Virus record (IMG/VR): IMGVR_UViG_3300046459_000436
Coordinates: 1 to 64,000 of that record
DNA length: 64,000 bases
Source: a virus
Reading direction: 5' to 3' (one strand)
Positions within the stretch are counted from its first letter, which is position 1; each line of letters starts with the position of its first letter. A program made the translations under genes and the position numbers. Under the pieces are notes generated by a model. It did not search any database. It worked only from the letters and a program-made list of their open reading frames with translations, and had not been told where the DNA came from. Shown here piece after piece: positions 1 to 64,000 of this stretch.

Positions 1-576
1 GTCGTAGCCGACGGCCATGACGCAGTGGCCGCCCTCGATGCGGGCGCCCTTGACGACGTCCCAGACCTGGCCCGCGTTGAACTGGTCCATCGCGGAGTCG
101 GGGAAGTTCATGCCGATGTTCAGCGAGCCGAACAGGGCGATGGCCTGCTTGACCTCGGCGGTCTTGGAGACGTCCACCGCCGCGTAGGCGATGATTTTGT
201 GGCCGATGAGGCCGTTCTTCCGCCAGTAGGCGAGGACGTCCTGGATGTAGGCGCCCTGGTCCGTGGACGGCTTGGCCGGGTTGTAGCCGGTGATCGCCGA
301 GTAGAACGCGAGTACCTGCGTGGTGGTCGGCTTGACCTCGGTGCCGGATCCGTACCAGGTGAGCTGGTTGATCTGGTGGCCGACCTCGGCGCACGTACAG
401 TCTCCGACCGCGTCATTGCCGAGCATGTCCCAGGTGATCGCCGGATCGGCGAACAGGCACTGCGCCGGGGGCGCGGCGAGGATGCGTTGCCGGTGCTCGG
501 CGAGGACGGCGGAGAGCTTCAGGTGCGGTCTGGCGGGCTGGGCGGGAAGCTTCCCGCCTTGGAAGACGATGGTCAC
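1..576 (-). CDS. Papain-like cysteine peptidase-fold protein, partial (first 192 residues)
   Basis: The first 192 residues are visible and the gene runs off the left edge. Two blocks fit a papain/C39-like fold: a Cys in the context VGDCTCAEVGHQ (Cys60) and a His in GGHCVMAVGYD (His184), the expected order of nucleophile and base. Similar proteins follow the tail genes in actinophages, where a role in cell-wall or virion protein cleavage is plausible. The start is a GTG with CGGAG five to six bases upstream. It lies last among the visible late genes, after the tail-tip cluster. Endolysin is possible, but no peptidoglycan-binding domain is in view, so the substrate is open. Confidence 0.7.
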   Translation of the reverse strand, partial: MTIVFQGGKLPAQPARPHLKLSAVLAEHRQRILAAPPAQCLFADPAITWDMLGNDAVGDCTCAEVGHQINQLTWYGSGTEVKPTTTQVLAFYSAITGYNPAKPSTDQGAYIQDVLAYWRKNGLIGHKIIAYAAVDVSKTAEVKQAIALFGSLNIGMNFPDSAMDQFNAGQVWDVVKGARIEGGHCVMAVGYD

Positions 577-655
577 GAGGGCTCCGGAAGGGCGTGATGG
601 GGCATACGAAAGCCCCCGGGCTGGTGACCGAGGGGCGGGCGAAGACGAGGTTGGA

Positions 656-910
656 TCAGGTGAACGACGGCGGGGTGCTGGCCAGGTTGGGCGCGTAGAC
701 GACCGCCGTGTCCACGACCTTCGAGACCGACACCGGGTTGGTGACACCGGTCGGCCAGTCGACGCCCTTGAGGGCCTGGAGGATTTCCAGCGCGAGGGCG
801 TCATTGCTGTCGGCGCCGGTGGACATCTGGAAACCGCCGTTGATGCTGAGCGTGCCGCTGTCGACGTTCATGGAGAACGTGTAGTTCGTGCCGGTGTTGC
901 TGCTGCTCAC
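656..910 (-). CDS. Small tail-region protein of unknown function (84 aa)
   Basis: An 84-residue protein starting at a GTG just after the jelly-roll gene. It is rich in Ser, Thr, Asn and Gly at the N-terminus and contains ALALEILQALKGVDWPTG in the middle. No family is recognised. It lies between a predicted receptor-binding protein and a peptidase, so a tail-tip or lysis-cluster role is likely. The 79-base gap before the next gene has only a weak 5-bp GC stem. Confidence 0.6.
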   Translation of the reverse strand: MSSSNTGTNYTFSMNVDSGTLSINGGFQMSTGADSNDALALEILQALKGVDWPTGVTNPVSVSKVVDTAVVYAPNLASTPPSFT

Positions 911-926
911 GCGGGGGCCTTTCGGG

Positions 927-1457
927 TCAGGCGGAGATGCGGACAATGCACGCGGTGCTGCTCGTGCTGGTGCCGGTCGAGGTCGCGAGGGTTCCGCCGG
1001 AGTTCTGCCATCCGGCGAGCTCGATGTAGTCGCCGACGGCCAGTTGCACGAAGCAGGTGCAGCACACGGAGCCGTTGTTGGTGCTGGTGGCGGCGGCCTG
1101 GATGGCGCTGCCTTGGATGGCGGCACCGTTGAGGAGGAATTGCAGGGTGCGGGTGCCGGTGCCGCTGGTGGCCCAGCAGGCGCTGCCGGTTGCGAAGTAC
1201 AGGCCGGCGGTCTGGCAGGTGTAGCGGCTGGTGTTGGTGACGGTGGAGTGGCCGCCGTCGGAGTCGACGATCTCGGTGTCGAGGGTGATGGGTACCGCGG
1301 ACGTGCCGGTGGTGAAGGACTGGGCGGCCGAGGAGTAGGCCTTGAAGCGGACGGGGGCGAACAGGTAGGTGAAGCCCCCGAGGATGTTGGCGTTCCACAG
1401 GGCCGAGGTGTTGAAGTTGCCCGGGACCTCGGTGGGAACGGTAGGGATCGTGGCCAC
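927..1457 (-). CDS. Jelly-roll (C1q/TNF-like) tail-tip protein
   Basis: A 176-residue protein. After a short N-terminal arm (residues 1-35) comes a beta-rich domain with the C1q-like pattern: an alternating hydrophobic start (FKAYSSAAQSF), a central YTCQTAGLYFATG, a later LQFLLNG and a closing VQLAVGDYIELAG. Such domains form trimers at the tips of phage fibres and baseplates and bind receptors. It sits directly after the large tail protein, 12 bases from that gene's stop, with a GTG start. A receptor-binding or adhesion role is inferred from fold and position; the ligand cannot be read from sequence. Confidence 0.75.
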   Translation of the reverse strand: MATIPTVPTEVPGNFNTSALWNANILGGFTYLFAPVRFKAYSSAAQSFTTGTSAVPITLDTEIVDSDGGHSTVTNTSRYTCQTAGLYFATGSACWATSGTGTRTLQFLLNGAAIQGSAIQAAATSTNNGSVCCTCFVQLAVGDYIELAGWQNSGGTLATSTGTSTSSTACIVRISA

Positions 1458-1469
1458 GGGTAACCCCTC

Positions 1470-4400
1470 TCAGTACGCGAAGGCGGTGGAGTCGAACGCC
1501 GAGGAGGCGTCGTAGGTGGTGGGGTCGGTGACGCCCGTCGGGAGGGGTTCACAGACGATGTCGCCGATGGCGTGGGTGTGAACGGTCGTACCGGTGAGGG
1601 TGATGACTGCGGTCGTCCAGCCAGGTGAGGTGGCGCCGACGCTGAGGATGGTGACGGTCTCTTGGTGCACCGAGTCGCCCATGCTGAGGACGATGGACTG
1701 TCCGGGGCCGAGTTGGGCGGCCAGCGGGTTGGTGTTGTCGGCGCTGGCGTTGACGGTGATCGTGCTGGCGCCGACGGACACGGCCGCGTTGAGCGTGGCG
1801 TGCCAGGCGGCGAAGAGCGCGTAGGGGGTGAGGTCGGCGGGCGAGCACTGGAGGGTCTGGAAGGCTTCGCCGTCGTCGCCGAAGTCCCAGGCGATGTTTT
1901 CGACGAAGCATTCGACCTGGGTGGCCGGCACGTTGGGTGCGCGGCGCATGATGCGGACGCGGGTGCCGAGCTCCAGGGCGAGACAGACGGGCCACATCGC
2001 GGGGTTCGCCGACGGGTGGAGCTTGATGGAACTGACTCGGGTGGCCGGGTTCTTGTAGCGGCTGAGCAGGTAGTTCGCTGCATCCTGACATTCCAGGGCG
2101 CTGCTGGAGTTGACCGTTCTGCTCATGGTGCGGGGGAAGAAGTTGGCGAGGGATGTCGCATCCGTGGCGTAGAACGCCTGGGACGTGGACTCCTGCGTGA
2201 CGGTGACCTGGTTCGACAGGTGGGTGCTGTCGAAGTCCAGGCTGACGTCCTCGTAGGGCCATTCGCCGGATGAGGTGTTCTCCCCGAAGGTGTAGGCGGG
2301 GGTGGTGGCGTTGTAGCGGGCGGACCGGGAGCGGAATGTGACTGTCCCGGCCCGGTTGACGAAGTGTTCGCCCGCCTCGGTGTCCACTACGGCCTGGAGG
2401 GCGCTGACGGCGTCCTGGCCGTCGATGGCCGCGGGTCCCATGGAGGTGGTGAGGCCGGTCTGTACGGAGCTCGGGCCGGTGTACCCGGAGTAGCGCAGGA
2501 TGCGGGCGTAGCGGGCCGCGCTAGAGTCCCCGGCGCAGGCGGAGCGCCAGGCCGTGTACAGGTTGGTGACGGTCGTGGAGCCGAGGAACGACGGGAATTC
2601 GGCGACGAATGAGATGTCGCCCTTGAAATTGAGGATGGTGCCGTTGCCGACGGTGGGGTCCACGTAGGTGCCGACGTTGTCGCTGATCAGCCCAGATGGG
2701 GCGGTGTTCGCCGCGCTGATGTAGGAGTAGACAACCCCGTCGAGGGCGATGAAGGTGGCCGTGGCGGTCGGGTCGAATCCGAAGATGACCAGGTGCCAGT
2801 CGCCGTCGCACACGTTGGTCGTGCCGGCTACTCGGGAGCCTCCCGCTCCCGTGGGGCCCGCCGACGCGAACTGGACGTACCCGGTGGCGCCGATAGTGAG
2901 GAGGAGGTCCGATCCCGCAGGGACGCCGAGGGCGCGCTGGTTGTCGAATCCCGACCAGAGCACAGCGCTGTTGGCCGGGACCGCTCCTCCCGTGTAGCGG
3001 AAGGCGATCATGCGCGTCCAGATGGTTGTCGCCGGGCCGAGGATGCCGGTCGAGCCGAGGCTGATGAACGTTGCTGCGCTGATCGTGTTGGTGCCCGGGT
3101 TGGCGTTGTTGAGCCTGGCGACAGTGCCGGAGCTGCCCGCGTAGGTGCCACCGGCGTCGTTCGCGGCGATCGCGTTGCCGAAGGTCAGGCTGCCCGCACC
3201 GTACTTGGAGGTGGCGAGCTGCGCGGCCAGGTAGGTGCCGGTGGTGTCCGATACGGACGTGGAGCCCGACGGGTCGTCGAGCTTGAACAGGAACCGCGGC
3301 GAGAGGGTGCTGATCTCCTGGGTGAGGGGGTCCGACAGGGTCTTCTGTGACAGCAGACTGAAGGCGTCCACGGCCGACGGGACGACCTTGCCGTAGGTGC
3401 CGGACATGTCCCAGGTCGACGGCCACCGCTCCATGAACCCTGCGTAAACCGGGTTCCACAGACCAGGGCAGGCCCACGCTGACGCGGTGGAGCCCTTCTC
3501 CAGTTGCCAGCCGTCGACCTGCAGCGAACATGTGGCCGCTGCCGACGATGCGAGGGCCACGCCCACGTCGATGCCCGCCGCGTTACTGGGGGCGGTCGCG
3601 GTGACCGTGATGGTCGTCCACGCGGCCGTCGTCGAGCCCGTCAGGGACGCCGACGAGCCGTAGGTGAACGACGTCGGTGTCGAGCCGCCGCCCGCGGTGT
3701 ACCAGCCGAGGAACGCCTGCACGCTCAGGCTCGTGGATGCGGTGACGTCCCGCACCCGCAGCTGCACCGTGTACGTCTGCCCCGGGATGACGCTGAACCG
3801 GGGCGTGTGGCAGGCGCGCGACGCCGACGCGGACCCGTTCGGCACCGCGAACTGCATGACCATGCCGCCAGCCCACGCCGTGGCGGTAGCGACGAACGAG
3901 CCGCCCGAGGTGTCGGTCGAGGAGAAGATGTCCGCGCCCGCCGAGCCAGATGGGATCGTGCCCGCCGAGTAGCCGCCCAGGTCGCCGCCCGTGGCGTGGA
4001 CCTGGTCCAGGAGGTTGCGGGTCGGCGGCCACTGTGCCCGGCGTCGGTACGGCTGGTACGGCTGAATGTGCCCGTACCAGGGCCCGGAGGCGTTGACCGG
4101 GTCGAGGGCGGCGTCCGTGTTGGCGAGCGTGAGGTTGGCCTCGCCGGAGCGCACCTGGTCCGTCTCGTACTGACGGCCGCGCGACGTCCCCATCGACCCG
4201 CGGGTTCGGTCGGAGACCTCCACGTAACGGTCGAGCGGCGAGTCGCCCGCGTTGGCGTTCCAGTACGGTGCCCACGCATCCTCGATGGTCGGCCAGTTCA
4301 GGTTGAAGGGGCCGCCGAGCATGGTGTTGACGTGCTGGATCGTGGCAGCGTTGCCTGCGGCTTCGGTCCCGCCGGCGCTGGTCTGGAACAGGAACTGCAT

Positions 4401-4892
4401 CGCGGTCGCCGACCACGAGTAGGTGCTGCTGCCGAGCGTCGTCCACGTGAAGCCGTCCGCCGATGCCTCCGCGAAGAATGTGCCGGACGCTTCCCGCAGC
4501 CGCCACCAGCCGTGGGCGTTGGGATCGTAGGTGGTCAGTGCCGTGTTGACCGTCACTCCGGCGGTGAGCACGGTCAGACGGAACACACCCGCTTCGAGGC
4601 GCATCGATACCGCGTTGCTGGCGTCGACCATCAGCTTGAAGATGGTTTTGGTGTTGCCGGAGCCGTTCGGGACCGCCCCCACCTCGGCGTACACGGCACT
4701 CGACGTTGCGTCGTACACACTGGTCGATCCGAAGGTGTTCGTTGTGCCGCTGACCGTGGGCTGCGCCAGTGACACGAGATCATTGACGCTGTCCAGGGCT
4801 GCTGCGCCGCCCGTGACGTTGTTCCACACCACGGCGTTGATGGCCGCTGCGGTGAACGGGTCGGCGAACGTGGACAGCTTGGGGTTGGGCAC
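1470..4892 (-). CDS. Large minor tail protein with LamG/concanavalin-like domains
   Basis: A 1140-residue protein immediately after the tape measure gene, the usual place of the distal-tail and hub proteins of siphophages. The N-terminus (about 30-190) reads as a concanavalin-like beta sandwich. Residues about 200-290 carry a PYWNANAGDSPLDRYVEVSDR segment typical of actinophage minor tail proteins. A second lectin/LamG-like domain spans about 550-830. The C-terminal third (about 870-1050, ending CFVENIAWDFGDDGEAF) resembles hub proteins. The product is extracellular virion material, likely built into the tail tip and touching the cell surface. Start GTG with GGAGG upstream. Confidence 0.85.
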   Translation of the reverse strand: MPNPKLSTFADPFTAAAINAVVWNNVTGGAAALDSVNDLVSLAQPTVSGTTNTFGSTSVYDATSSAVYAEVGAVPNGSGNTKTIFKLMVDASNAVSMRLEAGVFRLTVLTAGVTVNTALTTYDPNAHGWWRLREASGTFFAEASADGFTWTTLGSSTYSWSATAMQFLFQTSAGGTEAAGNAATIQHVNTMLGGPFNLNWPTIEDAWAPYWNANAGDSPLDRYVEVSDRTRGSMGTSRGRQYETDQVRSGEANLTLANTDAALDPVNASGPWYGHIQPYQPYRRRAQWPPTRNLLDQVHATGGDLGGYSAGTIPSGSAGADIFSSTDTSGGSFVATATAWAGGMVMQFAVPNGSASASRACHTPRFSVIPGQTYTVQLRVRDVTASTSLSVQAFLGWYTAGGGSTPTSFTYGSSASLTGSTTAAWTTITVTATAPSNAAGIDVGVALASSAAATCSLQVDGWQLEKGSTASAWACPGLWNPVYAGFMERWPSTWDMSGTYGKVVPSAVDAFSLLSQKTLSDPLTQEISTLSPRFLFKLDDPSGSTSVSDTTGTYLAAQLATSKYGAGSLTFGNAIAANDAGGTYAGSSGTVARLNNANPGTNTISAATFISLGSTGILGPATTIWTRMIAFRYTGGAVPANSAVLWSGFDNQRALGVPAGSDLLLTIGATGYVQFASAGPTGAGGSRVAGTTNVCDGDWHLVIFGFDPTATATFIALDGVVYSYISAANTAPSGLISDNVGTYVDPTVGNGTILNFKGDISFVAEFPSFLGSTTVTNLYTAWRSACAGDSSAARYARILRYSGYTGPSSVQTGLTTSMGPAAIDGQDAVSALQAVVDTEAGEHFVNRAGTVTFRSRSARYNATTPAYTFGENTSSGEWPYEDVSLDFDSTHLSNQVTVTQESTSQAFYATDATSLANFFPRTMSRTVNSSSALECQDAANYLLSRYKNPATRVSSIKLHPSANPAMWPVCLALELGTRVRIMRRAPNVPATQVECFVENIAWDFGDDGEAFQTLQCSPADLTPYALFAAWHATLNAAVSVGASTITVNASADNTNPLAAQLGPGQSIVLSMGDSVHQETVTILSVGATSPGWTTAVITLTGTTVHTHAIGDIVCEPLPTGVTDPTTYDASSAFDSTAFAY

Positions 4893-4938
4893 CGAGCACC
4901 TCCTGGATGTCGGCGCCCGGTGGCGCCCCTCGTGCTGG

Positions 4939-7900
4939 TCAGCGCTTGTACGGCACGTAGGTGCCCGAGTTCCGCATGCCGAGGCGCAGCATCGACTGCT
5001 CCACGACGTCCCGGAGATTGCGTTCGGTCATGACGTGGCCCTCGACCTGGATCGTCAGATGGTTGTGGACGACCGTCCCCCCGGCGCCTCGACCGCCACC
5101 CGCTAGTGCGAGCCCAGGGTTTCCTGGGGTACCTGCGGCCGTGACGGCGCCGGCAAGGTTCGACGCGGCCGTGGTGGCGTGGTGGGCGGCGCCCTCAATG
5201 CCCTTGGCGAGGCCTTGGGGAATGAACACGCCGAGGTCGGCGAAGACCTGCGACGGGCTCCTGATCCCCAACGCCTTCTTGATCGCTCTTTGCATGGCCT
5301 TGGCGATCCGCATCATCTGCCGCTCGATCGCCTTCTCCTGCGACTGCAGTCCCTTGACCAGGCCCTGCGCAGATTTGATGCCAGCCCCGTACATCGAGTC
5401 CGCCACCGACTTGCCAGCCGCGTTCGCCGCGCTCTTCGTGGCCGTCTGCAACTGATTGATCTGCTTGATCTGTGACTTCGACGCACCCGACAGGGCGGCG
5501 GCGGTCGCCCCGCCCTGGTCCACGCCGGCGCCAGCTATCTGCTCGATCAGGTCCGCGCGCAGGCCCTTCTTCTTCAAGGCCTGCAACTGGGCTGCGAACT
5601 GGGTGGCCTTGGCCATCTGGTCGCGCATCTTGTTGACCACGTCCTGCGCGGTCAACGCGAACCCCTCCTGGGGGGCGTCCGTGACGACGGAGAAGCCCTG
5701 CATGATCCCCGAGGCGACCGACTTGGCTTCGTCGGACCATGCCTTCTTCAGGTCGGCGAGCTTCTTCTGTGCAGCCTTCAGCCGGGTGGCCACGTCATCG
5801 CGCTTGTGCGCGAGGCCCATCAGCTCCTTCGACTCCCGGGCGACGTACCGCTGCAAACCCCTGTGGTGGCTTCCGAAGTCGACGTATAGATCCTTGGCCA
5901 GTCGGGTCGTTGCGGACTTCACCCGGGCCGTGGATCCGGTCAGGCCGTCTACGAGACCGTGGACCACCCACCCGCCGAGTTCCTTGAACTTTTTCGACGG
6001 CGACGCGATACCGAGGAACTTCTTCGCCGAGTTCAGCGCACCCTCGGCCAGTCCCTTCATCGCGCTGACCAGAGATGACCCGCCGTTTCGGACGCCCTGG
6101 ATGATGCCGTCGATGATCGCCTTGCCGATCTGCAGGAACCGGGATCCGATGCCCTTGACGGCACTCCATGCGGCGTTGAGGCCGCTGGTGATCGACCTCT
6201 TGATGTTGCCGACCGCGGTGGTGATGCTGCGCCACGCGGCGAGGAGGGGGGTGACCATCGCCGTTTTGATGGCGTTCCACGCGCTGCTCGCGATCGACTT
6301 GATTGCCATCCAGTTGGCGTGGAGAAAGCCGGCGACGGTCTGCCACACCGACTGGAGTCGGTGCCAGATCGCCATGACGGGGTTGATGATGGCGATCTGG
6401 ATGCCACGCCACACAGCGCCGGCGACGGCCTTGATTCCGTTCCATGTGGCATGGAGAAGCGCTTTGATTCCGTTCCAGGCGGCCTTCGCGACGTTGGTGA
6501 TCTGGGTGTGGAAGTGGTTCCAGGTCGCGACCAGGATGCCGATCGGCAGCGCAAAGATCAGCAGGAGGAGCGGCCACCACTTCCGGAAGAACCCGGTGAT
6601 GCCATTCCATACGGTGGCGGTGGTGCGCCCCACCCAGTGCCAGGCGCCCACGATGGGGTCGGCGACCATGTGCCACGCGGACGAGAAGAAACTCGCCACC
6701 GAGCGCCAGGCGCCGACCACCCAGTTGGTGATCGAATGCCAGATGCTGGCGGTGCCGTCGGCGACCCAATGCCACGCGGCGACGACTGCGTGGGCGACTG
6801 CCAGCCCGATGGTCTTGATGAAGCCCCAGACCTGCCGCCAGTGCATGGCCAGCATCACGAGTCCCGCGATGAGCAGGGCGATACCGATGACGATCTCGGG
6901 GATGCCGGTTGCCCACAGCGCTGCGGCCATGTTCCACAGGGAGACCGTGAAGGCATAGACCGCGGCCACCAGGAGTGTCCCGATGACCGCCGCCAAGGCC
7001 GCCGCGACGTCCTTGTGCTTCTCGAAGAACGTGACGGTCGCGAGAATCACCGGGATCAGCTTCAGGCCGAGGGCGATCGCCACAGTGACGATGGCTTCCT
7101 TGAGTCGGCTCATCTGCACGTTGAAGCTGGCCTGGGTGGTCTTCCAGCCTTCGACGTCCTTGGAGGCGTGGTTGAGCGATGTGGCGACCTTGTCGACGCG
7201 GTCCTTGAAGCCGTCGGTGTTCTCGCCGGTCAACTGAAGGGTGGTGTTCAGGCCGATGGCGCCGCCGGTCATCTTCTTGATGGCCTCGGTGTACGTCTGG
7301 GCCGCCGGGCCGCCACGCTTCAACTCGGCTGAGAATCCGTTGGTCTTGTTCTGGAGCGTCGCATACTGCGTCAAAAGGTTGGCCTGCTCGGGCGGGAGGG
7401 TCTTCAGCTCCTTGCGCCAGTCCCCCAGGGAGATGGAGCCCTTCGAGTAGGACTGGGCCAGCTTCTGCAGGTTCGCCGGCATGCTCTTGACCATCGCGTC
7501 CGCGTCCTGGGCGGCTTGCTTGGTCTTGTTGAACGCCGACAGCAGCAGGGTCCCGCTGGGCCCCATCTTGCCGAGGACGGTCTGGCTGAGCAGGTCCAGG
7601 GTGCCGGTAAGACCCCGCTTCCCGATCTTGGTTGCCACATCCGTGCTGGACAGACCGAGGCGCTGCATCTCCTGCACGGCAACACCATTGGGCGCGGCGA
7701 GAGAGCGGATGGTGGAGGCGAGTTCCTGCGTGGCCTCGCGGGCACTGGTGCCGTGCTGGGACAGCGTGGCGATGGCGCCACCGACCTCGGCGAACGAGAC
7801 CTTGTTGGCAGACGCGATGGGGATGACCGTGGACAGTGCGCCCGCGAACTCCTGCATCGTCATCTTGCCCTCGCCGGCCGCGGTCTTCAACGCGTTCATG

Positions 7901-8397
7901 ACCCGCACGCTGTCGGTGGCCTTGAGGTGGTAGGAGGCCATCACCGATGTCATGGCGTTGGTGACGTCCTTGAGGTCGGCGCCCTCCTCGCGGGCACCTT
8001 GTGCTGCGGCGCGCAATACTTTCAGGCCGTCCCCGGCGCGGTATCCGGCCTTCTCGACCTGATACATGCCCTCGGAGAGCACATCGGTGGAGGTGCCGGT
8101 CTCCCGGGCCATGGACAGGACGCCATTGGAGACCATCTTGAGGTTCTTCGTGGACTCGCCGCAGGCGGTAACCAGCAGGTTCATCTTCTGCTGAAAGTCG
8201 CCCGCCGCCTTGACCCCGTAGGCGAGGAATGCGGCGCCGACCAGGACGGTGGCCCCGCCGAGCTTGGTCATGGCGGCGCGAGCCCCGCCCATACTGGCGG
8301 TGAACGACTCGCCCTCCGTGGTGGCCCGGCGCATTCCCATCGTGAACGGCGCGGTCTCGGCTCGGAGCCGCACGAACAGGTCGGCGACGTCAGCCAT
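4939..8397 (-). CDS. Tape measure protein
   Basis: A 1152-residue protein that sets tail length and is ejected with the DNA. The N-terminal 380 residues match the TP901-type tape measure core (VADLFVRLRAETAPF, then KAAGDFQQKMNLLVTACGES). Hydrophobic helices follow at about 430-520, then many Trp-rich repeats of the form W(N/H)xI...AW(N/R), then an Ala/Lys-rich coiled region. The very C-terminus (HVMTERNLRDVVEQS, then LRLG and a Tyr-rich end) recurs in the small zinc-ribbon protein at 24.9 kb. Length predicts a tail of roughly 170 nm at 1.5 angstrom per residue. It lies between the gp10-like tail gene and the large minor tail gene. Confidence 0.95.
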   Translation of the reverse strand: MADVADLFVRLRAETAPFTMGMRRATTEGESFTASMGGARAAMTKLGGATVLVGAAFLAYGVKAAGDFQQKMNLLVTACGESTKNLKMVSNGVLSMARETGTSTDVLSEGMYQVEKAGYRAGDGLKVLRAAAQGAREEGADLKDVTNAMTSVMASYHLKATDSVRVMNALKTAAGEGKMTMQEFAGALSTVIPIASANKVSFAEVGGAIATLSQHGTSAREATQELASTIRSLAAPNGVAVQEMQRLGLSSTDVATKIGKRGLTGTLDLLSQTVLGKMGPSGTLLLSAFNKTKQAAQDADAMVKSMPANLQKLAQSYSKGSISLGDWRKELKTLPPEQANLLTQYATLQNKTNGFSAELKRGGPAAQTYTEAIKKMTGGAIGLNTTLQLTGENTDGFKDRVDKVATSLNHASKDVEGWKTTQASFNVQMSRLKEAIVTVAIALGLKLIPVILATVTFFEKHKDVAAALAAVIGTLLVAAVYAFTVSLWNMAAALWATGIPEIVIGIALLIAGLVMLAMHWRQVWGFIKTIGLAVAHAVVAAWHWVADGTASIWHSITNWVVGAWRSVASFFSSAWHMVADPIVGAWHWVGRTTATVWNGITGFFRKWWPLLLLIFALPIGILVATWNHFHTQITNVAKAAWNGIKALLHATWNGIKAVAGAVWRGIQIAIINPVMAIWHRLQSVWQTVAGFLHANWMAIKSIASSAWNAIKTAMVTPLLAAWRSITTAVGNIKRSITSGLNAAWSAVKGIGSRFLQIGKAIIDGIIQGVRNGGSSLVSAMKGLAEGALNSAKKFLGIASPSKKFKELGGWVVHGLVDGLTGSTARVKSATTRLAKDLYVDFGSHHRGLQRYVARESKELMGLAHKRDDVATRLKAAQKKLADLKKAWSDEAKSVASGIMQGFSVVTDAPQEGFALTAQDVVNKMRDQMAKATQFAAQLQALKKKGLRADLIEQIAGAGVDQGGATAAALSGASKSQIKQINQLQTATKSAANAAGKSVADSMYGAGIKSAQGLVKGLQSQEKAIERQMMRIAKAMQRAIKKALGIRSPSQVFADLGVFIPQGLAKGIEGAAHHATTAASNLAGAVTAAGTPGNPGLALAGGGRGAGGTVVHNHLTIQVEGHVMTERNLRDVVEQSMLRLGMRNSGTYVPYKR

Positions 8398-8463
8398 GGG
8401 AGCCCCCTCGGTTCTTGGAGTGGGGGCGCGGCGGGGCCACAGGCTGAGGGGTGTACTGGTGGG

Positions 8464-8922
8464 TTACCTCGCGCGCCAGCCGGGGCGGAATACCCGCTGG
8501 TACAGGGCCGGTGCGACGTGGGTGATGCCGAAGCGGTAGGCGGGCCCCAGGAATGGGTACGTCGCCCCGTTGCGGAGGCCCTCTTTCTCCAGGATCAGGC
8601 CGTAGCGGTTGGCCGGCGTGCGGCCGTAGGGCGGCGTGAACCCGACCGCGGTGCCGACCTTGGTCTCCCAGCCGCCGCCGACGAAGATGACCGGCGAGTG
8701 GGTGATGGCGCGGCGCAGCGTCCCGGAGATGACGGCCGGACCGGTGCCGGGCCGTGCTGGCGTCGGGGTGCCGCGTCGGTGCGCGCCGACGGAGGCGTTG
8801 ACCTTGGCCTGGCGTTCGATGGCGTTGGCCAGTTGGGTCAGGAAGGTCTTGGACTTGAGCTGGCCTTCGCGTTCGACCTCGGTGAAGATGCGCGTGAACT
8901 CGCCCGGCCGGAGTTCCGGCAC
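8464..8922 (-). CDS. HK97 gp10-like tail completion/minor tail protein
   Basis: A 152-residue basic protein between the tail chaperones and the tape measure gene. The pattern (an N-terminal helix with TRIFTEVEREGQLKSKTFL, a middle SGTLRRAITHS block, a closing GATYPFLGPAYRF with Arg-rich end) matches the HK97-gp10-like group, which acts at head-tail joining or tail completion. The start is a GTG that lies only a few bases after the frameshifted chaperone stop, so it is translationally linked to the GT product. Confidence 0.65.
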   Translation of the reverse strand: MPELRPGEFTRIFTEVEREGQLKSKTFLTQLANAIERQAKVNASVGAHRRGTPTPARPGTGPAVISGTLRRAITHSPVIFVGGGWETKVGTAVGFTPPYGRTPANRYGLILEKEGLRNGATYPFLGPAYRFGITHVAPALYQRVFRPGWRAR

Positions 8923-8926
8923 ATCC

Positions 8927-9591
8927 TCACCCCGCCCCCTGGCGCCTGGCCTTGCGTTCGGCGCGTTCGGCTTCGCGTTCCTCGTGGGTGCCGATCATGC
9001 CGAGGAAGTCGAGGGCGTAGCGGCGCACGTAGGCGGGGGTCTGCTGGAGTTCGTCCCACGACCAGTGCATGCGGCGCATGAGGATGAAGTCGGCCCACTC
9101 GGCGGGCGAACCGGTGCCGCCCCAGGTGCCCTCGATGATGGCTTCGACGGGCAGGAGGACGTCTTCGTAGTAGGGGCTGCCGGGCCCTACTGAGGGTCCA
9201 CGACGCGCTCAAGCTCCGCCATGATGCGCTTGATGATGACCATGGGGAGGCGGCCGATGTTCTCGATGGTGATGGCGCCCAGGCGCGGCTGTTGGCCGAC
9301 GCCGAGGGACTCGAAGAGCGCGACAGGGTCGGCATCCTCGGCAACGTCCGGCGTGTCGCCGCCGCTGAATGCCTCGTAGACCTTCCAGGCGACGATGATG
9401 CGCGCGAACACCGCATACATGGCCTCGTTGGCGCCCTGCGGATCGACCGGCTGCCCCTTGTCGTCGAGGGGCACATCCTCCGGGGTGATCTCCTTGGGTG
9501 GCAGGAGCTGCGGGTTCTTCATGAGGATCGAGCAGTCGTCGCCCAGTTCGGGGAACTGGAGCAGGACATACGGCTGGCTGTAGCCCGACAT
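8927..9591 (-). CDS. Tail assembly chaperone GT, made by a -1 ribosomal frameshift
   Basis: Reading on in the -1 frame from the end of G gives about 86 more residues with the typical T content (WADFILMRRMHWSWDELQQT, then VRRYALDFLGMIG and a Glu/Arg/Ala-rich end). This frame has a TGA at 9209-9211, so the slip must happen within the 20 or so bases before the G stop at 9187-9189. No perfect XXXYYYZ heptamer is present there. The best candidate is slippage of proline codon CCT back to CCC in GGACCCTCAG, two codons before the TAG. G/GT frameshifting is general in long-tailed phages; the exact site here is inferred. Confidence 0.75.
9187..9591 (-). CDS. Tail assembly chaperone G
   Basis: A 134-residue acidic protein in the G position, between tail tube and tape measure genes. 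It has a Pro-rich segment (LLPPKEITPEDVPLDDKG), then a helical core ending IENIGRLPMVIIKRIMAELERV. In siphophages G is made in excess and binds the tape measure with its frameshifted GT form while the tail tube polymerises. The reading frame that follows in -1 is open through this stop codon (next entry). Start ATG. Confidence 0.85.
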   Translation of the reverse strand: MSGYSQPYVLLQFPELGDDCSILMKNPQLLPPKEITPEDVPLDDKGQPVDPQGANEAMYAVFARIIVAWKVYEAFSGGDTPDVAEDADPVALFESLGVGQQPRLGAITIENIGRLPMVIIKRIMAELERVVDPQ

Positions 9592-9685
9592 GGATGGTTC
9601 TCCTTGCGGTGCGAGGGCGTTGAGGGCGTGAACCCTGGCCGTGCCGCGACGCCCTCACGCACGACACAGCCAGGGAGTAGGGCGG

Positions 9686-9877
9686 CTACAGGGTCGGTTC
9701 GCAGGTCAGAAGGTCATGACCCCTGACGCGATACCACTCGGCGAGGGCGACGCCGATGACATCGCCGATCTCCGCACAGACGTCGTCGGCGTACATCTGC
9801 TCGCCATCTTTGAGCGGCAGATGCTCTGACTTGTGCACGGTGAAGGCGACCGTCAACCGGTGGAACTCCCGGGCCAT
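9686..9877 (-). CDS. Small protein coupled to the tail tube gene (63 aa)
   Basis: A 63-residue protein whose ATG overlaps the tail tube TGA (TGATG), a layout that favours translational coupling. It holds a short basic N-terminus (REFHRLTVAFTVHKSEH) and an acidic middle (YADDVCAEIGDVIGVALAEWY). No family recognised. Its position between tube and chaperones suggests a minor tail or assembly role, but it may be dispensable. Confidence 0.6.
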   Translation of the reverse strand: MAREFHRLTVAFTVHKSEHLPLKDGEQMYADDVCAEIGDVIGVALAEWYRVRGHDLLTCEPTL

Positions 9878-11037
9878 CAGTAGGCGGCCGAAACGAAGTT
9901 CTTCAGCACGGCCTGCACGGACCCGGAGTCGGTGGCGTTGTAGACGCCGTTGACTTCGAAGTCGGCGGTCACGTAGGTGCCGGACACGTCGGGCTTGCCC
10001 TTAGACCAGCCGCCCTGGGTAGTGGTGATGGTCAGGGAGGCGCCGCCCGCATCGACTCCCGCGCCGACGGGCTGGACCAGGGCCATGCTGGTCGGGTTGC
10101 CCTGCAAGGCCTGCAGGTACAGGTTGTAGTCAGCGTCCGACTCGTAGATCGCCTTGTACGTGATGTCCGCGTCCAGAACGCCCGTGAACACCTCGCGCGG
10201 CTGCTGGGTGCCGTTGGACGCATGGATGGCCTCGCCCGGCCGCTTGAGCGCCAGGTCGTAGGACAGGCCGCGGGTGCTGGTGGCGCCGGCGTTGGTCATG
10301 GCGAACTGCCAGCCGAGGAACGGCGGCGGCTCGGAGAACGTGGGGGTCGCGGTCTGGACGGCGCCGATCCAGCCGATGTACTTCGCGCCGACGGTGCAGA
10401 TGCCCTTCGGGTCCACCTTGATGGCGACGTCCGTCAGCATGCAGCCGGGGTAGCCCCACGCCTCGAACCCGTTGTGCTCGGTGAGGGAGTACGTGGGCTT
10501 GACGGTGGACGCGGACTGCTTGAACGTGTGCGTGGTCTGGGTGGCAACGGCGACGCCCGAGGTGTGGCCGAAGGTCAGGCCGCCCGTGGCGGGTGTCGCC
10601 ACTGGGATCGTGTATGGACCCGATCCGGTGGGAGTGCCCGAGATGAAGTACTCGATCTTCGATCCGGTGTCGATCATGACTGTGGACCCCAGGGGGATCG
10701 ACACCGGCACGGAGATCGATACGGCCCCGGGGGTGGTCGTTGTCGACAGGGTCGTGGACACGCCTGCGGTGACGGTGTCCGGTCCGATGATCCGCAGCGC
10801 GTACCCGACGGAGTCCGGGTAGGCGTTCCACTCCAGGTCGACAGTCGAGTCGCCGGCGCCCTGGTACAGGCCCTGCAGGTTGGAGTCGTTGTTGCGGTAC
10901 GACTCATCCCGCAGCGGGTCGTAGCCGATCTCGAAGTCCAGCTTCGTGCACGGCAGGTAGTACGTCGGGGTGAGCCACGTCCCCTGGGTGACTTCCTTGG
11001 CCAGGCCCACATATGCGAGCCGTCCCAGCAGGGTCAT
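9877..11037 (-). CDS. Major tail tube protein
   Basis: A 386-residue protein upstream of the chaperones. The N-terminus (GRLAYVGLAKEVTQGTWLTP) is typical of actinophage tube subunits, and the C-terminal part (ITYKAIYESDADYNLYLQAL followed by beta strands) fits the tube fold. Residues about 95-165 (TTLSTTTTPGAVSISV and on) look like an inserted beta-sandwich. The subunit polymerises into hexameric rings that form the tail. The start ATG overlaps the preceding gene's TGA (ATGA). Confidence 0.88.
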   Translation of the reverse strand: MTLLGRLAYVGLAKEVTQGTWLTPTYYLPCTKLDFEIGYDPLRDESYRNNDSNLQGLYQGAGDSTVDLEWNAYPDSVGYALRIIGPDTVTAGVSTTLSTTTTPGAVSISVPVSIPLGSTVMIDTGSKIEYFISGTPTGSGPYTIPVATPATGGLTFGHTSGVAVATQTTHTFKQSASTVKPTYSLTEHNGFEAWGYPGCMLTDVAIKVDPKGICTVGAKYIGWIGAVQTATPTFSEPPPFLGWQFAMTNAGATSTRGLSYDLALKRPGEAIHASNGTQQPREVFTGVLDADITYKAIYESDADYNLYLQALQGNPTSMALVQPVGAGVDAGGASLTITTTQGGWSKGKPDVSGTYVTADFEVNGVYNATDSGSVQAVLKNFVSAAY

Positions 11038-11288
11038 CGCGGCTCACCTCCTTCGGTGTCCGCCGCGGTCGCCCGCCGGGTCTTGGTGATGGTCTTGGGC
11101 TGCGGCGCCTCGTCGGCGGCAGCCTCCTCGGGTTCGTCGTCGACAGCAGTCCAGCCGTCGAGGAGTACGGGGTGCTCATGAACCTCGCCGACCTCGACCC
11201 GGACGGGCGGCTCACTGGCAAAGGTCCAGGCACTACCCGTGGTGTTGCGTTGACGGACGGGCGGCTGTTCGGTGGGGTCGGGGCTCAC
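11034..11288 (-). CDS. Small acidic protein between tail terminator and tail tube genes (84 aa)
   Basis: An 84-residue Pro/Glu/Ala-rich protein with a basic end (KTITKTRRATAADTEGGEPR). It starts at GTG with AGGAG upstream and its stop overlaps the tail tube ATG. A central VRVEVGEVHEHPVLLDGW segment could form a small beta unit. No family recognised; likely a minor structural or assembly protein. Confidence 0.6.
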   Translation of the reverse strand: MSPDPTEQPPVRQRNTTGSAWTFASEPPVRVEVGEVHEHPVLLDGWTAVDDEPEEAAADEAPQPKTITKTRRATAADTEGGEPR

Positions 11289-11364
11289 GAGGACTCCTGC
11301 GACAGGAACGGAGGCATGGGAAAGGCCCCCGCGAGACGGGAGCCGGAGGAGAGGGTGGGGCAGG

Positions 11365-11886
11365 TCAGGACGTGTAGTCCTTGTCGTCCGCCACGTAGGC
11401 GATGGTTGCGCTCAGGTCTGCCTTGGCGAGCATCGACTGCTCCGGATCTGCGAAGTCGACGACGATGTCGTTGGGGTCCTGGGCGACGCTCATGAAGCGG
11501 GCGCCGTGGGTCTTGTCGAGCGGGAACGTGAGGACTGGCCCGTTGATGCGCCGAAGCACTAGTTCGACCGCGGCGTCGAAGTCCCGCTGTACCGACTCGG
11601 CTTGACCACTCGGTGACGACTGCGGCCAGTACAGACGCAGCACGAACGGATAGTGGTTGATCATCCGGTTGAACCCGAACCTCTCGGCCCGGATCTGTCC
11701 GCGAGTCACATACAGTCGGCGCTGCCGCTGCGCCGGAGTGCGGGGCACATACGCCTGCACCACATCGAACGGCCCCCCATACGCCCTCAGCAGCCCGGGC
11801 AGACCGTCCGTCGCGTCGTAGGCGGCCAGCCACGCCGCTTCGCGATCGACAGCGTCCGCGCTGCTCACCAGGTCCGGAGTGCTCAC
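11365..11886 (-). CDS. Tail terminator-like protein
   Basis: A 173-residue protein placed where siphophages keep the tail terminator, between the connector gene and the tail tube. It has an Arg-rich middle (RTPAQRQRRLYVTRGQ), then INHYPFVLRLYWPQSS, FDAAVELVLRRING and a beta-rich end (DPNDIVVDFADPEQ). Terminators form a hexameric ring that stops tube growth and docks the head. The call rests mainly on gene order and general pattern. Confidence 0.55.
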   Translation of the reverse strand: MSTPDLVSSADAVDREAAWLAAYDATDGLPGLLRAYGGPFDVVQAYVPRTPAQRQRRLYVTRGQIRAERFGFNRMINHYPFVLRLYWPQSSPSGQAESVQRDFDAAVELVLRRINGPVLTFPLDKTHGARFMSVAQDPNDIVVDFADPEQSMLAKADLSATIAYVADDKDYTS

Positions 11887-11899
11887 CAGTCGCCCCCGC

Positions 11900-12568
11900 T
11901 CACGTGCGCTGGTAGTTGCCGAGGATCTTCTCCGCCTGCTCGGCGAGCGCCCCCCGGTCGTGGGAGAACTGGGTTCCGGCCGGGTCGATCTCGCCCAGGA
12001 CCAGCGACGCGGCTTGGAGTTTGCACGCGCGCCCCAAGTCGGCCGGCACTGTGGTGTAGCCGCCGTCGTAATTCACGCGGATCAGCGAGCCGACGGGCAG
12101 GAAGGTGCCGAGGGTGAACCACACGTGGCCCGAGTCGGCTTCGGCGCCGATGAGCGACGTCGCGTTCACGACCTGGGATCCGCCATACGACCGCAGGATG
12201 GTTACCTGCAGGTTCGCGTAGGTCCACATCTCCGGATAGCGGCCGGCGAACTCGTTGAGCCACACGTGCCGGACCTGGTCGCCGGCTCCGAGCGCGTTGG
12301 AGTACGACCGGCCGAGAGTCCCCTGAAGGTCCATCGGGAGATTCGCGGCGTCGGTGTACTCGTCGGGGTCGATGCCGGTCGCCCGGTGCGTCTCGGGTAG
12401 GCCGGTGAAGGGCGCGAGTCGTCGCTCGCAGATGCCCTCGCACTGCCGGGTGGCCTCGATCATCAGCTGGCCGAGGGCTTCGGCGCTGTAGTCGCGGACC
12501 AGGTCGGCGAACTGCCCGGTCTGCATGTCCGCTGACGTTGCGAGCGGGACCGGGGAGTCCGCGGCCAT
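11900..12568 (-). CDS. Head-tail connector (adaptor) protein
   Basis: A 222-residue protein with an alpha-helical N-terminus (QFADLVRDYSAEALGQLMIEA, split by Cys residues in QCEGICERR) and a C-terminal helix (LGRACKLQAASLVLGEIDP). This arrangement fits gp6/gp15-type adaptors that bind below the portal ring. ATG start after GAGGAG, with the preceding gene's TAG inside the spacer. Gene order (after capsid and a small acidic gene, before terminator) supports the call. Confidence 0.7.
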   Translation of the reverse strand: MAADSPVPLATSADMQTGQFADLVRDYSAEALGQLMIEATRQCEGICERRLAPFTGLPETHRATGIDPDEYTDAANLPMDLQGTLGRSYSNALGAGDQVRHVWLNEFAGRYPEMWTYANLQVTILRSYGGSQVVNATSLIGAEADSGHVWFTLGTFLPVGSLIRVNYDGGYTTVPADLGRACKLQAASLVLGEIDPAGTQFSHDRGALAEQAEKILGNYQRT

Positions 12569-12571
12569 CGG

Positions 12572-12880
12572 CTACTCCTCGACGGGTGCGGGCTTGCGGG
12601 CGGCCGTCTTGCGGGCCGCGGTCTTCTTCGCGACAGGCTTGGCGCCCGGCTCGTCGGCCGGCGCGTCCGGGTCGACCTCGGAGAACTCCGGGTCCGGCTC
12701 GGGGTCCTGTGCGACCTCCTCGTCCTCCTCGGCGTCCGGCAGCACGAGGGTGAAGCCGCCGTCTGTGATGGCGAGGAGTGCCTCGGCTTCCTCGTGCGGC
12801 ATGTCGACGACCGAGCCGTCTTCGGGCCAGGAGTGGCCGAGCGAGTCGTTGCCCGCCCGGTCCTTGCGGATGAGCGGCAT
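12572..12880 (-). CDS. Small capsid-proximal protein with acidic linker and Lys/Ala tail
   Basis: A 102-residue protein directly after the capsid gene. An N-terminal globular half (LIRKDRAGNDSLGHSWPEDG and on to FTLVLPD) is followed by an acidic stretch (EEDEEVAQDPEPDPEFSEVD) and a basic end with KKTAARKTAARKP. Such short proteins are common between capsid and connector genes of actinophages. The basic tail could contact packaged DNA or scaffold. ATG with AAAGGAG upstream. Confidence 0.65.
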   Translation of the reverse strand: MPLIRKDRAGNDSLGHSWPEDGSVVDMPHEEAEALLAITDGGFTLVLPDAEEDEEVAQDPEPDPEFSEVDPDAPADEPGAKPVAKKTAARKTAARKPAPVEE

Positions 12881-12941
12881 GAGCGCTCCTTTCGGCGAAG
12901 GGGGCGGCGGCGCACGGTGAGGGCTGTGCGCCGCCGTTGGG

Positions 12942-14318
12942 TCAGCTGGTCAGCGACGAGGAGATGCGGTTGATCCGGCCGGTGTACTTCGGCGCCCGCA
13001 CCGCGAGCGTGGTGTCCGAGACGATGGCGTAGGGCATCTGGTCCGGGGCGGCCGTCGTCGGGTACACGTCGAGCGGCTCCAGCTCACGGACGTAGGGCCG
13101 CAGGAGGAACTGGGGGTCGCGGGCGATGAGGTAGATGTTCTCCGACCCGGACGCCTGCGGCTTCATGGCCGCGTTGGTGCCCACGTAGGCAGCCGGGACG
13201 CTGGCCGGGGCAGTGGCGCCGTTCTTCGGGGTGAGCTTCGCGCCGTCGTCCACGATCGAGGTGGTGAGGATCGGGGTGACGCCGTCGGCGGCGATACCGA
13301 CAGTGGCGTCGACGTAGCCGAGGAACGTCTCGGTGCCGGTCGCGGTGGACCGGAACACCTTGTACAGGTTGGGCTGCGCACCGTCGTAGGCCGCCGGGGT
13401 GGAGAACGACAGGGTGACCGTCGAGGTCGCGCCAGTGGTGGTCTGGGAGACCTCGGTGGACGGCAGGATCTCGCCCTGGCGGGCGATGACCGGCGCGATC
13501 TGGTAGTAGTACGTGGCCGCCGCCAGGGTGCCGCCCGTGGTCGCGGTCGCCGTGGTGACGGCGCCCATCTGGTACGACCGCGCGGACAGGAACGAGGACG
13601 TCACCATCGGGATGCCCCGGTAGGCCTGGACATTGAGTCCGGCGGCCACCTCGGTGGAGCTGAGGTAGCGCTGGTTGGCGATGGCGAGCTGCGCGATGCG
13701 GGACTCGGCGGTGGAGGACATGACGAACATCCACCCCGGCCCGTTGATCTTCATGGCGGCCTGCTGCTCCACCATGTCGATGAGCTTGTCGAGCCAGCCC
13801 AGCGACAGCGATGCGTTCGCGGCGTCCACCGCGTTCTGGGTGCCGCCGGAGAACGTCGACACGAGGCTGTCGAGACCGTCGAACTGCGGGTATCCGCCCA
13901 GCAGCGTGGAGCCGGAGTTGCCCCACAGGACGGCGTTCTCGATGTCCCAGTACAGGCCCTGGATGGAGCCCTCGATCTCCTGCGCCCGCAGGTCCCCGGC
14001 CAGGCCGCGGGTGACGGCCTGCGCGTAGCCGGTGACCGCGCCGACGGACTGCAGGTTGCGGATGGTGAAGTTGTTCTGCACGTAGGTCGAGTTGGTGACC
14101 GGGCGGGCGCCGCCGTCGGACACGAAGCCGCCGGCCGCGCGGGCGGTGCGCTGGTTGAAGTAGTAGACGTTGGAGTCCCACTTGCGGGTGGGGATGGCCC
14201 GCACGAGGGGGGCGTAGCGCCGCTGGTACTCCAGCAGCATCGGGTCGACGATGGTCGGCGTGAGGGCGGCTGCGCCTGCGGCGGTCAGCGCCTCGCGGAG
14301 TTCGGCCTGGCTGGACAT
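12942..14318 (-). CDS. Major capsid protein (HK97 fold) with inserted beta-sandwich
   Basis: A 458-residue capsid subunit. The N-terminal 245 residues give the HK97-type helix and spine (IVDPMLLEYQRRYAPLVRAI; GLYWDIENAVLWGN; GWMFVMSSTAESRIAQL). Residues about 253-370 (AATYYYQIAPVIARQGE ... LYKVFRSTATGTETFLGYV) read as a fibronectin-III/Ig-like insertion, probably displayed on the capsid surface. The C-terminus returns to the P-domain (IYLIARDPQFLLRP). I chose the ATG preceded by GAAGG rather than a frame extension 24 codons upstream. A 7-bp GC hairpin (14353-14379) lies in the leader. Confidence 0.93.
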   Translation of the reverse strand: MSSQAELREALTAAGAAALTPTIVDPMLLEYQRRYAPLVRAIPTRKWDSNVYYFNQRTARAAGGFVSDGGARPVTNSTYVQNNFTIRNLQSVGAVTGYAQAVTRGLAGDLRAQEIEGSIQGLYWDIENAVLWGNSGSTLLGGYPQFDGLDSLVSTFSGGTQNAVDAANASLSLGWLDKLIDMVEQQAAMKINGPGWMFVMSSTAESRIAQLAIANQRYLSSTEVAAGLNVQAYRGIPMVTSSFLSARSYQMGAVTTATATTGGTLAAATYYYQIAPVIARQGEILPSTEVSQTTTGATSTVTLSFSTPAAYDGAQPNLYKVFRSTATGTETFLGYVDATVGIAADGVTPILTTSIVDDGAKLTPKNGATAPASVPAAYVGTNAAMKPQASGSENIYLIARDPQFLLRPYVRELEPLDVYPTTAAPDQMPYAIVSDTTLAVRAPKYTGRINRISSSLTS

Positions 14319-14446
14319 GGTGTTGCCTTCCGGCAGTGGTGGGTATGACGAAGCCCCGCGCACGGGGTGTGGGCGGGGCGGCGTGACCATCTCTGCCGAG
14401 CGGCACCAGCGATGGGCTGGCGGTCAGGGTGAAGCGGGGTTGCGCG

Positions 14447-16054
14447 TCAGGCGCGGGCGCCGAGGATGGCGTTCACGGTCGCCGGGGAGACGTGCTGCCG
14501 GAACTCCTCGTCGGTGTACTCGTGGAGCGGCTTGGCGGGCCAGCCCTCCGGGAGGCCCCCGCCGGTGACGGGCGCGGTGTGCTCGGTGACCGGGGTGACG
14601 AGACCCTTGCGGGTCGGGCCGCCGGTGGCCTCGACGTGCTCCTGCACAGCCTTCGGCAGGGCGCCGGCGATACCTTCGGCGACGAGGCGCGCGATGCGCT
14701 GCTCGTCGGTCTCGGCGACCTCTGCGTTGGCCGGGGCCGCAGCCTCGACGACGGTCTCAGTCGGCGCGGACTCCACGGGCGCGACGGGCGCCGGAGTCAT
14801 TGCCGTGACGAAGCCCGCGAGGGCATCGCTCAGCTTGTCGATCTTCGCGCCGAGGGCGTGGATGCCGTCGGCGCTACCCGGGGTCTCGGCCGCCGGGGTG
14901 GGGGTGGACTCCGCCATGGCGGGCTCCTTCTCCTGGGTGGGGGTTTCGGCGGCCGGTGTCTCCGGTGCCGGGGTCTGCGGGAGGGCGTCTGCGGGGGCGG
15001 TCTCACCCATGTCGTCGTCGGCATCCTCGGCCGGGGCGCCGGCGAGGTCGATGTCGGCGTCCATGTCCGGGTCGATCGCGACCAGCGCGGTGCAGGCGCC
15101 TGCCATCGCGGCGCGGCCGACCGCGTCAAGGTCGTGCGGGTCGAGGAGCCGCGACGACACGGTGATGGTCGTCGGCCCGTTGGTGAGGCTCAGGTACACG
15201 TCGGCCCGGTCCGGGGCCATGTCCCAGCACTCAGCGAGAGCCTCGGTGACCGGAGCGGCCGGGTCTACCAGCCAGCCCTCCTCCGTGCGCGCCACGCCGT
15301 GGCCCCTGAGGGCCTTCGCCGCCCGGTCCTTGACGCGCTTGAGCTGCGCGGCCGTGTACTGCCGAGCGGTCGTCGACTCGCACAGGGCGAGCCAGGACGC
15401 CTTCGCCTGCGTGCGGGTGCCGACCGGCAGGCGAGGCTCGCCCAAGTACCCAAGGTCGGCATACGGGCCCGTTTCGGCGGCGGCGGTCTCGGTGATGGTC
15501 ACGGTCGCCTCCGGGGCGGACTCGGTAATCGGCACCCGGGCGGTGCCGTCGGATTCGCGGGGTTCGGAGGCCACCGGATCGACACTGTCGATGACCGCAC
15601 CGGCCACGCCCGGCTTGCGCGTGTAGTCCAAACCGTCGAGTTCCACGTCGTCCCCGGCCTCAACGACCTGGCCGTCAGGCCCGTTTTCGCGCCGCACCTT
15701 GCCGAGCCAGGCACCGCGGATGCTGACGCCCTTCAAGGTCGGCTTCAGGCCGGGCGCCGAGGGGGCGGCCAGGTTGGCGATATTCCGGCCGTGGGTGGTG
15801 TCGTCGATGACGGCTTCGAAACGGGCGGCGCCGTCGGTCTCCTGCCAGATGCGGGTCAGTTGGCCAACGAGCTGTGTGGAGTCGTCGTCGGCCGCGTGGT
15901 GGGTGAGCATGGTGATCGGCATGTCGTCACTGCTGCCGATGCGAGCTTGGGCTCGCTCTACCATCCGGCCGATGGCTTCGCTGGTGTAGAGCCGGTTGTT
16001 CTTGCTGATGCCGGGCCGGATCGCGGTCCCGGTGACGGTGGCGATCGCGGCCAC
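14447..16054 (-). CDS. Prohead protease fused to scaffold domain
   Basis: A 535-residue protein directly before the capsid gene. The N-terminal 120 residues carry the herpes/T4-gp21-like protease pattern: NNRLY at 19-23, a His pair in MLTHH (52-53) and KGVSIRG with the likely nucleophile Ser111. The C-terminal half is acidic, Pro/Ala/Glu-rich and helical (EDADDDMGETAPADA; SADGIHALGAKIDKLSDAL), ending in EFRQHVSPATVNAILGARA, a probable capsid-binding tail. Protease-scaffold fusions shape the procapsid and then degrade themselves. The start is a GTG with GGAGG five bases upstream; the frame stays open far upstream but without this composition. Confidence 0.85.
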   Translation of the reverse strand: MAAIATVTGTAIRPGISKNNRLYTSEAIGRMVERAQARIGSSDDMPITMLTHHAADDDSTQLVGQLTRIWQETDGAARFEAVIDDTTHGRNIANLAAPSAPGLKPTLKGVSIRGAWLGKVRRENGPDGQVVEAGDDVELDGLDYTRKPGVAGAVIDSVDPVASEPRESDGTARVPITESAPEATVTITETAAAETGPYADLGYLGEPRLPVGTRTQAKASWLALCESTTARQYTAAQLKRVKDRAAKALRGHGVARTEEGWLVDPAAPVTEALAECWDMAPDRADVYLSLTNGPTTITVSSRLLDPHDLDAVGRAAMAGACTALVAIDPDMDADIDLAGAPAEDADDDMGETAPADALPQTPAPETPAAETPTQEKEPAMAESTPTPAAETPGSADGIHALGAKIDKLSDALAGFVTAMTPAPVAPVESAPTETVVEAAAPANAEVAETDEQRIARLVAEGIAGALPKAVQEHVEATGGPTRKGLVTPVTEHTAPVTGGGLPEGWPAKPLHEYTDEEFRQHVSPATVNAILGARA

Positions 16055-16080
16055 GCGAACCTCCGAGGTGGTGGGGCCGG

Positions 16081-16488
16081 TCAGCGGCCGATGAGGCAGA
16101 TCGATGTCTGCGGGTAGACGGGGGTGGTGCCGCCGAGAGTCCAGGTGACGCGGCCGGTGTTCGGCAGTACGAGGGCGGCGCTGGTCGATGCCACGTTCGG
16201 CATGTGCAGGCCGGCGTAGGCCGATCCGCGTCCGGCCGTGGTGGTCAGTTGGGTGATTTTCGCGACGGCCGGGTACCAGTTGCCGTCCGGGTCCTGGATG
16301 TCCAGGCCGACGTCGAGTGTCGGCGTGGTGCCCGTCGGGGTGCCGGTGACGTTGACGGCCAGCCACACGTCGCTGATATCGGTCAGGCTGATGGCCGGAC
16401 CGTTCGTTGTCGCGGCGCCGGCCAAGGTGAGGATCGTTCCGGACGGGGTCAGGTTCCACAGGACCCGGGCCGGCTTGTAGCTGCTCAT
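16081..16488 (-). CDS. Small beta-rich virion protein (135 aa)
   Basis: A 135-residue protein made mostly of beta strands (VLWNLTPSGTILTLAG; DVWLAVNVTGTPTG; LDVGLDIQDPDGNWYPAV). No helices are obvious. It lies between the gpF-like gene and the protease, where several phages keep head decoration or head-completion proteins. ATG with CCGGAG upstream. The family was not recognised, so decoration is only an inference. Confidence 0.6.
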   Translation of the reverse strand: MSSYKPARVLWNLTPSGTILTLAGAATTNGPAISLTDISDVWLAVNVTGTPTGTTPTLDVGLDIQDPDGNWYPAVAKITQLTTTAGRGSAYAGLHMPNVASTSAALVLPNTGRVTWTLGGTTPVYPQTSICLIGR

Positions 16489-16501
16489 GGAATCTCCGGG
16501 A

Positions 16502-17494
16502 TCAGGTGAACCAGTTGGCGAAGTGAGCCAGCGAGACGTCAGCCGCAGGTACGCAGCGGCAAACGGGGTGGCTTGGCATTAGGGGGAAGTCGGTGATCGG
16601 CCACGGGCTGCCCGCCTCGTTGTCGATGCACGTAGGACAGACGCGGCCATCTCCCGCAGTGAGCCACGAGACGCTCTGCACGCCTTCGGATTGGTACAGC
16701 GACAGGGCGCCTTGGTCGGCGGCGGTGGTCATGGCCCAGTCGACAATGAACGCGACTGATTCCACGTCCGTGCCGGTGAGGACGTTCATCGCGTCCTCAA
16801 TCATCTGGTCGCGGCTGGCACCGTCCTCGGCCCCTTGCGCGAGTATCCGACCGAGGTCTGCCGCGGCCCGGTCGATAGTGCGGCCGAGCCAGCCGCCCGT
16901 GTCCGCCCAGATCTCGTCGAGGCGTTCCAGGGACTGGTAGGCGTCGCCGAAGGCGATGTTCCAGTCGAGGCCGATCCGGTTGGCGCGTTCGGCGGCGATG
17001 GCGACCGCGTTGACCATGCCCTCCGCCCGGCCGGCTGCGATGGCATTCCTCAGCGCGGTGCGCAGGGCATCCCATCCGGCGCCGGCTGCGTCGGCGATTG
17101 CGTGCAGCATGGCTTTGGCGGCTTCGAGTGCTTCAGTGCGGATGCTGGGCTTGCCGTGGTCGGCTTCGGTGAGTCCGGCCTGCTGCCGGAACCGGTCAAC
17201 CACGGCGGCGACCGCGTCCCGGCCGATGAGGTCGCGCCACGCATCGGCCACGAATGGTACGTGCTTGGCCTGCTGCTCCTCGCGGCGTTGGAACAGTAGC
17301 GCCCACATGCCTTCGAGCTTGCCGAGGTCGATGGTGACTTCGAGGATGCGCGGGTCGTCAGCGTGCTCGATGGCGAGCGCCACGGCTGCGGTGGAAGCGC
17401 GCCGCACGCGGTTCGTCATCGGCCCCCCGGAGACGGCCCAGCCTGCAGCGAACGCCTCGCGGGCGAAGCCCTCAATGGGGTGCGGCATGGGCAC
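16502..17494 (-). CDS. Mu gpF-like minor head protein
   Basis: A 330-residue helical protein with the C-terminal signature of Mu gpF / SPP1 gp7-type head morphogenesis proteins: DGRVCPTCIDNEAG followed by PLMPSHPVCRC, a Cys/His cluster near residues 290-320. These proteins join the procapsid with the portal and may enter the cell with the DNA. It stands two genes upstream of the protease in transcription order. The gap to the portal has been filled by the GIY-YIG/antitoxin insertion. Confidence 0.85.
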   Translation of the reverse strand: MPMPHPIEGFAREAFAAGWAVSGGPMTNRVRRASTAAVALAIEHADDPRILEVTIDLGKLEGMWALLFQRREEQQAKHVPFVADAWRDLIGRDAVAAVVDRFRQQAGLTEADHGKPSIRTEALEAAKAMLHAIADAAGAGWDALRTALRNAIAAGRAEGMVNAVAIAAERANRIGLDWNIAFGDAYQSLERLDEIWADTGGWLGRTIDRAAADLGRILAQGAEDGASRDQMIEDAMNVLTGTDVESVAFIVDWAMTTAADQGALSLYQSEGVQSVSWLTAGDGRVCPTCIDNEAGSPWPITDFPLMPSHPVCRCVPAADVSLAHFANWFT

Positions 17495-17540
17495 CCCCCT
17501 TCAGCGCCAGGATTGGAGACCCAAGAGGAAAGCAACGCCC

Positions 17541-18320
17541 TCATGGCTTCTGAGGCGAAGCCTGCCTCCGGGCTCGCGCCCGCTCCCGCAGGCAGGTTCG
17601 GCACTTGCGGCTGGGAGTCTTGCCATTACCGCTTCGCTCGATCACGGTATTTGCCTCGTCATAGGGGTGACCCTGAGGGCAGTGTGTCTTCCGCCCTGGC
17701 CGCCCCTGTGCGCGCCACTCTGCCCACCACTTTCGTTTCGCCTCTGCGACCTTCGCCCGCGAGGACGCGTTGGTCATCGGCTGAAGTGCGCGCGCCTTGG
17801 CTGCTTTGCTCAGCTTGCCCCGGGTCTCGTCCGAGGTGATGCTTCCCGCCGCTCGCCAGTCTGCCCAGCGTTTCGTCGTGGCCTCCGAGACCGCCTTCCG
17901 TGTGTTCGCTGGAATCGTCTTGCCCTTGTGCACGCGACTGACGGCCTGGCGCCGGACGGGGTCTTTCATCCGTTCGAGGGCGGCCTGCCGAATCCGCTCT
18001 CGGGTTTCGGGGGATGCGATGCGCCCCAGGGTTCCAGGGCCGCCATCAGTCGCGTTGGTCAGGCGAGCGCCCTGAGCTCTGTACGTGGTGATCCATCGCC
18101 GCTCGGCTTCTCCGTGGCTCTCGATCGGAACGATCTCAATCTCCGTCATGACTGGCGAGACACCGACTTTGAGCAATGAGCGGATCCACCGGCTCTTGTA
18201 GTCCTGGCGCCCAGTATCGGAGATGTGCCCTCGAAGCCGCTCGGCGAGCGAGCGTGTTGTGACCCCGACGTAGCGAACTTCACCGTTACGAGGGTCACTC
18301 AACGTGTAGATCCAGGCCAT
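17541..18320 (-). CDS. GIY-YIG homing endonuclease
   Basis: A 259-residue free-standing nuclease. The catalytic domain is at the N-terminus: WIYTLSDPRNGEVRYVGVT (GIY and YIG equivalents), then LAERLRGHIS and the later ERRWITTYRAQG with the essential Glu region. Two NUMOD3-like DNA-binding repeats follow (SPETRERIRQAALERM; SDETRGKLSKAAKAR), then a Cys/His finger (CPQGHPYD ... CRTC). It cuts a homing site, presumably in the gpF-portal interval of related phages lacking it. I chose the ATG before AWIY; two more in-frame ATGs lie upstream within an operator. It faces away from a YefM-like gene. Confidence 0.85.
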   Translation of the reverse strand: MAWIYTLSDPRNGEVRYVGVTTRSLAERLRGHISDTGRQDYKSRWIRSLLKVGVSPVMTEIEIVPIESHGEAERRWITTYRAQGARLTNATDGGPGTLGRIASPETRERIRQAALERMKDPVRRQAVSRVHKGKTIPANTRKAVSEATTKRWADWRAAGSITSDETRGKLSKAAKARALQPMTNASSRAKVAEAKRKWWAEWRAQGRPGRKTHCPQGHPYDEANTVIERSGNGKTPSRKCRTCLRERARARRQASPQKP

Positions 18321-18335
18321 CCGCTCATGCACGTC

Positions 18336-18355
18336 CATGTACATCAATGTACATG
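18336..18355. promoter_or_regulatory. Palindromic operator with two TGTACA cores
   Basis: A perfect inverted repeat: CATGTACAT, then CA, then ATGTACATG. It holds two TGTACA hexamers with centres 10 bp apart. TGTACA is the core known to be bound by E. coli YefM at the yefM-yoeB operator. It lies between the divergent nuclease and YefM-like genes, overlapping the alternative ATG codons of the nuclease and the probable -35 region of the antitoxin gene. Confidence 0.75.
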
Positions 18356-18375
18356 AGTGGCTCTCTCTGTACTCT
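18348..18375 (+). promoter_or_regulatory. Probable leaderless promoter of the YefM-like gene
   Basis: TGTACA (-35, four of six matches to TTGACA) is followed after 16 bp by TACTCT (-10, TANNNT form). The ATG is six bases past the -10 box, which points to a leaderless transcript, common in Streptomyces. The -35 box is itself half of the palindromic operator, so binding there should block transcription. Confidence 0.5.
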
Positions 18376-18381
18376 GGCGTT

Positions 18382-18576
18382 ATGAAGGAAGAACCAGTCG
18401 AGATGAGTACCGCTGAAGTTCGCACGAACCTTGCGGACGTGGTCAACGCGGCAGTCCGAAACCGGATCACTTTCGTGACCAGTCGCGGGCGCCGCGTGGC
18501 GGCGGTTGTCCCGCTATCCATCGCCGAGGAGGCAGTGGAACGCGAAGACGGGGGCCCTAGCCGACCCGCTTCTTGA
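18382..18576 (+). CDS. YefM/Phd-like antitoxin
   Basis: A 64-residue protein with the Phd/YefM N-terminal DNA-binding pattern: STAEVRTNLADVVNAAVRNR, then ITFVTSRGRRVAAVVPL. These proteins bind their own operator and a toxin (RelE, YoeB or Doc families). Here no toxin gene follows; the divergent neighbour is a GIY-YIG nuclease. It is the only plus-strand gene inside the late operon. The 3' end overlaps the microgene after the portal by 20 bases. It may control the nuclease, or be left from a toxin-antitoxin pair carried in with it. Confidence 0.8.
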   Translation: MKEEPVEMSTAEVRTNLADVVNAAVRNRITFVTSRGRRVAAVVPLSIAEEAVEREDGGPSRPAS

Positions 18577-18652
18577 TGAGCGGCAGCACATCCTTGGCGC
18601 GCAGCGGATGGTTCGGAGGATCGGGCGGCAGCGGTTCAGGCGGCACGCTCAT
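18557..18652 (-). CDS. 31-residue microprotein after the portal gene
   Basis: A 31-codon frame with ATG seven bases after GGAGG, starting inside the last codons of the portal gene. The sequence is Pro-rich and then basic (PLRAKDVLPLIKKRVG). The strong ribosome binding site and tight overlap argue that it is translated. Function unknown; it is overlapped at its 3' end by the antitoxin gene on the other strand. Confidence 0.5.
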   Translation of the reverse strand: MSVPPEPLPPDPPNHPLRAKDVLPLIKKRVG

Positions 18653-20201
18653 CGACACCTCCTGGCAGCGTGGCCAGCGCCTCCCGCAGCCGAGCCCTGT
18701 ACCGGGCATGCAGCGCCTCGACGGGCGGCTCCTTCTCCGGCTCAGCTGGCTCCTCGGATTGCCCTGGGGGCGCCTTGCCCGCGAACGCGGCGAGCTGGGG
18801 CGGCACGGGGGCGGGCTCGGGCTTCTCCACCGCGATCGGCTCGCCGTGCTCTGGCGCAGCTGGCTCCAGAGCGGTGCCGCGGAGTCTGTTGGCGATGAAC
18901 GCCTTGGATGCGGCATCCATGTCGGCCCACTTCACCAGGTTGGTGCGGTCGATCAGGACCGGCTGGTCGCCGCCGTCGACAGGGGGTTCGCCGATGTCGG
19001 CTCGGGCCCGGTTGAGGGTCCATTCACCGTTGCGGATCCGCATGTCACGGATGTCCTCAACGGTCTTGGAGTCACGCATGTCGACATCACGGAACTTGAG
19101 CTTCCAGCCTTCGACGCCGAAGCCGTTCTTCGCGAGGTGGAAGTTCAGGGCCTCCAGCACCAGTTCGGCCAACGGCTGGCATGTGTTGACCATGAACGTG
19201 CGGTCCTGCGCCTCGCCGGTGCCGCCGCCGAGGTTCCCGGACTCGATGATGCCGACCTTGGATGGCGGAACCCCGTAGGCGGCGATGATCTCGTCGCGCT
19301 TCTGGTTGAGGAACTGCAGGTAGTCCATGGTGCGGGACTGCGACAGTTCGTTGACGCCGGCGCCGCCCTTGGTGTTGATCGGGTTGCCGATGTTGCGCGG
19401 GCCGATGTTGCGCTGCTGGTACTGGGCGTTCCACCGGTTGATGTCCGACGGGGAGGCGCCCGCCGGGTGGTCCACATGGAGGACCGGGGGGCAGCCCTTC
19501 CGGAAGATCTCCTTCGAGGTTGCTGCCGAGAACAGCCAGGACACGATCGGCAGCATCGCCGCCTGCGTCGGGCTGACACCGAACACCCCGGACCGCGGCG
19601 AATCCAGCGAAATGTGGATGACGTCGCGCGGCTCGAACGTCGCCCGCTGGCCGAGTTCGGTGACCTGCACGTAGCTGGTGATCGTGCCATGTTCGTCGGC
19701 GATCGGCAGCATGCTCGGGCAGTCCAGCGAGTACAGGGCGACCGGCTGCTGGCCGAGCCAGACGACCTCGATGAACGCGTCACCGAACACGAGCAGGTCG
19801 GTGATGACGCCGCGGAGGATCTGCCGGACATTCTCCCGCGGGTTGCAGTAGGCCAGCATCCGCTCCAGCAGGAGCACCTGCTGTGGCTTGTCCGGCTGCT
19901 CCTCGTCGCCCTCACCGTTGTCGTTGTCCCAGTCGGTGACGAGGCCGCCCGCAGTGATGGTGCGCGCGATGGCGTTCACGGATGCCCACGACCAGGGACA
20001 GGCGAGGTACGCCTCGTAGAGCTGGTTCAGCATCGATCGGCGGTCGGACTGGGTGGCTGCGCCGATGCCCTGATTGGACTCGGTCAGGCCACCCGGGCTG
20101 ATGCCGTACTCGAAGCCCGAACGCTCCGGGAGCTTCGCCGGGGCCGTCTCCAGCACCTCGGTCTCCGACCGCAGACTGTTCCACCAGGTGCGCAGACTCA
20201 C
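18636..20201 (-). CDS. Portal protein
   Basis: A 521-residue portal subunit (dodecameric ring at the packaging vertex). Evidence: WASVNAIARTITAGG, ILRGVITDLLVFGDAFIEV, the stretch FEPRDVIHISLDSPRSGVFG, and QKRDEIIAAYGVPPSKVGI, which is the conserved portal core with the long tunnel-helix region. The C-terminal 100 residues are Pro/Glu-rich. It follows the terminase gene with a 4-base overlap, standard for head modules. Length is normal for the HK97/SPP1-like portal families. Confidence 0.95.
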   Translation of the reverse strand: MSLRTWWNSLRSETEVLETAPAKLPERSGFEYGISPGGLTESNQGIGAATQSDRRSMLNQLYEAYLACPWSWASVNAIARTITAGGLVTDWDNDNGEGDEEQPDKPQQVLLLERMLAYCNPRENVRQILRGVITDLLVFGDAFIEVVWLGQQPVALYSLDCPSMLPIADEHGTITSYVQVTELGQRATFEPRDVIHISLDSPRSGVFGVSPTQAAMLPIVSWLFSAATSKEIFRKGCPPVLHVDHPAGASPSDINRWNAQYQQRNIGPRNIGNPINTKGGAGVNELSQSRTMDYLQFLNQKRDEIIAAYGVPPSKVGIIESGNLGGGTGEAQDRTFMVNTCQPLAELVLEALNFHLAKNGFGVEGWKLKFRDVDMRDSKTVEDIRDMRIRNGEWTLNRARADIGEPPVDGGDQPVLIDRTNLVKWADMDAASKAFIANRLRGTALEPAAPEHGEPIAVEKPEPAPVPPQLAAFAGKAPPGQSEEPAEPEKEPPVEALHARYRARLREALATLPGGVDERAA

Positions 20202-21711
20202 GGGACGTTCACCGTCCCCCCAGCGCGCGGCGCCTCATCGTCATCGAACCACCAGGCGTCGTCGCTCGGCGCAGACTCGGACGGGCGCACGGCCATCGTC
20301 GGCCCGAGCGGCTTCAGAACCTCCGTGGTGGCGACCGGGGCTGCGTCGTCGAGGATGACGAACTCTGGGCCGGAGCCAAGGTTGGACAGGAGGTACCTGA
20401 CCGCGTCGGCCAAGTGGTCATCTGCGGTGGTGTCGGCGTCTTCCGGGTCACCCTTGGTGGCGTGCGGCAGATCCGACAGTTCCCGGTAGAGATCGGGGCA
20501 CGTCGTGAAGATGTGCATTTTCGGGCAGGTGTCCCAGCCCTGCGCCCGGTGATGCGGGCAGGCCGGCGCCTCGGCAAGGTAGGAACGCACCCGCTGCCAG
20601 CCGATGACGCGGGAGCCCGCTCCCTTGCCGGCCTGGGCCAGGTGCACTCCGTTGTCGGCGTACACCGCGGCAATGGGCTTCGCATCGCCGCGGGTGGCCC
20701 ACATCGCGTCATCGGCGTACCGCACGGCGATGTGTTCGCCGTGCGCTTCGGCCGCGAGGATGCTCTGGGCCTGCTCCGCTTCGCCGACTCCGCGCCGGTA
20801 GATCTCGCGGTAGACCCAGACGCGACCGTCTTCGTCGACGGCAGCCCATAGGACTGCCCAGGGGGCTGCGAAGCCCCAGTCGATGCCGTTGTATCGCTTC
20901 CACGTCGCGGGCAGTGCGATCGGCTCGATGACGTGCCGGTCGCGCTTGAGTTGGAACATCTGGCCTTGGAACACGTCCCAGTCCCCGTCCAGGAATGCGG
21001 CCCGCAACTTTTCGGGCAGCGCCTTGAGGTCGGCGGCGTATTCAGGGTTGACGTGGGGGTTGTCGGACAGCTTCGACGGGATGAAGCGCACCGTGCGCCC
21101 GCGCTCATCGACGATGACCTTGCTGCCGTAGCCAGTGGGCTTGATGTAGCGGGTCTTCACCGCGCCGTGGCCCGGGCCGCCCGGGTTGGTGCCGGAGCGG
21201 ATGCCGAGAACGGGGATGTCGCGGCGTCCGGACCGCAGCCGGGATTCGAGGAAGCTGCACACGTCGGGTGGGGTGAGGGTCCGCTCGTCGAAGATAAGCA
21301 GCTGGTACTGGCCGCCCTGCCTGCGGGTGGCGTCCTGGACGGTCTCGGCGTACCGAAACATGATCAGGCTGCCGTTGGGGAACCGGAGCTCGTACTCGGT
21401 GCCGTTCCAGCGGGCCCCGAGGTCTTTGGCGAAGTTGAGGTTCACCAGTTCGGCGATCAGTGACTCTTTGAGTTCGCCGTAGGTGCGGCGGAAAGCCCCG
21501 ACGCGCAGCCCCGGGTAGCGGACGCATTCCCGGATGGCGTGCGCTGTCAGGGCCCGGCTTTTCCCCCGCCCGCAGCGCCGCCGAACAGGACGTCGAACTC
21601 TTCTGCACTGTGGAAGGTCAGCTGCTTCGGGGTGGGGGTGTAGCCGAGGGCGCCGAAGACGTCCTGTGGGGGTGCTTCCAGCATCTGGGCGGCGAGGATG
21701 AGGGCGTCCAC
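20198..21711 (-). CDS. Terminase large subunit, interrupted by a -1 frame change in Walker A
   Basis: From the GTG at 21711 (GGAAGGGG upstream) the first 51 codons encode the expected N-terminus, ending FDVLFGGAAGGGK. That frame then stops at 21547-21549. The rest (SRALTAHAIRECVRY and on) lies in the -1 frame. The junction is GGGAAAA (21559-21565), a canonical slippery heptamer read G-GGA-AAA; slipping back one base restores GGAAGGGKS exactly, for 504 residues in all. Walker B is LLIFDE; nuclease motifs follow (NGIDWGF, VYADNG, DDHLADAVRY). Either a programmed shift or a one-base deletion in the A run (real or sequencing) explains it. A second GTG at 21718 opens the main frame but gives a non-homologous Arg-rich start. 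Confidence 0.85.
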
Positions 21712-21728
21712 GACTCACCCCTTCCTGA

Positions 21729-22442
21729 TCAGACGGCGCGGAGGTGGCGGGCGGCGACTTGCTTGGCCGCGGCAGCAGATTCGCCGGTCACGCCAGCCGC
21801 GATGAGTGCCGCGTCGATGGCCCGCAACACGGTCTCGGCCTGCTTCTCGGTGATTGCCGCAAGCCTCTCGTCGATGTTGAGGCGGGCGATGTTGGCGAGC
21901 AGCGTTCCGGCCTGGTTGACGGCCCTTTCGTACAGGGCGACTTCGGCGCGGAGTTGCTCGCCGGCGCCGCCCTTGTAGCGGATCTCTTCGAGTTCGTTGA
22001 CCTTGGCGCCGAGCGCGTTCTTGAACGCGAGCACTTCGCCGGCCAGCTCGCTGAGTGCGGTGAGCGGGTTGTCGACGGGGCTGGCGCCGATCTGGACGAG
22101 CAGCTTGTTGGCTTCCTTCATCAGCTTCACCTCCGCGATCCGCTTCCCCGCCGCTTTGAGGGCGTTGGGTGCTTTGCCGCCGTGCGCCTTGCAGACGTCC
22201 TGGCCCCTCATGGCCCAGTCGGTGCAGCGCTGTCCGGCGTTGTGGCCGTTCTTGGTGGTGCCGGTGCAGCGGCGTTCGTCGGGTGCTTTGCCGATGAGGC
22301 CTTGGCCGCTGTGGCGGTGGCAGACGTCGTAGCCGGGGAGCGTCCAGAGTTGGCAGCGTCCGCGGGGGTCGCCGCTGGGGTAGAGGCGGATGGTGACGCA
22401 TTGCCGGTCTGGGGGTGGCTTGCGGGGGCCGGGGTGTGCCAT
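21729..22442 (-). CDS. Terminase small subunit-like protein
   Basis: A 237-residue protein just before the large subunit. The N-terminal third has paired Cys/His motifs (RCQLWTLPGYDVCHRH; RCTGTTKNGHNAGQRC; DVCKAHGG), a pattern seen in Gram-positive phage small terminases. The rest is helical (IAEVKLMKEANKLLVQIG; LNIDERLAAITEKQAETVL), suited to oligomerisation. It would recognise the packaging site and load the large subunit. The ATG overlaps the preceding stop. Confidence 0.75.
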   Translation of the reverse strand: MAHPGPRKPPPDRQCVTIRLYPSGDPRGRCQLWTLPGYDVCHRHSGQGLIGKAPDERRCTGTTKNGHNAGQRCTDWAMRGQDVCKAHGGKAPNALKAAGKRIAEVKLMKEANKLLVQIGASPVDNPLTALSELAGEVLAFKNALGAKVNELEEIRYKGGAGEQLRAEVALYERAVNQAGTLLANIARLNIDERLAAITEKQAETVLRAIDAALIAAGVTGESAAAAKQVAARHLRAV

Positions 22443-22867
22443 TAGCTGCTGCCGGTAGTCCAGTGCTCGGGCAGCAGTGTCGGCGCGGGTTCGTCGACCG
22501 GCTCGGGCTCGGGCAGCGGCTCGGGGGTGCAGTCGCAGCCGGGCAGGTCCGCCTCGCTGGGCGCGGTGCAGCTGCTGGCATGGACGAGTGCGGCGGCGTC
22601 CATGTCGATGGCGTGCGGTCCGCAGGCGAAGACGGGGGTGGTGCACTCGTCGGCCTGCGGGAGCGGCCCGAACTCGGGGGCCGGGAGCTGAGGGTCGGCG
22701 AGGAGGAGCCGCTCGTCGCGCTTCTCCTGTTCGAGGGTGATGTGCGCGGCGAGTTCGGCGGCGGTGAGGCGCCGCCGCCACTGCACGATCGCCCGGTCGG
22801 GGCAGGCCGTACACCGCGGGCCTGCGGGCGCCGGAGCGGCCGGGGTGGTGTCGGCAGGGCTGGTCAC
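22442..22867 (-). CDS. Cys-containing protein before the terminase (141 aa)
   Basis: A 141-residue protein with a CxxC near the start (RCTACPDRAIVQWRRRL), a helical stretch (LEQEKRDERLLLADPQL) and scattered Cys pairs (CTTPVFACG, GCDCTPEP). The end is Pro/Glu-rich. GTG start with GGAGG five bases upstream. No family recognised. Its place between fibre and terminase suggests a virion or packaging accessory. Confidence 0.6.
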   Translation of the reverse strand: MTSPADTTPAAPAPAGPRCTACPDRAIVQWRRRLTAAELAAHITLEQEKRDERLLLADPQLPAPEFGPLPQADECTTPVFACGPHAIDMDAAALVHASSCTAPSEADLPGCDCTPEPLPEPEPVDEPAPTLLPEHWTTGSS

Positions 22868-22877
22868 AGTGGCCTCC

Positions 22878-24284
22878 TCAGGCGGGTTCTGGGCCGATGT
22901 TTTCGAGGCGCATCCGGAACGGGTACGCGGTGTGGGCGTAGACGACTCCGGAGCCGGTGCCCTGATGCGCGAGCGCGACCGTGATGCTGCCCGCGTTGAT
23001 GTGACCGGCGCCGATGGTGAACATCTCAACCATCTCCTCGTACCCGAAGCTCAGCGAGGGGTACAGGTCCGGGTCACCCTCAGGGAGCGGGCTGCTGGTG
23101 AAAGTGCCCGCATAGATGGCGATCGCGCCCGCGTTGTCGAGGAGGGCCCAGTCGAGGAAGTGGCTGCCGGCGCGCATGAACCCGCCGTGGACCTTGATGC
23201 GGTCGCCCACGGCCGCCGCAATCGAGCACTGGAGCTTCGTCGTCGCGGACGTCTGCACGATCGTCCACGACGCGGCCGACGGCAGGCCACCCAGGTTGTC
23301 GTCGGTGATGCGAATGCTGGCCGTGCGGGTCGATGAGCCGCCGCTACCAGCCGGGAGCACTACCCCGATCGTCCCGGATGCCGACCGGACCTTGAGGACG
23401 CCACCCTCGACGTACAGCACTGCACCGGAGGCCGGGTTGCTGTCGGGGATAGTGACTGCATTGGGCAGGTGCAGCACCCCAACGCCGTCGCCGAAGTCGA
23501 CACCGCCGTCCAGCAGCGCAACATTTGGCCCGCTCACCCCGGGCTGCACGCGCAGCACGGGCACACCGTTGGCCGAGTCGACGAGGTACAGGTCTTGTGA
23601 CCCCGGACCCATCTGCCAGGCCCAGCGGTCCACGCCCGCCGTGCGCAGTCCGTAGGCGGCGTAGTTGGTGGTGGCACCGCGGTCCACGGCGTTGATGGCG
23701 GTGCCGGTGGAGTCGACGATGAGGTTGCCGTCGGCGATGGTGACGGTGCCATCGACGGTGCCGCCGCCATCAAGGGCGAGGTACTTCGCGGCGGCGTCAG
23801 CTTCGGCAGCCGCTGTTGCGGCATCGGCCTTCGTCGTGGCATCCGTGGCCGCCGCGCCGATCGCCGCCGCCTGGGCCGCGTTGGCCTTGGTGGTCGCATC
23901 GGTTGCCGCTGCGGCCTGGGCGGCTGCTGCTGCTCCGATCGTGTCGAAGTCGCCGACCGCATGGGTGGCCGCCGTGCCGAGACCGAGGTTGTTGCGGGAG
24001 GTAGTGGCGTTCTGTACGTCGGACAGATTGTTCTCGGCGAGCAGCGCCCCGACCGTGCCGGCGCCGCCGAAGGTGATGCCGCTGCCTGGCCATGCTCCGG
24101 CCACCTTGGGTCCGTACAGGACTGCAGAGGTGGGGTAGTTGGTGGTGTCCACGTAGTAGTCGCCGTCGATGCCCGTACCGCTGGACGGTGCGCCGACGCC
24201 GTTGAGAACGGCGTTGCCGCGCGGGCCTTGTGCGCCGGTTGGGGAGACGATGACGGTGGGTGGGGCGGTGACGGTGACGGGCAC
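22878..24284 (-). CDS. Tail fibre protein with collagen-like start
   Basis: A 468-residue fibre. It begins with a short GAQGPRG collagen-type segment, the common actinophage fibre motif VLNGVGAPSSGTGIDGDYYVDT and LYGPKVAGAWP, then Ala-rich heptads (about 105-165, AAAQAAAATDATTKANAAQ) that form a coiled coil. A beta-rich shaft and a C-terminal receptor domain follow. I chose the GTG four bases after AGGAGGT, two codons inside the longest frame. Unusually it is placed upstream of the terminase rather than after the tail genes. Confidence 0.85.
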   Translation of the reverse strand: MPVTVTAPPTVIVSPTGAQGPRGNAVLNGVGAPSSGTGIDGDYYVDTTNYPTSAVLYGPKVAGAWPGSGITFGGAGTVGALLAENNLSDVQNATTSRNNLGLGTAATHAVGDFDTIGAAAAAQAAAATDATTKANAAQAAAIGAAATDATTKADAATAAAEADAAAKYLALDGGGTVDGTVTIADGNLIVDSTGTAINAVDRGATTNYAAYGLRTAGVDRWAWQMGPGSQDLYLVDSANGVPVLRVQPGVSGPNVALLDGGVDFGDGVGVLHLPNAVTIPDSNPASGAVLYVEGGVLKVRSASGTIGVVLPAGSGGSSTRTASIRITDDNLGGLPSAASWTIVQTSATTKLQCSIAAAVGDRIKVHGGFMRAGSHFLDWALLDNAGAIAIYAGTFTSSPLPEGDPDLYPSLSFGYEEMVEMFTIGAGHINAGSITVALAHQGTGSGVVYAHTAYPFRMRLENIGPEPA

Positions 24285-24293
24285 GGTCACCTC

Positions 24294-24665
24294 CTACTGT
24301 GCGGCGACGAGGGAGCTGTTGAAGGTGCCCTCGACCCAGCAGGTTGCCGTGGTGAGACCGGGATTGGCCCACAGCGCGTGCGGGCGGGCACCCTTGCCGA
24401 GGAGCGTGGTGGCCGCCGGGGTCAGAGTCACGGTCACGGTGGCGGTGGGGATGTCCACGGCGATCTGACCCTGTGCGGTCGCGGTGGTGGTGACCTTGAC
24501 GAGCGGGGGCACGGTGGCGTCGGTGACGTTCGACCGGATGACGAACTCCCACGTCATCCCCGTCAGGTTCACGAGGGTGCCGTCACCGTTCTTGAGGGTG
24601 AACGACTGCACCCACTGCGATCCGGCGGCCGTAAAGGTGTTCCACTGCATCGGTAGCGCGGCCAC
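24294..24665 (-). CDS. BppU-N-like Ig-fold fibre base protein
   Basis: A 123-residue protein with the pattern of the BppU N-terminal (DUF2479) Ig-like domain: FTLKNGDGTLVNLTGMTWEFVIR, then alternating strands ending GTFNSSLVAAQ. Such domains attach fibres to the baseplate. It immediately precedes the fibre gene, nine bases away, so the two products probably assemble together. GTG start. Confidence 0.65.
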   Translation of the reverse strand: MAALPMQWNTFTAAGSQWVQSFTLKNGDGTLVNLTGMTWEFVIRSNVTDATVPPLVKVTTTATAQGQIAVDIPTATVTVTLTPAATTLLGKGARPHALWANPGLTTATCWVEGTFNSSLVAAQ

Positions 24666-24677
24666 GATCCACCGCCC

Positions 24678-24839
24678 TTAGCTGAGGTGCTGTCCGGCGT
24701 GAATCACGAACGGGATCCCGAAGGCGACGAGCCCGGCGGCGACCATCCGTACCCGGTCGAGGGCCGGTGTCGCATTGGGGGCGATCGCGGCGAGGCCCCA
24801 GATGACGACGGCGATCAGGTAGCAGATCAGGTCAAGCAC
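24678..24839 (-). CDS. Two-helix small membrane protein, possible holin
   Basis: A 53-residue protein: LDLICYLIAVVIWGLAAIAP, a short charged turn (ALDRVR), then MVAAGLVAFGIPFVIHAG. Two membrane segments and small size fit class II holins. The short turn and lack of a strongly basic tail are less typical. GTG start with GAGGAGG upstream. It lies at the 5' end of the late operon, away from the papain-like peptidase, so a holin role is only inferred. Confidence 0.6.
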   Translation of the reverse strand: MLDLICYLIAVVIWGLAAIAPNATPALDRVRMVAAGLVAFGIPFVIHAGQHLS

Positions 24840-24849
24840 GGTGGCCTCC

Positions 24850-25164
24850 TCAGCTCTTAGCGCGGCGCAGGTATGCGGACCCCGGCGAACCGTGAATGCC
24901 GAGGCTCCGCAGTTCTCGCTGCACGACGTCACGGAGGTCACGTTCGTTGAGGACGCCGCCGTGGACGTGGATGGTGATCGCGGTCGGCGGGCCGTCCGAC
25001 TCGGTAGCGGTCTGCTCGTGCGCCGCGTCGATGTGCTCGCGGATCCCGTCCGCGATCGCCCCGCAGGGGATGCGCAGGTTGCGTTCGTCGCCGCCGTCGA
25101 TGAGGACGCTCAGCGGGCAGTCGCAGACGGGGCACAGGACTCGGATCGCGCGAATGTCGGGCAC
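24850..25164 (-). CDS. Zinc-ribbon protein sharing the tape-measure C-terminal motif
   Basis: A 104-residue protein. The N-terminus has a CPVCDCPL zinc knuckle and a later Cys/His (PCGAIADGIREHIDAAH). The last 40 residues, HVHGGVLNERDLRDVVQREL then RSLGIHGSPGSAYLRRAKS, parallel the C-terminus of this phage's tape measure protein (same spacing of ERxLRDVV and a Tyr-rich basic end). This suggests a shared binding partner in tail assembly. GTG start. The zinc site is inferred from spacing. Confidence 0.65.
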   Translation of the reverse strand: MPDIRAIRVLCPVCDCPLSVLIDGGDERNLRIPCGAIADGIREHIDAAHEQTATESDGPPTAITIHVHGGVLNERDLRDVVQRELRSLGIHGSPGSAYLRRAKS

Positions 25165-25167
25165 GGG

Positions 25168-25392
25168 CTACGCCTCCTGCTCGGCGTGCGCCGTGACGAA
25201 TGCGACCGCATCCGCTTCGATATCGAGGATCGCGGCGGGGACGGTGAGCCGGGCCTCGGCCTGCCCGTTCACGTCGAGGACGAGTTCCACGCGGGACACG
25301 AAGGTCAGCGGCTCGCCGTCGAGTTCGATGGTTGCCGTGGTGGGGTCGCCGTCGCAGCGGACGACGAGGCGGTGGCGTTCGGGTTGGGGCAT
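25168..25392 (-). CDS. Small beta-rich protein at the head of the late operon (74 aa)
   Basis: A 74-residue protein with strands RLVVRCDGDP, ATIELDGEPLTFVSRVELVLD and a short helix (VPAAILDIEADAVAFV). ATG start. It is the first gene downstream of the hairpin-rich region and so probably the first of the late cluster. No family recognised. Confidence 0.6.
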   Translation of the reverse strand: MPQPERHRLVVRCDGDPTTATIELDGEPLTFVSRVELVLDVNGQAEARLTVPAAILDIEADAVAFVTAHAEQEA

Positions 25393-25624
25393 GCAGGTCT
25401 CCAGGGTGTGCGGTAGCCCCGGCGCCTGGAACGCCGGGGCCGCCTACCCGGCCGCGATCAACGGCGGGCGATGGGGGGTGTTGGGGCCCGCTGCCCGGCG
25501 GGCTCGGTGAAGTACCGGGCAGCGGGGTTCCGGCACGCTCGGGGGGGGGCGTTGAGCGCCGGTTGTGTCCTCGCGGCCGGGAGCGACCCGCAAGCGCTCA
25601 ACCGGACCGCGAGGAGCGTGGGGG
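25393..25624. other. Structured non-coding region: three GC hairpins and a pseudoknot-like element
   Basis: No gene is visible. Stem 1: GCCCCGGCG (25416-25424) pairs with 25432-25440 around a 7-nt loop. Stem 2: CCCGCTGCCCGG (25487-25498) pairs with 25515-25526, 16-nt loop. Stems 3 and 4 interleave: GTTGAGCGC (25551-25559) with 25594-25602, and TCCTCGCGG (25568-25576) with 25607-25615, an H-type pseudoknot layout. The stretch separates the late operon from an HTH gene. It could be a terminator cluster, a late-gene control RNA or a cos/pac site; nothing seen settles it. Confidence 0.5.
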
Positions 25625-25867
25625 TTACGCGGCCTGTAAGGCGACGCGACGGGCGTGCGGACCGGTGGCCGCCTGCTGCCGCTCTTCGGCGATCGCTTCT
25701 ATCTCCGGCCTGGCGTACATGGTGCCGTCACAGCGGCGTTGCCCCGGGAACCTGTGGATCTTCCCGCGAGTGGCCCACTGTCGGACCGCCGCCTCAGAGA
25801 CGCCAGCAATCTCGGCGGCCTCGCTGGCAGAGATGAGGTCCTCGGGATCAAGATGCCAGATATCCAT
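25625..25867 (-). CDS. AlpA/MerR-type helix-turn-helix protein
   Basis: An 80-residue DNA-binding protein. The HTH is LISASEAAEIAGVSEAAVRQW followed by ATRGKIHRFPG and an Arg-rich wing (QRRCDGTMYARPEIEAI), the excisionase/HTH_17 pattern. It stands upstream of the late operon and may act as a late or excision-type regulator. No integrase is seen nearby, so regulation is the likelier role. ATG start. Confidence 0.75.
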   Translation of the reverse strand: MDIWHLDPEDLISASEAAEIAGVSEAAVRQWATRGKIHRFPGQRRCDGTMYARPEIEAIAEERQQAATGPHARRVALQAA

Positions 25868-25885
25868 GGCACCCCCTACATGGCA

Positions 25886-25914
25886 GAACCCCCGCCGCTG
25901 TGCGACAGGGGTTC
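25886..25914. terminator. 7-bp hairpin upstream of the HTH gene
   Basis: GAACCCC and GGGGTTC pair perfectly around a 15-nt loop. No U tract follows on either strand. It lies between a zinc-ribbon gene's 3' end and the HTH gene's start, so it may attenuate read-through. Confidence 0.4.
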
Positions 25915-25955
25915 AAAGGCATAGATGTTGCGCTGGTGCCGATTGTGACATCCGG

Positions 25956-25984
25956 GGTAGATCTTTGTCTAGCGGGTCTGTCAA
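25956..25984 (-). promoter_or_regulatory. Possible promoter for the HTH gene and perhaps late genes
   Basis: On the minus strand a perfect TTGACA is followed by 17 bases and TCTACC. The -35 box is consensus, the -10 box is weak. The 88-base leader contains the 7-bp hairpin described above. Confidence 0.35.
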
Positions 25985-25996
25985 GGGGTGCGCCGG

Positions 25997-26695
25997 TCAA
26001 GCTGCGACCGATTCTCCAGGGGTGCCGTGGAGGGCATCGCGGAGCTTCTCCCACGCTTCACGGTCGGGCCATTCGGTGCCGCAGCCCTGACACTTGATGG
26101 CCTCCTTCCGGGTGGACGCGGTGAGTTGGCGTTTGCACGGGCCGTCAACGGTGAGGACCGGGCAGGCGCCAATGCGGATGGGCCCGATCCTCCGATCCGG
26201 CGACAGAGCAGCCGTGCACTCGGAGTGCAGCCGCCGGATCTCCTCCACGTCCTGCCCGACCTCCGCGTACCGTTCGCACGCCCACCCGAGGTTGTTGGTC
26301 AGGAACTCGATCTGCTTGGGCAGGGATTGGCCGGCGTTGCCGCGCCACGGTGTGACCGTCCAGCCGAGGGTCTGCCGCCACGCGTCCTCAATTACCTGCA
26401 GACGGGTGGCGACTCCTCCAGCCGCGGCGAGGTTGAGGACTTCGGCGTTGGCGGGGATCGGCGGCACGCGCGACCCGGTGGGCATCCCGGTTCCACGCCG
26501 GGAGCCCCGGACGAGCGCGGCGGTCGTGTTGACGCGGGCGAAGAGGGCGGGGAGTTCGGCGAGCCGCTTCCCGGTGCGGTCCTGACAGGGACGGCACGCC
26601 CAGCGGTCGGTCTCGTCGGCCCACAGGTCTTTGCTGCAGGCCACGCAGCGCGGCCACACGTAGCTGGAGTCTTCGGCGGTAGCAAGGTCGTGCAC
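25997..26695 (-). CDS. Protein with two zinc-ribbon-like clusters (232 aa)
   Basis: A 232-residue protein. The N-terminus has CVACSKDLWADETDRWACRP with another Cys soon after, a four-Cys ribbon. The C-terminus has ACPVLTVDGPCKRQLTAS and IKCQGCGTEWPDREAW. Between them is a helical region (KQIEFLTNNLGWACERYAEVG; VEEIRRLHSECTAAL). Proteins of this layout are frequent in Streptomyces phages and prophages; a nucleic-acid-binding role is likely. GTG start after GGAGACCCGCC, a leader shared with two later genes. Confidence 0.65.
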   Translation of the reverse strand: MHDLATAEDSSYVWPRCVACSKDLWADETDRWACRPCQDRTGKRLAELPALFARVNTTAALVRGSRRGTGMPTGSRVPPIPANAEVLNLAAAGGVATRLQVIEDAWRQTLGWTVTPWRGNAGQSLPKQIEFLTNNLGWACERYAEVGQDVEEIRRLHSECTAALSPDRRIGPIRIGACPVLTVDGPCKRQLTASTRKEAIKCQGCGTEWPDREAWEKLRDALHGTPGESVAA

Positions 26696-26725
26696 GGCGG
26701 GTCTCCTTGCGGTGGTGCGGGCAGT

Positions 26726-27064
26726 TCAATGGCTGATGTAGATGGTCGCCTTGGTGTGGGCGGCGCAGGCATCACGGAGGCGACGCAGATAGTCGAGGGC
26801 GCCGTCGTAGTTGCCCCAGCCATTGGTGGGGTTCATGGCCTCGTACTTGGCGGGGTTGGCTTCCATATCCGCAACGGCGCGGCTGAGGTCGCCGATGCAG
26901 TCGCCAGCCGTCTTGTCCTTCAACTCGGCAAGTCGGTAGCCGAGGGCTTCGGTCCACATGCTGGAGACGTTGGCGGTGTAGTTGCCGATGTCGGCGGGGC
27001 AGAACTCGTGGGGCTCGGGGCCGCCCGTGTCGACTGTGACGTAGAGGGCGATGTCGTAGCTCAC
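26726..27064 (-). CDS. Conserved-looking phage protein (112 aa)
   Basis: A 112-residue soluble protein: ALYVTVDTGGPEPHEF, FCPADIGNYTANVSSMW, then LSRAVADMEANPAKYEAMN, GWGNYDGALDYLRRLRDACA. The pattern is one I associate with actinophage proteins of unknown function. GTG start. No catalytic motif is evident. Confidence 0.65.
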   Translation of the reverse strand: MSYDIALYVTVDTGGPEPHEFCPADIGNYTANVSSMWTEALGYRLAELKDKTAGDCIGDLSRAVADMEANPAKYEAMNPTNGWGNYDGALDYLRRLRDACAAHTKATIYISH

Positions 27065-27132
27065 GGGCGGTGCTCCTCGGGTGCGGGCGGTACGAGGTGC
27101 TCAGTCTCTGACTGTAATCATGCACACAGCGC

Positions 27133-27381
27133 GTGACATCCAGGCCAATGGCTGCGCAGATTGCACAATCTCCCCACCGTGCGCCGGTTCCCCCCGCCAC
27201 ACTCGACCTCATGGCGGTCGCGTTGTGGGCGTTGGGTGATGACGAGGCGGAGCTGGCCGAGTGGCTGGCTGCTCACGGCATGCTGCCGGTGGGGCAGCCG
27301 GTGCACGGGATCACGGCACGGGCCCGGCTGATGCAACGCTGCGAGCCACGGGGCGGCGTACCCGAGCCCACCGACGGCTGA
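27133..27381 (+). CDS. Small plus-strand protein with its own terminator
   Basis: Up to 82 residues, on the opposite strand to its neighbours. The convincing part is MAVALWALGDDEAELAEWLA and GITARARLMQRC; the true start may be the ATG at 27148 or 27211 since no good ribosome binding site precedes any of them. An 11-bp stem terminator follows the stop at once. A 5-bp inverted repeat (CAGTC, TCT, GACTG at 27102-27114) is in the upstream gap. Function unknown. Confidence 0.5.
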   Translation: MTSRPMAAQIAQSPHRAPVPPATLDLMAVALWALGDDEAELAEWLAAHGMLPVGQPVHGITARARLMQRCEPRGGVPEPTDG

Positions 27382-27406
27382 GGCCCCCGCTTTCGGCGGG
27401 GGCCTC
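27380..27406 (+). terminator. Strong bidirectional terminator hairpin
   Basis: GAGGCCCCCGC pairs perfectly with GCGGGGGCCTC around TTTCG. It overlaps the stop codon of the plus-strand gene and faces the 3' end of the next minus-strand gene, so it can serve both. Confidence 0.75.
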
Positions 27407-27435
27407 GATGTGGCGGGGCGGGCTCGGGGTGGGGC

Positions 27436-27633
27436 TCAGATGCGGGTGAGTCCGATGACGCTGGGAGCCCAGCCGCTCCACTCGCGCCACTCGGCGGGGT
27501 TGTTCAGGTCGGTCTCGGCGACGAGCATCGGCCCGCGCTCCTCGGTGAAGATCAGCGCGTAGATGTCACCCAGTCGATCACGGAAGCGGACGAGGATTTC
27601 GGGGGCCTCGGATTCGGCGCTCACGGCGGTCAC
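27436..27633 (-). CDS. Small protein (65 aa)
   Basis: A 65-residue protein with ILVRFRDRLGDIYALIFTEE and LNNPAEWREWSGWAP. GTG start overlapping the stop of the gene before it (GTGA). No family recognised; probably a single small beta-rich domain. Confidence 0.55.
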   Translation of the reverse strand: MTAVSAESEAPEILVRFRDRLGDIYALIFTEERGPMLVAETDLNNPAEWREWSGWAPSVIGLTRI

Positions 27634-27839
27634 CTTCCGATCGCGTTACCGGGGGCCATGCGGATGCGCCCGTCGGGTTCGTCGAGGACCAGCCAGTCGT
27701 GGTGCGGCTGGCAGTGGAACAGGCCGCGGACCTTGGGTTCGCCGCAGTACGAGGCGCGGGAGTCCCAGCCCGATTCGCTGATCTGGTAGCCGCACGTCTG
27801 GCTGCTGCGCGGCGGCTCGCGGTCGAGGGTCTTCGCCAC
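27630..27839 (-). CDS. Small Cys/His-containing protein (69 aa)
   Basis: A 69-residue protein with Cys at TCGYQISESGWDSRASYCGE and Cys/His at GLFHCQPHHDWL, a likely zinc site. GTG start two bases after the previous stop. Function unknown. Confidence 0.55.
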   Translation of the reverse strand: MAKTLDREPPRSSQTCGYQISESGWDSRASYCGEPKVRGLFHCQPHHDWLVLDEPDGRIRMAPGNAIGR

Positions 27840-27841
27840 GG

Positions 27842-28063
27842 TCAGATGCCCTTGCGGAGGTGCTTGAGGTGCTTGGGCAGCTTCTTCCCGGCGTCGCGGA
27901 CGGCCTCCTGGAGGCGGTCGTCTTCCTCGTTCTCGATGAGGATCCCGGCCCGGGACTGCTTGGCGGTGTTGTCGTACAGGTCGGCCTGCGCGCGACGGAA
28001 GTCGGCGAGGGCCTCGTTGTGGTCGGCGTATTCCGCGAGTTCGTCGCGGGTGGGCTTGGACAT
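27842..28063 (-). CDS. Small helical charged protein (73 aa)
   Basis: A 73-residue helical protein: TRDELAEYADHNEALADFRR, RAGILIENEEDDRLQ, then a Lys-rich end (GKKLPKHLKHLRKGI). ATG after GGAGACCACC. It may be a coiled-coil DNA- or protein-binding factor; no family recognised. Confidence 0.55.
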   Translation of the reverse strand: MSKPTRDELAEYADHNEALADFRRAQADLYDNTAKQSRAGILIENEEDDRLQEAVRDAGKKLPKHLKHLRKGI

Positions 28064-28072
28064 GGTGGTCTC

Positions 28073-28273
28073 CTAGTAGCTGGGCTTGATGCGGGTCGTG
28101 CCGAGGGGCGTGACGTGGCGGTGTTCGCCGTTTCGGTCGGCGTCGCGGATGGCTCGGTCGATTTCCTGCTGGGTCCACATGCACGCGTCGCGCAGGTGGG
28201 CGCGGAGGTTGGCCTCATTGAAGGACTGCCGGGAGTCGGGCGAGCTGATGACGTCGTAGTAGGCGGTGGGCAT
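28073..28273 (-). CDS. Small protein (66 aa)
   Basis: A 66-residue protein: YYDVISSPDSRQSFNEANLR, then AHLRDACMWTQQEIDRAIRD and a basic end. Probably helical. ATG after AGGAGGGG. Function unknown. Confidence 0.55.
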   Translation of the reverse strand: MPTAYYDVISSPDSRQSFNEANLRAHLRDACMWTQQEIDRAIRDADRNGEHRHVTPLGTTRIKPSY

Positions 28274-28303
28274 TGCGTCCCCTCCTTGTGCGGTTGGCGG
28301 TGT

Positions 28304-28846
28304 TCAGATGTTGCGCGAGCCAGCGAGGTCGGCGGCCTGGTCCAGGAGGCGAAGGGGCACGGTGGGCCTGCCCCACGCGTCGTTGAATCCGGGCACGCTG
28401 TCCGCGTTGGTGAACTGCCGGCGGATGGCGTCCAGCAGAACGTCCAGCCCCTCGCTCGCCAGCCCGTAGTTGCCGCGGGCTTCCTTGTAGATCGCGGATT
28501 GCAGGCAGTCGGGGCCCGGCACGCTGGTCGTCGGGGTGTGGCCGCACCATCCGTCGCGGGTGAGCCGCTGGAGGGCCCGCTGGAGGAGGGCTGCGACGGG
28601 TGTCGGGTACAGGTCGACGGGCGTCCGGGGGGAGTCGACGGGGCCGCGGATGACGTCGGCTAAGTCGACGGGCTCGGTGGCGATGTGGGCGGTGTTGATG
28701 TCGTTGGCGAGGCTGGCTTCTTCGAGGCGGATGGTCATGGCCGCGTCCACGGCCGCCATCCGCGCTTCCAGGCTCAGTACCGGGGCGGGGGTGGTGCGGG
28801 CCGCGGGCTGAACCTGGGCGGCGAGGGTGACGGTCGTGGCGGGCAT
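28304..28846 (-). CDS. DUF6197-like protein
   Basis: A 180-residue protein whose C-terminal half has the DUF6197 pattern: AALLQRALQRLTRDGWCG, a later CLQSAIYKEA, and FNDAWGRPTVPLRLLDQAA. A second member lies at 63.3-63.6 kb. DUF6197 proteins are common in Streptomyces phages and plasmids; their function is unknown to me. ATG start. Confidence 0.65.
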   Translation of the reverse strand: MPATTVTLAAQVQPAARTTPAPVLSLEARMAAVDAAMTIRLEEASLANDINTAHIATEPVDLADVIRGPVDSPRTPVDLYPTPVAALLQRALQRLTRDGWCGHTPTTSVPGPDCLQSAIYKEARGNYGLASEGLDVLLDAIRRQFTNADSVPGFNDAWGRPTVPLRLLDQAADLAGSRNI

Positions 28847-28849
28847 GGA

Positions 28850-29002
28850 TCAGCCTTCCTGGGACTTCGCGCGCTCGTCGGCTTCGCGGGTGATCCGGTC
28901 GGCTTCGGCGTGGTCGGCGGGGTCGCTGGAAAGGTTGAGTTTCACGGTCTTGACCAGGTCGCGGACGTTGTCCGCGCCCCAGACGGCGGGGTTGAGTTTC
29001 AT
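28850..29002 (-). CDS. 50-residue protein
   Basis: A 50-codon frame starting ATG after GGAGACCCGCC: MKLNPAVWGADNVRDLVKTV, then a helical end rich in Asp, Glu and Arg. The leader and tight packing between neighbours support expression. Function unknown. Confidence 0.5.
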   Translation of the reverse strand: MKLNPAVWGADNVRDLVKTVKLNLSSDPADHAEADRITREADERAKSQEG

Positions 29003-29012
29003 GGCGGGTCTC

Positions 29013-29156
29013 CTATCGCTGGAAGGGGTTGTTGGCGCGCTGTCGTTCGCGGCGTTGCTGGACGGGGCAGGTGTCGGGGTGTTCGACGTCGCGCGGGCTG
29101 CAGCACCCGCAGTGGGGCCAGCGCGCGCGCTGGCCTTTGCCGCAGTGGTCGCACAT
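29013..29156 (-). CDS. 47-residue zinc-ribbon protein
   Basis: A 47-codon frame: MCDHCGKGQRARWPHCGCC, then HPDTCPVQQRRERQR. The Cys pairs predict one zinc site, and the end is basic. The ATG lies just inside the end of the preceding gene. Probably nucleic-acid binding. Confidence 0.5.
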   Translation of the reverse strand: MCDHCGKGQRARWPHCGCCSPRDVEHPDTCPVQQRRERQRANNPFQR

Positions 29157-29158
29157 GG

Positions 29159-29341
29159 TCAGTTGCCGAGGTGGTCGAGGCCGTGGCGGCGTTCCCACTC
29201 GCGGGTAAGGCCCTGGGCGACATCGCGGTTGCCGTCGAGCCCGGCGCGCTCGTAGACGTCCATGGCGTCGAGGAGTTCGGCGTCGGTGTAGTTGGGGATC
29301 GTCTTGTTCGCCCAGCTCTTGCCGGAGAAGTCGATGGCCAT
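29159..29341 (-). CDS. 60-residue helical protein
   Basis: A 60-residue protein: IPNYTDAELLDAMDVYERAG, then DVAQGLTREWERRHG. ATG start. Helical and charged; no family recognised. Confidence 0.55.
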   Translation of the reverse strand: MAIDFSGKSWANKTIPNYTDAELLDAMDVYERAGLDGNRDVAQGLTREWERRHGLDHLGN

Positions 29342-29346
29342 GGCGG

Positions 29347-29547
29347 TCAGGCCTTCGTGAGTTCTTCGGCGTAGAAGCCGATGTAGCCGCCGACGGCCTC
29401 GCGAACGCGGCCTTCGATTCCCTTGACGGCGATCAGGCCGCCGGACTTTGATCCGTCGTCAACGACCGTGCCGGTCTTGCCGTGGTGGGCGAGGTTGTCC
29501 AAGTTGGGGCGGCTGACGGTGACGCGGTCACCGGGCTGGAACTGCAT
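29347..29547 (-). CDS. KOW/SH3-like small protein (66 aa)
   Basis: A 66-residue protein with QPGDRVTVSRPNLDNLAHHG, then KTGTVVDDGSKSGGLIAVKG, the pattern of a small SH3/KOW-like barrel. ATG after AAGGAGACCCGC, the leader shared with other genes here. May bind RNA or protein. Confidence 0.55.
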   Translation of the reverse strand: MQFQPGDRVTVSRPNLDNLAHHGKTGTVVDDGSKSGGLIAVKGIEGRVREAVGGYIGFYAEELTKA

Positions 29548-29557
29548 GCGGGTCTCC

Positions 29558-29755
29558 TTAGCCCTGCGGAAGGAATGAGCAGGTGTTGGCGTGGTCCTGG
29601 GCCTGCTGCGTGATCTGGAAGTCGTAACCGCCACCGATGTTCGTGTCGCTGCAGCCGGTGCACCGCCAGCCGAGATAGGCGGCACCGTCCTCCTTGACGA
29701 CGTTGACGTGGGCTCCGGATTTGTTCGGGACCGTGGAGAGGATCTTTGGTTCCAT
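29558..29755 (-). CDS. Small Cys-containing protein (65 aa)
   Basis: A 65-residue protein with WRCTGCSDTNIGGGYDFQIT and HANTCSF, a likely CxxC...H...C zinc site. ATG after AAGGAGAAACACC. The fold may be a minimal zinc finger; function unknown. Confidence 0.55.
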   Translation of the reverse strand: MEPKILSTVPNKSGAHVNVVKEDGAAYLGWRCTGCSDTNIGGGYDFQITQQAQDHANTCSFLPQG

Positions 29756-29844
29756 GGTGTTTCTCCTTGGGTTACTGGGGCCGGACTGTCCGGCCGCCGA
29801 ACCCCACACCGGTCGGGGCGTGTGGAGCACGGCGGGTGGGCAGG

Positions 29845-30144
29845 TCAGTACCAGGACCAGGGCTGACCGTTGCTGGCGTGGCGTTCGGCGACGACGGCGA
29901 GTTCGCGGGCGCTGACGGCCCAGAACGCGGGCATTCGGGGACTTGCTGCCGCCGTTCGGAAGATCTGCGCCATACGGGCCGCATCACGGACTGCAATGTC
30001 GAACGGGCCGTCGCCACGGTTGGCGTTGTGGAACAGCGGCTGAATGGTCCGCCAGTCTGCGGCGGGCACGATGTGGGCGATGTGCTGGCCGAGTTCGACC
30101 ATTGCGGTTGCGGACCGGTAGGCGCCGCCGTTACTCCATCCCAT
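29845..30144 (-). CDS. Conserved-looking helical protein (99 aa)
   Basis: A 99-residue protein: AMVELGQHIAHIVPAADWRT, GPFDIAVRDAARMAQIF, then MPAFWAVSARELAVVAERHA. ATG start with AGGAG. No family recognised and no catalytic motif seen. Confidence 0.6.
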   Translation of the reverse strand: MGWSNGGAYRSATAMVELGQHIAHIVPAADWRTIQPLFHNANRGDGPFDIAVRDAARMAQIFRTAAASPRMPAFWAVSARELAVVAERHASNGQPWSWY

Positions 30145-30156
30145 GACGAACTCCTC

Positions 30157-30558
30157 TCAGGCGGCGCGTCGGCCGCGCTTGGGCTGGGTGGAGTAGTCGT
30201 TGAGGTTGCCGCCGCGAATGTTGGGCCCGTCGTCCTCGTTGAGCCATTCGCGGTACTGGCTCAGGGTCATGAGGCCCTTGCAGGGGGCGGCGTTGCGGTT
30301 GTCGTAGACGGGGCCGGCGCACGCCCACAGGTCGGGGGCGCCTTCGGGCAGGCCGGTGAAGGTCGAGATCTTCGTGAAGACGTGCTCGTCGAGGTACTGC
30401 CGAGCGCCCGGCCCGTTGTCCGACTTGATCGTGTAGTAGGTCTTGCCGAGCACGACCTTCTTCGCGAAGCGCTTGGCTTCGTTGCTGGCGCCGGACTTGT
30501 GGATGGCGTCGGTGAGCTTGCAGTCGAGGTAGTTGGTGGCGCGGTACCAGGTGCCCAT
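30157..30558 (-). CDS. Hypothetical protein next to the transfer locus (133 aa)
   Basis: A 133-residue protein: MGTWYRATNYLDCKLTDAIH, KRFAKKVVLGKTYYTIKS, ARQYLDEHVFTKISTFTG and a basic end (QPKRGRRAA). ATG with AAAGGAG. It is the first gene beyond the iteron array at the 3' side of the TraB-like gene. Function unknown. Confidence 0.6.
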   Translation of the reverse strand: MGTWYRATNYLDCKLTDAIHKSGASNEAKRFAKKVVLGKTYYTIKSDNGPGARQYLDEHVFTKISTFTGLPEGAPDLWACAGPVYDNRNAAPCKGLMTLSQYREWLNEDDGPNIRGGNLNDYSTQPKRGRRAA

Positions 30559-30580
30559 GACGGGCTCCTTTCGGGTTGGT

Positions 30581-30601
30581 CCGGGGTGATCCCCGGTTTT
30601 T
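30581..30601 (+). terminator. Intrinsic terminator pointing away from the neighbouring gene
   Basis: CCGGGG, TGAT, CCCCGG is followed by five T on the plus strand, a textbook intrinsic terminator and a rare T run in this genome. It lies just upstream of a minus-strand start, so it would stop antisense transcripts rather than any gene I can see. Confidence 0.55.
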
Positions 30602-30616
30602 GGGTGTGCTGAGGGA

Positions 30617-30633
30617 AGCCCCCGGCGGGGGCT
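30617..30633 (-). terminator. GC hairpin after the transfer operon
   Basis: AGCCCCC and GGGGGCT pair around a 3-base loop. It lies beyond the iteron array at the end of the TraB-like transcript. No T run, as is usual in Streptomyces. Confidence 0.5.
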
Positions 30634-30657
30634 GGTGGTTTGTGATGGTTTGTGGGG

Positions 30658-30823
30658 CGTACACCCCCCGTACAGTGACCGCTATATGCCGGTATGCGGG
30701 GCGTACAGTCGGGGCGGTCAGCCGTACAGGTGGACGGCTCCAGGTGGCCGGTGAGCGGGGGGTGTACGGGTCACATACCGGCATCTACCTGGGCAAACAG
30801 CCGCCCTGTACGGGGGGTGTACG
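30658..30823. repeat. Dyad-arranged CGTACA iteron array, clt or origin candidate
   Basis: A 17-bp sequence, TGTACGGGGGGTGTACG, at 30807-30823 has a perfect inverted copy at 30658-30674. Each copy holds two cores 11 bp apart. Inside lies a perfect 11-bp inverted pair, ATGCCGGTATG (30686-30696) and its complement (30774-30784). Single cores add to seven: CGTACA at 30658, 30669, 30702 and 30723 on the left, TGTACG at 30763, 30807 and 30818 on the right, all pointing to the centre near 30741. No gene is present. In Streptomyces plasmids the cis-acting transfer locus clt, with direct repeats bound by TraB, lies by traB; here the array is four bases past its stop. Confidence 0.75.
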
Positions 30824-30828
30824 GCCTA

Positions 30829-33057
30829 TCAGGCAGCCTCCGGGGAGGCGAACTGGTCCCGCTTGAAGCCCTTCAGGCGCTTCCCGGCACCGAAGGTCAC
30901 GATGTTCGTTGTTGTGATCCCATCCCGGCGCAGACGCTCCCGCAGAGCATCCACATCAACGCCCAGCTCCTCGGCCAGCAACTCAGCCGTCAGCCCCTGC
31001 GTCTCCGGAACCCCCAGCCGATCGAACACCGCCACCGCATCCCGGCGCATCTCCGCCGCACGCGCCACCGCCTCATCGACACGACTACGCGACGCCGCCT
31101 GACCCGTCAGCGTCCCGGCCTTCACCCGCAGGTCGTAGCCGCGCTCCACGATCTCCCGGAACTCCGGCAGCTCGATCACATCGGACTTCTGCGTGATGTG
31201 ACCCGACTCCGCACCCTGGTCCAAGACCACGACACCCTTGTGGTGCTCCAGCAGCTTGTGCGGCGCCGCGCCGGCCTGCACGGCGTCGTCGCCGAGAACC
31301 ATCCGCGCGGAGGCGTCGCCCTTGACCCGAAAGCAGGCGCGCTTCACGCACACCCCGCGCAGCTTGGTCGGGACGCTGTCGGAGTCGGGGCGCTGGGTGA
31401 TGAACACGCCCATGCCGCCGACGAACCGGGCCACGCGCACGTACCGGGCGAGGGTCTCGACCAGCACGTCCTTGCCGTTGCGGTGCTTCGCGCCCTTGCC
31501 GTCCTCGTCCTCCTCGACGACCTTGACGCGGGTGTTCGCGGCGGCGTCCAGGAGTTCCTGGAGCTCGTCGACGATGAGGAGGGTGAGCCTCTTGTCGGGC
31601 TGCCGGGCAAGCGCCGGGGTGAGCTTGCCTTCGGGGCACTGCTGGGGGTCGGTCTCGGACAGGCTCTCCAGCTGCTCGCCGAGGTTCTGCATGCTGCCGA
31701 TCAGGTCGTCCAGCACCTCGTGGACTTCGACGAGGGTGTCCGGCTTGGAGCCGGAAATGTAGGCGTGGGCGATCTTCTTGAGGGCTGCCCAGTCCGGCCC
31801 GGACTTGCCGGTGATGACGATGATCCGCACGTAGGGGTCGAGGGCAGCTGCAGCAGCGATCAGCCGTGCCAGGTACGACTTGCCGTAGTCCTGCAGTCCG
31901 CCGATCAGCAGCGACGACCACAGCAGGTGCAGTGCCTGCCGGTCATGCCGGGCGTCCTGGCCGAGCGGTACGCCGTGCTGCCAGAAGTTCCACTCGGGGG
32001 CGTTGATCAGGGGGGACGGGGTCTTTCCGGCGCCGAACGGGTTGTCGGCGTCGGCGACCCAGATGGTGAATCGGCTCTCGTGCCCCTCGGCGCTGGTGTC
32101 CTTCTTCAGTTCGATGCGGGACGCCTTGACGCGCAGTGCGCCGGCGAGCGGTACGAGGCGGGCGATGGCCTGCTCTGCGGTGCGTCCGCCGGGCAGTTCG
32201 ATGGTGGCGGTCCAGCCGGGGCCGTCGGTGCGCAGGCCGAGGACGCTGGTCTCTTCGCGGTCGGCCTCCTCGATGATCTTCGCTTTGACGAGGGCGGTGA
32301 CCAGGTCGTTCGCACCCCGCACCTGCACGTCCTCGGACTTCGTGAGCACGACCGGACCCGCAGCACTCGCGGAGGCCGCGGCGGCGATGGTGGCGGGCGA
32401 CTCAGCGGCCAGCGTCACCGGAGACGACTCCTTGTCGTCGGCTTCGCGGTTCCGCCCCGCCCACCAGGCCGCACCGAACCCTCCGAGGAGGACGGCGAGG
32501 AGGCCGAGGATGGGGTGCTGCATCTTCCCCAGCAGCATCCAGCCGGCCACCACGCCCGCGGCGACCATGGCGCACCGACTGGCCTGCTGGGTGCGCTTGT
32601 GGCGCTTGATGTCCTTCTCGGTGACGTCGTCGTCGGCGTGCGGGAGGACGGGGCCGACGGTGACGCGCGTGGCGAACGCCTGGTTGAAGCGGTCCGCCTG
32701 CCCGGGGTGCCCCTGGTTGGCGGCGGTGGCGGCCTGCTTCTGCAGGTCCCGGACTTCGCTGTGGTGCTGGCGGATGGCCTTGCGGTTCTCGGCAGCCCGC
32801 TTGTGGATGACGTCCTTGGCGAGGTTCTCCTCGTCGACACCTTCAAGGAGCACCCAGGCGCGGCCCTGCTGGTAGAGGGTCTGGCAGCCGCGCTTGGTCT
32901 GCGCCCACACGGTCAGCTTGACGACCGGCGGCGGGGCATCGGCGGGCACCGGCTTGAGGAGTACGTGGGCGGGCGGGTTGGTGGGCATGGGCGGGACGTG
33001 ATTCTGGACCGGGATCTGGGGGCCCGCCGTCTCGGGCGGGGTGGCGTGCGTGGTCAT
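30829..33057 (-). CDS. traB-like: TraB-like FtsK/SpoIIIE conjugative DNA translocase
   Basis: A 742-residue membrane ATPase. Residues 1-160 are cytoplasmic and charged, two membrane segments lie at about 163-200, and an FtsK/SpoIIIE motor follows. Walker A is GLQDYGKS (387-394), Walker B LTLLIVDE (491-498), and the FtsK-type VFITQRPDSDSVP is at 551-563. The C-terminal 60 residues (LTAELLAEELGVDVDALRERL) form a winged-helix gamma-like domain for DNA recognition. Streptomyces TraB moves double-stranded DNA between mycelia as a hexamer. Length, order (Spd-like genes before it, iterons after it) and the wHTH support transfer rather than chromosome segregation. ATG start; the open frame upstream is not conserved-looking. 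Confidence 0.88.
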   Translation of the reverse strand: MTTHATPPETAGPQIPVQNHVPPMPTNPPAHVLLKPVPADAPPPVVKLTVWAQTKRGCQTLYQQGRAWVLLEGVDEENLAKDVIHKRAAENRKAIRQHHSEVRDLQKQAATAANQGHPGQADRFNQAFATRVTVGPVLPHADDDVTEKDIKRHKRTQQASRCAMVAAGVVAGWMLLGKMQHPILGLLAVLLGGFGAAWWAGRNREADDKESSPVTLAAESPATIAAAASASAAGPVVLTKSEDVQVRGANDLVTALVKAKIIEEADREETSVLGLRTDGPGWTATIELPGGRTAEQAIARLVPLAGALRVKASRIELKKDTSAEGHESRFTIWVADADNPFGAGKTPSPLINAPEWNFWQHGVPLGQDARHDRQALHLLWSSLLIGGLQDYGKSYLARLIAAAAALDPYVRIIVITGKSGPDWAALKKIAHAYISGSKPDTLVEVHEVLDDLIGSMQNLGEQLESLSETDPQQCPEGKLTPALARQPDKRLTLLIVDELQELLDAAANTRVKVVEEDEDGKGAKHRNGKDVLVETLARYVRVARFVGGMGVFITQRPDSDSVPTKLRGVCVKRACFRVKGDASARMVLGDDAVQAGAAPHKLLEHHKGVVVLDQGAESGHITQKSDVIELPEFREIVERGYDLRVKAGTLTGQAASRSRVDEAVARAAEMRRDAVAVFDRLGVPETQGLTAELLAEELGVDVDALRERLRRDGITTTNIVTFGAGKRLKGFKRDQFASPEAA

Positions 33058-33080
33058 GGCGGCGGGGCTCCAGGCTTGGG

Positions 33081-33620
33081 TTAGAAGTTGGTGAGGGTGT
33101 TGGCGGCAGCGGTGACGGCGGAGTTGGTGAGCTGCTTGATCAGCGGGCCGACGAACGTCCCGTCCAGGAGCACCCCGAGCGCGACGAGCGTGATCGCCCA
33201 GCTGGCGGCGACCTTCCGGCCCTTGATGCCGATGAACACGATCACGCCGATCAGCATCAGGCCGACGATGCCAACGCCGATCGTGCCGCCGCTGACGTTC
33301 GCCGGCGTGACGTTGTTGACGGCCGGGGTGACGTTCGTGTCGACCACGGGGGCGACGGACGGCTGGACGGCGGCCACGGTGACGACCGCAGCCGAGTGGT
33401 CGGCGGTGGCCGTGTAGTGGGTGGTGGGCAGGCCCCGGACGGTCATGGCGCGGGTGCCGTCGGCGAGGCGGACGCTGGTGTCGGTGGCGGCCTGGACGGA
33501 GGTCACGGTCGCGGTGTGCTGGGTGGCTGCGGCGACCGCCGGGGTGGCGATCCCGAGCGCCGCCAGAGCAGCACCCGACAGGGCCACGGAGCGGACGATA
33601 CGGATGGACTGGCGGGACAT
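33081..33620 (-). CDS. Exported/membrane protein of the transfer module (Spd-like)
   Basis: A 179-residue protein with an N-terminal signal (SIRIVRSVALSGAALAALG, then ATPAVAAAT), a Thr/Val-rich external part, and membrane segments near residues 113-133 (GVGIVGLMLIGVIVFIGIKG) and 140-160. It lies 24 bases before the TraB-like start. Proteins of this form accompany tra genes in Streptomyces and may help plasmid spread across septa. Assignment to Spd is by context. Confidence 0.65.
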   Translation of the reverse strand: MSRQSIRIVRSVALSGAALAALGIATPAVAAATQHTATVTSVQAATDTSVRLADGTRAMTVRGLPTTHYTATADHSAAVVTVAAVQPSVAPVVDTNVTPAVNNVTPANVSGGTIGVGIVGLMLIGVIVFIGIKGRKVAASWAITLVALGVLLDGTFVGPLIKQLTNSAVTAAANTLTNF

Positions 33621-33640
33621 GATGGGGACTCCTTCGAGGG

Positions 33641-35062
33641 TCAGTTCTGGTCGGTGTTTGAGGTGTTCTCGGTGGCGAGCCGACGACGTACATCGACGGC
33701 CTGCGCGCGCTTTGCGATGGGGTGGAACGGGGCGCTGTCGCCGCGTGTCCGGCGGGGCGGAATCGGCTTCGGTCGGGGACTGGTTCGGGGCTTCGCGGGA
33801 GAGGGGGATAGATGGGAGCTACGCTGCGCGTTCGTGACCTTGCTGGGTGTGTTCCCGGGGGCTTCTGAGAGGGCCGCTGCGACGCGTCGTGCGGCGACGT
33901 TGCGGGTGCGGATGACGTCGACGCTGTCGCCCGGGTCGGTGCCCTCGATGTCTCTGTAGGCGCGGATCCAAACGGCTTCGGTCACGGTCGTCTCGCCGAG
34001 CGCGGCAGCCAGCTTCAGTGCGTGCTCCCACACCTCCTGGAACTCCTTAGCGCGGTCAGTGGCGAGCTTGTTCGCGGCTTCCTCGGCAGCCTTGAGATCC
34101 GCCGCCTTCGCGTCGTCGGCAGCCTTCTTCTCTGCGGCCTTCCCGGCCGCCGCGCGGGCCTCGGCCTTCTCCTTCGCCTTGCGCTCCCGACGGGTGAGCG
34201 CGCCGTCACGCTTACGGATCCGGCCGTGCTCGTGGAGATCCCAGACGCCCGGGCCGGCGACGGACGCGAACGCGGTACCGATGGCGGTCGCCGGGTCGAA
34301 GGCGTTCAGGCCGTGCCACAGGTTGACCCCGGCGGCGATGAACGCCAGCAGCCACGCGATGAGCCGGTAGTGCCAGTGCGGACGGTGCCCGGCGACCGCG
34401 GCGGCAGCACCCTTGAGGACGACCGCCGCACCACCTTCGAGCATGAGCGGGGCGATCACGAGCCACGGGGCGACGGGGGTCCAGAACGCGGCGATCTGCA
34501 CAGGCAGGGCGACGACGGCGCACACGATGTAGAAGCCGAGGGCGTACCGGCGCCACCGGGCGTCGGCGACGGCGATCTCCTTCGCCGCCTTGTCGGCGGC
34601 TTCCTGCTGAATCCGCTGCTCCTCAGCGGCGGACTGCGCTTCGTCGTCGGCCTCCTTGCGGGAGGCGGCGGCCTGCCGGTCGATCTCCTCCTGCTCGGCC
34701 TGGAGTTCGGCGAGCTTCCGGGCGTGCGCGGCCTGCTTCTCCTCCATGGCCATGCGGTTGCGCTCGTTGGCGAGCCGCAGACGCTCCGCCTCAGCCTCGG
34801 CCTTGGCGCGGATCGCGTCGGCCTCGGCGAGGGCCTTCACGCGGGCGGCCTCGACGGCGGCGGCGGTCTGGGCCCGGATCGCCTCGGCCTCAGCCTCGGC
34901 GCGCGGGTCGACGATGGGGACGGGAGTGGCGGCAGGCTCAAGCTCGGGGGCGGTCTGCTCGTCCTGGATGACGCCGTTGATGATCGGGAACGACTGCCAG
35001 CCCTCATACACGGGCACGGCAAGCCGCTTGGTGCCGTTCACCTGGGCCGGGTTGGCGCTCAC
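33641..35062 (-). CDS. DUF2637-type plasmid spread protein (SpdB-like)
   Basis: A 473-residue protein. Residues 55-165 are a long Ala/Glu/Arg coiled coil (AEADAIRAKAEAEAERLRLA). About four membrane helices follow between 173 and 275 (YALGFYIVCAVVALPVQIAA; LVIAPLMLEGGAAVVLKG; LIAWLLAFIAAGVNLWHG), the DUF2637 pattern. The C-terminus is a second charged coiled coil and a basic tail. DUF2637 proteins are hallmarks of Streptomyces plasmids and integrative conjugative elements, where they interact with TraB in intramycelial spreading. GTG start after AAGGAGA. Confidence 0.8.
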   Translation of the reverse strand: MSANPAQVNGTKRLAVPVYEGWQSFPIINGVIQDEQTAPELEPAATPVPIVDPRAEAEAEAIRAQTAAAVEAARVKALAEADAIRAKAEAEAERLRLANERNRMAMEEKQAAHARKLAELQAEQEEIDRQAAASRKEADDEAQSAAEEQRIQQEAADKAAKEIAVADARWRRYALGFYIVCAVVALPVQIAAFWTPVAPWLVIAPLMLEGGAAVVLKGAAAAVAGHRPHWHYRLIAWLLAFIAAGVNLWHGLNAFDPATAIGTAFASVAGPGVWDLHEHGRIRKRDGALTRRERKAKEKAEARAAAGKAAEKKAADDAKAADLKAAEEAANKLATDRAKEFQEVWEHALKLAAALGETTVTEAVWIRAYRDIEGTDPGDSVDVIRTRNVAARRVAAALSEAPGNTPSKVTNAQRSSHLSPSPAKPRTSPRPKPIPPRRTRGDSAPFHPIAKRAQAVDVRRRLATENTSNTDQN

Positions 35063-35097
35063 GGGAGATCTCCTTGTCTGGTCGGGCGGTTCGGGGT

Positions 35098-35373
35098 TCA
35101 GGCGGTCGCGGTCTTGGACTGGCGCTGCTGCACCACGTACTGGCGGCCCAGCAGGGCGACCGTCAGCAGGGCCTTCGGGTTGAAGCGGGCGATGACCACG
35201 ATCAGCAGCGCGGGTACCGTGATCCACGGCTGGTGGAGCATCCACACGGGCACGGCCAGCAGGGACGGCGCGGATCCGAGGACGGCGACCAGCAGCACCC
35301 ACAGGGCGACGGTCGACGCGCTGAGCCTGCGCGGCGGCGGGGTGGGGGCGGTCGGGGCGGCTGGAGTAGACAC
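35098..35373 (-). CDS. Small two-helix membrane protein of the transfer module
   Basis: A 91-residue protein with a Pro-rich start and two membrane helices (ASTVALWVLLVAVLGSAPSL; MLHQPWITVPALLIVVIA), ending basic (GRQYVVQQRQSKTATA). GTG after GGAAGGA. It resembles small Spd proteins by size and position before the DUF2637 gene. Confidence 0.65.
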   Translation of the reverse strand: MSTPAAPTAPTPPPRRLSASTVALWVLLVAVLGSAPSLLAVPVWMLHQPWITVPALLIVVIARFNPKALLTVALLGRQYVVQQRQSKTATA

Positions 35374-35451
35374 GGGGGTTCCTTCCGGTGGTCGGGTCGG
35401 GGTTACTGCGGTCGGATCTCCTGGCGGCCCGTGCGGGACGGGCATCCAGGG

Positions 35452-35817
35452 CTACCGGCCGGCAGGGACGGTCAGGCCAAGGAGGTGGTACGGGAACGGG
35501 TCGGATTCGGTCCGGGCGCTGGCCCACTTGATCCAGTACCAGTGGAACGGGAACGACTCGACGCCCATCTCCATGAGGGCGATCGCCCGGTGGTGCCCGT
35601 CGCCGACGTACACATCGAAGTACCGGTCGTCGACGCCCAGCAGGATCGGCACCTGAAGCCCGCGCACCGCGATCGACGCCTTCAGCTCATCGACCTTCAC
35701 GCGGTCCTTCCCGGGCCGGCCGAACTGGCGTCGGGCGTGATCCCACTTCCGGAACTCCGTCGGGTGGATCTGCTGGTCGTTGAGGAACGCGGTGGGCATC
35801 TGGCCGAAGTACTTCAT
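35452..35817 (-). CDS. ParB-like N-terminal domain protein
   Basis: A 121-residue protein with the ParB/sulfiredoxin-like box: VDELKASIAVRGLQVPILLG and FDVYVGDGHHRAIALMEMG (the GxxRR-like motif as GDGHHR). In stand-alone form this domain can bind DNA, hydrolyse CTP or act as nuclease. No HTH follows, so it is not a standard partition ParB. It lies in the transfer module; a role in DNA processing is possible. ATG start. Confidence 0.7.
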   Translation of the reverse strand: MKYFGQMPTAFLNDQQIHPTEFRKWDHARRQFGRPGKDRVKVDELKASIAVRGLQVPILLGVDDRYFDVYVGDGHHRAIALMEMGVESFPFHWYWIKWASARTESDPFPYHLLGLTVPAGR

Positions 35818-35957
35818 CGAGACGGACTCCTCTCAGGTCGGTGGTGCGGTCGGGTGGTGTACCGCCACCCCGGGCCGCGGGGGAACACCCCGGGGTGACG
35901 GCGGTTCTTGCCGGGCTTGACGGGTCGTCGGAGCGGTCCCCGCGAAACCCGGCGGTC

Positions 35958-36260
35958 TCAGGCGAGCCGAAGCTCTTCGTTGGCCTCGTACAGCAGCCGG
36001 TCGACCTGCTTGAGCAGCCGCTCCCGGGTCGTGGCGGCGTCGTCGCCGAGGTGCTGCACGGTTCGGAGCAGGTCGGCGGCCTCGGTCAGCCACTCGCGGG
36101 TCTGGCCGAGCGAGCCGAGCCGGTTGGCCGCGGTGTCGAGGAAGCCGATGAACCCGGCCTCGGTGCAGTCGTCGGCGTCGAGGGTGATACCGACGGCGTC
36201 GGCGATTGTTACGGCGTAGTCGGTGATCAGGGTGTCGATGGTGATGGGCGTGGTCTTCAC
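35958..36260 (-). CDS. Helical protein of the microgene cluster (100 aa)
   Basis: A 100-residue helical protein: VTIADAVGITLDADDCTEAG, LGQTREWLTEAADLLRTVQH, then ERLLKQVDRLLYEANEELRL. GTG start. A 9-bp GC hairpin (35866-35874 with 35889-35897) lies in the gap to the ParB-like gene. Function unknown. Confidence 0.55.
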   Translation of the reverse strand: MKTTPITIDTLITDYAVTIADAVGITLDADDCTEAGFIGFLDTAANRLGSLGQTREWLTEAADLLRTVQHLGDDAATTRERLLKQVDRLLYEANEELRLA

Positions 36261-36337
36261 TTCGGCTCCTCGATGACTGGCGGCGGCGGAACGGGCGTCT
36301 CCTGGTTGGCGCCGTAGTCATCAAGCGGGGTGCTCAC
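36257..36337 (-). CDS. 26-residue microprotein
   Basis: A 26-codon frame starting GTG six bases after GGGAGG and overlapping both neighbours. Acidic and Pro-rich (NQETPVPPPPVIEEPK). Only the ribosome binding site and the overlaps support it. Confidence 0.4.
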   Translation of the reverse strand: MSTPLDDYGANQETPVPPPPVIEEPK

Positions 36338-36453
36338 GACCGGCCTCCCTGCTGGCGTCGGGCGGCCTCGGCTGCCTTCGCGGCGGCCATGGCGTTGGCG
36401 ATCCGCTGCTGGGCGAGCGCGTCGGCGGCCTGCTGCTCCGGGTTCTCGGCCAC
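36334..36453 (-). CDS. 39-residue helical microprotein
   Basis: A 39-codon frame from GTG after GGGGGTGAG: AENPEQQAADALAQQRIANA, then MAAAKAAEAARRQQGG. One long Ala-rich helix. Its TGA overlaps the next GTG by four bases (GTGA). Confidence 0.45.
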   Translation of the reverse strand: MAENPEQQAADALAQQRIANAMAAAKAAEAARRQQGGRS

Positions 36454-36455
36454 CG

Positions 36456-36704
36456 TCACTCACCCCCGCCCACGAGAGCGGCGGCGGCGGTGGGCAGGTC
36501 CCGGTTGGCGGCGCTCAGGAATGCGAGCGTCATGGCCGGTGTCAGCCGGTACGTGGTCTGCCAGAACGCGCCACGCTCGTCCCGGCTCGTCAGGGTGAGC
36601 AGGCCGCCACCATCGGGGGTCTCCTCGACCTTGAACATCGTCAGGTCGTCGATCAGCGGGGCCGGGGCCGCGGCAGTGGTGGGCTGGATCGCGTACACCG
36701 TCAC
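36456..36704 (-). CDS. Small protein (82 aa)
   Basis: An 82-residue protein: APLIDDLTMFKVEETPDGGG, LTLTSRDERGAFWQTTYRLT, then AMTLAFLSAANRDL. The GTG chosen forms a GTGA overlap with the previous stop; two other GTGs lie within four codons. Function unknown. Confidence 0.5.
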   Translation of the reverse strand: MTVYAIQPTTAAAPAPLIDDLTMFKVEETPDGGGLLTLTSRDERGAFWQTTYRLTPAMTLAFLSAANRDLPTAAAALVGGGE

Positions 36705-36796
36705 CACCCCCGCACGGCGGCGGCCAGTCGACGCAGCGCCCTGGCGAACGCGAACCTCGGCGGCAGGTCCGGGATGATCGGGGGGAGGCCGCTCAT
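36701..36796 (-). CDS. 31-residue microprotein
   Basis: A 31-codon frame from an ATG that overlaps the previous TGA (ATGA): SGLPPIIPDLPPRFAFARAL and then RRLAAAVRGW. Pro-rich start and amphipathic basic end. It ends in a GTGA overlap with the next gene. Real expression is inferred from this overlap chain. Confidence 0.45.
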   Translation of the reverse strand: MSGLPPIIPDLPPRFAFARALRRLAAAVRGW

Positions 36797-37005
36797 CGCG
36801 CACCCGCCTCGGTCTCGGCGAGCCGGTCCGCAGACTCCCGGAGCCTGGCCGCCCGCTCAAGCAGCACGAGCAGCTGCTCCCGAAGCGCAGGCCGCTCGCC
36901 AGCCGGAACCGTGAAGTAGTTCAGCCCGTTCTGCAGCTTCCGGGCCTCGTCCTGGACGATGCGCAACTCGGCGTAGAGGTCACTCGATGTCAACTGCTCG
37001 CTCAT
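36793..37005 (-). CDS. Helical small protein (70 aa)
   Basis: A 70-residue coiled-coil-like protein: SSDLYAELRIVQDEARKLQN, then ALREQLLVLLERAARLRESA. ATG with GGTGTCC upstream, ATGA overlaps at both ends. Function unknown. Confidence 0.5.
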   Translation of the reverse strand: MSEQLTSSDLYAELRIVQDEARKLQNGLNYFTVPAGERPALREQLLVLLERAARLRESADRLAETEAGAR

Positions 37006-37196
37006 CGGACACCCCCGGGCTGCTCGCCGTGCTTGGCGGCGTTCCCCGACGCGTCCTGGTAGGCGGCCTGGTAGTGGCCGACGCTCCCGGCCGACGGGTG
37101 ACCCGGCGTGGCCTGGATCTCCACGATCCGCGCGGCCAGACCGTTGGCACGGCTCTGCTCCTCGGCGGCGAAGGCCGGAGACGGAAGGTGGCTCAC
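37002..37196 (-). CDS. Small protein (64 aa)
   Basis: A 64-residue protein: AFAAEEQSRANGLAARIVEI, then HYQAAYQDASGNAAKHGEQ. The GTG overlaps the stop of the gene before it by four bases. Function unknown. Confidence 0.5.
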   Translation of the reverse strand: MSHLPSPAFAAEEQSRANGLAARIVEIQATPGHPSAGSVGHYQAAYQDASGNAAKHGEQPGGVR

Positions 37197-37414
37197 AGGT
37201 CCTCACCACCGGCGGCGAGCTCGTAGGCGACCTGCTCGGGGATCCGGGCAGCCCACGCGGAGTCCTGGAGGTCAAGCTCCTGGTACGCGGCCTCGATCTG
37301 CTCGGCCGGCGACAGGGTGGCGCCCGGGGCGCGCTTCGGCAGGCGGACGTGCGAGGCGGCGGCGTGCGCGGCGGCATCGGCCTGAGACATCGGGGCGGCG
37401 TAGGCGGTGGTCAC
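37193..37414 (-). CDS. Small protein (73 aa)
   Basis: A 73-residue protein: MSQADAAAHAAASHVRLPKR, then LSPAEQIEAAYQELDLQDS and IPEQVAYELAAGG. I chose the GTG forming a GTGA overlap with the previous stop rather than one three codons upstream. Function unknown. Confidence 0.5.
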   Translation of the reverse strand: MTTAYAAPMSQADAAAHAAASHVRLPKRAPGATLSPAEQIEAAYQELDLQDSAWAARIPEQVAYELAAGGEDL

Positions 37415-37533
37415 TGCGACCACCGGTCCGTCGCGACGAGAAGCCGCTGGAGCGCCGCGAGACCCGAGGCGGAAAGGCCCGAGGCGACGACGATGGGGGA
37501 CGGTACGGGGGCGGTGCGGGGGGTCGTGCTCAT
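37411..37533 (-). CDS. 40-residue microprotein
   Basis: A 40-codon frame from an ATG overlapping the end of the HTH gene: STTPRTAPVPSPIVVASGLS, then SGLAALQRLLVATDRW. First link of the overlapping chain after the HTH gene. Function unknown. Confidence 0.45.
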   Translation of the reverse strand: MSTTPRTAPVPSPIVVASGLSASGLAALQRLLVATDRWSQ

Positions 37534-37736
37534 GACGCGAGCTCCTCGGGGGTCGGGTCGACGCCCGTCAGGGCGGCTTCGGGGACACGGATCGCTCCGC
37601 CGCCGCGCTGGGCGGGGGCGCCTACGGCCTGCGGCTTTCCGTACCGGATCGCCTCTAGGCGACCCTCCTGGATCCACCGGTAGACGGTGGCGGGGTGCAC
37701 GTTGAGGCGCTTGGCGACCTCCTTTACGCGCAGCAT
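37530..37736 (-). CDS. BldC/excisionase-type helix-turn-helix protein
   Basis: A 68-residue DNA-binding protein: MLRVKEVAKRLNVHPATVYRW, then IQEGRLEAIRYGKPQ, the MerR-like/excisionase HTH and wing. I chose the ATG five bases after GGAG rather than an upstream GTG. It is the first gene of the minus-strand transfer transcript and sits opposite the GntR pair. It may activate transfer genes. Confidence 0.75.
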   Translation of the reverse strand: MLRVKEVAKRLNVHPATVYRWIQEGRLEAIRYGKPQAVGAPAQRGGGAIRVPEAALTGVDPTPEELAS

Positions 37737-37770
37737 GCGGGCTCCAATCGTTGGTTTCGCAACTGCCGCA

Positions 37771-37800
37771 ACCATAACTGTTTAATCGGAGATGTAGCAA
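37771..37800 (-). promoter_or_regulatory. Probable promoter of the transfer operon
   Basis: On the minus strand TTGCTA, 18 bases, TATGGT (TANNNT). The region it shares with the divergent regulator genes contains a direct repeat, CGCAAC at 37758-37763 and 37767-37772, just after the -10 box, a possible operator. The GntR pair is the likely repressor, as KorSA is in pSAM2. Confidence 0.5.
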
Positions 37801-37902
37801 GCTTCTGAGTCCATGAATGTCCGCCTCAGAGTCGCTGCGCGTAATCATCAAGGGCTTAAGGTTGAGGTCAGCGCCGCAACGACCTTCGAGAGGGGCCCGC
37901 CA

Positions 37903-38430
37903 GTGACTGCGAAGTGGACCAGTACGTCTACGCCATACCTGCTACCACGCAGGCCCGGACAGGTAGACGCCTGGACGCAGGAGGCCGGAGCGCGCGGGGG
38001 TCAGCGCCTCATCGAGGTGGCCATCAAGGTGCCGCCGGCCGAGGTTGCGGAATCCCTCGGTCTCGCCGTTGGAGAGAGTGCGGTAGCGCGTCGGCGGGTG
38101 ATGACCCTCGACGGGCAGCCCGTTGAACTCACCGACTCGTACTACCCGCAGAGCGTTGCGGTGGGGACGCAACTCGCTGAGCACGCCAAGATCCGGGGTG
38201 GCGCTCCAACACTCCTCCGCAGCCTCGGCTACGAGGTGCACCGAGTAGCCGAAGAGGTAGAGGCGCGGGCGACAACGCCTGACGAGGCCGAAGCTCTCGG
38301 CCTTGAACCGGGAACTCCCGTACTCACGCTGCTGCGAGTGACCTACTCCTGCAGTGAACAACCCATCGAGGCATCACTGATGGTCATGAAGGGCCCTCAC
38401 CGCCTCCGGTACGAAATGGAGATCGGCTGA
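37903..38430 (+). CDS. UTRA-domain protein lacking the GntR DNA-binding domain
   Basis: A 175-residue protein aligned by eye with the C-terminal two-thirds of the GntR protein that follows: VPPAEVAESLGLAVGESAVA, VELTDSYYPQSVAVGTQLAE, IRGGAPTLLRSLGYE, EQPIEASLMVM. The winged-helix start is absent; residues 1-55 are unrelated. UTRA domains bind small effectors and dimerise. It ends one base before the next GTG, so the two are co-translated and may form mixed dimers. Start GTG with GAGAGGGG upstream; an ATG at 37813 is possible. Confidence 0.75.
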   Translation: MTAKWTSTSTPYLLPRRPGQVDAWTQEAGARGGQRLIEVAIKVPPAEVAESLGLAVGESAVARRRVMTLDGQPVELTDSYYPQSVAVGTQLAEHAKIRGGAPTLLRSLGYEVHRVAEEVEARATTPDEAEALGLEPGTPVLTLLRVTYSCSEQPIEASLMVMKGPHRLRYEMEIG

Positions 38431-38431
38431 C

Positions 38432-39193
38432 GTGGTCAAGCACAAGGACAAGCGCGCCGTGGCTGAGCGCATCGCCGCGAACATCAGATTCCTGATCATG
38501 TCCGGCGAGTGGGAGCCCGGAAAGAAGCTCCCGACCAACAGCGAACTCATGGCGGACTACGGCACATCCAACGTCACCGTGCAGCGCGCCCTCGGAATCC
38601 TCAAGGACGAACTCCTCCTCGAAGGCCGGGCAGGCAGCGGCGTCTACGTCCGCGCGCGGGCACCTCAGACCATCATCCCAGCGTCCTACATGGCACCCTC
38701 GGACCCCGGACATCCATACCGGTGGGTCACCGAAGCCAGCAACCGCGACCAGCACGGAAGTAACAGGATCCTCCAGGTCGCCGAGGTCGAACCGCCCAAG
38801 CGCGTCGCAAAGATCCTGGGCCTGGAGCCCGGCGACACGGCGGTTCTCCGGACGCGGGTCGGCCTCCTGGACGACGAGCCGGCGGAGATGACGTACTCGT
38901 ACTACCCGGCCAACCTTGCGCGGGGTACGCGCCTCGCTGACCGTCGGAAGATCCCTGGCGGATCGCCGACGCTGCTCGCAGAGATGGGCTACCCGCCCCG
39001 CGAGCAGGAGGACGAGGTGGCCGCCCGGATGGCGACGACCGAGGAGTACGAGCTGCTGGAGATCCCCGGCGATACGCCAGTGATCGAGGTCTTCCGGGTG
39101 GTCTACAGCGACGGCCGGCGCCCGATCGAGGTGACCGTGATGGTGAAGCCCGGCCACCTGTACAAGATGGGCTATCACCTGCCGGTTTCCTGA
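38432..39193 (+). CDS. GntR/UTRA (HutC-type) transcriptional regulator, KorSA-like
   Basis: A 253-residue regulator. The winged helix is at 1-75 (VAERIAANIRFLIMSGEWEP; SELMADYGTSNVTVQRAL; EGRAGSGVYVR) and the UTRA effector domain at 110-253 (EPAEMTYSYYPANLARGTRL). KorSA of pSAM2 and similar GntR regulators repress transfer and replication genes of Streptomyces elements. Adjacent to a divergent transfer operon it is the obvious candidate for that role. GTG start one base after the UTRA-only gene. Confidence 0.88.
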   Translation: MVKHKDKRAVAERIAANIRFLIMSGEWEPGKKLPTNSELMADYGTSNVTVQRALGILKDELLLEGRAGSGVYVRARAPQTIIPASYMAPSDPGHPYRWVTEASNRDQHGSNRILQVAEVEPPKRVAKILGLEPGDTAVLRTRVGLLDDEPAEMTYSYYPANLARGTRLADRRKIPGGSPTLLAEMGYPPREQEDEVAARMATTEEYELLEIPGDTPVIEVFRVVYSDGRRPIEVTVMVKPGHLYKMGYHLPVS

Positions 39194-39206
39194 CTCGGCA
39201 AGCCTC

Positions 39207-39232
39207 AGCCCCCGTCCGATGCGGCGGGGGCT
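39207..39232 (+). terminator. Terminator after the GntR gene
   Basis: AGCCCCCG pairs with CGGGGGCT around a 10-base loop, 13 bases past the GntR stop. Confidence 0.7.
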
Positions 39233-39255
39233 CTGTGATGCATGGATGCGAAAGC

Positions 39256-39284
39256 TTGATACAAAAGCGAATACGCCCTACTGT
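39256..39284 (+). promoter_or_regulatory. Strong consensus-like promoter
   Basis: TTGATA, 17 bases, TACTGT: the best sigma-70-type promoter seen in the window. It reads into a leader of about 120 bases before the next start codon. It probably drives the two small genes that follow in the lysogen. Confidence 0.65.
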
Positions 39285-39319
39285 CGTTCCCGTGAAGGTG
39301 GCGCACGCCACAACACAAA

Positions 39320-39345
39320 GGCCGGACGGTTGCCACCGTCCGGCC
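39320..39345 (+). promoter_or_regulatory. Leader hairpin, possible attenuator
   Basis: GGCCGGACGG and CCGTCCGGCC pair perfectly around TTGCCA, about 30 bases after the predicted transcription start. No T run follows. It may terminate early, stabilise the mRNA, or bind a regulator. Confidence 0.5.
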
Positions 39346-39413
39346 TGGGATCAAAGCGGGGTGCAACCCGCCGATCAGCTGAGGCCCCATCCGCCTGGAA
39401 GGAACTCTCGCCT

Positions 39414-39746
39414 GTGAGCGTACAACAGAGCACATCCGTTCGACCCATCGAGACCCCTGAGGCATCCGTCACGCCGCCCGCCCTCACCCTGCTGGCGAAG
39501 CTGTGGCAGTCGACGCCGCTCCCCCTGCTCCTGGAGGCCGCGAACGCCCGCGTCCTCGACTCGGAAGAGATCGACGACGAATGGTTCATGGGCGCTGCGG
39601 TACAGCGCAAGGACGGCCGAATGTTCTTCGTGATGCCGCCCAACCGACCCGAGGTAGAGCGCGACACGATCGTTCGGGACCTGATGGCGCGGATGCTCCG
39701 CGTGCCACTGCCCGGGATGACACCCACCGGACGAGTAGCCGCATGA
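39414..39746 (+). CDS. Hypothetical protein (110 aa)
   Basis: A 110-residue protein: LTLLAKLWQSTPLPLLLEAA, DSEEIDDEWFMGAAVQRKDG, then FFVMPPNRPEVERDTIVRDL and MLRVPLPG. GTG start after GGAAGGA. It has a dedicated promoter and leader hairpin and is translationally coupled to the next gene. I do not recognise it; its promoter suggests expression in the lysogen. Confidence 0.65.
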   Translation: MSVQQSTSVRPIETPEASVTPPALTLLAKLWQSTPLPLLLEAANARVLDSEEIDDEWFMGAAVQRKDGRMFFVMPPNRPEVERDTIVRDLMARMLRVPLPGMTPTGRVAA

Positions 39747-40078
39747 CCGACGGCGGCATCCCCGACTACTACATGGAGCGCGCGCGCTTCCTCGCCACCG
39801 TCAAGGACATCGGCGAGGGGACCGAGGTGGCCGACGCGGCGCTCGACCTGATGATCAGGCTGGAGAGTTCCATCCAGTCACCCTGGGCCGTCACGGACCC
39901 GTTCGCCGCCGAGCGCTACCTCGTGGCACGCGGAGCCGACCCGGACGTCGCATCCGAGGAGGGTGTCGTCTTCGAGATCCAGATGCGCGCCCTCGTCGGC
40001 ATCGGCCTCGGACGCCCCGTCCAGTCGTTCGACGAGATCGCTGACTGGATCGCCGAACACGTCGACACCACCCCGTAG
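39743..40078 (+). CDS. Hypothetical protein coupled to the preceding gene (111 aa)
   Basis: A 111-residue acidic protein: YYMERARFLATVKDIGEGTE, VADAALDLMIRLESS, DVASEEGVVFEIQMRALVGI, DEIADWIAEHV. The ATG overlaps the previous TGA (ATGA). Helical. Function unknown; the pair could be a maintenance or immunity unit. Confidence 0.65.
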   Translation: MTDGGIPDYYMERARFLATVKDIGEGTEVADAALDLMIRLESSIQSPWAVTDPFAAERYLVARGADPDVASEEGVVFEIQMRALVGIGLGRPVQSFDEIADWIAEHVDTTP

Positions 40079-40130
40079 TTGTCAGTCCCTGCCCGTATCG
40101 TCCACCGTGCCGCACCCGAGAGGAGGCCCC

Positions 40131-41648
40131 GTGCAGACCGAGATCCTGAAGGCGTTCAAGTTCGCGCTCGACCCGACCAGCGCTCAGATCGAGGCCCTGT
40201 CGAGGCATGCGGGTGCGGCGCGGTGGGCGTTCAACCACGCACTCGCGGCGAAAGTCGCGGCGCACGAGCAATGGCGTAGCGAGGTTGCCGCGCTGGTCGA
40301 GGCTGGCACTCCCGAGACGGAAGCGCGCAAGAAAGTGCGCGTGCCGATCCCGATGAAGCCGTCGATCCAGAAGGCCTTGAACCAAGTCAAGGGCGACTCG
40401 CGCACGGGAATTGACGGTGTGTGCCCCTGGTGGCATGAGGTCAACACCTACGCCTTCCAGTCCGCATTCATCAACGCGGACCGCGCGTGGAAAAACTGGC
40501 TCGACTCCCTGTCCGGAAAGCGCGCTGGCCATCGAGTCGGCTATCCCCGATTCAAGAAGAAAGGGCGGACCCAGGACTCATTCCGTCTGCACCACGACGT
40601 AGACAAGCCAAGAATCCGGCTTGCTGGTTACCGTCGGCTGCGCCTGCCAACAATCGGCGAGATTCGGCTGCATGACTCGGCGAAGCGTCTGTCACGATTG
40701 ATCGACCGTGACAATGCGGTGGTGCAGTCGGTGACGGTGTCTCGTGGCGGTCATCGCTGGTACGCCTCCGTCCTGTGCAAGGTCGTCGTGGATGTCCCAG
40801 CGAAGCCGACTCGGCGACAGGCCGGGCGGGGCACCGTGGGAGTAGACCTCGGGGTGAAGTACCTCGCAGCACTGTCGCAACCGCTCACGGAAGGCAACGA
40901 GTCAACCCAACTAGTCCAGAATCCCCGTCATCTACGCCGCACGGAGAAGCGCCTGACGAAGGCGCAGCGCTCTCTATCTCGAACAGTCAAGGGTTCTGCG
41001 CGGCGAGAGAAGGCCAAGCGCCGCGTCGGCCGGCTGCACCACGAGGTGGCGGCACGCCGCGCAAGCGCCCTACATCAGGTGACCAAGCGACTCGCCACTG
41101 AATTCGCCGTGGTGGCCCTTGAGGACTTGAACGTCGCCGGGATGACGCGATCCTCTCGGGGCACCGTGGCGGCGCCGGGGAAACGGGTGCGACAGAAGGC
41201 CGGGCTGAACCGAAGCGTTTCGGATGCAGCTCTAGGTGAGTTCCGGCGGCAGGTCACCTACAAGACTTTCTGGTACGGGTCGAAGCTGGCGGTCTTGGAT
41301 CGCTGGTTCCCGTCGAGTAAGACCTGTTCGATGTGTGGGTGGCGAAACCCAAACCTCACGCTCAAGAACAGGGTGTTCCACTGCGACAACTGCGAGACGG
41401 CCATGGACCGGGACCTGAATGCAGCCCGGAACATCGCGCGCCATGCGGTGCCGATTGATCAACACGTCGCCTGCGATACGCGGGAGACGAAAAACGCCCG
41501 TGGAGCCCCTACAAGACCGACCATCCCTCGGGATGGCTGGCAAGGAGCGTCGAAGCGGGAAGACGCGGCTCGCAAGGCCGCGCCACCCCAGCGGAGTAAT
41601 CCGCTGGCACTCCCACCCGTGGGCCACGGACAGATCACGCTGTTCTAA
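40131..41648 (+). CDS. tnpB: TnpB RNA-guided nuclease of an IS605/IS607-type element
   Basis: A 505-residue TnpB with all catalytic parts: RuvC Asp239 (VGVDLGVKYLA), Glu331 (VVALEDLNVAG) and Asp428 (MDRDLNAARN), plus the zinc finger Cys399/402/418/421 (TCSMCGWRN, FHCDNC). The N-terminal helical and WED-like part is intact. No TnpA gene lies next to it, so it is a solitary tnpB that could only move with a transposase in trans, or that has been kept for another job. Start GTG after GAGAGGAGG. The last 100 bases contain hairpins expected of the guide RNA scaffold. Confidence 0.92.
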   Translation: MQTEILKAFKFALDPTSAQIEALSRHAGAARWAFNHALAAKVAAHEQWRSEVAALVEAGTPETEARKKVRVPIPMKPSIQKALNQVKGDSRTGIDGVCPWWHEVNTYAFQSAFINADRAWKNWLDSLSGKRAGHRVGYPRFKKKGRTQDSFRLHHDVDKPRIRLAGYRRLRLPTIGEIRLHDSAKRLSRLIDRDNAVVQSVTVSRGGHRWYASVLCKVVVDVPAKPTRRQAGRGTVGVDLGVKYLAALSQPLTEGNESTQLVQNPRHLRRTEKRLTKAQRSLSRTVKGSARREKAKRRVGRLHHEVAARRASALHQVTKRLATEFAVVALEDLNVAGMTRSSRGTVAAPGKRVRQKAGLNRSVSDAALGEFRRQVTYKTFWYGSKLAVLDRWFPSSKTCSMCGWRNPNLTLKNRVFHCDNCETAMDRDLNAARNIARHAVPIDQHVACDTRETKNARGAPTRPTIPRDGWQGASKREDAARKAAPPQRSNPLALPPVGHGQITLF

Positions 41649-41690
41649 CAGCATGATCGGCGAGTGCCCGACCTGGGTGTACAGGGAGCG
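41540..41690 (+). ncRNA. Candidate omega RNA region of TnpB
   Basis: TnpB guide RNAs overlap the 3' end of the gene and run into the element's right end. Here the gene's end holds an 8-bp hairpin, CCAGCGGA, GTAA, TCCGCTGG (41588-41607), and a second short one, CCCAC/GTGGG (41612-41623). The right end and guide boundary could not be fixed by eye. Confidence 0.3.
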
Positions 41691-41818
41691 ATCATCCGAG
41701 CATTGCGAGATGTGCCGCCGCCACTTGGACCTAACCCGGGCACGCACGGAGTGATCGGAGACCTCTGTGTCTCGTCGATGCACCTGGTGCTGTCCAGTCC
41801 AAGGGTGCAGGGAGCGAT
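41675..41818. repeat. Three degenerate repeats spaced about 64 bp
   Basis: The 335 bases between TnpB and the next gene hold no convincing gene. Three related blocks lie at 41675 (GGGTGTACAGGGAGCGAT), 41738 (a more diverged copy) and 41803 (GGGTGCAGGGAGCGAT). Steps are 63 and 65 bp. Their role is unknown. Confidence 0.5.
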
Positions 41819-41982
41819 TGAACTTCTCGCAGCCGCTGAGCCAAGAGGTGCCACCGTGTCCCCTGCGCCCCGTGTTGCCGCCCCGTCGGTGACGCCCGCC
41901 ACACTCTCCGCCCGCCCCGTTGCCACCCCCGCAACGCCCGGCCACCCTGGCGTCCTCACCGTGGCGACAAGGGGGCCGGGTC

Positions 41983-42306
41983 ATGATCTGTCCGTCAGGC
42001 AAATGCGGATCGTCGAACGTCGAGTCCCTGCCGCACTACTGGCAGAGTCTCCCCTCGGACAGCCCTCTGAAAGCGCAGTACGCGGAGCCGCCGGTCGTCG
42101 CGGCCCAGTACCTGTGGGCGGTCGGGGGCATCGTTCTGGGTGTGATGACGCTGGCTCGGAGCGTGGTGGCCGGCCTGCTGTTCGTGGCCCTGGGCGTGGC
42201 GTGGTGCGTCGCCACGCATCGGCAGGCGGAGGCTGCGGATTCTGCGCGCGCGGAGTGGGGCAGCTCGCTGATATGCCTGGCGTGCACCGGGCAGTTCCTG
42301 CCCTGA
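41983..42306 (+). CDS. Small membrane protein with terminal Cys pairs
   Basis: A 107-residue protein: CPSGKCG at the start, two membrane helices (YLWAVGGIVLGVMTLARSVV; AGLLFVALGVAWCVATH) and CLACTGQFLP at the end. The Cys pairs from both ends could form one zinc site at the membrane face. ATG after AAGGGGG. No family recognised. A terminator follows the stop. Confidence 0.6.
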   Translation: MICPSGKCGSSNVESLPHYWQSLPSDSPLKAQYAEPPVVAAQYLWAVGGIVLGVMTLARSVVAGLLFVALGVAWCVATHRQAEAADSARAEWGSSLICLACTGQFLP

Positions 42307-42328
42307 GCTACCCCCGAGCGCAGCAAAG

Positions 42329-42360
42329 AGCCCCCGGGCCCGTTGTGGGCGCCGGGGGCT
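42329..42360 (+). terminator. Terminator
   Basis: AGCCCCCGG pairs with CCGGGGGCT, with an inner GCCC/GGGC stem. It separates the membrane protein gene from the toxin-antitoxin locus. Confidence 0.7.
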
Positions 42361-42385
42361 TCGTCGGTTCTGCTGACCGTGGGGT

Positions 42386-42456
42386 TCGTAAGTAAATCGC
42401 GCACACTTTCGATTTGCTTACGATGCCGTCCCGGGTCTCCCTACTCACAGGTAGGG
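42386..42456. promoter_or_regulatory. Two inverted repeats upstream of the toxin-antitoxin genes
   Basis: TCGTAAGTAAATCG (42386-42399) and CGATTTGCTTACGA (42410-42423) are complementary at 13 of 14 positions. CCCTAC (42439-42444) and GTAGGG (42451-42456) form a second dyad. A TANNNT box, TAGTGT, follows at about 42461. These are likely operator sites for the antitoxin or its complex. The rest of the 260-base gap shows nothing else. Confidence 0.5.
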
Positions 42457-42566
42457 CCGTTAGTGTGGACTCGATTGGATGGTTCTCCGCACACCATGGG
42501 TCCGCCGAGTCGCATGTGGGGGCGACTCGACTACGGTGGAAGCGAGGAACGCAGAGGGGACCGATC

Positions 42567-43019
42567 ATGGCCAACGTCAACGACGTAGCCGCATACATTC
42601 TGGCCAAAGCCGCACCGATGACCGCCATGAAGCTGCAGAAGCTCTGCTACTTCGCCTACGGCTATCACCTGGCATGGGAAGACCGGCAGCTCTTCCCCGA
42701 ACGGTTCCAGGCCTGGGCGAACGGCCCCGTGTCCCCCACCCTGTACGACAGGCACCGCGGGCGGTTCCAGCTGAACCGCGGCGACATCGCCGGCGACCCG
42801 TCCGTACTGGACGAGGGCGAGTGCGAGACGGTCGACCTGGTCCTTGACGCGATGGGCGGCTTCTCCGCGCACGAGCTGTCGGGCATGACTCATCGGGCGG
42901 GCCCGTGGCTGGCCGCCCGCGAGAGGGCCGGTGCCGCCGATCTGGAGCGGTCCACCGAGGAACTCCGCGACGAGGACATAGAAGATTTCTTTGGGGCGCT
43001 GGCGGGCAGCGACGACTGA
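42567..43019 (+). CDS. Panacea (DUF4065/SocA-like) antitoxin
   Basis: A 150-residue protein with the Panacea domain pattern: VNDVAAYILAKAAPMTAMKL, LCYFAYGYHLAWEDRQLFPE, FQAWANGPVSPTLYDRHRG, then VLDAMGGFSAHELSGMTHR. This domain neutralises many unrelated toxins encoded next to it. The next gene overlaps its stop (TGATG), the usual bicistronic layout. ATG after AGAGGGG. Confidence 0.88.
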   Translation: MANVNDVAAYILAKAAPMTAMKLQKLCYFAYGYHLAWEDRQLFPERFQAWANGPVSPTLYDRHRGRFQLNRGDIAGDPSVLDEGECETVDLVLDAMGGFSAHELSGMTHRAGPWLAARERAGAADLERSTEELRDEDIEDFFGALAGSDD

Positions 43020-43489
43020 TGGTCAAGGGGGGAAAGCCGAAGAAGCGGCTCGCTGTGCCCCCGATGGGGCCTGCGAGCGGCAAGCAGATCGGCAACGCCA
43101 AGGGCCTGCTCCCCGGAGCGGGCAACTCGTCCGAGCGGTTGTGCTGGCGCTTCACCTATGTCGATCACGAGAGCCGCTGGGACTTCTGCGCCATCACGCC
43201 AGAGCTGATGTGCGAGATCTTGGGCAAGATGGCCGACTGCGAGTCCATGACCATCGACGAGCTGCGGAAGACCTGGCGGCTGTTCAAGGATTACGAGTTG
43301 CCGGGCGGCCTGTGCAAGGAAGCTCTCGACCGTTTGACGGCGACGGGCCGCGATGACCAGACGAAGATCCAGCGTCTGGAGTTCAAGGGCACGCAGCGGC
43401 TGTACGGCTTCCTCGAAGACAACGTCTTTCACGTCATCTGGTGGGACCCGGACCACGAGGTCTACCCGTCCACGCTGAAGCACACCTGA
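43019..43489 (+). CDS. Putative toxin partner of the Panacea antitoxin
   Basis: A 156-residue protein. The N-terminus is basic (MVKGGKPKKRLAVPPMGPAS), the middle has WRFTYVDHESRWDFCAITPE, and the C-terminus LEFKGTQRLYGFLEDNVFHV and IWWDPDHEVYP. The last part resembles short beta-rich domains found in toxin partners, but I do not recognise the family or a catalytic site. Assignment as toxin rests on one-base overlap with the antitoxin gene. Confidence 0.65.
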   Translation: MVKGGKPKKRLAVPPMGPASGKQIGNAKGLLPGAGNSSERLCWRFTYVDHESRWDFCAITPELMCEILGKMADCESMTIDELRKTWRLFKDYELPGGLCKEALDRLTATGRDDQTKIQRLEFKGTQRLYGFLEDNVFHVIWWDPDHEVYPSTLKHT

Positions 43490-43501
43490 CACCGACGGTT
43501 G

Positions 43502-43705
43502 TCACCCGAACAGCCCGTCCTGCGGCACGTCGAACCGCCCGACGCCCGGCCCGATCCGGATGCCGAGCTTCTGCCGACACCGCGGCCCGAGCCGGTACAA
43601 ACGCGAGATACGGTCGTGCAACTCCTCATCGCACTCGTCGCACGGAACGACGACGCGCCCCGTCGCCAGCTCGTGGGAGCGGGCGAGGAGCGCGTCAGGA
43701 GTCAT
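43502..43705 (-). CDS. DUF6011-like zinc-ribbon protein
   Basis: A 67-residue protein with VVPCDECDEELHDRISRLYR and LGPRCRQKLG, a three-Cys plus GP.CR pattern seen in DUF6011 proteins of Streptomyces plasmids and phages. ATG start. Converges with the toxin gene; only 12 bases lie between. Confidence 0.6.
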   Translation of the reverse strand: MTPDALLARSHELATGRVVVPCDECDEELHDRISRLYRLGPRCRQKLGIRIGPGVGRFDVPQDGLFG

Positions 43706-43720
43706 GCGTCCAGTGTGCGG

Positions 43721-45070
43721 CTACGCGGCGCTCTCGCGGCCGGGGAGGCGCATCTCCAGCGTATGGCCGCCGTCGACGTCCAGGAGCTTCGCCAGCGGGG
43801 CCGTGACGGCCTCGTGGCGCGGGATGGCCAGGGTCTGCGCCTGCTGCGGGATGCGCCCGGTAGCGGCCTGCCGCGTCCCCCACCCGTTGCGCCGCAGCGT
43901 CGCCAGCGCGTAGAGCCGGAGCGGGATGAGGAGTGTCAGGTTCATCAGCGCGTACAGCGGCGCCGCGGCGAACGTGAGCAGCCGGTCGGTACGCGGAACC
44001 TGGCCGGCTGAGCGGAGGTAGTGCAGCGACCGGAACCACGCGGCGGCCGAGACGTACACGGCGTACCAGGCGAACACCGTCCAGGCGTGCGGGTTGGACG
44101 CGAATACGGCGAGGGCGACCAGCAGGGCCGAGGTGAACGCGATCCACGTGGCGAGCTCGACGAGGTTGAGCCACCAGTAGGCGCGGCCCATCGAACTGAC
44201 CTTCAAGGCCAGGAGGACGCCCTCGCGGATGAAGCTCTTCGTCCACCTGCATTGTTGAACGAGATACTTCCGAAGATTCTCCGGCACGTCGGTCCAGGCG
44301 ACCGCGGTGGGCACGATCAGCGACTGGCCCTCCAGCAGGCAGTAGTACGTGAGCCTGCGGTCGTCGCCGAAGGTGCACTCCTTGCCGAGGAAGCGCTGCT
44401 GCAGGAAGTCATCGAGGTACTTCCGGACCGTCGAGCCGCGATAAAGGGCGAGGCTTCCGCAGGCGCACAGGACGGAGCCGAGGCGGGAGTAGGCCACCCG
44501 CTCGCCGAGGAACGCATTCTGATACCGCATGTCGATCAGCCGGGTGAGCAGGTTCTTCGAGCGATTCGCAGCCAGGACCAGCCCGGTAACCGCGTGGACG
44601 CGGCGGCGGGCGAACGGCCGGGCGGCCTCCTCGACGGCGTGCTCGTCCAGGACGGTGTCGGAGTCGATGCACAGGTAGATGTCCGCGTCCTGGCGGGCGT
44701 TGAACCCGGCCGCCAACCCGTGGCGTTTGCCTCTGTTGACGGGGAAGCGGATGAAGTCCAGGCGGATCCCGGCGGCGGCGAACGCCGGGCGCAGCAGGTC
44801 GATGACGCCGGCGGCCGAGCGGTCCTTCGAGCAGTCGTCGATGACGGTGAGACTGTCGGGCCGGCGGGTCTGGTCGAGGATCGATTCCAGGCAGCGGCGG
44901 AGGGCGGCAGGCGATTCGTTGAAGGTCGTGACAACTCCGTGAATGACATGGCCGGTCGGCCCTGCCGGCTGCTGTGCGGTGGGTCTGCGGCGCCGCTTCA
45001 TGGACGCGAGGAGCTTGATGGCGAGCAGGCTGCCCACGGCTATGCCGTACCAGCCCAGGTGGTTGTGCAC
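43721..45070 (-). CDS. Processive family 2 glycosyltransferase, hyaluronan/chitin-synthase-like
   Basis: A 449-residue membrane enzyme. One N-terminal helix (GWYGIAVGSLLAIKLLASMK), a cytoplasmic GT-A domain and three to four C-terminal helices (about 300-400). Catalytic motifs are complete: IDDCSKD (Asp78-79), DSDT (Asp136/138), TFGDDRRL (Asp236-237) and QQCRW (QxxRW, 272-276). That set defines processive synthases of hyaluronan, chitin or cellulose type using UDP-sugars. In a phage it would coat the host with a polysaccharide or change receptors. It is flanked by small genes with no other sugar enzymes. GTG start after GGGGGA; an upstream frame extension of 22 codons is Pro-rich. Confidence 0.85.
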   Translation of the reverse strand: MHNHLGWYGIAVGSLLAIKLLASMKRRRRPTAQQPAGPTGHVIHGVVTTFNESPAALRRCLESILDQTRRPDSLTVIDDCSKDRSAAGVIDLLRPAFAAAGIRLDFIRFPVNRGKRHGLAAGFNARQDADIYLCIDSDTVLDEHAVEEAARPFARRRVHAVTGLVLAANRSKNLLTRLIDMRYQNAFLGERVAYSRLGSVLCACGSLALYRGSTVRKYLDDFLQQRFLGKECTFGDDRRLTYYCLLEGQSLIVPTAVAWTDVPENLRKYLVQQCRWTKSFIREGVLLALKVSSMGRAYWWLNLVELATWIAFTSALLVALAVFASNPHAWTVFAWYAVYVSAAAWFRSLHYLRSAGQVPRTDRLLTFAAAPLYALMNLTLLIPLRLYALATLRRNGWGTRQAATGRIPQQAQTLAIPRHEAVTAPLAKLLDVDGGHTLEMRLPGRESAA

Positions 45071-45107
45071 AGGGGTCCCCCGTGTAGGTGGTTCGAGTGG
45101 TGGTTGG

Positions 45108-45320
45108 TCAGGTGCGGCGGGTCTTGGCCACGACAACGTCTACGCACGCCGCGGGCAGGTCCACGACGCGATCAAAGTCCCCGAGCCCCACGCCGTGTTG
45201 GGCTGCAGCGGCAAGCAGATCCCGGAGCAGCTCCAATGCAGCGGCGCGGGTCTCCGGGCTGATCGCCGGCCCGTGGCGGTGGACGGCGGCGATGGCCTCG
45301 GCCGGGGTGCGGGCGGTCAC
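45108..45320 (-). CDS. Small helical protein (70 aa)
   Basis: A 70-residue protein: TPAEAIAAVHRHGPAISPET, RAAALELLRDLLAAAAQHGV, then DFDRVVDLPAACVDVVV. GTG forming a GTGA overlap with the gene before it. Function unknown. Confidence 0.55.
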   Translation of the reverse strand: MTARTPAEAIAAVHRHGPAISPETRAAALELLRDLLAAAAQHGVGLGDFDRVVDLPAACVDVVVAKTRRT

Positions 45321-45478
45321 GGTTTCTCCCCGTATTCGGCGACGGTGTCGACGCTGACGGTGGCCTTGTATCCGGCGCCGCCGAGCGCCGACTCGATGAC
45401 GGCGGTGACATCCTCGGCCTCATCCTCGGAGTCGAGGTTGCTAACCCAGATGCTCAGGTTGGCGTAGTGGCTGCTCAC
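45317..45478 (-). CDS. 53-residue protein
   Basis: A 53-codon frame from GTG: SSHYANLSIWVSNLDSEDEA, EDVTAVIESALGGAGYKATV, then SVDTVAEYG. Alternating strand-helix-strand composition like a small ferredoxin-type fold. Overlaps the next gene by four bases. Confidence 0.5.
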   Translation of the reverse strand: MSSHYANLSIWVSNLDSEDEAEDVTAVIESALGGAGYKATVSVDTVAEYGEKP

Positions 45479-45489
45479 TGCTGGGCTCC

Positions 45490-45708
45490 TCAGGTGCGGT
45501 TGGATTCGAGGGAGAAGAACAGGACGACCGGATCCGTGGCACGGACTCGCTCCGAGGCGTCACCGAGGATTGCCTCGTACACGTCCTGCCGTGTGGTGCC
45601 AGGCGCGCGGTCGACGGTGCCGGATACGGTCCGCACCTCCTTTCCGGCTCGGCCTTCCCATTGGATGGTCAGGACCCAGAAGAGCCTTGCCGACGCGTGG
45701 CTGCTCAT
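45490..45708 (-). CDS. Small protein (72 aa)
   Basis: A 72-residue protein: SARLFWVLTIQWEGRAGKEV, RTVSGTVDRAPGTTRQDV, then YEAILGDASERVRATDPVVL and FFSLESNRT. I chose the ATG after GAGGAGC that overlaps the preceding TGA. Likely one alpha/beta domain; function unknown. Confidence 0.55.
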   Translation of the reverse strand: MSSHASARLFWVLTIQWEGRAGKEVRTVSGTVDRAPGTTRQDVYEAILGDASERVRATDPVVLFFSLESNRT

Positions 45709-45869
45709 CGCTGCTCCTCGTTGTCGCTCCACCGCGCGTCGGCGCTGGGGTCGTAGTGCTCGCGGTTCTCGGCGCTGCGGCTGTTGATGTGGCCCGGGGA
45801 CTTCCGGCAGATGAGGGTGCGGCCGTCCTCGGTGCGGGTGGCGAGGCAGAGGTCGCGGGTGCCAGTCAC
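45705..45869 (-). CDS. 54-residue protein with paired Cys
   Basis: A 54-codon frame from GTG: DLCLATRTEDGRTLICRKSP, then GHINSRSAENREHYD. Two Cys and a His suggest partial metal binding. ATGA overlap with the next gene supports translation. Confidence 0.5.
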   Translation of the reverse strand: MTGTRDLCLATRTEDGRTLICRKSPGHINSRSAENREHYDPSADARWSDNEEQR

Positions 45870-46147
45870 GCCGGGTCCCGTTCGGTGACGGGCTCGACCC
45901 GGAGGTCGCGCAGGCCGTGGTCGCGCATCAGGTCGGCAGCCGTCTCGACCAGGGCGCCGCTCAGTTCCACCTCAAGGGCGGCCAGCAACTCCGGATGCAC
46001 GGCGGGGTCGTGGCCCCACTCGGCGACCAGCGCGGCTCCGAGATCGCGCATCCCGCTGAGGGGTGAGAGGTAGCAGGCCTTCAGGTGTTCGTAGTCCCGA
46101 CGGCCGAGGGTGACGTACTCGCGGGAATCCAGGCCGTATCGGCTCAC
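45866..46147 (-). CDS. Hypothetical protein (93 aa)
   Basis: A 93-residue protein: REYVTLGRRDYEHLKACYLS, LSGMRDLGAALVAEWG, then LLAALEVELSGALVETAADL. GTG start with GTGA overlaps on both sides. Helical; function unknown. Confidence 0.55.
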   Translation of the reverse strand: MSRYGLDSREYVTLGRRDYEHLKACYLSPLSGMRDLGAALVAEWGHDPAVHPELLAALEVELSGALVETAADLMRDHGLRDLRVEPVTERDPA

Positions 46148-46503
46148 GTCGTCCTCCTAGCGTTCGGATGACAGTCGGCCGTCGGACCGTGCCCGCAGTC
46201 GCACGGGCTGCCGGTCGGGGAGTGGAACTGGCAGGCGTCGGCGGGGGCGTCGAGGCCCTCGGTGGGGCCGAACCGGGCGCGGGACCCGGTGGGCCATCCG
46301 GCGACCACGTCGGCGAAGAAGTGGCCGGCCTGGCTGGCGCGGTCGTCCACGTCGGGGAAGTTCGCGGCCTCCCGAAGGCGGGCGTCGTAGCGGGTCTCCA
46401 CGGCGCGGATGAGGAGGTCGAGGTTGGGGAGGCAGTGCTCACGGAATGCGGCCTCGCGTGCGTCCTCCACGGCCTGCTCGGCGCGCTCCAGCGGGGTGGT
46501 CAC
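46144..46503 (-). CDS. Hypothetical protein with C-terminal Cys/His cluster (119 aa)
   Basis: A 119-residue protein: ERAEQAVEDAREAAFREHCL, IRAVETRYDARLREA, then a tail with CQFHSPTGSPCDCGHGP and DCHP that looks like a zinc site. I chose the GTG overlapping the previous TGA. Function unknown. Confidence 0.55.
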   Translation of the reverse strand: MTTPLERAEQAVEDAREAAFREHCLPNLDLLIRAVETRYDARLREAANFPDVDDRASQAGHFFADVVAGWPTGSRARFGPTEGLDAPADACQFHSPTGSPCDCGHGPTADCHPNARRTT

Positions 46504-46682
46504 GACGTGCTCCGACCGGCGGGCGTGGCCCACTCCAGCAGCCGGTGCAGGGTGTCGCCAGCCACGCTGATGTCGCTGCCCCAAATGCCGCCCAAGTTCT
46601 CGCGGACATCGGCGGCTTCGGCGGCGGTCATGCGGATGGTGATCGCGCCGTCCGGTTCGATGCGGATGGATTCCACGTGCAT
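46500..46682 (-). CDS. Small protein (60 aa)
   Basis: A 60-residue protein: VESIRIEPDGAITIRMTAAE, AADVRENLGGIWGS, then DTLHRLLEWA. ATG directly after the 18-base leader cassette CGACAGCCCGAGGAGGGC. Function unknown. Confidence 0.55.
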   Translation of the reverse strand: MHVESIRIEPDGAITIRMTAAEAADVRENLGGIWGSDISVAGDTLHRLLEWATPAGRSTS

Positions 46683-46700
46683 GCCCTCCTCGGGCTGTCG
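46683..46700 (-). repeat. Start-associated leader cassette, copy 1 of 3
   Basis: CGACAGCCCGAGGAGGGC directly precedes an ATG. Identical copies are at 46968-46985 and 47224-47241, before a GTG and an ATG. The cassette contains the ribosome binding site (GAGGAGG) and 10 further conserved bases, more than translation needs. It may have spread by recombination, like the start-associated sequences of some mycobacteriophages. Confidence 0.7.
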
Positions 46701-46705
46701 GTCGG

Positions 46706-46963
46706 TTAGCGCGTGGTGTCTTCTGTGCACCAGGGCGCATCGGCGTCGTCGTAGATGACAGGGGGGTGGGTGTCGGCGCGGTGGCCTGTCGGGGCGAATG
46801 TGATGCGCGTCCTGGCTGTGGCGTCATCCGTCTCGGTGCTGGTGACGGTGCGGTCGTAGCCGGTGCCGTCAGAGATCCGCATGCCGGGTTTCAGGTCACG
46901 GGCCTTGTGCCAGGTGGTGTGGGGGAAGGGGCCGGGCTTTCCGGCGAGGTTGGCGCTTCTCAC
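46706..46963 (-). CDS. Small beta-rich protein (85 aa)
   Basis: An 85-residue protein: KARDLKPGMRISDGTGYDRT, VTSTETDDATARTRITFAP, then a short acidic end. Intein/hedgehog-like loops are not evident; a small barrel is likely. GTG after the same leader cassette plus CACC. Function unknown. Confidence 0.55.
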   Translation of the reverse strand: MRSANLAGKPGPFPHTTWHKARDLKPGMRISDGTGYDRTVTSTETDDATARTRITFAPTGHRADTHPPVIYDDADAPWCTEDTTR

Positions 46964-46986
46964 GGTGGCCCTCCTCGGGCTGTCGG

Positions 46987-47220
46987 TCAGGCGTCGGTGT
47001 CGTTGGCGGGCGGCATGTAGTGGACGATGTCGCCGGGCTGGAGCCAGGCGGGCGGCTCCCACAGGTGGGAGTCGATGTCGAGGAGGTCCAGGCGTAGGCG
47101 GGCGGGCTGACCCGGGCACGGGTCCGGAGTGACCTGGTCGACGATGGCGCAGCGGTCGCCGAGGTCGGCGATCGCGCCGACGGGGAGGCGGTCGGCGGTG
47201 TCGAGCGTCATGCGGGACAT
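46987..47220 (-). CDS. Small protein (77 aa)
   Basis: A 77-residue protein: LPVGAIADLGDRCAIVDQVT, RLRLDLLDIDSHLWEPPAWL, then QPGDIVHYMPP. Third gene in a row behind the leader cassette, here followed by CAC and ATG. Function unknown. Confidence 0.55.
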   Translation of the reverse strand: MSRMTLDTADRLPVGAIADLGDRCAIVDQVTPDPCPGQPARLRLDLLDIDSHLWEPPAWLQPGDIVHYMPPANDTDA

Positions 47221-47278
47221 GTGGCCCTCCTCGGGCTGTCGTCGGCACCCGGCCGCGAAGGACGGGCAGGGGCGGGGG

Positions 47279-47602
47279 TCAGGCGTCGAGCAGCGGGTCG
47301 CCGTGGTCGTCCAGGTACTGACGCTGGGCGGGCAGTTCCTCGCGGACGGTGAGCGGGTGCGGCTCCAGTGCCAACCAGTCGCATCCGGCGTCCAGGTGAA
47401 TGGATCCGTCGTCCTCCTGGCGGGCGTCGTCGATCGCGAAGGCCATGTTCTGCGCCTCGATGACGAACTGGCCGCGTGCAAGGTCGCGCTCGGCGAAGAC
47501 GCCGAGGACGCTGCCGCCCTCGTGGTGCTCGCCCTTGCTGAGGATCCACACGACCGGACCGGTCGGAGCCTGCTGCGGCTGGTGGCGGTCGAGTTCCTGC
47601 AT
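47279..47602 (-). CDS. Hypothetical protein (107 aa), first gene of its operon
   Basis: A 107-residue protein: APTGPVVWILSKGEHHEGGS, VLGVFAERDLARGQFVIEAQ, then FAIDDARQEDDGSIHLDAG. Beta-rich. It is the first gene after the divergent promoter at 47.65 kb. Start codon ATG. Function unknown. Confidence 0.6.
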   Translation of the reverse strand: MQELDRHQPQQAPTGPVVWILSKGEHHEGGSVLGVFAERDLARGQFVIEAQNMAFAIDDARQEDDGSIHLDAGCDWLALEPHPLTVREELPAQRQYLDDHGDPLLDA

Positions 47603-47641
47603 TGCGGGCTCCTCTGCGGTTGGCGTTTGCCTACTGACTCC

Positions 47642-47680
47642 ATAATTGCCAACTCACTTGCTATTGTCAACTCAGTTGGC
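47642..47680. promoter_or_regulatory. Divergent promoter with operator-like repeats
   Basis: Minus strand: TTGACA (47665-47670 complement), 17 bases, AATTAT (47642-47647 complement). A direct repeat CAACTCA at 47650-47656 and 47668-47674 (18 bp apart) and an inverted pair GCCAACT/AGTTGGC (47648-47654, 47674-47680) overlap it. On the plus strand TTGTCA overlaps and a weak AGTTAC lies 17 bases on. The small HTH protein encoded to the right is a candidate ligand. Confidence 0.55.
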
Positions 47681-47716
47681 ATTCACAGTTACAACCCGGT
47701 GTGGCACTATGACCGC

Positions 47717-47989
47717 ATGGACACCTCTGCGCTCGAAACCGCAGCCCACCGCTACAAGCGGGCTGACGACACCCTCAAGGCAGCCCGCGACACCCTCCAG
47801 GCCGAGGCGGTTGCCGCGCTGCGAGCCGGAGCGCGGCCCACCGACGTTGCCCGCATCACCGAATGGAGCCGTGAGTACCTGCGCCGCCTCCGCGACGATG
47901 CCGACAAGCGCGACGCCGAGGCGGAAGTTGCAACGCTGCGGCAGCAAGTCGCCGAACTCCGGGCCGCTGCCGACCAGCCCGACGCCTGA
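47717..47989 (+). CDS. Small HTH-like protein (90 aa)
   Basis: A 90-residue protein: YKRADDTLKAARDTLQAEAV, AALRAGARPTDVARITEWSR and EYLRRLRDDADKRD, an HTH in the middle (DVARITEWSREYLRRL), then a coiled coil (EAEVATLRQQVAELRAAA). This layout recurs in Streptomyces elements as a small regulator. It is the only plus-strand gene in this region and faces the divergent operator. ATG start. Its last 134 bases overlap an antisense membrane protein frame. Confidence 0.7.
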   Translation: MDTSALETAAHRYKRADDTLKAARDTLQAEAVAALRAGARPTDVARITEWSREYLRRLRDDADKRDAEAEVATLRQQVAELRAAADQPDA

Positions 47990-48152
47990 CCCACCACCGC
48001 CCGCCGACCTCGACCGCCGCGAACACGGCGAGGCCGACGGCGAGGATCAGCCACCACGGCGGGAGCGCGTGGCCGGTGACCACCCACGCCACGGCGGGTG
48101 ACATCCCGACGGCGAACCACGCGGTGAAGGTGACGGCGTGGCGGGCGGTCAC
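47856..48152 (-). CDS. Small membrane protein (98 aa)
   Basis: A 98-residue frame with two membrane helices (AVTFTAWFAVGMSPAVAWVV; PPWWLILAVGLAVFAAVEVG), followed by a very Arg-rich end. GTG forming a GTGA overlap with the previous gene. The C-terminal third runs antisense to the HTH gene, so either the two genes truly overlap tail to tail or the protein is shorter in a related form. Function unknown. Confidence 0.5.
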   Translation of the reverse strand: MTARHAVTFTAWFAVGMSPAVAWVVTGHALPPWWLILAVGLAVFAAVEVGGRWWVRRRAGRQRPGVRRLAAAALQLPPRRRACRHRRGGGAGTHGSIR

Positions 48153-49225
48153 GGGACGGCCGGCGGGGTGGTGTCGGCCGGGCCGTCGAGGGCGGTACGG
48201 ATGCAGTCGGCAGCCTTGCTGAAGCCGAGGACGGCGCCGAGCTGGTCCAGGTCGGCGAACTTGTCGGCGACAACGCGGACGGCGGCGAGCGTGGCCTCGG
48301 CGGTCTCGGCGCGGCGGACGGCAGCAACCCGGTCGGTCTCGTTGTCGGCGAGTTCGTCATGCCACCGGTCGCGGTCTCCCTCGGCGTCCAGGGCGCGGGC
48401 GCTGACGGTACGGCACCAGTCGCCGAGGCGCTCCACCTCGGCGGCGAGTTGCTTCATGCGGCGGTCGCGGACTGCGAGGACCGCCTCGGCGAGGTGGTGG
48501 TCCCAGTCGTACTCATCAGCGTCGCCGCCCTCGCGCCAGTCTCCGCATCGGCAGGGCATGTTGCCGTCGGCGTCGGCCTCGTCCCGGTTGGTGATGAGGT
48601 AGTGCTCGCGCATCGCCGCCGCGTACCGCTCGCGCAGCCCGTTGTCCGTCTCGTTGTTGCTGGCCGCCGGGTTGTCCGGGGCCGTCCGGGCGGTCGCCGC
48701 ACGCAGCAGCGCACCCGGTTCCCGTGCGCATGCCGTGCCGGGTTCCGGTGTCGGGCAGGTGACGCAGATGGTCAGTCCGGCCCATGTGGCGGCGGGGCAG
48801 GTGGACGTCGGCTTGTCCCGGCATCCGCACACCTGCCGCTGGTCGGGCATGGGCGTGGTGGGCTCCCCGAACTCGGTAGCGCGGACCTGTTCGGCGAGTT
48901 CCGCCTGCTGGCCGTCGGTGAGGCAGTCGGGCCAGACGCAGGCCGTCGGGTCGTACAGGGCGCACCGTCCGGCGTAGGCGTGGCCCTCGGCGCACTCCCC
49001 ACCGCAGGCCGTGGCGGGTAGGGCGGTGGCCTTGTGCGACTCGGCCAGGGCGGGACTGAAGACAGCCAGCGATTCCATCAGCAGCCGGTGAAACTCCTTC
49101 GTGGAAGCGAATGCGTCGGGGCTCGGGGTGAAGTCGTCGAGGATGTCGCAGATCTCGGCGGCGTTGATCTCGACGTGGATGCGTTGCTCGCCGTCGATGC
49201 GGTTCGTGTAGATGCGGGTTGGCAT
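48149..49225 (-). CDS. Cys-rich and coiled-coil protein (358 aa)
   Basis: A 358-residue protein. Residues 70-175 hold many Cys (TACGGECAEGHAYAGRCAL; VCGCRDKPTSTC; ICVTCPTPEPGTAC), likely several zinc sites. A central helix (LRERYAAAMREHYLITNRDE, CRCGDWREGGD) and a long C-terminal coiled coil (MKQLAAEVERLGDWCRTVSA) follow. The middle block is a motif I associate with Streptomyces phage proteins of unknown function. ATG start. Confidence 0.6.
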   Translation of the reverse strand: MPTRIYTNRIDGEQRIHVEINAAEICDILDDFTPSPDAFASTKEFHRLLMESLAVFSPALAESHKATALPATACGGECAEGHAYAGRCALYDPTACVWPDCLTDGQQAELAEQVRATEFGEPTTPMPDQRQVCGCRDKPTSTCPAATWAGLTICVTCPTPEPGTACAREPGALLRAATARTAPDNPAASNNETDNGLRERYAAAMREHYLITNRDEADADGNMPCRCGDWREGGDADEYDWDHHLAEAVLAVRDRRMKQLAAEVERLGDWCRTVSARALDAEGDRDRWHDELADNETDRVAAVRRAETAEATLAAVRVVADKFADLDQLGAVLGFSKAADCIRTALDGPADTTPPAVP

Positions 49226-49245
49226 GGCGCACGTCTTTCGGTTGG

Positions 49246-49270
49246 GCCCGGCCGGTCGTCCCGGCCGGGC
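49246..49270 (-). terminator. GC hairpin
   Basis: GCCCGGCCGG pairs with CCGGCCGGGC around TCGTC, just past the stop of the nucleotide-binding protein gene. Confidence 0.6.
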
Positions 49271-49283
49271 AACAGGTGGGCGG

Positions 49284-49673
49284 TCAGGCGGCGGGGTCGA
49301 CCTCGGGGTGCACGAACTCGACGGGCAGGCCGAGGCCTCGGGCGTAGGCGATCTCGGAGCGGGTCGAGTCGCCGATGCGCGTGCCGACGACGAGCACCCG
49401 GTCAGCGAGCCGGATCTTCGCCTTGTGCAGGCCGTCGAGGCGGAGCTTGAGGGCCTCGGCGTCGACCGGGTCGGCCCACAGCGGGTGCGGGAGCTTCATG
49501 TTGCAGCCGACGGACAGCACGATCCGGCCGAGCGCGGTCTGCTGGACGTTGGCCTCCGTGAACTCGTCCATGAACGCGGTGCTGCCGCAGAGGACGACGA
49601 TCTCCGGGATGTTGAGGCGCTCCTTGGCGTGGGCGAGCTTCTCTTCGGGGCTGAGCAGTTCGGGGTACGACAT
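49284..49673 (-). CDS. Nucleoside deoxyribosyltransferase/SLOG-like nucleotide-binding protein
   Basis: A 129-residue protein with a Rossmann-like layout: EIVVLCGSTAFMDEFTEANV (GST loop), GRIVLSVGCN, then LHKAKIRLADRVLVVGTRIG and DSTRSEIAYARGLGLPVEFV. This matches DUF4406-type relatives of nucleoside 2-deoxyribosyltransferases. It may act on nucleotides or sense them. ATG after AAGGACCC, chosen over an upstream GTG. Confidence 0.7.
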   Translation of the reverse strand: MSYPELLSPEEKLAHAKERLNIPEIVVLCGSTAFMDEFTEANVQQTALGRIVLSVGCNMKLPHPLWADPVDAEALKLRLDGLHKAKIRLADRVLVVGTRIGDSTRSEIAYARGLGLPVEFVHPEVDPAA

Positions 49674-49708
49674 GGTCGGGTCCTTCCGGGTGGGTTGGGT
49701 CGTGCGGG

Positions 49709-49789
49709 TCACAGGCGTTCCCCCCGCCGCCAGCCGGCGATGGCGCAGGCGGCGGCGAGGACGGACAGGGCGATGTGGGGCCAGGTCAC
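49709..49789 (-). CDS. 26-residue membrane microprotein
   Basis: A 26-codon frame from a GTG overlapping the previous TGA (GTGA): WPHIALSVLAAACAIAGWRR, then GERL. One membrane helix with a basic C-terminus. Supported only by the overlap and composition. Confidence 0.4.
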   Translation of the reverse strand: MTWPHIALSVLAAACAIAGWRRGERL

Positions 49790-50466
49790 GGCTGGTCCGG
49801 CTGCGGGTCGTTGCGGCGGAAGATGGCGCGGGCCGCTTCGAGGGCCAGGGCGCGCCCGTAGTCCTCGTCGTAGGGCAGCGCGAACCCCTCCTCGGGCGTG
49901 ATCAGCGCGGGGGCGATGAGGTCGGCGAGCTCCTGGGCGGTGTACGTGTCGAACCCGATCGCCGGGTGGCCGTCGGTGTCGGCGTAGACCCGGCTGATGC
50001 TGAGCGTGGGCTCGGACTCTCGGGCGTGGGCGCACTCGCCCCACACGAGGGTGTGCACTCCGGGCTTGCGGCAGGCGCGGGCGCAGCCGTCCCAGTCGCC
50101 AAGCCCCAGGCTGCGCTCGTAGCGGGGTTGGTAGTCCAGGCAGCCCGCGCAGGTCGCCTGCGTCCCAACGGGCAGCGCTCCCTGGGTCGTCGAATAGCCG
50201 CACAGCGCGGGCCCGGTGGCCCACTCCTGGAAGCCCGGCAGCCACTCGTACACCGACAGGTGGATCACGTCGGGCTGGTCCGGCAGGTCGAGGCGGGCGA
50301 CGGGTGCGAGGTAGCGACGGGACCGGTCGAGGCTCTGTGCGCCCGTCTGCGGCCCGTTCAGGCCCCCCGGTCGCCGCTCGGTGCCAACTGAGGGGGTTTC
50401 GTGGCTCTCAGCGGCGTACAGCGGGCTTCCTGGCGCCTCGGAAGCCCTGTCGCTAGATGCTGTCAT
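49786..50466 (-). CDS. Cys-containing hypothetical protein (226 aa)
   Basis: A 226-residue protein: VIHLSVYEWLPGFQEWATGP, ALCGYSTTQGALPVGTQATC and AGCLDY (zinc-ribbon-like), DGCARACRKPGVHTLVWGEC, then a helical end (GRALALEAARAIFRRND). The first 50 residues look disordered. ATG start. Function unknown. Confidence 0.6.
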   Translation of the reverse strand: MTASSDRASEAPGSPLYAAESHETPSVGTERRPGGLNGPQTGAQSLDRSRRYLAPVARLDLPDQPDVIHLSVYEWLPGFQEWATGPALCGYSTTQGALPVGTQATCAGCLDYQPRYERSLGLGDWDGCARACRKPGVHTLVWGECAHARESEPTLSISRVYADTDGHPAIGFDTYTAQELADLIAPALITPEEGFALPYDEDYGRALALEAARAIFRRNDPQPDQP

Positions 50467-50666
50467 CAGTCGGCCGTCCGTTCTGTAGTGGTTCGCGGCT
50501 TATCGAGGCCCAGTTGGATAGCGGCGAGTTCCACGGCCTCCCGGATCGACAGCCCGTCCTCCGAAGCGGCCCGGATCGCGAGCGCCCGGATGTGCAAGTC
50601 GTCGGCGATCACCTGCTGTTCGTCGGTCAGTTGCGGGCGGCCCTGGCGGTTGCGGTCCTTCGCCAT
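50466..50666 (-). CDS. Small helical protein (66 aa)
   Basis: A 66-residue protein: LTDEQQVIADDLHIRALAIR, AASEDGLSIREAVELAAIQ. One- to two-helix arrangement with charged ends. ATG overlaps the next gene's first bases. Function unknown. Confidence 0.55.
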   Translation of the reverse strand: MAKDRNRQGRPQLTDEQQVIADDLHIRALAIRAASEDGLSIREAVELAAIQLGLDKPRTTTERTAD

Positions 50667-50950
50667 CAGCTCTCGCCGCCCTTCGCGGCCACAGGAGCGC
50701 CGCTGAGCGCATCCGGGGCCGCTCGCTGGGGCTCAGGCACTCCCGACGCCTCCACGGCGCTCACAGCCCCGTCCTGCCCCCGCAGTCGCCGTACCTCCGC
50801 CGTCAGCCCGCCCACCGTCCGCCGCGCCTGCTCCAGACCCGCCACCAACTCCCGCACCCCAGCCCGCAGGCGGACCGCCTCATCCGGCAGCAGCGAACCG
50901 GCCTCCGCGCGGTCGATCAGGTGCATGAGATCCGACACGGCGGCGGTCAC
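50666..50950 (-). CDS. Coiled-coil protein (94 aa)
   Basis: A 94-residue protein with a coiled coil (LRAGVRELVAGLEQARRTVG, GLTAEVRRLRGQ) and a disordered tail. GTG start with GTGA overlap. Function unknown. Confidence 0.55.
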   Translation of the reverse strand: MTAAVSDLMHLIDRAEAGSLLPDEAVRLRAGVRELVAGLEQARRTVGGLTAEVRRLRGQDGAVSAVEASGVPEPQRAAPDALSGAPVAAKGGES

Positions 50951-51378
50951 TGGGCGTCCTGCCGTGGCTCAACGTCCGACGGGGCGGCGAACGCGGCCTC
51001 CTTGGGCGTGGTGTCGACGAACGACTGCAGCGGCAGCGGCGAGTTTGCGACGAGCAGCAGCCAGTCGCCATGGCACGGGTCGCCGACCTTGCACCAGCAC
51101 ATGAGCGTCTTGCCGGCCAGTTGCTCCCGGATTCGGCGCAGGTACTCGATGTCGTGGGTTCGGGCGTTGCGGTAGCTGTCGACGGCCTGCTGCTGGGTGA
51201 GCGGCTCGTGCGGTCGGCGGTCGATCCAGCCGCCGGGGAGGACGGTGTGTCCGGTGTCGCCGACCCTCCATGAGTTCGACCAGACCGACGGGCGGCCCAC
51301 GTACAGGGCGCCATCAGGGGCGGACCATCCGGCCGTGCGGCGGCGTTGGATGCGGGTGGGCTTGCTGGGTTCGGACAT
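50947..51378 (-). CDS. DUF4326 protein
   Basis: A 143-residue protein with the full DUF4326 pattern: TRIQRRRTAGWSAPDGALYV, GRPSVWSNSWRV, LRRIREQLAGKTLMCWCKVG, DPCHGDWLLLVANS. The CWC...CH set probably binds metal. The family is common in phages and is of unknown activity. ATG start. Confidence 0.8.
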   Translation of the reverse strand: MSEPSKPTRIQRRRTAGWSAPDGALYVGRPSVWSNSWRVGDTGHTVLPGGWIDRRPHEPLTQQQAVDSYRNARTHDIEYLRRIREQLAGKTLMCWCKVGDPCHGDWLLLVANSPLPLQSFVDTTPKEAAFAAPSDVEPRQDAQ

Positions 51379-51449
51379 CAGGTCACTCCGGTCTGGGTGG
51401 GCGGGGGTCAGGCGGCGGGTCGGTACGGCGGGGTGGTGTGCTGGGGATG

Positions 51450-51476
51450 CGCCGCCCGGCTAGGCCCCGGGCGGCG
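51450..51476 (-). terminator. Terminator after the methyltransferase gene
   Basis: CGCCGCCCGG and CCGGGCGGCG pair perfectly around a 7-base loop, eight bases past the stop. Confidence 0.7.
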
Positions 51477-51483
51477 TGCTGCG

Positions 51484-53211
51484 TCATGCGGCGGCGTCGA
51501 GGGCGCTGTGGATGACGGCTCGCAGCCGGGACCCGATCCATGCCCCGACCTGTGGGGATACGGCGTTGCCGAACCCGTCCACCTGGTTCCGGGCGGACCC
51601 CCAGACGGTGAAGCTGCCGCGGTAGTCGTTGAAGTCGACGTCGAAGCCGCAGCCGCGGCCGATCTCGTGCGCCGCCATCATTCGGTAGAAGCAGTCCTCA
51701 AGCGGAAGCTCGGCGAGCGACGCCTGCCACTGGGCCATGAGCAGCGCAGTCGTGTCATGGGAGGTGAGGGTGCCGAGCGGGTCCGTAACCGGGTGAGGCG
51801 CGGTCTCGTTCCCGGTGGGGCCGTTCTGCTTGTACCAGCCGGCGGCCGTCAGCACCGCCGGGATCTGCTCCGAGGTGAAGGTGGGCATCGCCTCGCTGTA
51901 CAGCGTGGGCAGCGTGTTCTTCCGGTACGGGATGACACCGGAGGACAGCAGGGCGAAGGTCTCCGACCCGACCTGGGTGGGCAGCGGCTCCCCGGCGCCA
52001 CGGGGGGCGCCCTGGTAGTTGTCCACCGCGAGGGCCATCGCCGGTGCGGCCAGTCCGTCAGCGGCGGCCTGTGCCCACAGCGGCTGGACGACCGGTCCGG
52101 TCGACAGGATCGCGGTCTCCTGCTGGCTGGTCTGCGTTGCCATCGGCTGCAGCAGGAGCCGCTCCGAGCCGTGCACGCCCTTCGCCGGCATGAGGATCGC
52201 CGGGAACTCGGCGAAGCGCTGGCGGCACCGTTCCGCGCGCGTCATCGAGGAGCGCGCGAGCGGTCCGACGAAGCCGTCCTTGAACGTCTTGGCCGGCTTG
52301 TCGCCGATGCGCGTGCCGAGATTGGTGAGGTCGAGCGCGGTCAGCGACGGCGTCATCGGCGGGACGACGGGGCGGCGGCAGGACGGGCACCGGTACTCGT
52401 ACTGCTTGCCGTACATCACCGTGCCGGTCGCCGGGATGCCGGTCTTCCACGTCCACACCGCCTCGACGTCCTTGTCGCAGTGCCCGCAGCGCGACACCGG
52501 CCGGTGCTCCAGGTCGGGTTCGGGCAGGGACCTGTCCCAGAACACCCAGTAGCCGCGGTCCCGGGACTGCGGGACCCCGAAGAACTGCGAGTTCAAGAAC
52601 CGGACCTTGTGGTCGTAGTTCAGGAGGTCGAACTGCTTGAGCCACCACCGATAGGCGGAGCCGTCACCGACCTTCGGGCGGTTCGGCAGCGCGGGCCCCC
52701 ACGAGATGAGCTGGGTGGTGCACTCGACCAGGATCAGCCGCGGGCGGTGCTGCTGCGCGTAGTGCAGCACGCAATTCGCAGTCGCCCGGTCCCGCTCCGA
52801 CTTCGTGACCCGCGCATCGAAGTCAGGATCGTCCAGCTCGAACAGCGTCATGCCCTGCTCGTAGGCCTTGACCGTGTTGGCGAGCGAGTGGTTGACGCAA
52901 CTCACTCCAGCGACCAAGAGGTCAGCCGGGGGAAGGTCGCGGGCGGAGTGGTAGTCCGCCGCTTCGGGGTCGACCAGGTCGGCGATCCAGTGTTCGGCGT
53001 TCGGGTGGTTCGCCTCGTGGACCTCGACCTTGTAGGCGTTGTGGTTCGCGGCCATGATCGTGGTGAACCCGGCGATCTCGATGCCCTTGGTGAGGCCCCC
53101 GAAGCCGCTGAAGAGGTCGACCGCGATGAGGTCGTCGTGGCGGAACCGACGCCGTCTGGTGGCCGGCCGGTGTGTGGCGGTGCGGATCTTCTGCGTGGAT
53201 GCGCGGGTCAT
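51484..53211 (-). CDS. Divergent DNA C5-cytosine methyltransferase
   Basis: A 575-residue protein. Motif I is VDLFSGFGGL (31-40). The catalytic motif IV reads GVSCVNHS (102-109): the Cys is kept but the usual Pro before it is Ser. Motif VI reads LVEC in place of ENV (161-164), so its Glu is kept. Motif VIII-like QSRDRGYWVFWDR is present. A four-Cys ribbon (CGHCDK ... YRCPSC) sits in the middle, probably for target recognition. Motif X is close to the end (VDGFGNAVSPQVG). Actinophage relatives with SPxCxxHS-type motifs are thought to be active. Likely role: protection from host restriction. Confidence 0.85.
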   Translation of the reverse strand: MTRASTQKIRTATHRPATRRRRFRHDDLIAVDLFSGFGGLTKGIEIAGFTTIMAANHNAYKVEVHEANHPNAEHWIADLVDPEAADYHSARDLPPADLLVAGVSCVNHSLANTVKAYEQGMTLFELDDPDFDARVTKSERDRATANCVLHYAQQHRPRLILVECTTQLISWGPALPNRPKVGDGSAYRWWLKQFDLLNYDHKVRFLNSQFFGVPQSRDRGYWVFWDRSLPEPDLEHRPVSRCGHCDKDVEAVWTWKTGIPATGTVMYGKQYEYRCPSCRRPVVPPMTPSLTALDLTNLGTRIGDKPAKTFKDGFVGPLARSSMTRAERCRQRFAEFPAILMPAKGVHGSERLLLQPMATQTSQQETAILSTGPVVQPLWAQAAADGLAAPAMALAVDNYQGAPRGAGEPLPTQVGSETFALLSSGVIPYRKNTLPTLYSEAMPTFTSEQIPAVLTAAGWYKQNGPTGNETAPHPVTDPLGTLTSHDTTALLMAQWQASLAELPLEDCFYRMMAAHEIGRGCGFDVDFNDYRGSFTVWGSARNQVDGFGNAVSPQVGAWIGSRLRAVIHSALDAAA

Positions 53212-53654
53212 CAGCTGGCCTTCCTGGCGTCGCGTGCGTCACAAACGCCCTGGTCGGGGGCCCGTCGCACGGTGAGGTGCGGGGGGTGGGGCGGGGTCAT
53301 GAGGTCGGCCAGTTCGGCGGCCAACCGGTGGATGCCGCCGGCGTGCGGGCTACCGAGCGACGTGGCTTCAAGGACCCAGCCGACCAAGATGTAGGCCTCG
53401 GTCGGGCTGAACCCGGGCGGACTCTGCGTGCACGGCCGGTGCGTGCCCCGGTCGATCTGCCCGAGCTCACGCCGGACCCGTTCCAGCCGCGGCACGTCGG
53501 CCACCGGGCGGTCCGTACCGCGGTTGGCGCGGATGACGCGGATGAGGATTTCCCGCATCGCCGGGTACGTGGCGTTCCACAGGTCGGCGAGGTGGTCGGC
53601 CTGGTCGGCGGTGAGGTGGCGGTAGGTGCGGAGGGTGGTGGGAGTGATGGTCAT
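53211..53654 (-). CDS. Hypothetical protein (147 aa)
   Basis: A 147-residue protein: LRTYRHLTADQADHLADLWN, AMREILIRVIRANRGTDRP, FSPTEAYILVGWVLEATSLG, then HRLAAELADLMTPPHPP. ATG after GGAGGACGTC. Helical, function unknown. Overlaps the methyltransferase ATG by one base. Confidence 0.6.
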   Translation of the reverse strand: MTITPTTLRTYRHLTADQADHLADLWNATYPAMREILIRVIRANRGTDRPVADVPRLERVRRELGQIDRGTHRPCTQSPPGFSPTEAYILVGWVLEATSLGSPHAGGIHRLAAELADLMTPPHPPHLTVRRAPDQGVCDARDARKAS

Positions 53655-53869
53655 GACGTCCTCCAGTGCCGGGTGTTGGGGGTGCAGCCGCATTCGCAGA
53701 CCGCGCGGGCTCGGCGCTCTTCATCAGTCATGGCCCGGAATTCGTCGACCGCGGCCTGCCACGCTTCGGGCGGCTGGGGCCGGACGGGGGTGGGGCGTCC
53801 GCACCCTGCGGGCCAGGCGCCGGGGCGGCGCGGCGGTTCTTCCGTGGCTTCCGTCTCGGCGGCGCTCAC
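53651..53869 (-). CDS. Small Cys-containing protein (72 aa)
   Basis: A 72-residue protein with a Pro-rich start and VDEFRAMTDEERRARAVCEC and GCTPNTRHWR. The CECGC cluster may bind metal. GTG start with GT GA-type overlap to the next gene. Function unknown. Confidence 0.55.
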   Translation of the reverse strand: MSAAETEATEEPPRRPGAWPAGCGRPTPVRPQPPEAWQAAVDEFRAMTDEERRARAVCECGCTPNTRHWRTS

Positions 53870-54159
53870 CGGTCGGGGTCCTTCCGGGCGAGGTGCTTGC
53901 GGGCCCGGTTGATCGCGGCCTGCTCGTAGACCTCGCCGGTCAGGTGGCGGTCGAACAGCGGGGCGTCGTTGGCCGGTTCGGGCGCGAGGATGCGGCCGGG
54001 GACGGCACCCCAGGAGCAGGTCCAGGTGTGGCGGCAGGCCGGGCAGCGGTAGCCGGCCACGATCCCGTCGGCGCCGTCGGCTATCGACGACTCGGGGATG
54101 ACGTCGTACTGGCCGCAGTTCTCGCAGGCGTCGGCGTACAGCGGGTTGAGGTCGGTCAC
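53866..54159 (-). CDS. Zinc-ribbon protein next to the helicase (97 aa)
   Basis: A 97-residue protein: ADACENCGQYDVIPESSIAD, then GYRCPACRHTWTCSW, a clear four-Cys zinc ribbon, and a helical basic end (EQAAINRARKHLARK). GTG overlapping the helicase TGA (GTGA). It may act with the helicase or primase; no catalytic motif is seen. Confidence 0.65.
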   Translation of the reverse strand: MTDLNPLYADACENCGQYDVIPESSIADGADGIVAGYRCPACRHTWTCSWGAVPGRILAPEPANDAPLFDRHLTGEVYEQAAINRARKHLARKDPDR

Positions 54160-55472
54160 CAGATCGCTCCCGTCGGGGAGAAACCGCTGTACGGGTCGGC
54201 GTCGACGGGCTGGTAGGACTCCCACGGCCAGCGGGTGCCCTGCTTGACGAACTGGGGCCAGTCGCGCTCGTCGCGCATGCCGCGCCACGGGACGACGCGG
54301 CGTCCTCGGCAGCCGTCGGTGTTGGCGGACGACTTGTCGTCCTCGACGGGGCGCAGGCCGAATCCGAACTCCGGCCAGCGCATCCACAGCGACGAGCCGA
54401 GGGGGCGCAGGGCTCGGGGTCCCATGCCGTTGCCGTGGGGGGCGTGGGCTTCCATGAGGACGGCGCAGCCGGAGGTGGCGCGGGCTTCGTCGATGACGAC
54501 GGATACCTTGCGGGCGAGCTCTTCGTCGTTGGGGTTGCCGGCGTGGAGCCGGTACACCGGACCGATGATCAGCACGTCGGGCTTGAGGCGTTCAACGCGG
54601 CGCATCATCCAGGCCCGGTCGACGGGCCGGCTCAGGTCGAGGCCCTCGGGGCGGCATTCGATGTGGAACATGCCTCGGCGGACGGACCGCTTGGTGTTGT
54701 CGGCCGATGCGAGCAGCGGGCGGAATGCGCGGCGGGAGGCGGGTGCTCCGTTTTCGCAGTCGAGGGCGAGGACGCGCCGGGGGTCGATGAGCTCGGTGGG
54801 CTTGAACGGGTGGATGCCCGCGGCGAGGGTCACGGCCAGTTGCCGCATCATGACGCTCTTTCCGCCGCCTTCGCTGGCGGTGAGGATGAGCCGGTCGCGG
54901 CGCTCCAGGAGGTTCGGGACGAGCCAGTCGTAGGTGTCCTGGTGGGCGACGAAGTCGTGGATATCTTCGGTGGGTACCTCTTCGGTGGCGCGGCCGCGGT
55001 CACGGAGTTCGCGGGCCATGGAGACGGCCTGCTCGACGAGCTCGAAGGTGTCCTGGTCCTGGCCGTAACCCATCCGAACCAGCTCGGTGCCGAGTTCGAC
55101 CAACGCACGACGCAGGGCCCGGTCCTGGACGATCTCGGCGTAGTACTCGGCGTTGGCGGCGGTGACTGTTTCGTTGGCCAGGGTGAAAAGTTGGGTCGTG
55201 CCGCCGACGCGGACGAGGTCGCCGGAGTCGGCGAGGTGCTTGCCGAGGGTGATCGGGTCGACGGGGTCGCCCTTTGCGTGCATGCGGCCGATGGCGTTGA
55301 AGATCGCGGTGTGAGCGGGCCGGTAGAAGTCGGCGGGGTCAAGGACGTCGAGGACTGCGCGGCATGCGTCGCGGCTGAGCATGCAGGCGCCGAGGACGGA
55401 CACTTCCGCGCCGAGATCCTGGGGCGGCGTGCGCTCGATGGCGTGAGGGTCGTGGTCGTACTGGTCGGTCAT
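54156..55472 (-). CDS. DnaB/RepA-type replicative helicase
   Basis: A 438-residue helicase. The DnaB N-terminal helical domain is at 14-125 (QDLGAEVSVLGACMLSRDAC; TAIFNAIGRMHAKG). A RecA-like motor follows, with Walker A ASEGGGKS (199-206), Walker B-like DVLIIGPVYRL (299-309) and EAHAPHG (341-347). It starts one base before the initiator's stop, so the two form an O-P-like pair. The C-terminal half resembles the RepA/AAA_25 group. ATG start chosen over a long upstream frame. Confidence 0.88.
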   Translation of the reverse strand: MTDQYDHDPHAIERTPPQDLGAEVSVLGACMLSRDACRAVLDVLDPADFYRPAHTAIFNAIGRMHAKGDPVDPITLGKHLADSGDLVRVGGTTQLFTLANETVTAANAEYYAEIVQDRALRRALVELGTELVRMGYGQDQDTFELVEQAVSMARELRDRGRATEEVPTEDIHDFVAHQDTYDWLVPNLLERRDRLILTASEGGGKSVMMRQLAVTLAAGIHPFKPTELIDPRRVLALDCENGAPASRRAFRPLLASADNTKRSVRRGMFHIECRPEGLDLSRPVDRAWMMRRVERLKPDVLIIGPVYRLHAGNPNDEELARKVSVVIDEARATSGCAVLMEAHAPHGNGMGPRALRPLGSSLWMRWPEFGFGLRPVEDDKSSANTDGCRGRRVVPWRGMRDERDWPQFVKQGTRWPWESYQPVDADPYSGFSPTGAIW

Positions 55473-56398
55473 CAGAAAACTCCGCGTTCTTCGGGTGAGG
55501 GTTGGTAGGCGCGGCCGTTGCCGCGTTGCGCTCGTTCGGACTTGTGGTTGGCGGAGTCGCGCATCCACTTCTGCCAGGCGTCGTGCCAGTTGCGCTTTCG
55601 CCGGCCTTCGGAACGCCAGTAGGAGATGAACTGTTCGGTCTCGAACTGGGGGTCGAGGGCCTGGCCGAAGGTCGAGACGGACCAGCGGCGCATCTGATCG
55701 TTGAGGTGGAAGTCGTCTGGAATGAGGTGAAGACCGGTGGTCCCAGGGCCCTCGCTGTGGCTAGGGCGCCCGCCCTCTCTTTCTTGTACTGGTGGTTGAT
55801 TGGTGGTTGGGCGCCAAGATTTTGGGTGTGTTTCCGCAGGTGGGGGCCCTGTGTCACAGGCTTTGCGCCTGTGAGTCACAGGCTTTGCGCCTGTGACGGC
55901 CAGGCTTTGCGCCTGTGACATCGCAGATTCGCTGTCCGGTATGTCGCCTGTCACAGACTCTGAGTGCGTGACCGTCACGGACTCTGCGCCCGTGACGGTC
56001 ACAGGCTTTGCGCCTGTGACGCGCTTCGCACGGGACCGCCGCTTGCGCTCGGCAGCCGCGGTGCGGAGTGCGTCCTCCTCGGCCTCCAACTCCTTCCAGT
56101 CCGAAGCCGGCCGACGCAGATCGACTGCAAGCCGCCAGCACGTCCGGCCGCCTACGACTCCGTCCCGCTTGATCAGCCCTGCCTGCTCCAGGCGGCGCAT
56201 CGCGCGTTCGGTTGTCGTCTTGTCGTAGCCGGTGCGGTACCTGATGCGGAGCATCGAGGGGTGCGCGTTCGAGCCGTCCTTGCGGGCATGCTCGGCGAGC
56301 GCTTGGAGGACGTGCCGGGCTGTGGTGTCCGGCTTACCTCCCACGGTGCGCAGCATGGGGGCGTCATCCATGGCCCACTGCACTGCCTCGTTGCTCAC
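55472..56398 (-). CDS. Replication initiator with wHTH start and iteron-encoded linker (lambda-O-like)
   Basis: A 308-residue protein. Residues 20-95 are a winged helix (ARHVLQALAEHARKDGSNAH; YDKTTTERAMRRLEQAGLIK). Residues 127-183 are a low-complexity linker with repeats of VTGAKPVT and related units, encoded by palindromic iterons. The C-terminus (FGQALDPQFETEQFISYWRS; RKRNWHDAWQKWMRDSA) is the DnaT/helicase-loader-like end of phage initiators. The next gene is the helicase. It should bind the iterons in its own gene and load the helicase. GTG start; a repressor gene faces it. Confidence 0.85.
   Translation of the reverse strand: MSNEAVQWAMDDAPMLRTVGGKPDTTARHVLQALAEHARKDGSNAHPSMLRIRYRTGYDKTTTERAMRRLEQAGLIKRDGVVGGRTCWRLAVDLRRPASDWKELEAEEDALRTAAAERKRRSRAKRVTGAKPVTVTGAESVTVTHSESVTGDIPDSESAMSQAQSLAVTGAKPVTHRRKACDTGPPPAETHPKSWRPTTNQPPVQEREGGRPSHSEGPGTTGLHLIPDDFHLNDQMRRWSVSTFGQALDPQFETEQFISYWRSEGRRKRNWHDAWQKWMRDSANHKSERAQRGNGRAYQPSPEERGVF
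55854..56019. repeat. Six palindromic iterons inside the initiator gene, probable origin
   Basis: The full unit is 21 bp with 8-bp arms TCACAGGC and GCCTGTGA around TTTGC. Copies: 55854-55874, 55876-55896, 55999-56019 (perfect); 55901-55918 (left arm shortened); 55951-55971 and 55975-55995 (arms altered, outer TCAC/GTGA kept). Steps are 22-24 bp. An ori made of iterons within the initiator gene is the layout of phage lambda. Confidence 0.8.
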
Positions 56399-56513
56399 GT
56401 ATCTCTTCTCTCGGGGTCATCCGTGCTGGTCAGGGCCGCTTTACGGCAGCACTCATGGGGGCTTCGAGAGGGAGGTCCCCACCCCTTTGGCACATCGCCA
56501 GCTTACCCCAGGG

Positions 56514-56590
56514 TGACCGGTCAGGTGATAGCCACGTGCAATCATTTTGCGGGCCAGGGGGTGATAGGTCACCGACCAGTCAGTTACAGT
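56514..56590. promoter_or_regulatory. Operator and leaderless promoter of the replication control locus
   Basis: Palindrome TGACCGGTCA (56514-56523) is followed at once by GGTGATAG (56524-56531). GGTGATAG recurs at 56560 as part of GGTGATAGGTCACC (56560-56573), itself a dyad. A -10-like TACAGT lies at 56585-56590, six bases before the ATG of the RHH gene, indicating a leaderless mRNA. The sites lie in the 198-base gap between the divergent initiator and RHH genes; the rest of the gap shows no gene. Confidence 0.6.
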
Positions 56591-56596
56591 GGCGTC

Positions 56597-56809
56597 ATGA
56601 CTACGAAAGGCACCCCGGGAAGAGTCGTCCGCATCGAGGACGATCTTTGGGATGACTTCGAACAGGTCTGCAAGGCGAAGGGTCTCGCCCGCGCCACGGA
56701 CATCCGCATGTACGTCGTGCGTGAGGTCACCGCCTGGCGCGAGAAGCAGGACCGCCAGGCCGCCATCAAGCGCCGGCTCGCGAAGACCGCCGAAGCCCCC
56801 GACGCCTGA
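56597..56809 (+). CDS. Ribbon-helix-helix repressor-like protein
   Basis: A 70-residue protein: GRVVRIEDDLWDDFEQVCKA, KGLARATDIRMYVVREVTAW, a beta strand followed by two helices as in CopG/Arc proteins, then a basic tail (AIKRRLAKTAE). It is divergent from the initiator gene across palindromic operators. By analogy with CopG it may repress initiator transcription and its own. Leaderless ATG. Confidence 0.8.
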   Translation: MTTKGTPGRVVRIEDDLWDDFEQVCKAKGLARATDIRMYVVREVTAWREKQDRQAAIKRRLAKTAEAPDA

Positions 56810-56824
56810 CCCCCGCTCCCCCTT

Positions 56825-56847
56825 CGCCCCGCCCCCGCGGCGGGGCG
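56825..56847. terminator. Convergent terminator
   Basis: CGCCCCGCC and GGCGGGGCG pair around CCCGC between the RHH gene and the converging WhiB-like gene. Confidence 0.7.
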
Positions 56848-56862
56848 TCCCCATGCCCGCGT

Positions 56863-57141
56863 TCACCGCGCACCGTCCTCGTCGCCCGAGGCCCCGGCTA
56901 TGGCGGCCCGTTCGGCCGCGCTCTTCCCGCCGAGGACTCCGGCTCTCCCGTTGGCGCCGGCGGTGCCTTCCTGCTCCAGTGCCCAGGTGAGGCAGCGCGC
57001 TTCGATCGGGCACCGGCCGCAGACGGTCTTCGCTGCGACAGCACGGGTGGCCCACGACATGCCCGGTACGCGCTTGTCGCCGAACAGCGGCATGTTGTCG
57101 GGGATGAGGCACAGGCCGGCGGCCTGCCAGTCGGCGGTCAT
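56863..57141 (-). CDS. WhiB-like protein, copy 2
   Basis: A 92-residue protein with the four-Cys WhiB pattern: GLCLIPDNMPLF, then TVCGRCPIEARCLTWALEQE. The later GVLGGKSAAER replaces the usual GVWGG. WhiB-like proteins bind an iron-sulfur cluster and interact with sigma-A; phage copies can redirect host transcription. ATG start overlapping the end of the previous gene. Confidence 0.88.
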   Translation of the reverse strand: MTADWQAAGLCLIPDNMPLFGDKRVPGMSWATRAVAAKTVCGRCPIEARCLTWALEQEGTAGANGRAGVLGGKSAAERAAIAGASGDEDGAR

Positions 57142-57413
57142 GCGGCACCTGCTGTCTGCTGCCGACGTTCGCGGCCGATGCGGTACCGCTGGTGTCGGTC
57201 GAGTCCGCCGTATACGCCGGCGCGGTATGCGGGGGTGCTGTCGCCTTCGCGTTCGAGGGCGTAGGCCAGGCATTCGGGCCGGACCCTGCAGTGCGCGCAG
57301 ACGGCCTTCGCCTCGCGGGTCTGGGTCAGGGCGACGTAGCCGACACCGTCGGGAAACATGACTTCCGGCCCGACGGTGACGCAGCGGGCGTCGAGCGTCC
57401 AGGCGGGGATCAT
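57138..57413 (-). CDS. WhiB-like protein, copy 1
   Basis: A 91-residue protein: DARCVTVGPEVMFPDG, then AKAVCAHCRVRPECLAYALE and AGVYGGLDRHQRYRIGRERR (GVYGG turn and basic end). Four Cys in the WhiB order. It is directly followed by a second WhiB-like gene. ATG start with a four-base overlap with the HNH gene. Confidence 0.88.
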   Translation of the reverse strand: MIPAWTLDARCVTVGPEVMFPDGVGYVALTQTREAKAVCAHCRVRPECLAYALEREGDSTPAYRAGVYGGLDRHQRYRIGRERRQQTAGAA

Positions 57414-58045
57414 GACGCCACCGCCTGCTTCTGGAGTTCTTTCTGCCGTGCACTGGTGGTGATGTCTTCGATGTGGGCGGGTTGGACGCACAGGTCATGG
57501 CCGCAGTGGGGGCGGGCTGATCCATGGGGGTCGTTGCCGGTGTGGAGTTGGTAGGCGATGCGGGCGGCGAGGTAGTTGCGGTTCCGGTAGCGGAACCGGG
57601 GGACGCCGCCAGTGGTGACGGAGCCGGTCCAGAGGAGGTGTCCGTCGTCGGCGGGCTGGGTGTAACTGGCCCACCGTTCTTCGATGAATTCCTGGGCTTT
57701 GGCGGGCTTGGCGTCGATGCGGCTGCCGTCGGGGTTGAAGTCGCGGTCGGGCCAGCCGTCCTTGTTCCAACGGAGGATGGTGCGGGCGTTGGCGCCGACG
57801 CGCTCGGCGACCAGCTTGTTGCGGCGGGCTATGTCGTCCTCGTAGGACAGGAGGGCGTAGAGGCGCCGCGCGGTCTCGTACTTCTCGGCCTCGTTGAGTT
57901 CGGCCGGCTCGCCGTTGAGGGCGCGTTCCATGGCCATGACGTCGTAGGGGCCGTCGTTGAGGGTTTCGGTGTCCCAGATGTAGAAGCGGGACCGGTGGCC
58001 CATCGGGTTGGAGCCGGCGAGGGGCTCCCAGTGGGCGGTGCTCAC
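57410..58045 (-). CDS. HNH endonuclease
   Basis: A 211-residue protein. An HTH-like part (NKLVAERVGANARTILRWNK) precedes a C-terminal HNH domain: HLLWTGSVTTGGVPRFRYRN, YQLHTGNDPHGSARPHCGHD, LCVQPAHIEDITTSARQKEL. This is the compact HNH seen in free-standing phage nucleases. Possibly a homing enzyme. GTG after GAGGAGG. Confidence 0.8.
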   Translation of the reverse strand: MSTAHWEPLAGSNPMGHRSRFYIWDTETLNDGPYDVMAMERALNGEPAELNEAEKYETARRLYALLSYEDDIARRNKLVAERVGANARTILRWNKDGWPDRDFNPDGSRIDAKPAKAQEFIEERWASYTQPADDGHLLWTGSVTTGGVPRFRYRNRNYLAARIAYQLHTGNDPHGSARPHCGHDLCVQPAHIEDITTSARQKELQKQAVAS

Positions 58046-58377
58046 CGCGGGTCCTCCTCGCCGATGTAGTCGTAGGCGGGCATCGCCCACAGCCGCTCGC
58101 ACAGGTCGAGCGCCTCGGCTGCGTCGATGTGCGCGTAGAGGTCGGCCTGTGCCTCGAGGTCGACCGGCCATCCGTCCCCGCCGCCGGCGTTGTCTGCCCA
58201 CGGCGCCCCGTTCTCCTCGGCGTCGCTCGCGGTGGCTTCGGTCCGCATGTCGCGCGGGTCACTGGTTCCGAGCCACACGCCGACCGCGAGACAGGCGGCG
58301 ACCAGGGCGGTGAGGTGCCAGGGGCTGGAGCAGAACCAGGCGAGGAAGCAGACGGCGGCCCAGACGTAGTCGCTCAT
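58042..58377 (-). CDS. Membrane-anchored acidic protein (111 aa)
   Basis: A 111-residue protein with two N-terminal hydrophobic segments (YVWAAVCFLAWFCSSPWHLT; ALVAACLAVGVWLGT) and an acidic rest (ATASDAEENGAPWADNAGGG; AAEALDLCERLWAMPAYDY). ATG start. Function unknown. Confidence 0.6.
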   Translation of the reverse strand: MSDYVWAAVCFLAWFCSSPWHLTALVAACLAVGVWLGTSDPRDMRTEATASDAEENGAPWADNAGGGDGWPVDLEAQADLYAHIDAAEALDLCERLWAMPAYDYIGEEDPR

Positions 58378-58745
58378 GCCGCCCTCCGCTCGGCCGCGCG
58401 GCCCGCACGCCGGTCAGTAAGGAACTTGCGTCCGGCGCCGGTCAGCCGGTAGATGCCGACCTTCTTGCCGTGGGCCTTCGGGTTGACGGAGGGGACTTCG
58501 CCGACGGGGCGGAGGATGAGCGGGCTTTCAAGCTCGATGAGACTGCGGAAGTACAGGCCGGCCCGCTTGCAGGCGTCCTCGGGGAGGACGGTCCGCAGGT
58601 CGTTCATGCCGAAGGGCTGGCCGTCGGAGGCGATGGCGAGGACGGCCTGGTCGAGGAGCGCGGTGTCCCAGTCGGTGACGGTCTTGTAGAGGGAGGCGAG
58701 GGTGGCGTTGGCTTCGGCGCGGGCCTGCTCGGGCGTGATGGTCAT
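58374..58745 (-). CDS. Winged-helix-like protein (123 aa)
   Basis: A 123-residue protein: LLDQAVLAIASDGQPFGMND, RTVLPEDACKRAGLYFRSLI and KKVGIYRLTGAGRKFLTDRR, the strand-helix order of a winged helix with a basic wing. Start ATG overlapping the previous gene. Probably DNA binding, possibly a regulator. Confidence 0.6.
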   Translation of the reverse strand: MTITPEQARAEANATLASLYKTVTDWDTALLDQAVLAIASDGQPFGMNDLRTVLPEDACKRAGLYFRSLIELESPLILRPVGEVPSVNPKAHGKKVGIYRLTGAGRKFLTDRRAGRAAERRAA

Positions 58746-59053
58746 GACGTGGCCCCCTCGTCGACAAGCTCGGCGTCCTGACCGACTGCGATCTCGGCGA
58801 TCTCGTCATCGGTCATCAGGTAGGCGGGGATGCGGCCGTTGATGAGGGCGTGTCGGATGTCGTTGCCGGCCTGCCGGGTCTGCATGGCCCGGGCTCGGCC
58901 GACGTCGGTGGTGGCCTGGTCGGCGATCTGCAGGTAGCGGTCGGAGAGGAGGCCGAGGGCGGTCTGCATCCGGACGGCCTCGTCGTGGATCGGGTCGTGG
59001 CTGGGTCCGTCGTGGGCGAGGGCTACGAGCAGTCGGCGGAGGAAGGTGCGCAT
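58742..59053 (-). CDS. Hypothetical protein (103 aa)
   Basis: A 103-residue helical protein: IHDEAVRMQTALGLLSDRYL, QIADQATTDVGRARAMQTRQ, then MTDDEIAEIAVGQDAEL. ATG start. Function unknown. Confidence 0.55.
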   Translation of the reverse strand: MRTFLRRLLVALAHDGPSHDPIHDEAVRMQTALGLLSDRYLQIADQATTDVGRARAMQTRQAGNDIRHALINGRIPAYLMTDDEIAEIAVGQDAELVDEGATS

Positions 59054-59072
59054 GGGAGACTCCTGGTGGTCT

Positions 59073-59109
59073 GCCGTGGCCGCGCTGTTTCGGGCAGCGC
59101 GGCCACGGC
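59073..59109 (-). terminator. 15-bp stem terminator
   Basis: GCCGTGGCCGCGCTG pairs perfectly with CAGCGCGGCCACGGC around a 7-base loop, ten bases past the exonuclease stop. It splits the recombination operon from the genes after it. Confidence 0.75.
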
Positions 59110-59119
59110 GAAGCGGGGG

Positions 59120-59881
59120 TTACGGGGTGGGCGGTTCGGCGTCAGCCGGGACCGTGGCGGGGATCAGCGGCCAGAACTGGTTGACGTTCACGTCGGGGTT
59201 CAGCCGGCGCAGGTGCTCCTGGAACGGGCCAGCCCAGCGGGTGTGCCACTTGATCTGCCAGGCGTGCAGCTGGTGGGCGTCGACCTGCAGCTCGGGGTAC
59301 TTCTCGCCGATGCGCACGGCGACCTCGAGCGCAGCCTGCGCATCGGCGGCAGCGGTGTGGGCGTCGGTCAGTTCGACGCCGTAGTGGGCGCAGAGCGCCT
59401 CGAGCCGCCGCTTGCCCTTGCGGTACTTGTCGGCCGCGCGGTCCAGAACGAGCGGGTCAACGATCGGCGCGACCGGTCCCCCGTTCCGGTCGGCCAGTGT
59501 CGGCAGACCGTGACGGGTGCATTCGCGGTCGAGGATGCTCAAATCGAACGGCGCATTCATGATCACGATCGAGGCGCGGGAGGCGAGTTCGTCGGCCAGG
59601 GCCTCGGCGATCTCGTCGATGACCAGCGCGGCGGGCTGCCCGTGCGCCCTGGCGTGCTCTGTCGTGATGCCGTGCACGTTGCTCGCCTCGACGGGGATGT
59701 CGACCTGCGGGTCGGCCAGCCACAGGCGCGGCTCCCGACCGGGCACCACCAGGGCGGCGCTGACGATGCGCGCCTCGTCGACATCCGTCCCCGTGGTCTC
59801 CGTGTCGAAGCCAGCGAGGTAGCCGAGGTGCCACGGGGCGCCGAGTACGCCGCCCTGCTCGGGCTGCACGAAGGCGGTCAT
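59120..59881 (-). CDS. DnaQ-like (DEDDh) 3'-5' exonuclease
   Basis: A 253-residue nuclease. Motif ExoI is FDTETTG (25-31), ExoII VIMNAPFDLSIL with the Asp (about 105-117), and ExoIII HTAAADAQAA (about 176-185) with His and Asp. It may proofread or trim ends in phage recombination. It follows RecT and a linked gene, suggesting a RecT-exonuclease unit in place of RecE. ATG overlapping the previous TGA. Confidence 0.9.
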   Translation of the reverse strand: MTAFVQPEQGGVLGAPWHLGYLAGFDTETTGTDVDEARIVSAALVVPGREPRLWLADPQVDIPVEASNVHGITTEHARAHGQPAALVIDEIAEALADELASRASIVIMNAPFDLSILDRECTRHGLPTLADRNGGPVAPIVDPLVLDRAADKYRKGKRRLEALCAHYGVELTDAHTAAADAQAALEVAVRIGEKYPELQVDAHQLHAWQIKWHTRWAGPFQEHLRRLNPDVNVNQFWPLIPATVPADAEPPTP

Positions 59882-60408
59882 GATGCGGCCTCCGTGACGG
59901 GCGCCGGTGCGATCTGCGGCAACTCGAGGTGGGCGAGCTTCCCGTCACGCCAGGCGGCGGCGATGGCCTCGCGGCCGTCCTTCGTGGGCCGCACCGAGTG
60001 GGTGAGGCTGCGGGTCGCGCGGACCTCGACGCCGGGCACGTCCTCGACGACGCCCGTCTCCTTGTCGGCCACGACGGCGACGCCGGCCGCGGTCATCTCC
60101 GCCAGCAGCGCGGTGGTGTAGGCGGGGCGGACTTCGGTGACGACGCGGGAGGTGACGTTGTGCGGCGAGTAGGTGCGGACGAACTCGAGGAACGCCTTGT
60201 CGTCGGTGACGACCGCGGCGGGCTTCGGGTCGGAGCGGGAGATCGTAGCGACCTTCGTGCCGTCGGGAAGGGCGGCTTCCACGCTCTTGGCGCCGGTGGT
60301 GATGAGGGCTTCCTGCATGCTGGCCTTCACCTCCTTCAGGCGATCGAGTACGGCGTCGGCGAGGGTCTTGAGGGCGGCCTCTTCGAGGGCGAGCTGGCTC
60401 AGGTCCAT
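59878..60408 (-). CDS. RecT-associated hypothetical protein (176 aa)
   Basis: A 176-residue protein: LEEAALKTLADAVLDRLKEV, VATISRSDPKPAAVV, FLEFVRTYSPHNVTSRVVTE, VRATRSLTHSVRPTKDGREA. ATG start. Proteins of this kind lie beside RecT in actinophages; the function is unknown to me. Confidence 0.6.
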   Translation of the reverse strand: MDLSQLALEEAALKTLADAVLDRLKEVKASMQEALITTGAKSVEAALPDGTKVATISRSDPKPAAVVTDDKAFLEFVRTYSPHNVTSRVVTEVRPAYTTALLAEMTAAGVAVVADKETGVVEDVPGVEVRATRSLTHSVRPTKDGREAIAAAWRDGKLAHLELPQIAPAPVTEAAS

Positions 60409-60430
60409 GGGCTGTGTTCTCCTGTTGGGT

Positions 60431-60459
60431 GGCCGCCCCCGATATCCGCGGGGGCGGCC
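60431..60459 (-). terminator. GC hairpin between RecT and the following gene
   Basis: GGCCGCCCCCG and CGGGGGCGGCC pair (11 bp) around a 7-base loop. It may be a partial terminator or an mRNA processing or stability element. Confidence 0.6.
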
Positions 60460-60476
60460 GTTGTGCGTGCGGGGGG

Positions 60477-61565
60477 TTAGGCAGCGGTGCCGCGGAGTTC
60501 GGTGAGGAAGCCGCGGATCTGGGCGGCGGTGGCCTCGGACAGGGGCAGGCCCTTGGCGCCCTCGAAGTCGGCGGCGATGCCCGGCAGTCCGGAGGCGTCG
60601 GCCCAGGCGCGCAGTTCGCGCTCGGCGGCCTGCGCGTCCGACTCGGGGTTGTCCGTCACAATCTCGGCGTCCACCGCGTCATCGCTCTGCTCGGCGGCGG
60701 CCTTCTGCTTGCCGACGTCGGCGATCTGCGCCAGGTACTCCGGCACCGCGCCCTCACCCTTGGCGTCCTGCCAGATGAGCCGCACCGTGGCGGCGTCCGG
60801 CGCGGCGAGCGCCTCGTGCAGGTAGTCGCGGCCTGCGGGGGTCAGCGATTCCGGCGGTACGTCCGCCGTGCCCGCCTGCACGGTCGCCGCGGGCGTGGCC
60901 CACTGGTCCGCCTGTCCGGCCGGGACCGAGCGGAGCTGCTGGACTTCCGCTTCCATCGGCAGACCCTCGGCGTCCACCCGGGCGCCCAACTCCTCGGGCG
61001 TGTAGATCGCGCCGTGCAGCACCTCGGGGCAGGCGGAGCGCACGCACTCGGAGATTGCGCGCGCCCGCAGCATCGCCCGCGGGTACTTCTCCCAACTCTG
61101 CTTCTCGCCCTTGCTGCTACGGGAGTAGGGACGGTTGTCGCGGATCTCGCACAGCCCGGCGGTGACGGCGTCGTCGAGGGTCCACTCGATGCGGTTCTCG
61201 AAGTCGGGGTCGTCGTTCCGCCAGATGCTTACCGCGCAGGACCCGTTGCCGGGGACGATGCGCACCTTGTGGCCGGCGGAGCGCGCCCGGGACAGCATCA
61301 GGTCGGCGGACTGCGAGGGCTTGCCCTTGATGACGTGGATGGTGGTGATGGTGGTGACGACGTCCAGGTTGAGGGCGCGGCCGTACTCGAGGGCCCACAG
61401 CACGGAGGCGGGCTGGCGGCGGTAGGCGTCGGGCAGGAGCGGCGTGTCGGCGAGGGCCTCGCAGAACAGCCACGCGTCGTGCGGGGTCATGTTGGCGAGG
61501 GAGAGGGCGCCTGCGCCACGGGGGGCGGGGGCTGTCGGCTGGCGGGTGGCGATTTCGGTGCTCAC
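60477..61565 (-). CDS. recT: RecT family single-strand annealing protein
   Basis: A 362-residue protein. The RecT core is at about 25-210: PHDAWLFCEALADTPLLPDA, YGRALNLDVVTTITTIHVIK, GKPSQSADLMLSRARSAGHK, PRAMLRARAISECVRSACPE. The C-terminus is acidic and variable. RecT anneals complementary single strands in recombination-dependent replication. GTG after GGAGACACC, chosen over an upstream frame. The exonuclease follows two genes later. Confidence 0.92.
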   Translation of the reverse strand: MSTEIATRQPTAPAPRGAGALSLANMTPHDAWLFCEALADTPLLPDAYRRQPASVLWALEYGRALNLDVVTTITTIHVIKGKPSQSADLMLSRARSAGHKVRIVPGNGSCAVSIWRNDDPDFENRIEWTLDDAVTAGLCEIRDNRPYSRSSKGEKQSWEKYPRAMLRARAISECVRSACPEVLHGAIYTPEELGARVDAEGLPMEAEVQQLRSVPAGQADQWATPAATVQAGTADVPPESLTPAGRDYLHEALAAPDAATVRLIWQDAKGEGAVPEYLAQIADVGKQKAAAEQSDDAVDAEIVTDNPESDAQAAERELRAWADASGLPGIAADFEGAKGLPLSEATAAQIRGFLTELRGTAA

Positions 61566-61630
61566 GGTGTCTCCGGTGGTTGATGTTCGGGTGATGCGGG
61601 TGGTGCGGTGGATGTGGCGTTGGCGATTGG

Positions 61631-61669
61631 GGCGGCCCACGCCCGTCAGGGGGTTGGGCGTGGGCCGCC
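61631..61669 (-). terminator. 14-bp stem terminator
   Basis: GGCGGCCCACGCCC pairs with GGGCGTGGGCCGCC around 11 bases. A second stem (GGCCCGGA at 61673-61680 with 61700-61707) adjoins. They end the transcript of the VWA cluster before the recT leader. The 191-base gap holds no gene. Confidence 0.75.
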
Positions 61670-61756
61670 TGTGGCCCGGAACCGTTGGGGGGAGGTCGGT
61701 CCGGGCCGTTGGCGCCGTCTACTGGCGGGGGAGCCAGGAGGCGCCGGTCGGGGTGG

Positions 61757-61930
61757 TCAGAGGTGGTCGTCGATCACGTCGGCGGCGAACTCGATGGCGG
61801 GCGGTCCGACCCACACGACGAGGGCTCCGGCGATCCCTGCGACGGCCGTCCACAGTCCGCTGTGGCTGAGGCCCCAGGTGATCCCCGATGCGGCGGCGGC
61901 GAGCCCGAGACCGGCGAGGAAGCGGGTCAC
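61757..61930 (-). CDS. 57-residue membrane protein
   Basis: A 57-codon frame from GTG: FLAGLGLAAAASGITWGLSH, then LWTAVAGIAGALVVWVGPPA and an acidic end (FAADVIDDHL). Two membrane helices. Overlaps the previous TGA by four bases (GTGA). Function unknown. Confidence 0.5.
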   Translation of the reverse strand: MTRFLAGLGLAAAASGITWGLSHSGLWTAVAGIAGALVVWVGPPAIEFAADVIDDHL

Positions 61931-62673
61931 CGGACGATCCCGGCGGCGGTGGCAGCTGCCAGCCAGCCGGCGTACTCGTGGGTAAGCCCGTCGTACAGGT
62001 CGGCGTCGCGGATACCGCGCGGGTTCGTACCGGCACCGAAGAACGAGGCGTTGTCGACGGCCCGGCCGCGCAGGTCGTCGAGCTTCTCCAGGAAGCTGAC
62101 CCGCCCGCCGAAGCCGACGAACGCCCAGTGGATCGGCAGGTTGGATGCCTCGCGGAGGAGACGCTCGACGGCGCCCCGGTCGTCGGGTTCGCCGTCGGTC
62201 TGGAAGATGACGAACGCCGGGGCGGTGGCGCCGGAGGCCTGGTGCTCGTCGATGACGTTGCGCATCGCGGCGACGTAGTTGGTGGTGCCCCAGCGGACCG
62301 CGCTGTGGGTGCGGTCGATGACGCCCTGGTAGTTGTCGAGGCGCACGTCGAGCATGGCTTCGGCGGTGGAGTGGAAGTAGCCGACGGGCACCACGCCGTC
62401 GTCGTCGAGGTTGACGGACAGTCCGAGGGCCTGCTCGGCGAGGTGCTGGACGGAGCCGTCGCGGTAGTACGGGCGCATGCTGCCGGAGTGGTCGAGGACC
62501 AGGTACACGGCGGCGCGCTGCCCGGTGAGGCCCTTCTTCTCCAGTGAGATGGCGGCGGTCTTGGCGAGCGACACGAGGCCGGGTGCGGTCTGCTGGACCT
62601 TCTCCAGGCTGATCGCGGGGCCGGTGCCGGTCGGGGCCGACGGGGTGGCGGTGGGGCGGCGGAACAGACTCAC
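61927..62673 (-). CDS. VWA-domain protein, TerF-like
   Basis: A 248-residue protein. The VWA fold starts at about residue 54: VYLVLDHSGSMRPYYRDGSV with the metal site DHSGS (Asp61, Ser63, Ser65), then GTTNYVAAMRN and FVIFQTDGEPDD. The series LAEQALGLSVNLDDDGVVPV and YFHSTAEAML is typical of TerF-type stress VWA proteins. Role in a phage is unclear; perhaps metal-dependent protein binding in host takeover. GTG after ACAGGAG. Confidence 0.85.
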   Translation of the reverse strand: MSLFRRPTATPSAPTGTGPAISLEKVQQTAPGLVSLAKTAAISLEKKGLTGQRAAVYLVLDHSGSMRPYYRDGSVQHLAEQALGLSVNLDDDGVVPVGYFHSTAEAMLDVRLDNYQGVIDRTHSAVRWGTTNYVAAMRNVIDEHQASGATAPAFVIFQTDGEPDDRGAVERLLREASNLPIHWAFVGFGGRVSFLEKLDDLRGRAVDNASFFGAGTNPRGIRDADLYDGLTHEYAGWLAAATAAGIVR

Positions 62674-62744
62674 GGGGAACTCCTGTTTGATGTCAGTGGT
62701 GTCGCGCCCGGATTCCGCCCGGGCGCGGCGCTTCGGGTGGTGGG

Positions 62745-63263
62745 TCAGGTGGCGGCGGCCCGTGGTCCGCCGGAGACGGTGACCTTGTTGGCCTCGTCGA
62801 GCAGCCGCGACAGGACTCGCGCGGTGGCGGGGAAGCGCTGCTCGGGCGTCGGGTCGCCGAGTTCGACGGCCAGGACCGCCGGCCCGACGGGGGCCTTGGC
62901 GAGCGGCGAGTCCTGCAGTGGCGTGGGTTGCCACTTCTCGCGCCGCTGGTCGAGGTAGTCGTCGGGGAATTCGTCGCCGACGTGCTGCACCCCTCGCGGC
63001 ACCGTTGCCTGGTCCTCGATGGCGCTGGTATCGCGGACGCCGATCTGCGTGGACACGGCGGTGGCGTACTTCTCGTTCGCGTCAAGCGCCCGTGCAAGCT
63101 GGGTCTGCAGCTCGTTGACTTCGACGACGGCGTTCCCGAGTTCGCTGGCGGTGTGTCGCAGCCGGTTCCGGAGGCGCCGGCACTCTTCGCGGGCGGCGTC
63201 CCGGTCGTGGCGGAGGTGTCGTTTGGTGTAGCGGTGTGCGCCCGCTCCGGTGAAGGGCCTCAT
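62745..63263 (-). CDS. Coiled-coil protein (172 aa)
   Basis: A 172-residue protein: RHDRDAAREECRRLRNRLRH, TASELGNAVVEVNELQTQLA, RALDANEKYA form a coiled coil; the rest is Pro/Ala-rich (PTPLQDSPLAKAPVG) with a helical end. ATG start. An 8-bp hairpin (62704-62726) lies past its stop. Function unknown. Confidence 0.6.
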   Translation of the reverse strand: MRPFTGAGAHRYTKRHLRHDRDAAREECRRLRNRLRHTASELGNAVVEVNELQTQLARALDANEKYATAVSTQIGVRDTSAIEDQATVPRGVQHVGDEFPDDYLDQRREKWQPTPLQDSPLAKAPVGPAVLAVELGDPTPEQRFPATARVLSRLLDEANKVTVSGGPRAAAT

Positions 63264-63640
63264 ACCGCCACCTCCGGCGCCTCGACGCTGGCCGGGCGGA
63301 GGCTCGCGGCGGTCTCCCGCATCGCCGCGATGACCTCCTCGACCGTGCGTCCGTCGGCGTCGTTGAAGGCAAAGGCGTTCCACCCGAGGTGCTCGTGGAG
63401 GGCCACCAGCGCGAAGTCGACGACGGCGAGATCGTCGGCGTCCCCGCCGAAGCGCGGCTCGCCGAGTACGACCGCCTTGAGCGCGCCGTAGATGTCGGTG
63501 CGGCACTCGGCCAGCAGTGCGCCTGCGGCGAGTTGCTTGCCGTCGTACATGGCGCCCTGAATCCACCCCCACTCGGCGAGGTGGTCGGCGGCCTTGTCGA
63601 GGACATCGGCCTGCGCGGCGGGGGTGGGGAAGGTGGTCAC
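63260..63640 (-). CDS. DUF6197 protein
   Basis: A 126-residue protein with the clear DUF6197 pattern: VLDKAADHLAEWGWIQGAMY, LLAECRTDIYGALKAVVLGE, VDFALVALHEHLGWNAFAFN, then VEEVIAAMRETAASL. Second member in the window (other at 28.3 kb). GTG overlapping the stop before it. Function unknown. Confidence 0.75.
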   Translation of the reverse strand: MTTFPTPAAQADVLDKAADHLAEWGWIQGAMYDGKQLAAGALLAECRTDIYGALKAVVLGEPRFGGDADDLAVVDFALVALHEHLGWNAFAFNDADGRTVEEVIAAMRETAASLRPASVEAPEVAV

Positions 63641-63897
63641 AGCGATCGACCTCGGTTCGTCTGGTGCGGGATCTGGGAGACGTGGCGGGCGATGCGCGCC
63701 CCGCCGGCCTTCGGGTTGTCGACGGCGGGGAGCGCGTTGTACGGCTCGGGCTCCGGCGGCGCCATCCCGGCGGGCCCGGTGGGCTTCGCGCCGGTGATGA
63801 CGTTCAGGCCGGGGACGCGGGAGGCGCAGATGAGGACTGCGCAGCCGACCACGATCACGACCAGGGCGGAGAGGAAGAGGATCGTGGAGGTGCTCAC
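63637..63897 (-). CDS. Small membrane protein (86 aa)
   Basis: An 86-residue protein: one N-terminal helix (TILFLSALVVIVVGCAVLIC) and a Pro-rich, basic end (IARHVSQIPHQTNRGRSL). GTG start with GTGA overlap. Function unknown. Confidence 0.6.
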   Translation of the reverse strand: MSTSTILFLSALVVIVVGCAVLICASRVPGLNVITGAKPTGPAGMAPPEPEPYNALPAVDNPKAGGARIARHVSQIPHQTNRGRSL

Positions 63898-64000
63898 GCG
63901 GCACTCCCCGTCTCGGCGTCGAGCGTTGCCTGAGTCGTGTCGCCCTTGATGTGCGGGCATCGCTTCGCGAGGTCGATGTCGGCCCGGTAGCGGTCCCAGC
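63894..64000 (-). CDS. C-terminal end of a gene that begins beyond the window
   Basis: The last 34 codons are seen: WDRYRADIDLAKRCPHIKGD, then TTQATLDAETGSAA. The stop overlaps the next gene's GTG (GTGA). Too little for a function call. Confidence 0.55.
   Translation of the reverse strand, partial: WDRYRADIDLAKRCPHIKGDTTQATLDAETGSAA

What the first reader, a model, noticed from the sequence alone, without database searches (positions are those of the whole stretch)
17541..18576. YefM-like antitoxin divergent from a GIY-YIG homing nuclease, sharing a TGTACA operator
The insertion between the gpF-like and portal genes holds a homing nuclease and, on the other strand, a Phd/YefM protein without any toxin gene. 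Between them is a perfect 20-bp palindrome with two TGTACA cores, the known YefM recognition core, overlapping both the antitoxin -35 and the upstream nuclease ATGs. The antitoxin fold may have been recruited to hold the nuclease in check, or the nuclease may act as the 'toxin'. I know of no described pair of this kind.
Basis: partly seen in the sequence, partly recalled or inferred. Interest (0 to 1): 0.8.

Follow-up and report, generated by a model that had tools for sequence, protein, structure and literature searches.

The report
Toxin-less antitoxin-like repressor beside phage nuclease
A phage carries a selfish DNA-cutting gene beside a tiny antitoxin-like protein that most likely switches the cutter off rather than neutralising any toxin, and close relatives of that little protein, with the same DNA control sites, sit beside an unrelated family of selfish nucleases (TnpB) in bacteria, which points to a portable safety switch for mobile DNA cutters.

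Summary
A GIY-YIG nuclease gene (17541-18320, -) and a 64-aa Phd/YefM-like gene (18382-18576, +) diverge over an array of TGTACA sites. The palindrome is two perfect 9-bp arms around a 2-bp centre. No toxin gene lies beside the pair, and no ParE/RelE, YoeB or Fic/Doc homologue is in the 80.7-kb viral record. The cassette sits at a slot that is empty or differently filled in sister phages and is conserved (82-88% aa, dN/dS about 0.1) in one other phage. The Phd protein keeps the DNA-binding fold but lacks the toxin-binding tail. Its closest relatives are tail-less Phd proteins divergent from TnpB (IS605 OrfB) in actinobacterial genomes and viral contigs, with TGTACA sites at the same positions (0, +10, +30; sometimes degenerate) covering both presumed promoters. 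Other relatives lie upstream of, or are fused to, small GIY-YIG nucleases on actinobacterial prophage-like contigs; one Streptomyces plasmid has an independent divergent pair. The best explanation is a toxin-independent repressor module controlling selfish nucleases, not a toxin-antitoxin pair. I found no description of it in the library searched. Binding, repression and nuclease activity are untested.

The parts
17541..18320 (-). GIY-YIG nuclease gene (259 aa, MAWIYTLSDPRNGEVRYVGVTT...), presumed free-standing homing endonuclease
   Evidence: PF01541 E 7e-7, 29.9 bits over cut-off 22.6; 82% aa identity and dN/dS 0.07 with the L002 copy
17586..17690 (-). C-terminal CPQGHPYDEANT...RKCRTC zinc-ribbon-like segment (residues about 211-245) of the nuclease, shared with many other actinophage nucleases
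   Evidence: most of the 37 viral loci found share only this C-terminal segment; no Phd gene beside them
18382..18576 (+). 64-aa tail-less Phd/YefM-like protein, presumed repressor; probably read from a leaderless mRNA (ATG about 7 nt after TACTCT)
   Evidence: PF02604 E about 1e-5 on residues 9-46; start conserved in L002; predicted helix-strand-strand-helix
18336..18355 (.). CATGTACAT-CA-ATGTACATG, paired TGTACA operator core
   Evidence: sequence; 0 of 100 shuffles give TGTACA-N4-TGTACA
18338..18343 (.). operator site '0' (TGTACA), invariant between window and L002
18348..18353 (.). operator site '+10' (TGTACA; TGTACC in L002); overlaps the presumed nuclease -10 (TACATT on the - strand, 18351-18346)
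18368..18373 (.). operator site '+30' (TGTACT), overlapping the presumed -10 TACTCT (18370-18375) of the Phd gene; invariant in L002
18328..18333 (.). degenerate operator site '-10' (TGCACG; TGTACA in L002)
18557..18652 (-). small conserved phage gene (31 aa, MSVPPEPLPPDPPNHPLRAKDV...) bordering the insertion; its 3' end overlaps the 3' end of the Phd gene by 20 bp
   Evidence: found next to the portal gene in sister phages with and without the cassette
16502..17494 (-). gpF-like head gene, the other border of the insertion slot
   Evidence: PF04233 weak hit; orthologues in most of the 21 portal-matched loci

Best explanation
The pair is a mobile nuclease cassette with its own switch. The small Phd/YefM-like protein is a toxin-independent dimeric repressor. 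It binds 10-bp-spaced TGTACA sites in the shared intergenic region and shuts off its own promoter and the promoter of the divergent GIY-YIG nuclease, so the nuclease is made mainly when the cassette enters a cell that lacks the repressor, or when repressor falls, and damage to the carrier genome is limited afterwards. Shown here: gene pair, insertion at a slot empty in sister phages, operator array and its conservation, loss of the toxin-binding tail, purifying selection on both genes, and recurrence of the same Phd subfamily and operator geometry beside TnpB and beside other GIY-YIG nucleases. Inferred: DNA binding, repression of both promoters, nuclease activity, and the timing benefit.
For: Operator array: TGTACA-N4-TGTACA once in 64 kb, 0 of 100 shuffles. 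Window sites at -44, -34, -14 from the Phd ATG; TnpB-linked relatives at -45, -35, -15 (L110, L112, L115, L116); L119 at -44, -34, -14; GIY operons at -43, -33, -23. Over 20 loci 56 of 74 site pairs lie 10, 20 or 30 bp apart, against 0.1 in shuffles. Conservation: cassette kept in a sister phage at 82% (nuclease) and 88% (Phd) aa identity, dN/dS 0.07 and 0.13; the 62-bp intergenic region aligns without gaps. Tail: the Phd is 57-64 aa, with 6-14 residues after the conserved IAEEA/IAEKA segment, while the long-tailed Phd antitoxins recovered in the same survey are about 89 aa. Recurrence: tail-less Phd divergent from TnpB in several genomes and two viral contigs; Phd then GIY-YIG in one orientation (L150-L152, L154, L155, L160, L193, L194); GIY-YIG fused to Phd (L156); divergent GIY-YIG/Phd on plasmid pSITFR-21c. 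Coupling: of 30 TnpB loci, the four with a divergent tail-less Phd, and only those, have an exact TGTACA within 100 bp. Published precedent: YefM and Axe bind paired TGTACA palindromes over their promoters through the N-terminal domain (PMC7730913).
Against: No binding or expression data. The phage form is known from two distinct sequences only (the two contigs behind L002/L003 are identical). The nuclease start at 18320 lies outside the array, and its promoter is inferred from a TANNNT match, not mapped. Some relatives of the Phd have no recognisable nuclease neighbour (L075, L083, L119, L149, L153, L157), so the association is frequent, not absolute. The Phd scores below the Pfam cut-off and the modelled fold gives only a weak PDB match (2odk, prevent-host-death protein, E 0.71). 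Most TnpB loci sampled, and the distant GIY-YIG relatives, lack any such Phd.
Confidence: 0.75

Rival explanations
1. Toxin-antitoxin-like pair: the GIY-YIG nuclease is the toxin and the Phd protein binds and neutralises it, with the divergent arrangement as a rearranged TA operon that makes the cassette addictive.
For: On actinobacterial prophage-like contigs the same Phd subfamily lies directly upstream of a GIY-YIG gene in the same orientation, as in a TA operon. Phd proteins classically neutralise toxins with their C-terminus (PMC4803016).
Against: The neutralising C-terminal tail is missing or reduced to 6-20 non-conserved residues. The same subfamily pairs with TnpB, which has no fold in common with GIY-YIG, which is hard to square with direct protein neutralisation.
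Confidence: 0.1
2. The Phd protein is a DNA-targeting partner of the nuclease: it brings the GIY-YIG enzyme to TGTACA-like sites, or the two form a complex that both cuts and autoregulates, as I-TevI does in one chain.
For: L156 encodes a GIY-YIG/Phd fusion, and several co-directional GIY-YIG proteins end in a Phd-like domain (L194 E 2e-11; L155 and L154 weaker). I-TevI uses one DNA-binding domain for homing and autorepression (PMC2988022).
Against: The window nuclease has its own C-terminal zinc-ribbon-like segment and no Phd domain, so it does not obviously need a targeting partner; TnpB is RNA-guided (general knowledge) and needs none either.
Confidence: 0.12
3. The Phd is an orphan antitoxin that protects the phage from host toxin-antitoxin defence, and its position beside the nuclease is incidental.
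For: Phage-encoded antitoxins have been proposed to counter host TA systems (S-CREM1 YefM and MazE, PMC9964418).
Against: No toxin-binding tail; the conserved operator array is shared with the nuclease; the same subfamily recurs beside nucleases rather than alone.
Confidence: 0.04
4. Chance neighbour: two unrelated passenger genes picked up at a variable slot, with a short repeat that has no function.
For: The slot is variable in sister phages and takes different cargo.
Against: Conservation of both genes and of the sites, recurrence of the pairing in independent elements, and the same operator geometry in TnpB-linked relatives.
Confidence: 0.03

Closest known systems
YefM-YoeB / Axe-Txe type II toxin-antitoxin autoregulation
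   Same: Phd/YefM N-terminal DNA-binding domain and paired TGTACA cores over the promoter (PMC7730913; PMC4803016)
   Different: No toxin gene, no toxin-binding tail, divergent nuclease instead of a downstream RNase toxin; sites 10 bp apart, not the 12 bp kept in yefM-yoeB operators
Phd-Doc of phage P1
   Same: Phage-borne Phd-fold DNA-binding protein
   Different: No Doc/Fic gene in the record; no neutralising C-terminus
I-TevI and other T4 homing endonucleases with transcriptional control
   Same: A phage GIY-YIG homing nuclease held down by a repressor site over its promoter (PMC2988022)
   Different: I-TevI is its own repressor; here the repressor is a separate protein of the antitoxin fold
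IS200/IS605-type TnpB elements
   Same: In a subset, TnpB is divergent from a tail-less Phd with the same operator geometry, in the place where related elements carry TnpA
   Different: TnpB is an RNA-guided RuvC-type nuclease, unrelated to GIY-YIG
C (controller) proteins of restriction-modification systems
   Same: A small dedicated regulator times the expression of a dangerous nuclease (general knowledge, not tested)
   Different: Different fold (helix-turn-helix), and there is no methyltransferase here

Membership tests
Phd/YefM antitoxin fold (PF02604) | Sequence match to the family over its DNA-binding N-terminal half | tested here: met
   E about 1e-5 on residues 9-46; all 24 members of the aligned set hit PF02604, best 1e-12. 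Window protein about 25 bits, below the 29.8 whole-protein cut-off
Phd/YefM antitoxin fold (PF02604) | Same three-dimensional fold | tested here: inconclusive
   Model pLDDT 73, helix-strand-strand-helix; best PDB match 2odk, a prevent-host-death protein, but E 0.71
Type II toxin-antitoxin system | Adjacent cognate toxin gene | tested here: not met
   No toxin gene flanks the pair; no ParE/RelE, YoeB or Fic/Doc homologue in the record
Type II toxin-antitoxin system | C-terminal toxin-binding tail on the antitoxin | tested here: not met
   57-64 aa with 6-14 variable residues after the last shared segment; long-tailed relatives in the survey are about 89 aa
Type II toxin-antitoxin system | Neutralisation of a toxic partner | not testable with these tools
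   Needs expression experiments
YefM-type operator | Paired TGTACA cores overlapping the promoter | tested here: met
   overlap with the -10 boxes is inferred from TANNNT matches
YefM-type operator | 12 bp centre-to-centre spacing | tested here: not met
   10 bp in the window and relatives; 12 bp in yefM-yoeB and axe-txe (PMC7730913)
GIY-YIG nuclease | GIY-YIG catalytic domain with conserved residues | tested here: met
   PF01541 over cut-off; Y5, Y17, G19, R28, E71/E73 and N89 invariant in four divergent homologues
Free-standing homing endonuclease | Gene inserted at a site that is empty in related genomes | tested here: met
   Slot between the small gene and gpF nearly empty (20-36 bp) in six sister loci, other cargo in most of the rest
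Free-standing homing endonuclease | Cuts the empty allele and is copied into it | not testable with these tools
   Needs cleavage and co-infection experiments

The most novel reading that the evidence does not exclude
A tail-less Phd repressor with a 10-bp operator array is a portable, toxin-independent control module for selfish nucleases. It has been joined at least twice to unrelated enzymes (TnpB, where it takes the place of TnpA, and GIY-YIG homing nucleases) and in actinobacterial mobile elements has become part of the nuclease itself as a fused DNA-binding domain.
Probability: 0.5. Interest if true: 0.8.

Novelty: new variant of a known kind. Interest (0 to 1): 0.66.

Why it matters
Selfish nucleases endanger the genome that carries them, yet how free-standing homing genes and TnpB elements are held in check is poorly known. 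A small repressor that comes with the nuclease, recognises a simple TGTACA array and works with two unrelated enzyme classes would be a general answer that can be tested at once, and would show antitoxin folds doing a job that has nothing to do with toxins. It also warns that 'orphan antitoxin' annotations in phages and actinobacterial mobile elements may be nuclease regulators.

Tried and rejected
Phage GenBank records: no Phd relative at E 0.01 and only tape-measure or unrelated protein matches at E up to 10, so the viral evidence rests on IMG/VR. A first genome scan with the two-row Phd alignment used poor peptide patterns and found nothing; the repeat found one locus. pSTRVI02: Phd divergent from an 'endonuclease domain' protein looked like another case, but that protein looks like a tyrosine recombinase and there is no TGTACA between them: not counted. 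L075: Phd domain with a long extension and an ordinary neighbour: not counted. Direct PDB sequence search for the Phd found nothing. The Phd tree is weakly resolved (17 of 24 forks open), so its placement of the window Phd beside TnpB-linked viral Phds (86/100) is only suggestive. The plasmid L074 pair has sites 23 bp apart and a divergent Phd (39% identity), so it is an analogous or distant case. A literature search for TnpB with 'prevent-host-death' gave no paper, and GIY-YIG with YefM only an unrelated cyanophage genome; the library lacks many subscription papers and preprints.

Full report
Check of the observation. The window is part of an 80.7-kb IMG/VR virus record. Between a gpF-like gene and a portal gene lie a GIY-YIG nuclease gene on the minus strand and a small Phd/YefM-like gene on the plus strand. 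The starts are probably 18320 for the nuclease (MAWIYTL) and 18382 for the Phd (MKEEPVEM), because those are the starts shared with the sister phage. The palindrome is CATGTACAT-CA-ATGTACATG at 18336-18355, two perfect 9-bp arms. TGTACA-N4-TGTACA occurs once in the window and in none of 100 shuffles. There is no neighbouring toxin gene, and ParE/RelE, YoeB and Fic/Doc profiles find nothing in the record.

A mobile cassette. Portal-based relatives show that the slot between a 31-aa gene and gpF is nearly empty in L054, L057, L059, L061, L063 and L064, holds an HNH-like gene in L058, holds a sequence resembling a 2H phosphoesterase (2'-5' RNA ligase) that runs into gpF in most others (my reading of the sequence, not a profile hit), and holds the GIY-YIG/Phd pair only in the window and in L052/L053, two identical contigs. 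Phages whose portal is 98-99% identical to the window's (L044-L047) lack the pair, so gain or loss is recent on the phage time scale. Between window and L002 the nuclease (82% aa, dN/dS 0.07) and the Phd (88%, 0.13) are under purifying selection at least as strong as the portal (0.20) and gpF (0.33).

The operator. Relative to the Phd ATG the window has sites at -44, -34 and -14 (TGTACA, TGTACA, TGTACT); L002 has an added TGTACA at -54 where the window has TGCACG. The middle site and the downstream block CTCTGTACTCTGGCGT are conserved. By TANNNT matches the nuclease -10 (TACATT; TACACT in L002) lies under site +10 and the Phd -10 (TACTCT) under site +30; these promoters are inferred, not mapped. 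Over 20 relatives 56 of 74 site pairs are 10, 20 or 30 bp apart, against 0.1 expected from shuffles. YefM/Axe operators use the same core at 12 bp (PMC7730913), so the core is shared and the spacing is not.

Who the relatives are. A profile of tail-less Phd proteins over 299 genomes of one actinobacterial family (the family of G056, which shares its members with that of G001, a Streptosporangiaceae MAG) gives a compact top group. In most of that group the divergent gene is TnpB (OrfB_IS605, Cas12f1-like_TNB), intact in L110, L112, L113, L115 and L116, partial or decayed in several others; L118 and L119 are the exceptions. Of the 30 TnpB loci (75-100% identical) fetched by similarity to L110's TnpB, four have the tail-less Phd divergent, and exactly those four have an exact TGTACA within 100 bp (1 chance in 27,405 if independent, which they are not quite). 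Many of the others carry a TnpA-like gene (HLVFVTKFRH...) in that position, one a different short Phd (L164) and one a ribbon-helix-helix-like protein (L176). In viral contigs the same Phd subfamily is divergent from TnpB in L148 and L161, upstream of a small GIY-YIG gene in the same orientation in L150-L152, L154, L155 and L160 (also genome loci L193 and L194), and fused to GIY-YIG in L156 (both Pfam domains in one 148-aa ORF). Several of the co-directional GIY-YIG proteins end in a Phd-like domain (L194 E 2e-11, L155 and L154 weaker). The one plasmid hit among 72,556 plasmids is again a Phd divergent from a GIY-YIG gene. As a control, distant GIY-YIG relatives and loci that share only the zinc-ribbon segment have no such Phd.

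Mechanism. Antitoxins of this fold bind DNA with the N-terminus and toxins with the C-terminus (PMC4803016). Here the N-terminus is kept and the C-terminus is gone, and the partner changes between two unrelated nucleases while the operator geometry stays. The simplest reading is repression of both divergent promoters by the Phd alone: a built-in brake on the nuclease. The closest functional precedent is I-TevI, which represses its own promoter (PMC2988022); here the repressor is a separate gene. Rival readings (nuclease as toxin, Phd as targeting subunit) are open because of the operon-like and fused forms on prophage-like contigs, and are given lower weight.

Limits. Two distinct phage copies only; weak tree; Pfam score below cut-off and a weak structural match; no binding, transcription or cleavage data; relatedness among loci makes the counts larger than the number of independent events. 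The literature searched is the open-licence part of PubMed Central only.

Noticed in passing
L110/L162, L112/L168, L113/L187, L115/L177, L116; also viral L148, L161: A subset of actinobacterial TnpB genes has a tail-less Phd-like gene divergent from it, in the place where related elements carry TnpA, with a TGTACA array over the shared promoters. No description of this was found.
   Followed up: partly
L164, L175, L176, L178, L189 upstream of TnpB: Other TnpB genes are divergent from other small DNA-binding-like proteins: a different short Phd with GTTCCGTCACGGAAC (L164), a ribbon-helix-helix-like protein with TGACACCACTGTAGTGTCA (L176), and possible Phd remnants. Antitoxin-type repressors may have joined TnpB more than once.
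   Followed up: no
L150-L152, L154, L155, L160, L193, L194; L156: Phd plus small GIY-YIG operons on actinobacterial prophage or integrative-element-like contigs, several GIY-YIG proteins ending in a Phd-like domain, and one outright GIY-YIG/Phd fusion (L156, 2716-3159).
   Followed up: partly
L044-L051, L055, L062 (same slot): In most sister phages the reading frame upstream of and running into gpF resembles a 2H phosphoesterase (2'-5' RNA ligase) domain, absent from the window's gpF.
   Followed up: no
L058 5780-6679: HNH-like nuclease with three CPQGHxYxExNT zinc-ribbon repeats in the same slot of a sister phage, the ribbon being shared with the window's GIY-YIG protein.
   Followed up: no
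L056 about 2052-3248: The terminase gene is interrupted in frame by about 400 codons that look like an intein with a LAGLIDADG-type endonuclease (CYDAKMEI..., LFDSLIDGDG).
   Followed up: no
L075/L118 1250-1750: A Phd domain closely related to the window's (about 63% identical) fused to a long C-terminal extension of unknown nature, with one GTGTACAC upstream.
   Followed up: no

Follow-up and report, generated by a model that had tools for sequence, protein, structure and literature searches.

The analysed stretch of DNA (hereafter the window) comprises 64,000 nucleotides of a virus record of 80,673 bases, in which tape-measure, capsid, portal and terminase genes are present. The record also carries a DnaB-like helicase gene (54156-55568, minus strand), a tyrosine integrase gene located beyond the window (13546-14589 of locus L081, about 75545-76588 of the record), and a transfer region consisting of a GntR regulator, a large membrane-protein gene and a TraB-like motor. 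Therefore, the record is a temperate phage carrying a plasmid-type conjugation module. The element is a phage-plasmid of the Streptomyces type. The occurrence of an integrase and a conjugation module in one record makes an integrated as well as a plasmid state possible. No near relative was found when 24 kb were compared with phages and plasmids by megablast. Elsewhere in the window, a SocA/Panacea antitoxin-like protein (42414-43019) and a TerF-type von Willebrand domain protein (61927-62934) are encoded. The transfer region includes the following features:

38432-39193, plus strand: GntR-family regulator (GntR and UTRA domains), heading the transfer region
33641-35527, minus strand: gene for a large membrane protein, upstream of traB, where plasmids have DUF2637/SpdB2-type genes
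30829-33057, minus strand: traB-like gene for an FtsK/SpoIIIE-type double-stranded DNA translocase, about 742 aa from an ATG start codon inferred by comparison; the open frame extends to 33693
30829-31113, minus strand: C-terminal domain of TraB, a predicted winged helix-turn-helix and the proposed reader of the repeat cores
30925-30954, minus strand: third helix of the winged helix, DALRERLRRD, the expected recognition helix by analogy with helix alpha-3 of pSVH1 TraB (PMC3583192)

Pfam gave no confirmation of the DUF2637/SpdB2 family for the membrane-protein gene. A second regulator gene (37813-38430) adjoins the GntR gene, and only a UTRA domain, without a DNA-binding part, was detected in its product.

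The TraB-like gene corresponds to PHROG 1358 (phrog_1358, FtsK/SpoIIIE-like). Its tblastn relatives are annotated as FtsK/SpoIIIE and lie on Streptomyces, Pseudonocardia and other plasmids. Among phages, tblastn with TraB returned no match. The structural model of the protein (pLDDT 88) matches the FtsK motor 6t8o in Foldseek (E 3e-16) as well as the conjugation coupling protein TcpA. Pfam gave no domain for TraB, either above the cut-offs or at a loose limit; the assignment rests on PHROGs, the tblastn matches and the fold. The last ~94 residues were modelled as a winged helix (pLDDT 87) with the order helix-strand-helix-helix-strand-strand. The closest structures to this domain are Rex-type winged helices, the best Z being a middling 7.7 over 71 residues; FtsK gamma-domain structures are absent among the listed matches.

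Directly behind traB lies a repeat array built on the core CGTACA, with the following components:

30655-30826, no strand: the repeat array as a whole, a dyad of seven converging CGTACA cores; proposed as the clt, where TraB would dock
30658-30674, plus strand: left 17-bp double-core arm, CGTACACCCCCCGTACA, holding the cores 30658 and 30669 at 11-bp spacing
30686-30696, plus strand: left member, ATGCCGGTATG, of an exact 11-bp inverted pair that is distinct from the cores
30702-30707, plus strand: single core
30723-30728, plus strand: single core
30763-30768, minus strand: single core
30775-30785, minus strand: right member, CATACCGGCAT, of the same 11-bp inverted pair, likewise distinct from the cores
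30807-30823, minus strand: right 17-bp double-core arm, an exact inverted copy of CGTACACCCCCCGTACA, with cores at 30807 and 30818

The seven cores fall within 166 bp and are strictly segregated by orientation, four on the plus strand followed by three on the minus strand, converging on a centre at ~30741. Inverted-repeat detection paired 30655-30675 with 30806-30826 at 95%, and inside these arms the 17-bp copies are exact. The layout given in the initial annotation, with its seven cores, 17-bp inverted copies, 11-bp core spacing, 11-bp inverted pair, segregated orientation and centre, was recovered in full. The array was also said to start at the end of the TraB-like gene, and indeed 5 bp separate the last core from the TraB stop codon (30829-30831).

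In the window, CGTACA occurs 48 times against 13 expected, with the plus strand richer, and this excess across the record probably reflects the codon usage of its mostly minus-strand genes. Outside the array, no 200-bp stretch holds three or more cores. The background rate predicts 0.105 cores per 166 bp, giving a Poisson probability of seven or more of ~3e-11 before selection. In addition, when the 250 bp following traB were shuffled 3000 times with dinucleotides preserved, no shuffle reached seven copies of any 6-mer, and the dyad is strong in DNA folding (z = -5.8). According to a repeat scan of the whole record, the array ranks third, behind an array of palindromic repeats at 55.85 kb and a stretch at 48.25 kb inside a predicted gene.

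The array is kept in two environmental relatives whose TraB proteins are 94-95% identical to that of the window. Through CGTACA to CGCACA changes, one core is lost in one relative (L005) and two in the other (L004), and the changes separating the window from these relatives are too few for cores and spacers to be compared. The retention speaks for the presence of the array, the distance being too small to show selection on the cores.

The published clt of pSVH1, with the TraB recognition sequence (TRS) GACCCGGA, served as a positive control. Its TRS array begins a few bp after the traB stop codon, with spacings of 11, 22, 32 and 21 bp and one inverted copy; hence the position proposed initially for the window array, where clt lies in pSVH1, agrees with that of the known site. 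The two loci share an array near the traB stop, core spacings of 11, 21, 22 and 32 bp, an inverted copy, an FtsK-like TraB with a C-terminal winged helix, and GntR and SpdB-type genes within the same region. However, the core is CGTACA in the window and GACCCGGA in pSVH1, so the array is not of the pSVH1-type TRS sequence class, as had been noted for the known TraB 8-mer. Moreover, the cores of the window array converge strictly as a dyad, four facing three, whereas pSVH1 has mainly direct repeats, and the array described here, unlike the pSVH1 clt, is carried by a phage genome.

The clt of pWTY27, at the 3' end of its tra gene, consists of TGACACC repeats plus inverted repeats, protected by TraA in footprints (PMC3583192). 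It resembles the window array in its position at the tra 3' end and in having direct and inverted repeats, but differs in the core and in taking in 16 bp of the tra gene. The clt of pJV1, needed for TraB-family transfer, contains nine CCGCACA[C/G][C/G] repeats plus inverted repeats (PMC3583192); multiple short repeats are thus shared with the window, and the core is different. The Streptomyces plasmid-phage pZL12, which needs a tra gene for its conjugation (cited in PMC3583192), is a further likeness, being itself a phage genome equipped with a tra gene. The tra gene of pIJ101 is immediately followed by a spread gene, with clt at another place (PMC3583192); therefore, adjacency to traB is not universal. 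For the archetypal integrated element pSAM2, no clt had been described as of 2022 (PMC9513070). The core CGTACA differs from the published clt cores in the openly accessible literature, and would thus represent a new core in a kind of site that is already known.

Similar arrays are common behind traB in actinobacteria. We analysed 75 loci in a traB set to which a genome scan had added 68, together with 150 control regions situated after other genes in the same loci. Within 250 bp downstream of the gene, 64% of the traB loci showed a significant repeat array (shuffles, p<0.05), versus 9-10% of the controls. About a third of the traB loci have no significant exact-repeat array in this simple test, the statistic of which misses degenerate arrays. 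Distant plasmid TraBs are followed by other cores, namely CCCGCTC (L006), CCTGACC (L007) and GACACC (L008 and L010). The last of these also follows traB in L032, L034, L036 and L037 and matches the pWTY27 repeat TGACACC, and CCGCACA, identical to the published pJV1 clt core, occurs after traB in L024 (seven copies) and L026 (three copies). Several of the array loci sit in long chromosomal contigs; therefore, such arrays are not confined to plasmids. In nine representative arrays, the same-strand core spacings have a period of 10.7 bp (R=0.78), and none of 2000 random sets was as periodic. This periodicity fits, as expected, sites lying on one face of the helix. A search of viral contigs with the pattern CCGTACANNNNCCGTACA gave at least 120 scattered matches and was uninformative.

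No array lies right behind the TraB of a distant phage-plasmid (L082). In this Streptomyces plasmid, which has a terminase gene, GTAGTGCGGTACAGCGCAC(TAC) repeats occur at 16900-17130, distant from the TraB-like gene, and the GTAGTGCGGTACAGCGCAC repeats were set aside since no TraB gene is detectable directly before them. The Amycolatopsis phage-plasmid pAmyja1 (L113) shows a kilobase-long crowd of GTCCCCG/CGGGGAC at 37480-38470, downstream of a 737-aa gene lacking an assigned function, and it was set aside on the same ground.

We then related the cores to the two parts of TraB by partial Mantel tests, taking the 48 loci in which a core occurs at least five times. With the motor controlled for, similarity between cores correlates with the C-terminal domain (r=0.29, p=0.001), versus no correlation with the motor when the C-terminal domain is controlled for (r=0.00, p=0.53). 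For 21 dereplicated loci, the corresponding values are 0.28 (p=0.0005) and 0.02 (p=0.39); such tests are not wholly independent when the sequences are related. As judged from these comparisons, core similarity tracks the TraB C-terminal domain and not the motor domain.

Sister phages provide a closer view. The contig G002 encodes a capsid protein 96% identical to that of the window and a TraB that was found by profile and is not alignable to the window TraB by BLASTP, and behind this TraB lies a ten-copy convergent array of CTGCTCG type. A further contig (G019), with an 87% identical capsid protein, has a CAGGGAGG array. The TraB of G002, re-fetched as L244, and its relatives fall into two clear groups. 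The initial annotation held that relatives with the same TraB C-terminus should have the same array. This was borne out, not only by the two close relatives of the window, but also by the sister phages: all five loci with C-terminal domains 77-100% identical have a CTGCTCG array, whereas the four whose motors belong to the same family (57-67%) and whose C-terminal domains are unrelated (17-18% identity) have other arrays (cores AGACGG and ACCCGGC). Between L244 and L245, L242 and L243, the DNA of the C-terminal domain and of the array is at about the shuffled baseline, beside a next gene that is 87-91% identical. This contrast indicates that domain and array were swapped together beside the conserved gene. 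In the Actinomadura group, where the array layout is similar, the wing NRRG (L064, L065 and L069) occurs with CGCTAG cores and the wing NLKG (L070, L078 and L045) with CTCTAG, making this wing difference a candidate residue-to-base contact.

The joint swap provides the strongest evidence that the array is a clt and not an operator or promoter where GntR or another regulator would bind to control the next gene (30157-30558, minus strand). An operator would agree with the end of the array 100 bp upstream of the start codon of that gene and with the inverted repeats, which are typical of such sites. It is nevertheless very unlikely, because the sister phages have unrelated arrays in front of nearly the same next gene, and because the L006 and L007 arrays are flanked by genes that converge on them, a setting in which a promoter would not be expected. 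In addition, no sigma-70-like promoter was found, although Streptomyces promoters are often missed. The GntR pair had been put forward as possible binders of the array, but this reading is not favoured, as the region of the GntR genes (36698-39418) contains no CGTACA. Lying 100 bp upstream of the next gene, the array may have a second role.

The locus was originally regarded as a clt or origin candidate. While the former gained support from the relatives, from pSVH1 and from the match to the C-terminus, a replication origin with iterons of the phage-plasmid is highly improbable. Helically phased repeats and a strong dyad would suit an origin, but the neighbours of the array are traB and a small gene of unassigned function, with no replication gene adjoining; GC skew keeps its sign at the array; and the core follows the TraB C-terminus. 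Besides, the replication loci of pSVH1 and pWTY27 are separate from clt (PMC3583192), and another array in the record, at 55.85 kb near the DnaB-like helicase gene, is made of palindromic repeats of 22-24 bp. This second array (55853-56021) consists of six imperfect palindromic repeats, GTCACAGGCTTTGCGCCTGTGAC, with start-to-start distances of 22 or 24 bp. It is located about 285 bp upstream of the helicase start, overlaps a predicted minus-strand ORF, and is a candidate for origin iterons or a repeat element.

It is equally hard to regard the array as a partition (centromere-like) site for a ParB-like protein. A small ParB-domain gene (35452-35817) is indeed located 4.6 kb from the array, but its 121-aa product matches the ParB N-terminal part only, with no DNA-binding domain found, while the identity of the core changes with the C-terminal domain of TraB and most of the arrays were found directly after traB. 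Finally, some phage DNA packaging (pac) sites contain repeats and the array sits in phage DNA, but a pac signal can be practically dismissed, given that the terminase gene (20198-21718) is 9 kb away and that both chromosomal contigs and conjugative plasmids of the ordinary kind show the same architecture after traB.

Taken together, the array is very probably the clt of a conjugative phage-plasmid, a reading drawn from sequence comparison. It lies beside the traB 3' end, consists of short repeats with inverted copies, and has next door an FtsK/SpoIIIE-type motor with a predicted winged-helix C-terminus, to which the repeat identity is matched by comparison. In the proposed mechanism, a TraB hexamer would dock at the array on the DNA to be moved, with the C-terminal winged helix, encoded right beside the array, reading CGTACA. 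Cores spaced at about one helical turn and multiples of it would put the sites on one DNA face and gather TraB subunits, and the membrane-bound ring would then pump unprocessed double-stranded DNA into the recipient. We infer TraB binding, ring loading and export, and the convergent layout would load motors from both sides.

Transfer specificity of TraB is known for few plasmids, and the array offers a testable candidate clt in a phage-plasmid. Looking for a phased repeat directly after traB is a simple way to find clt candidates. There is about an even chance that winged helix and array, as lock and key, make up an exchangeable cassette across actinobacterial plasmids, chromosomal elements and phage-plasmids, in which the variety of cores could yield a residue-to-base code for TraB and predict cross-mobilisation, and the convergent double-core dyad of the phage-plasmid may serve to load motors from both sides. 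The many pairs of array and domain make the recognition by TraB, and the question of which elements or chromosomes it moves, directly testable.
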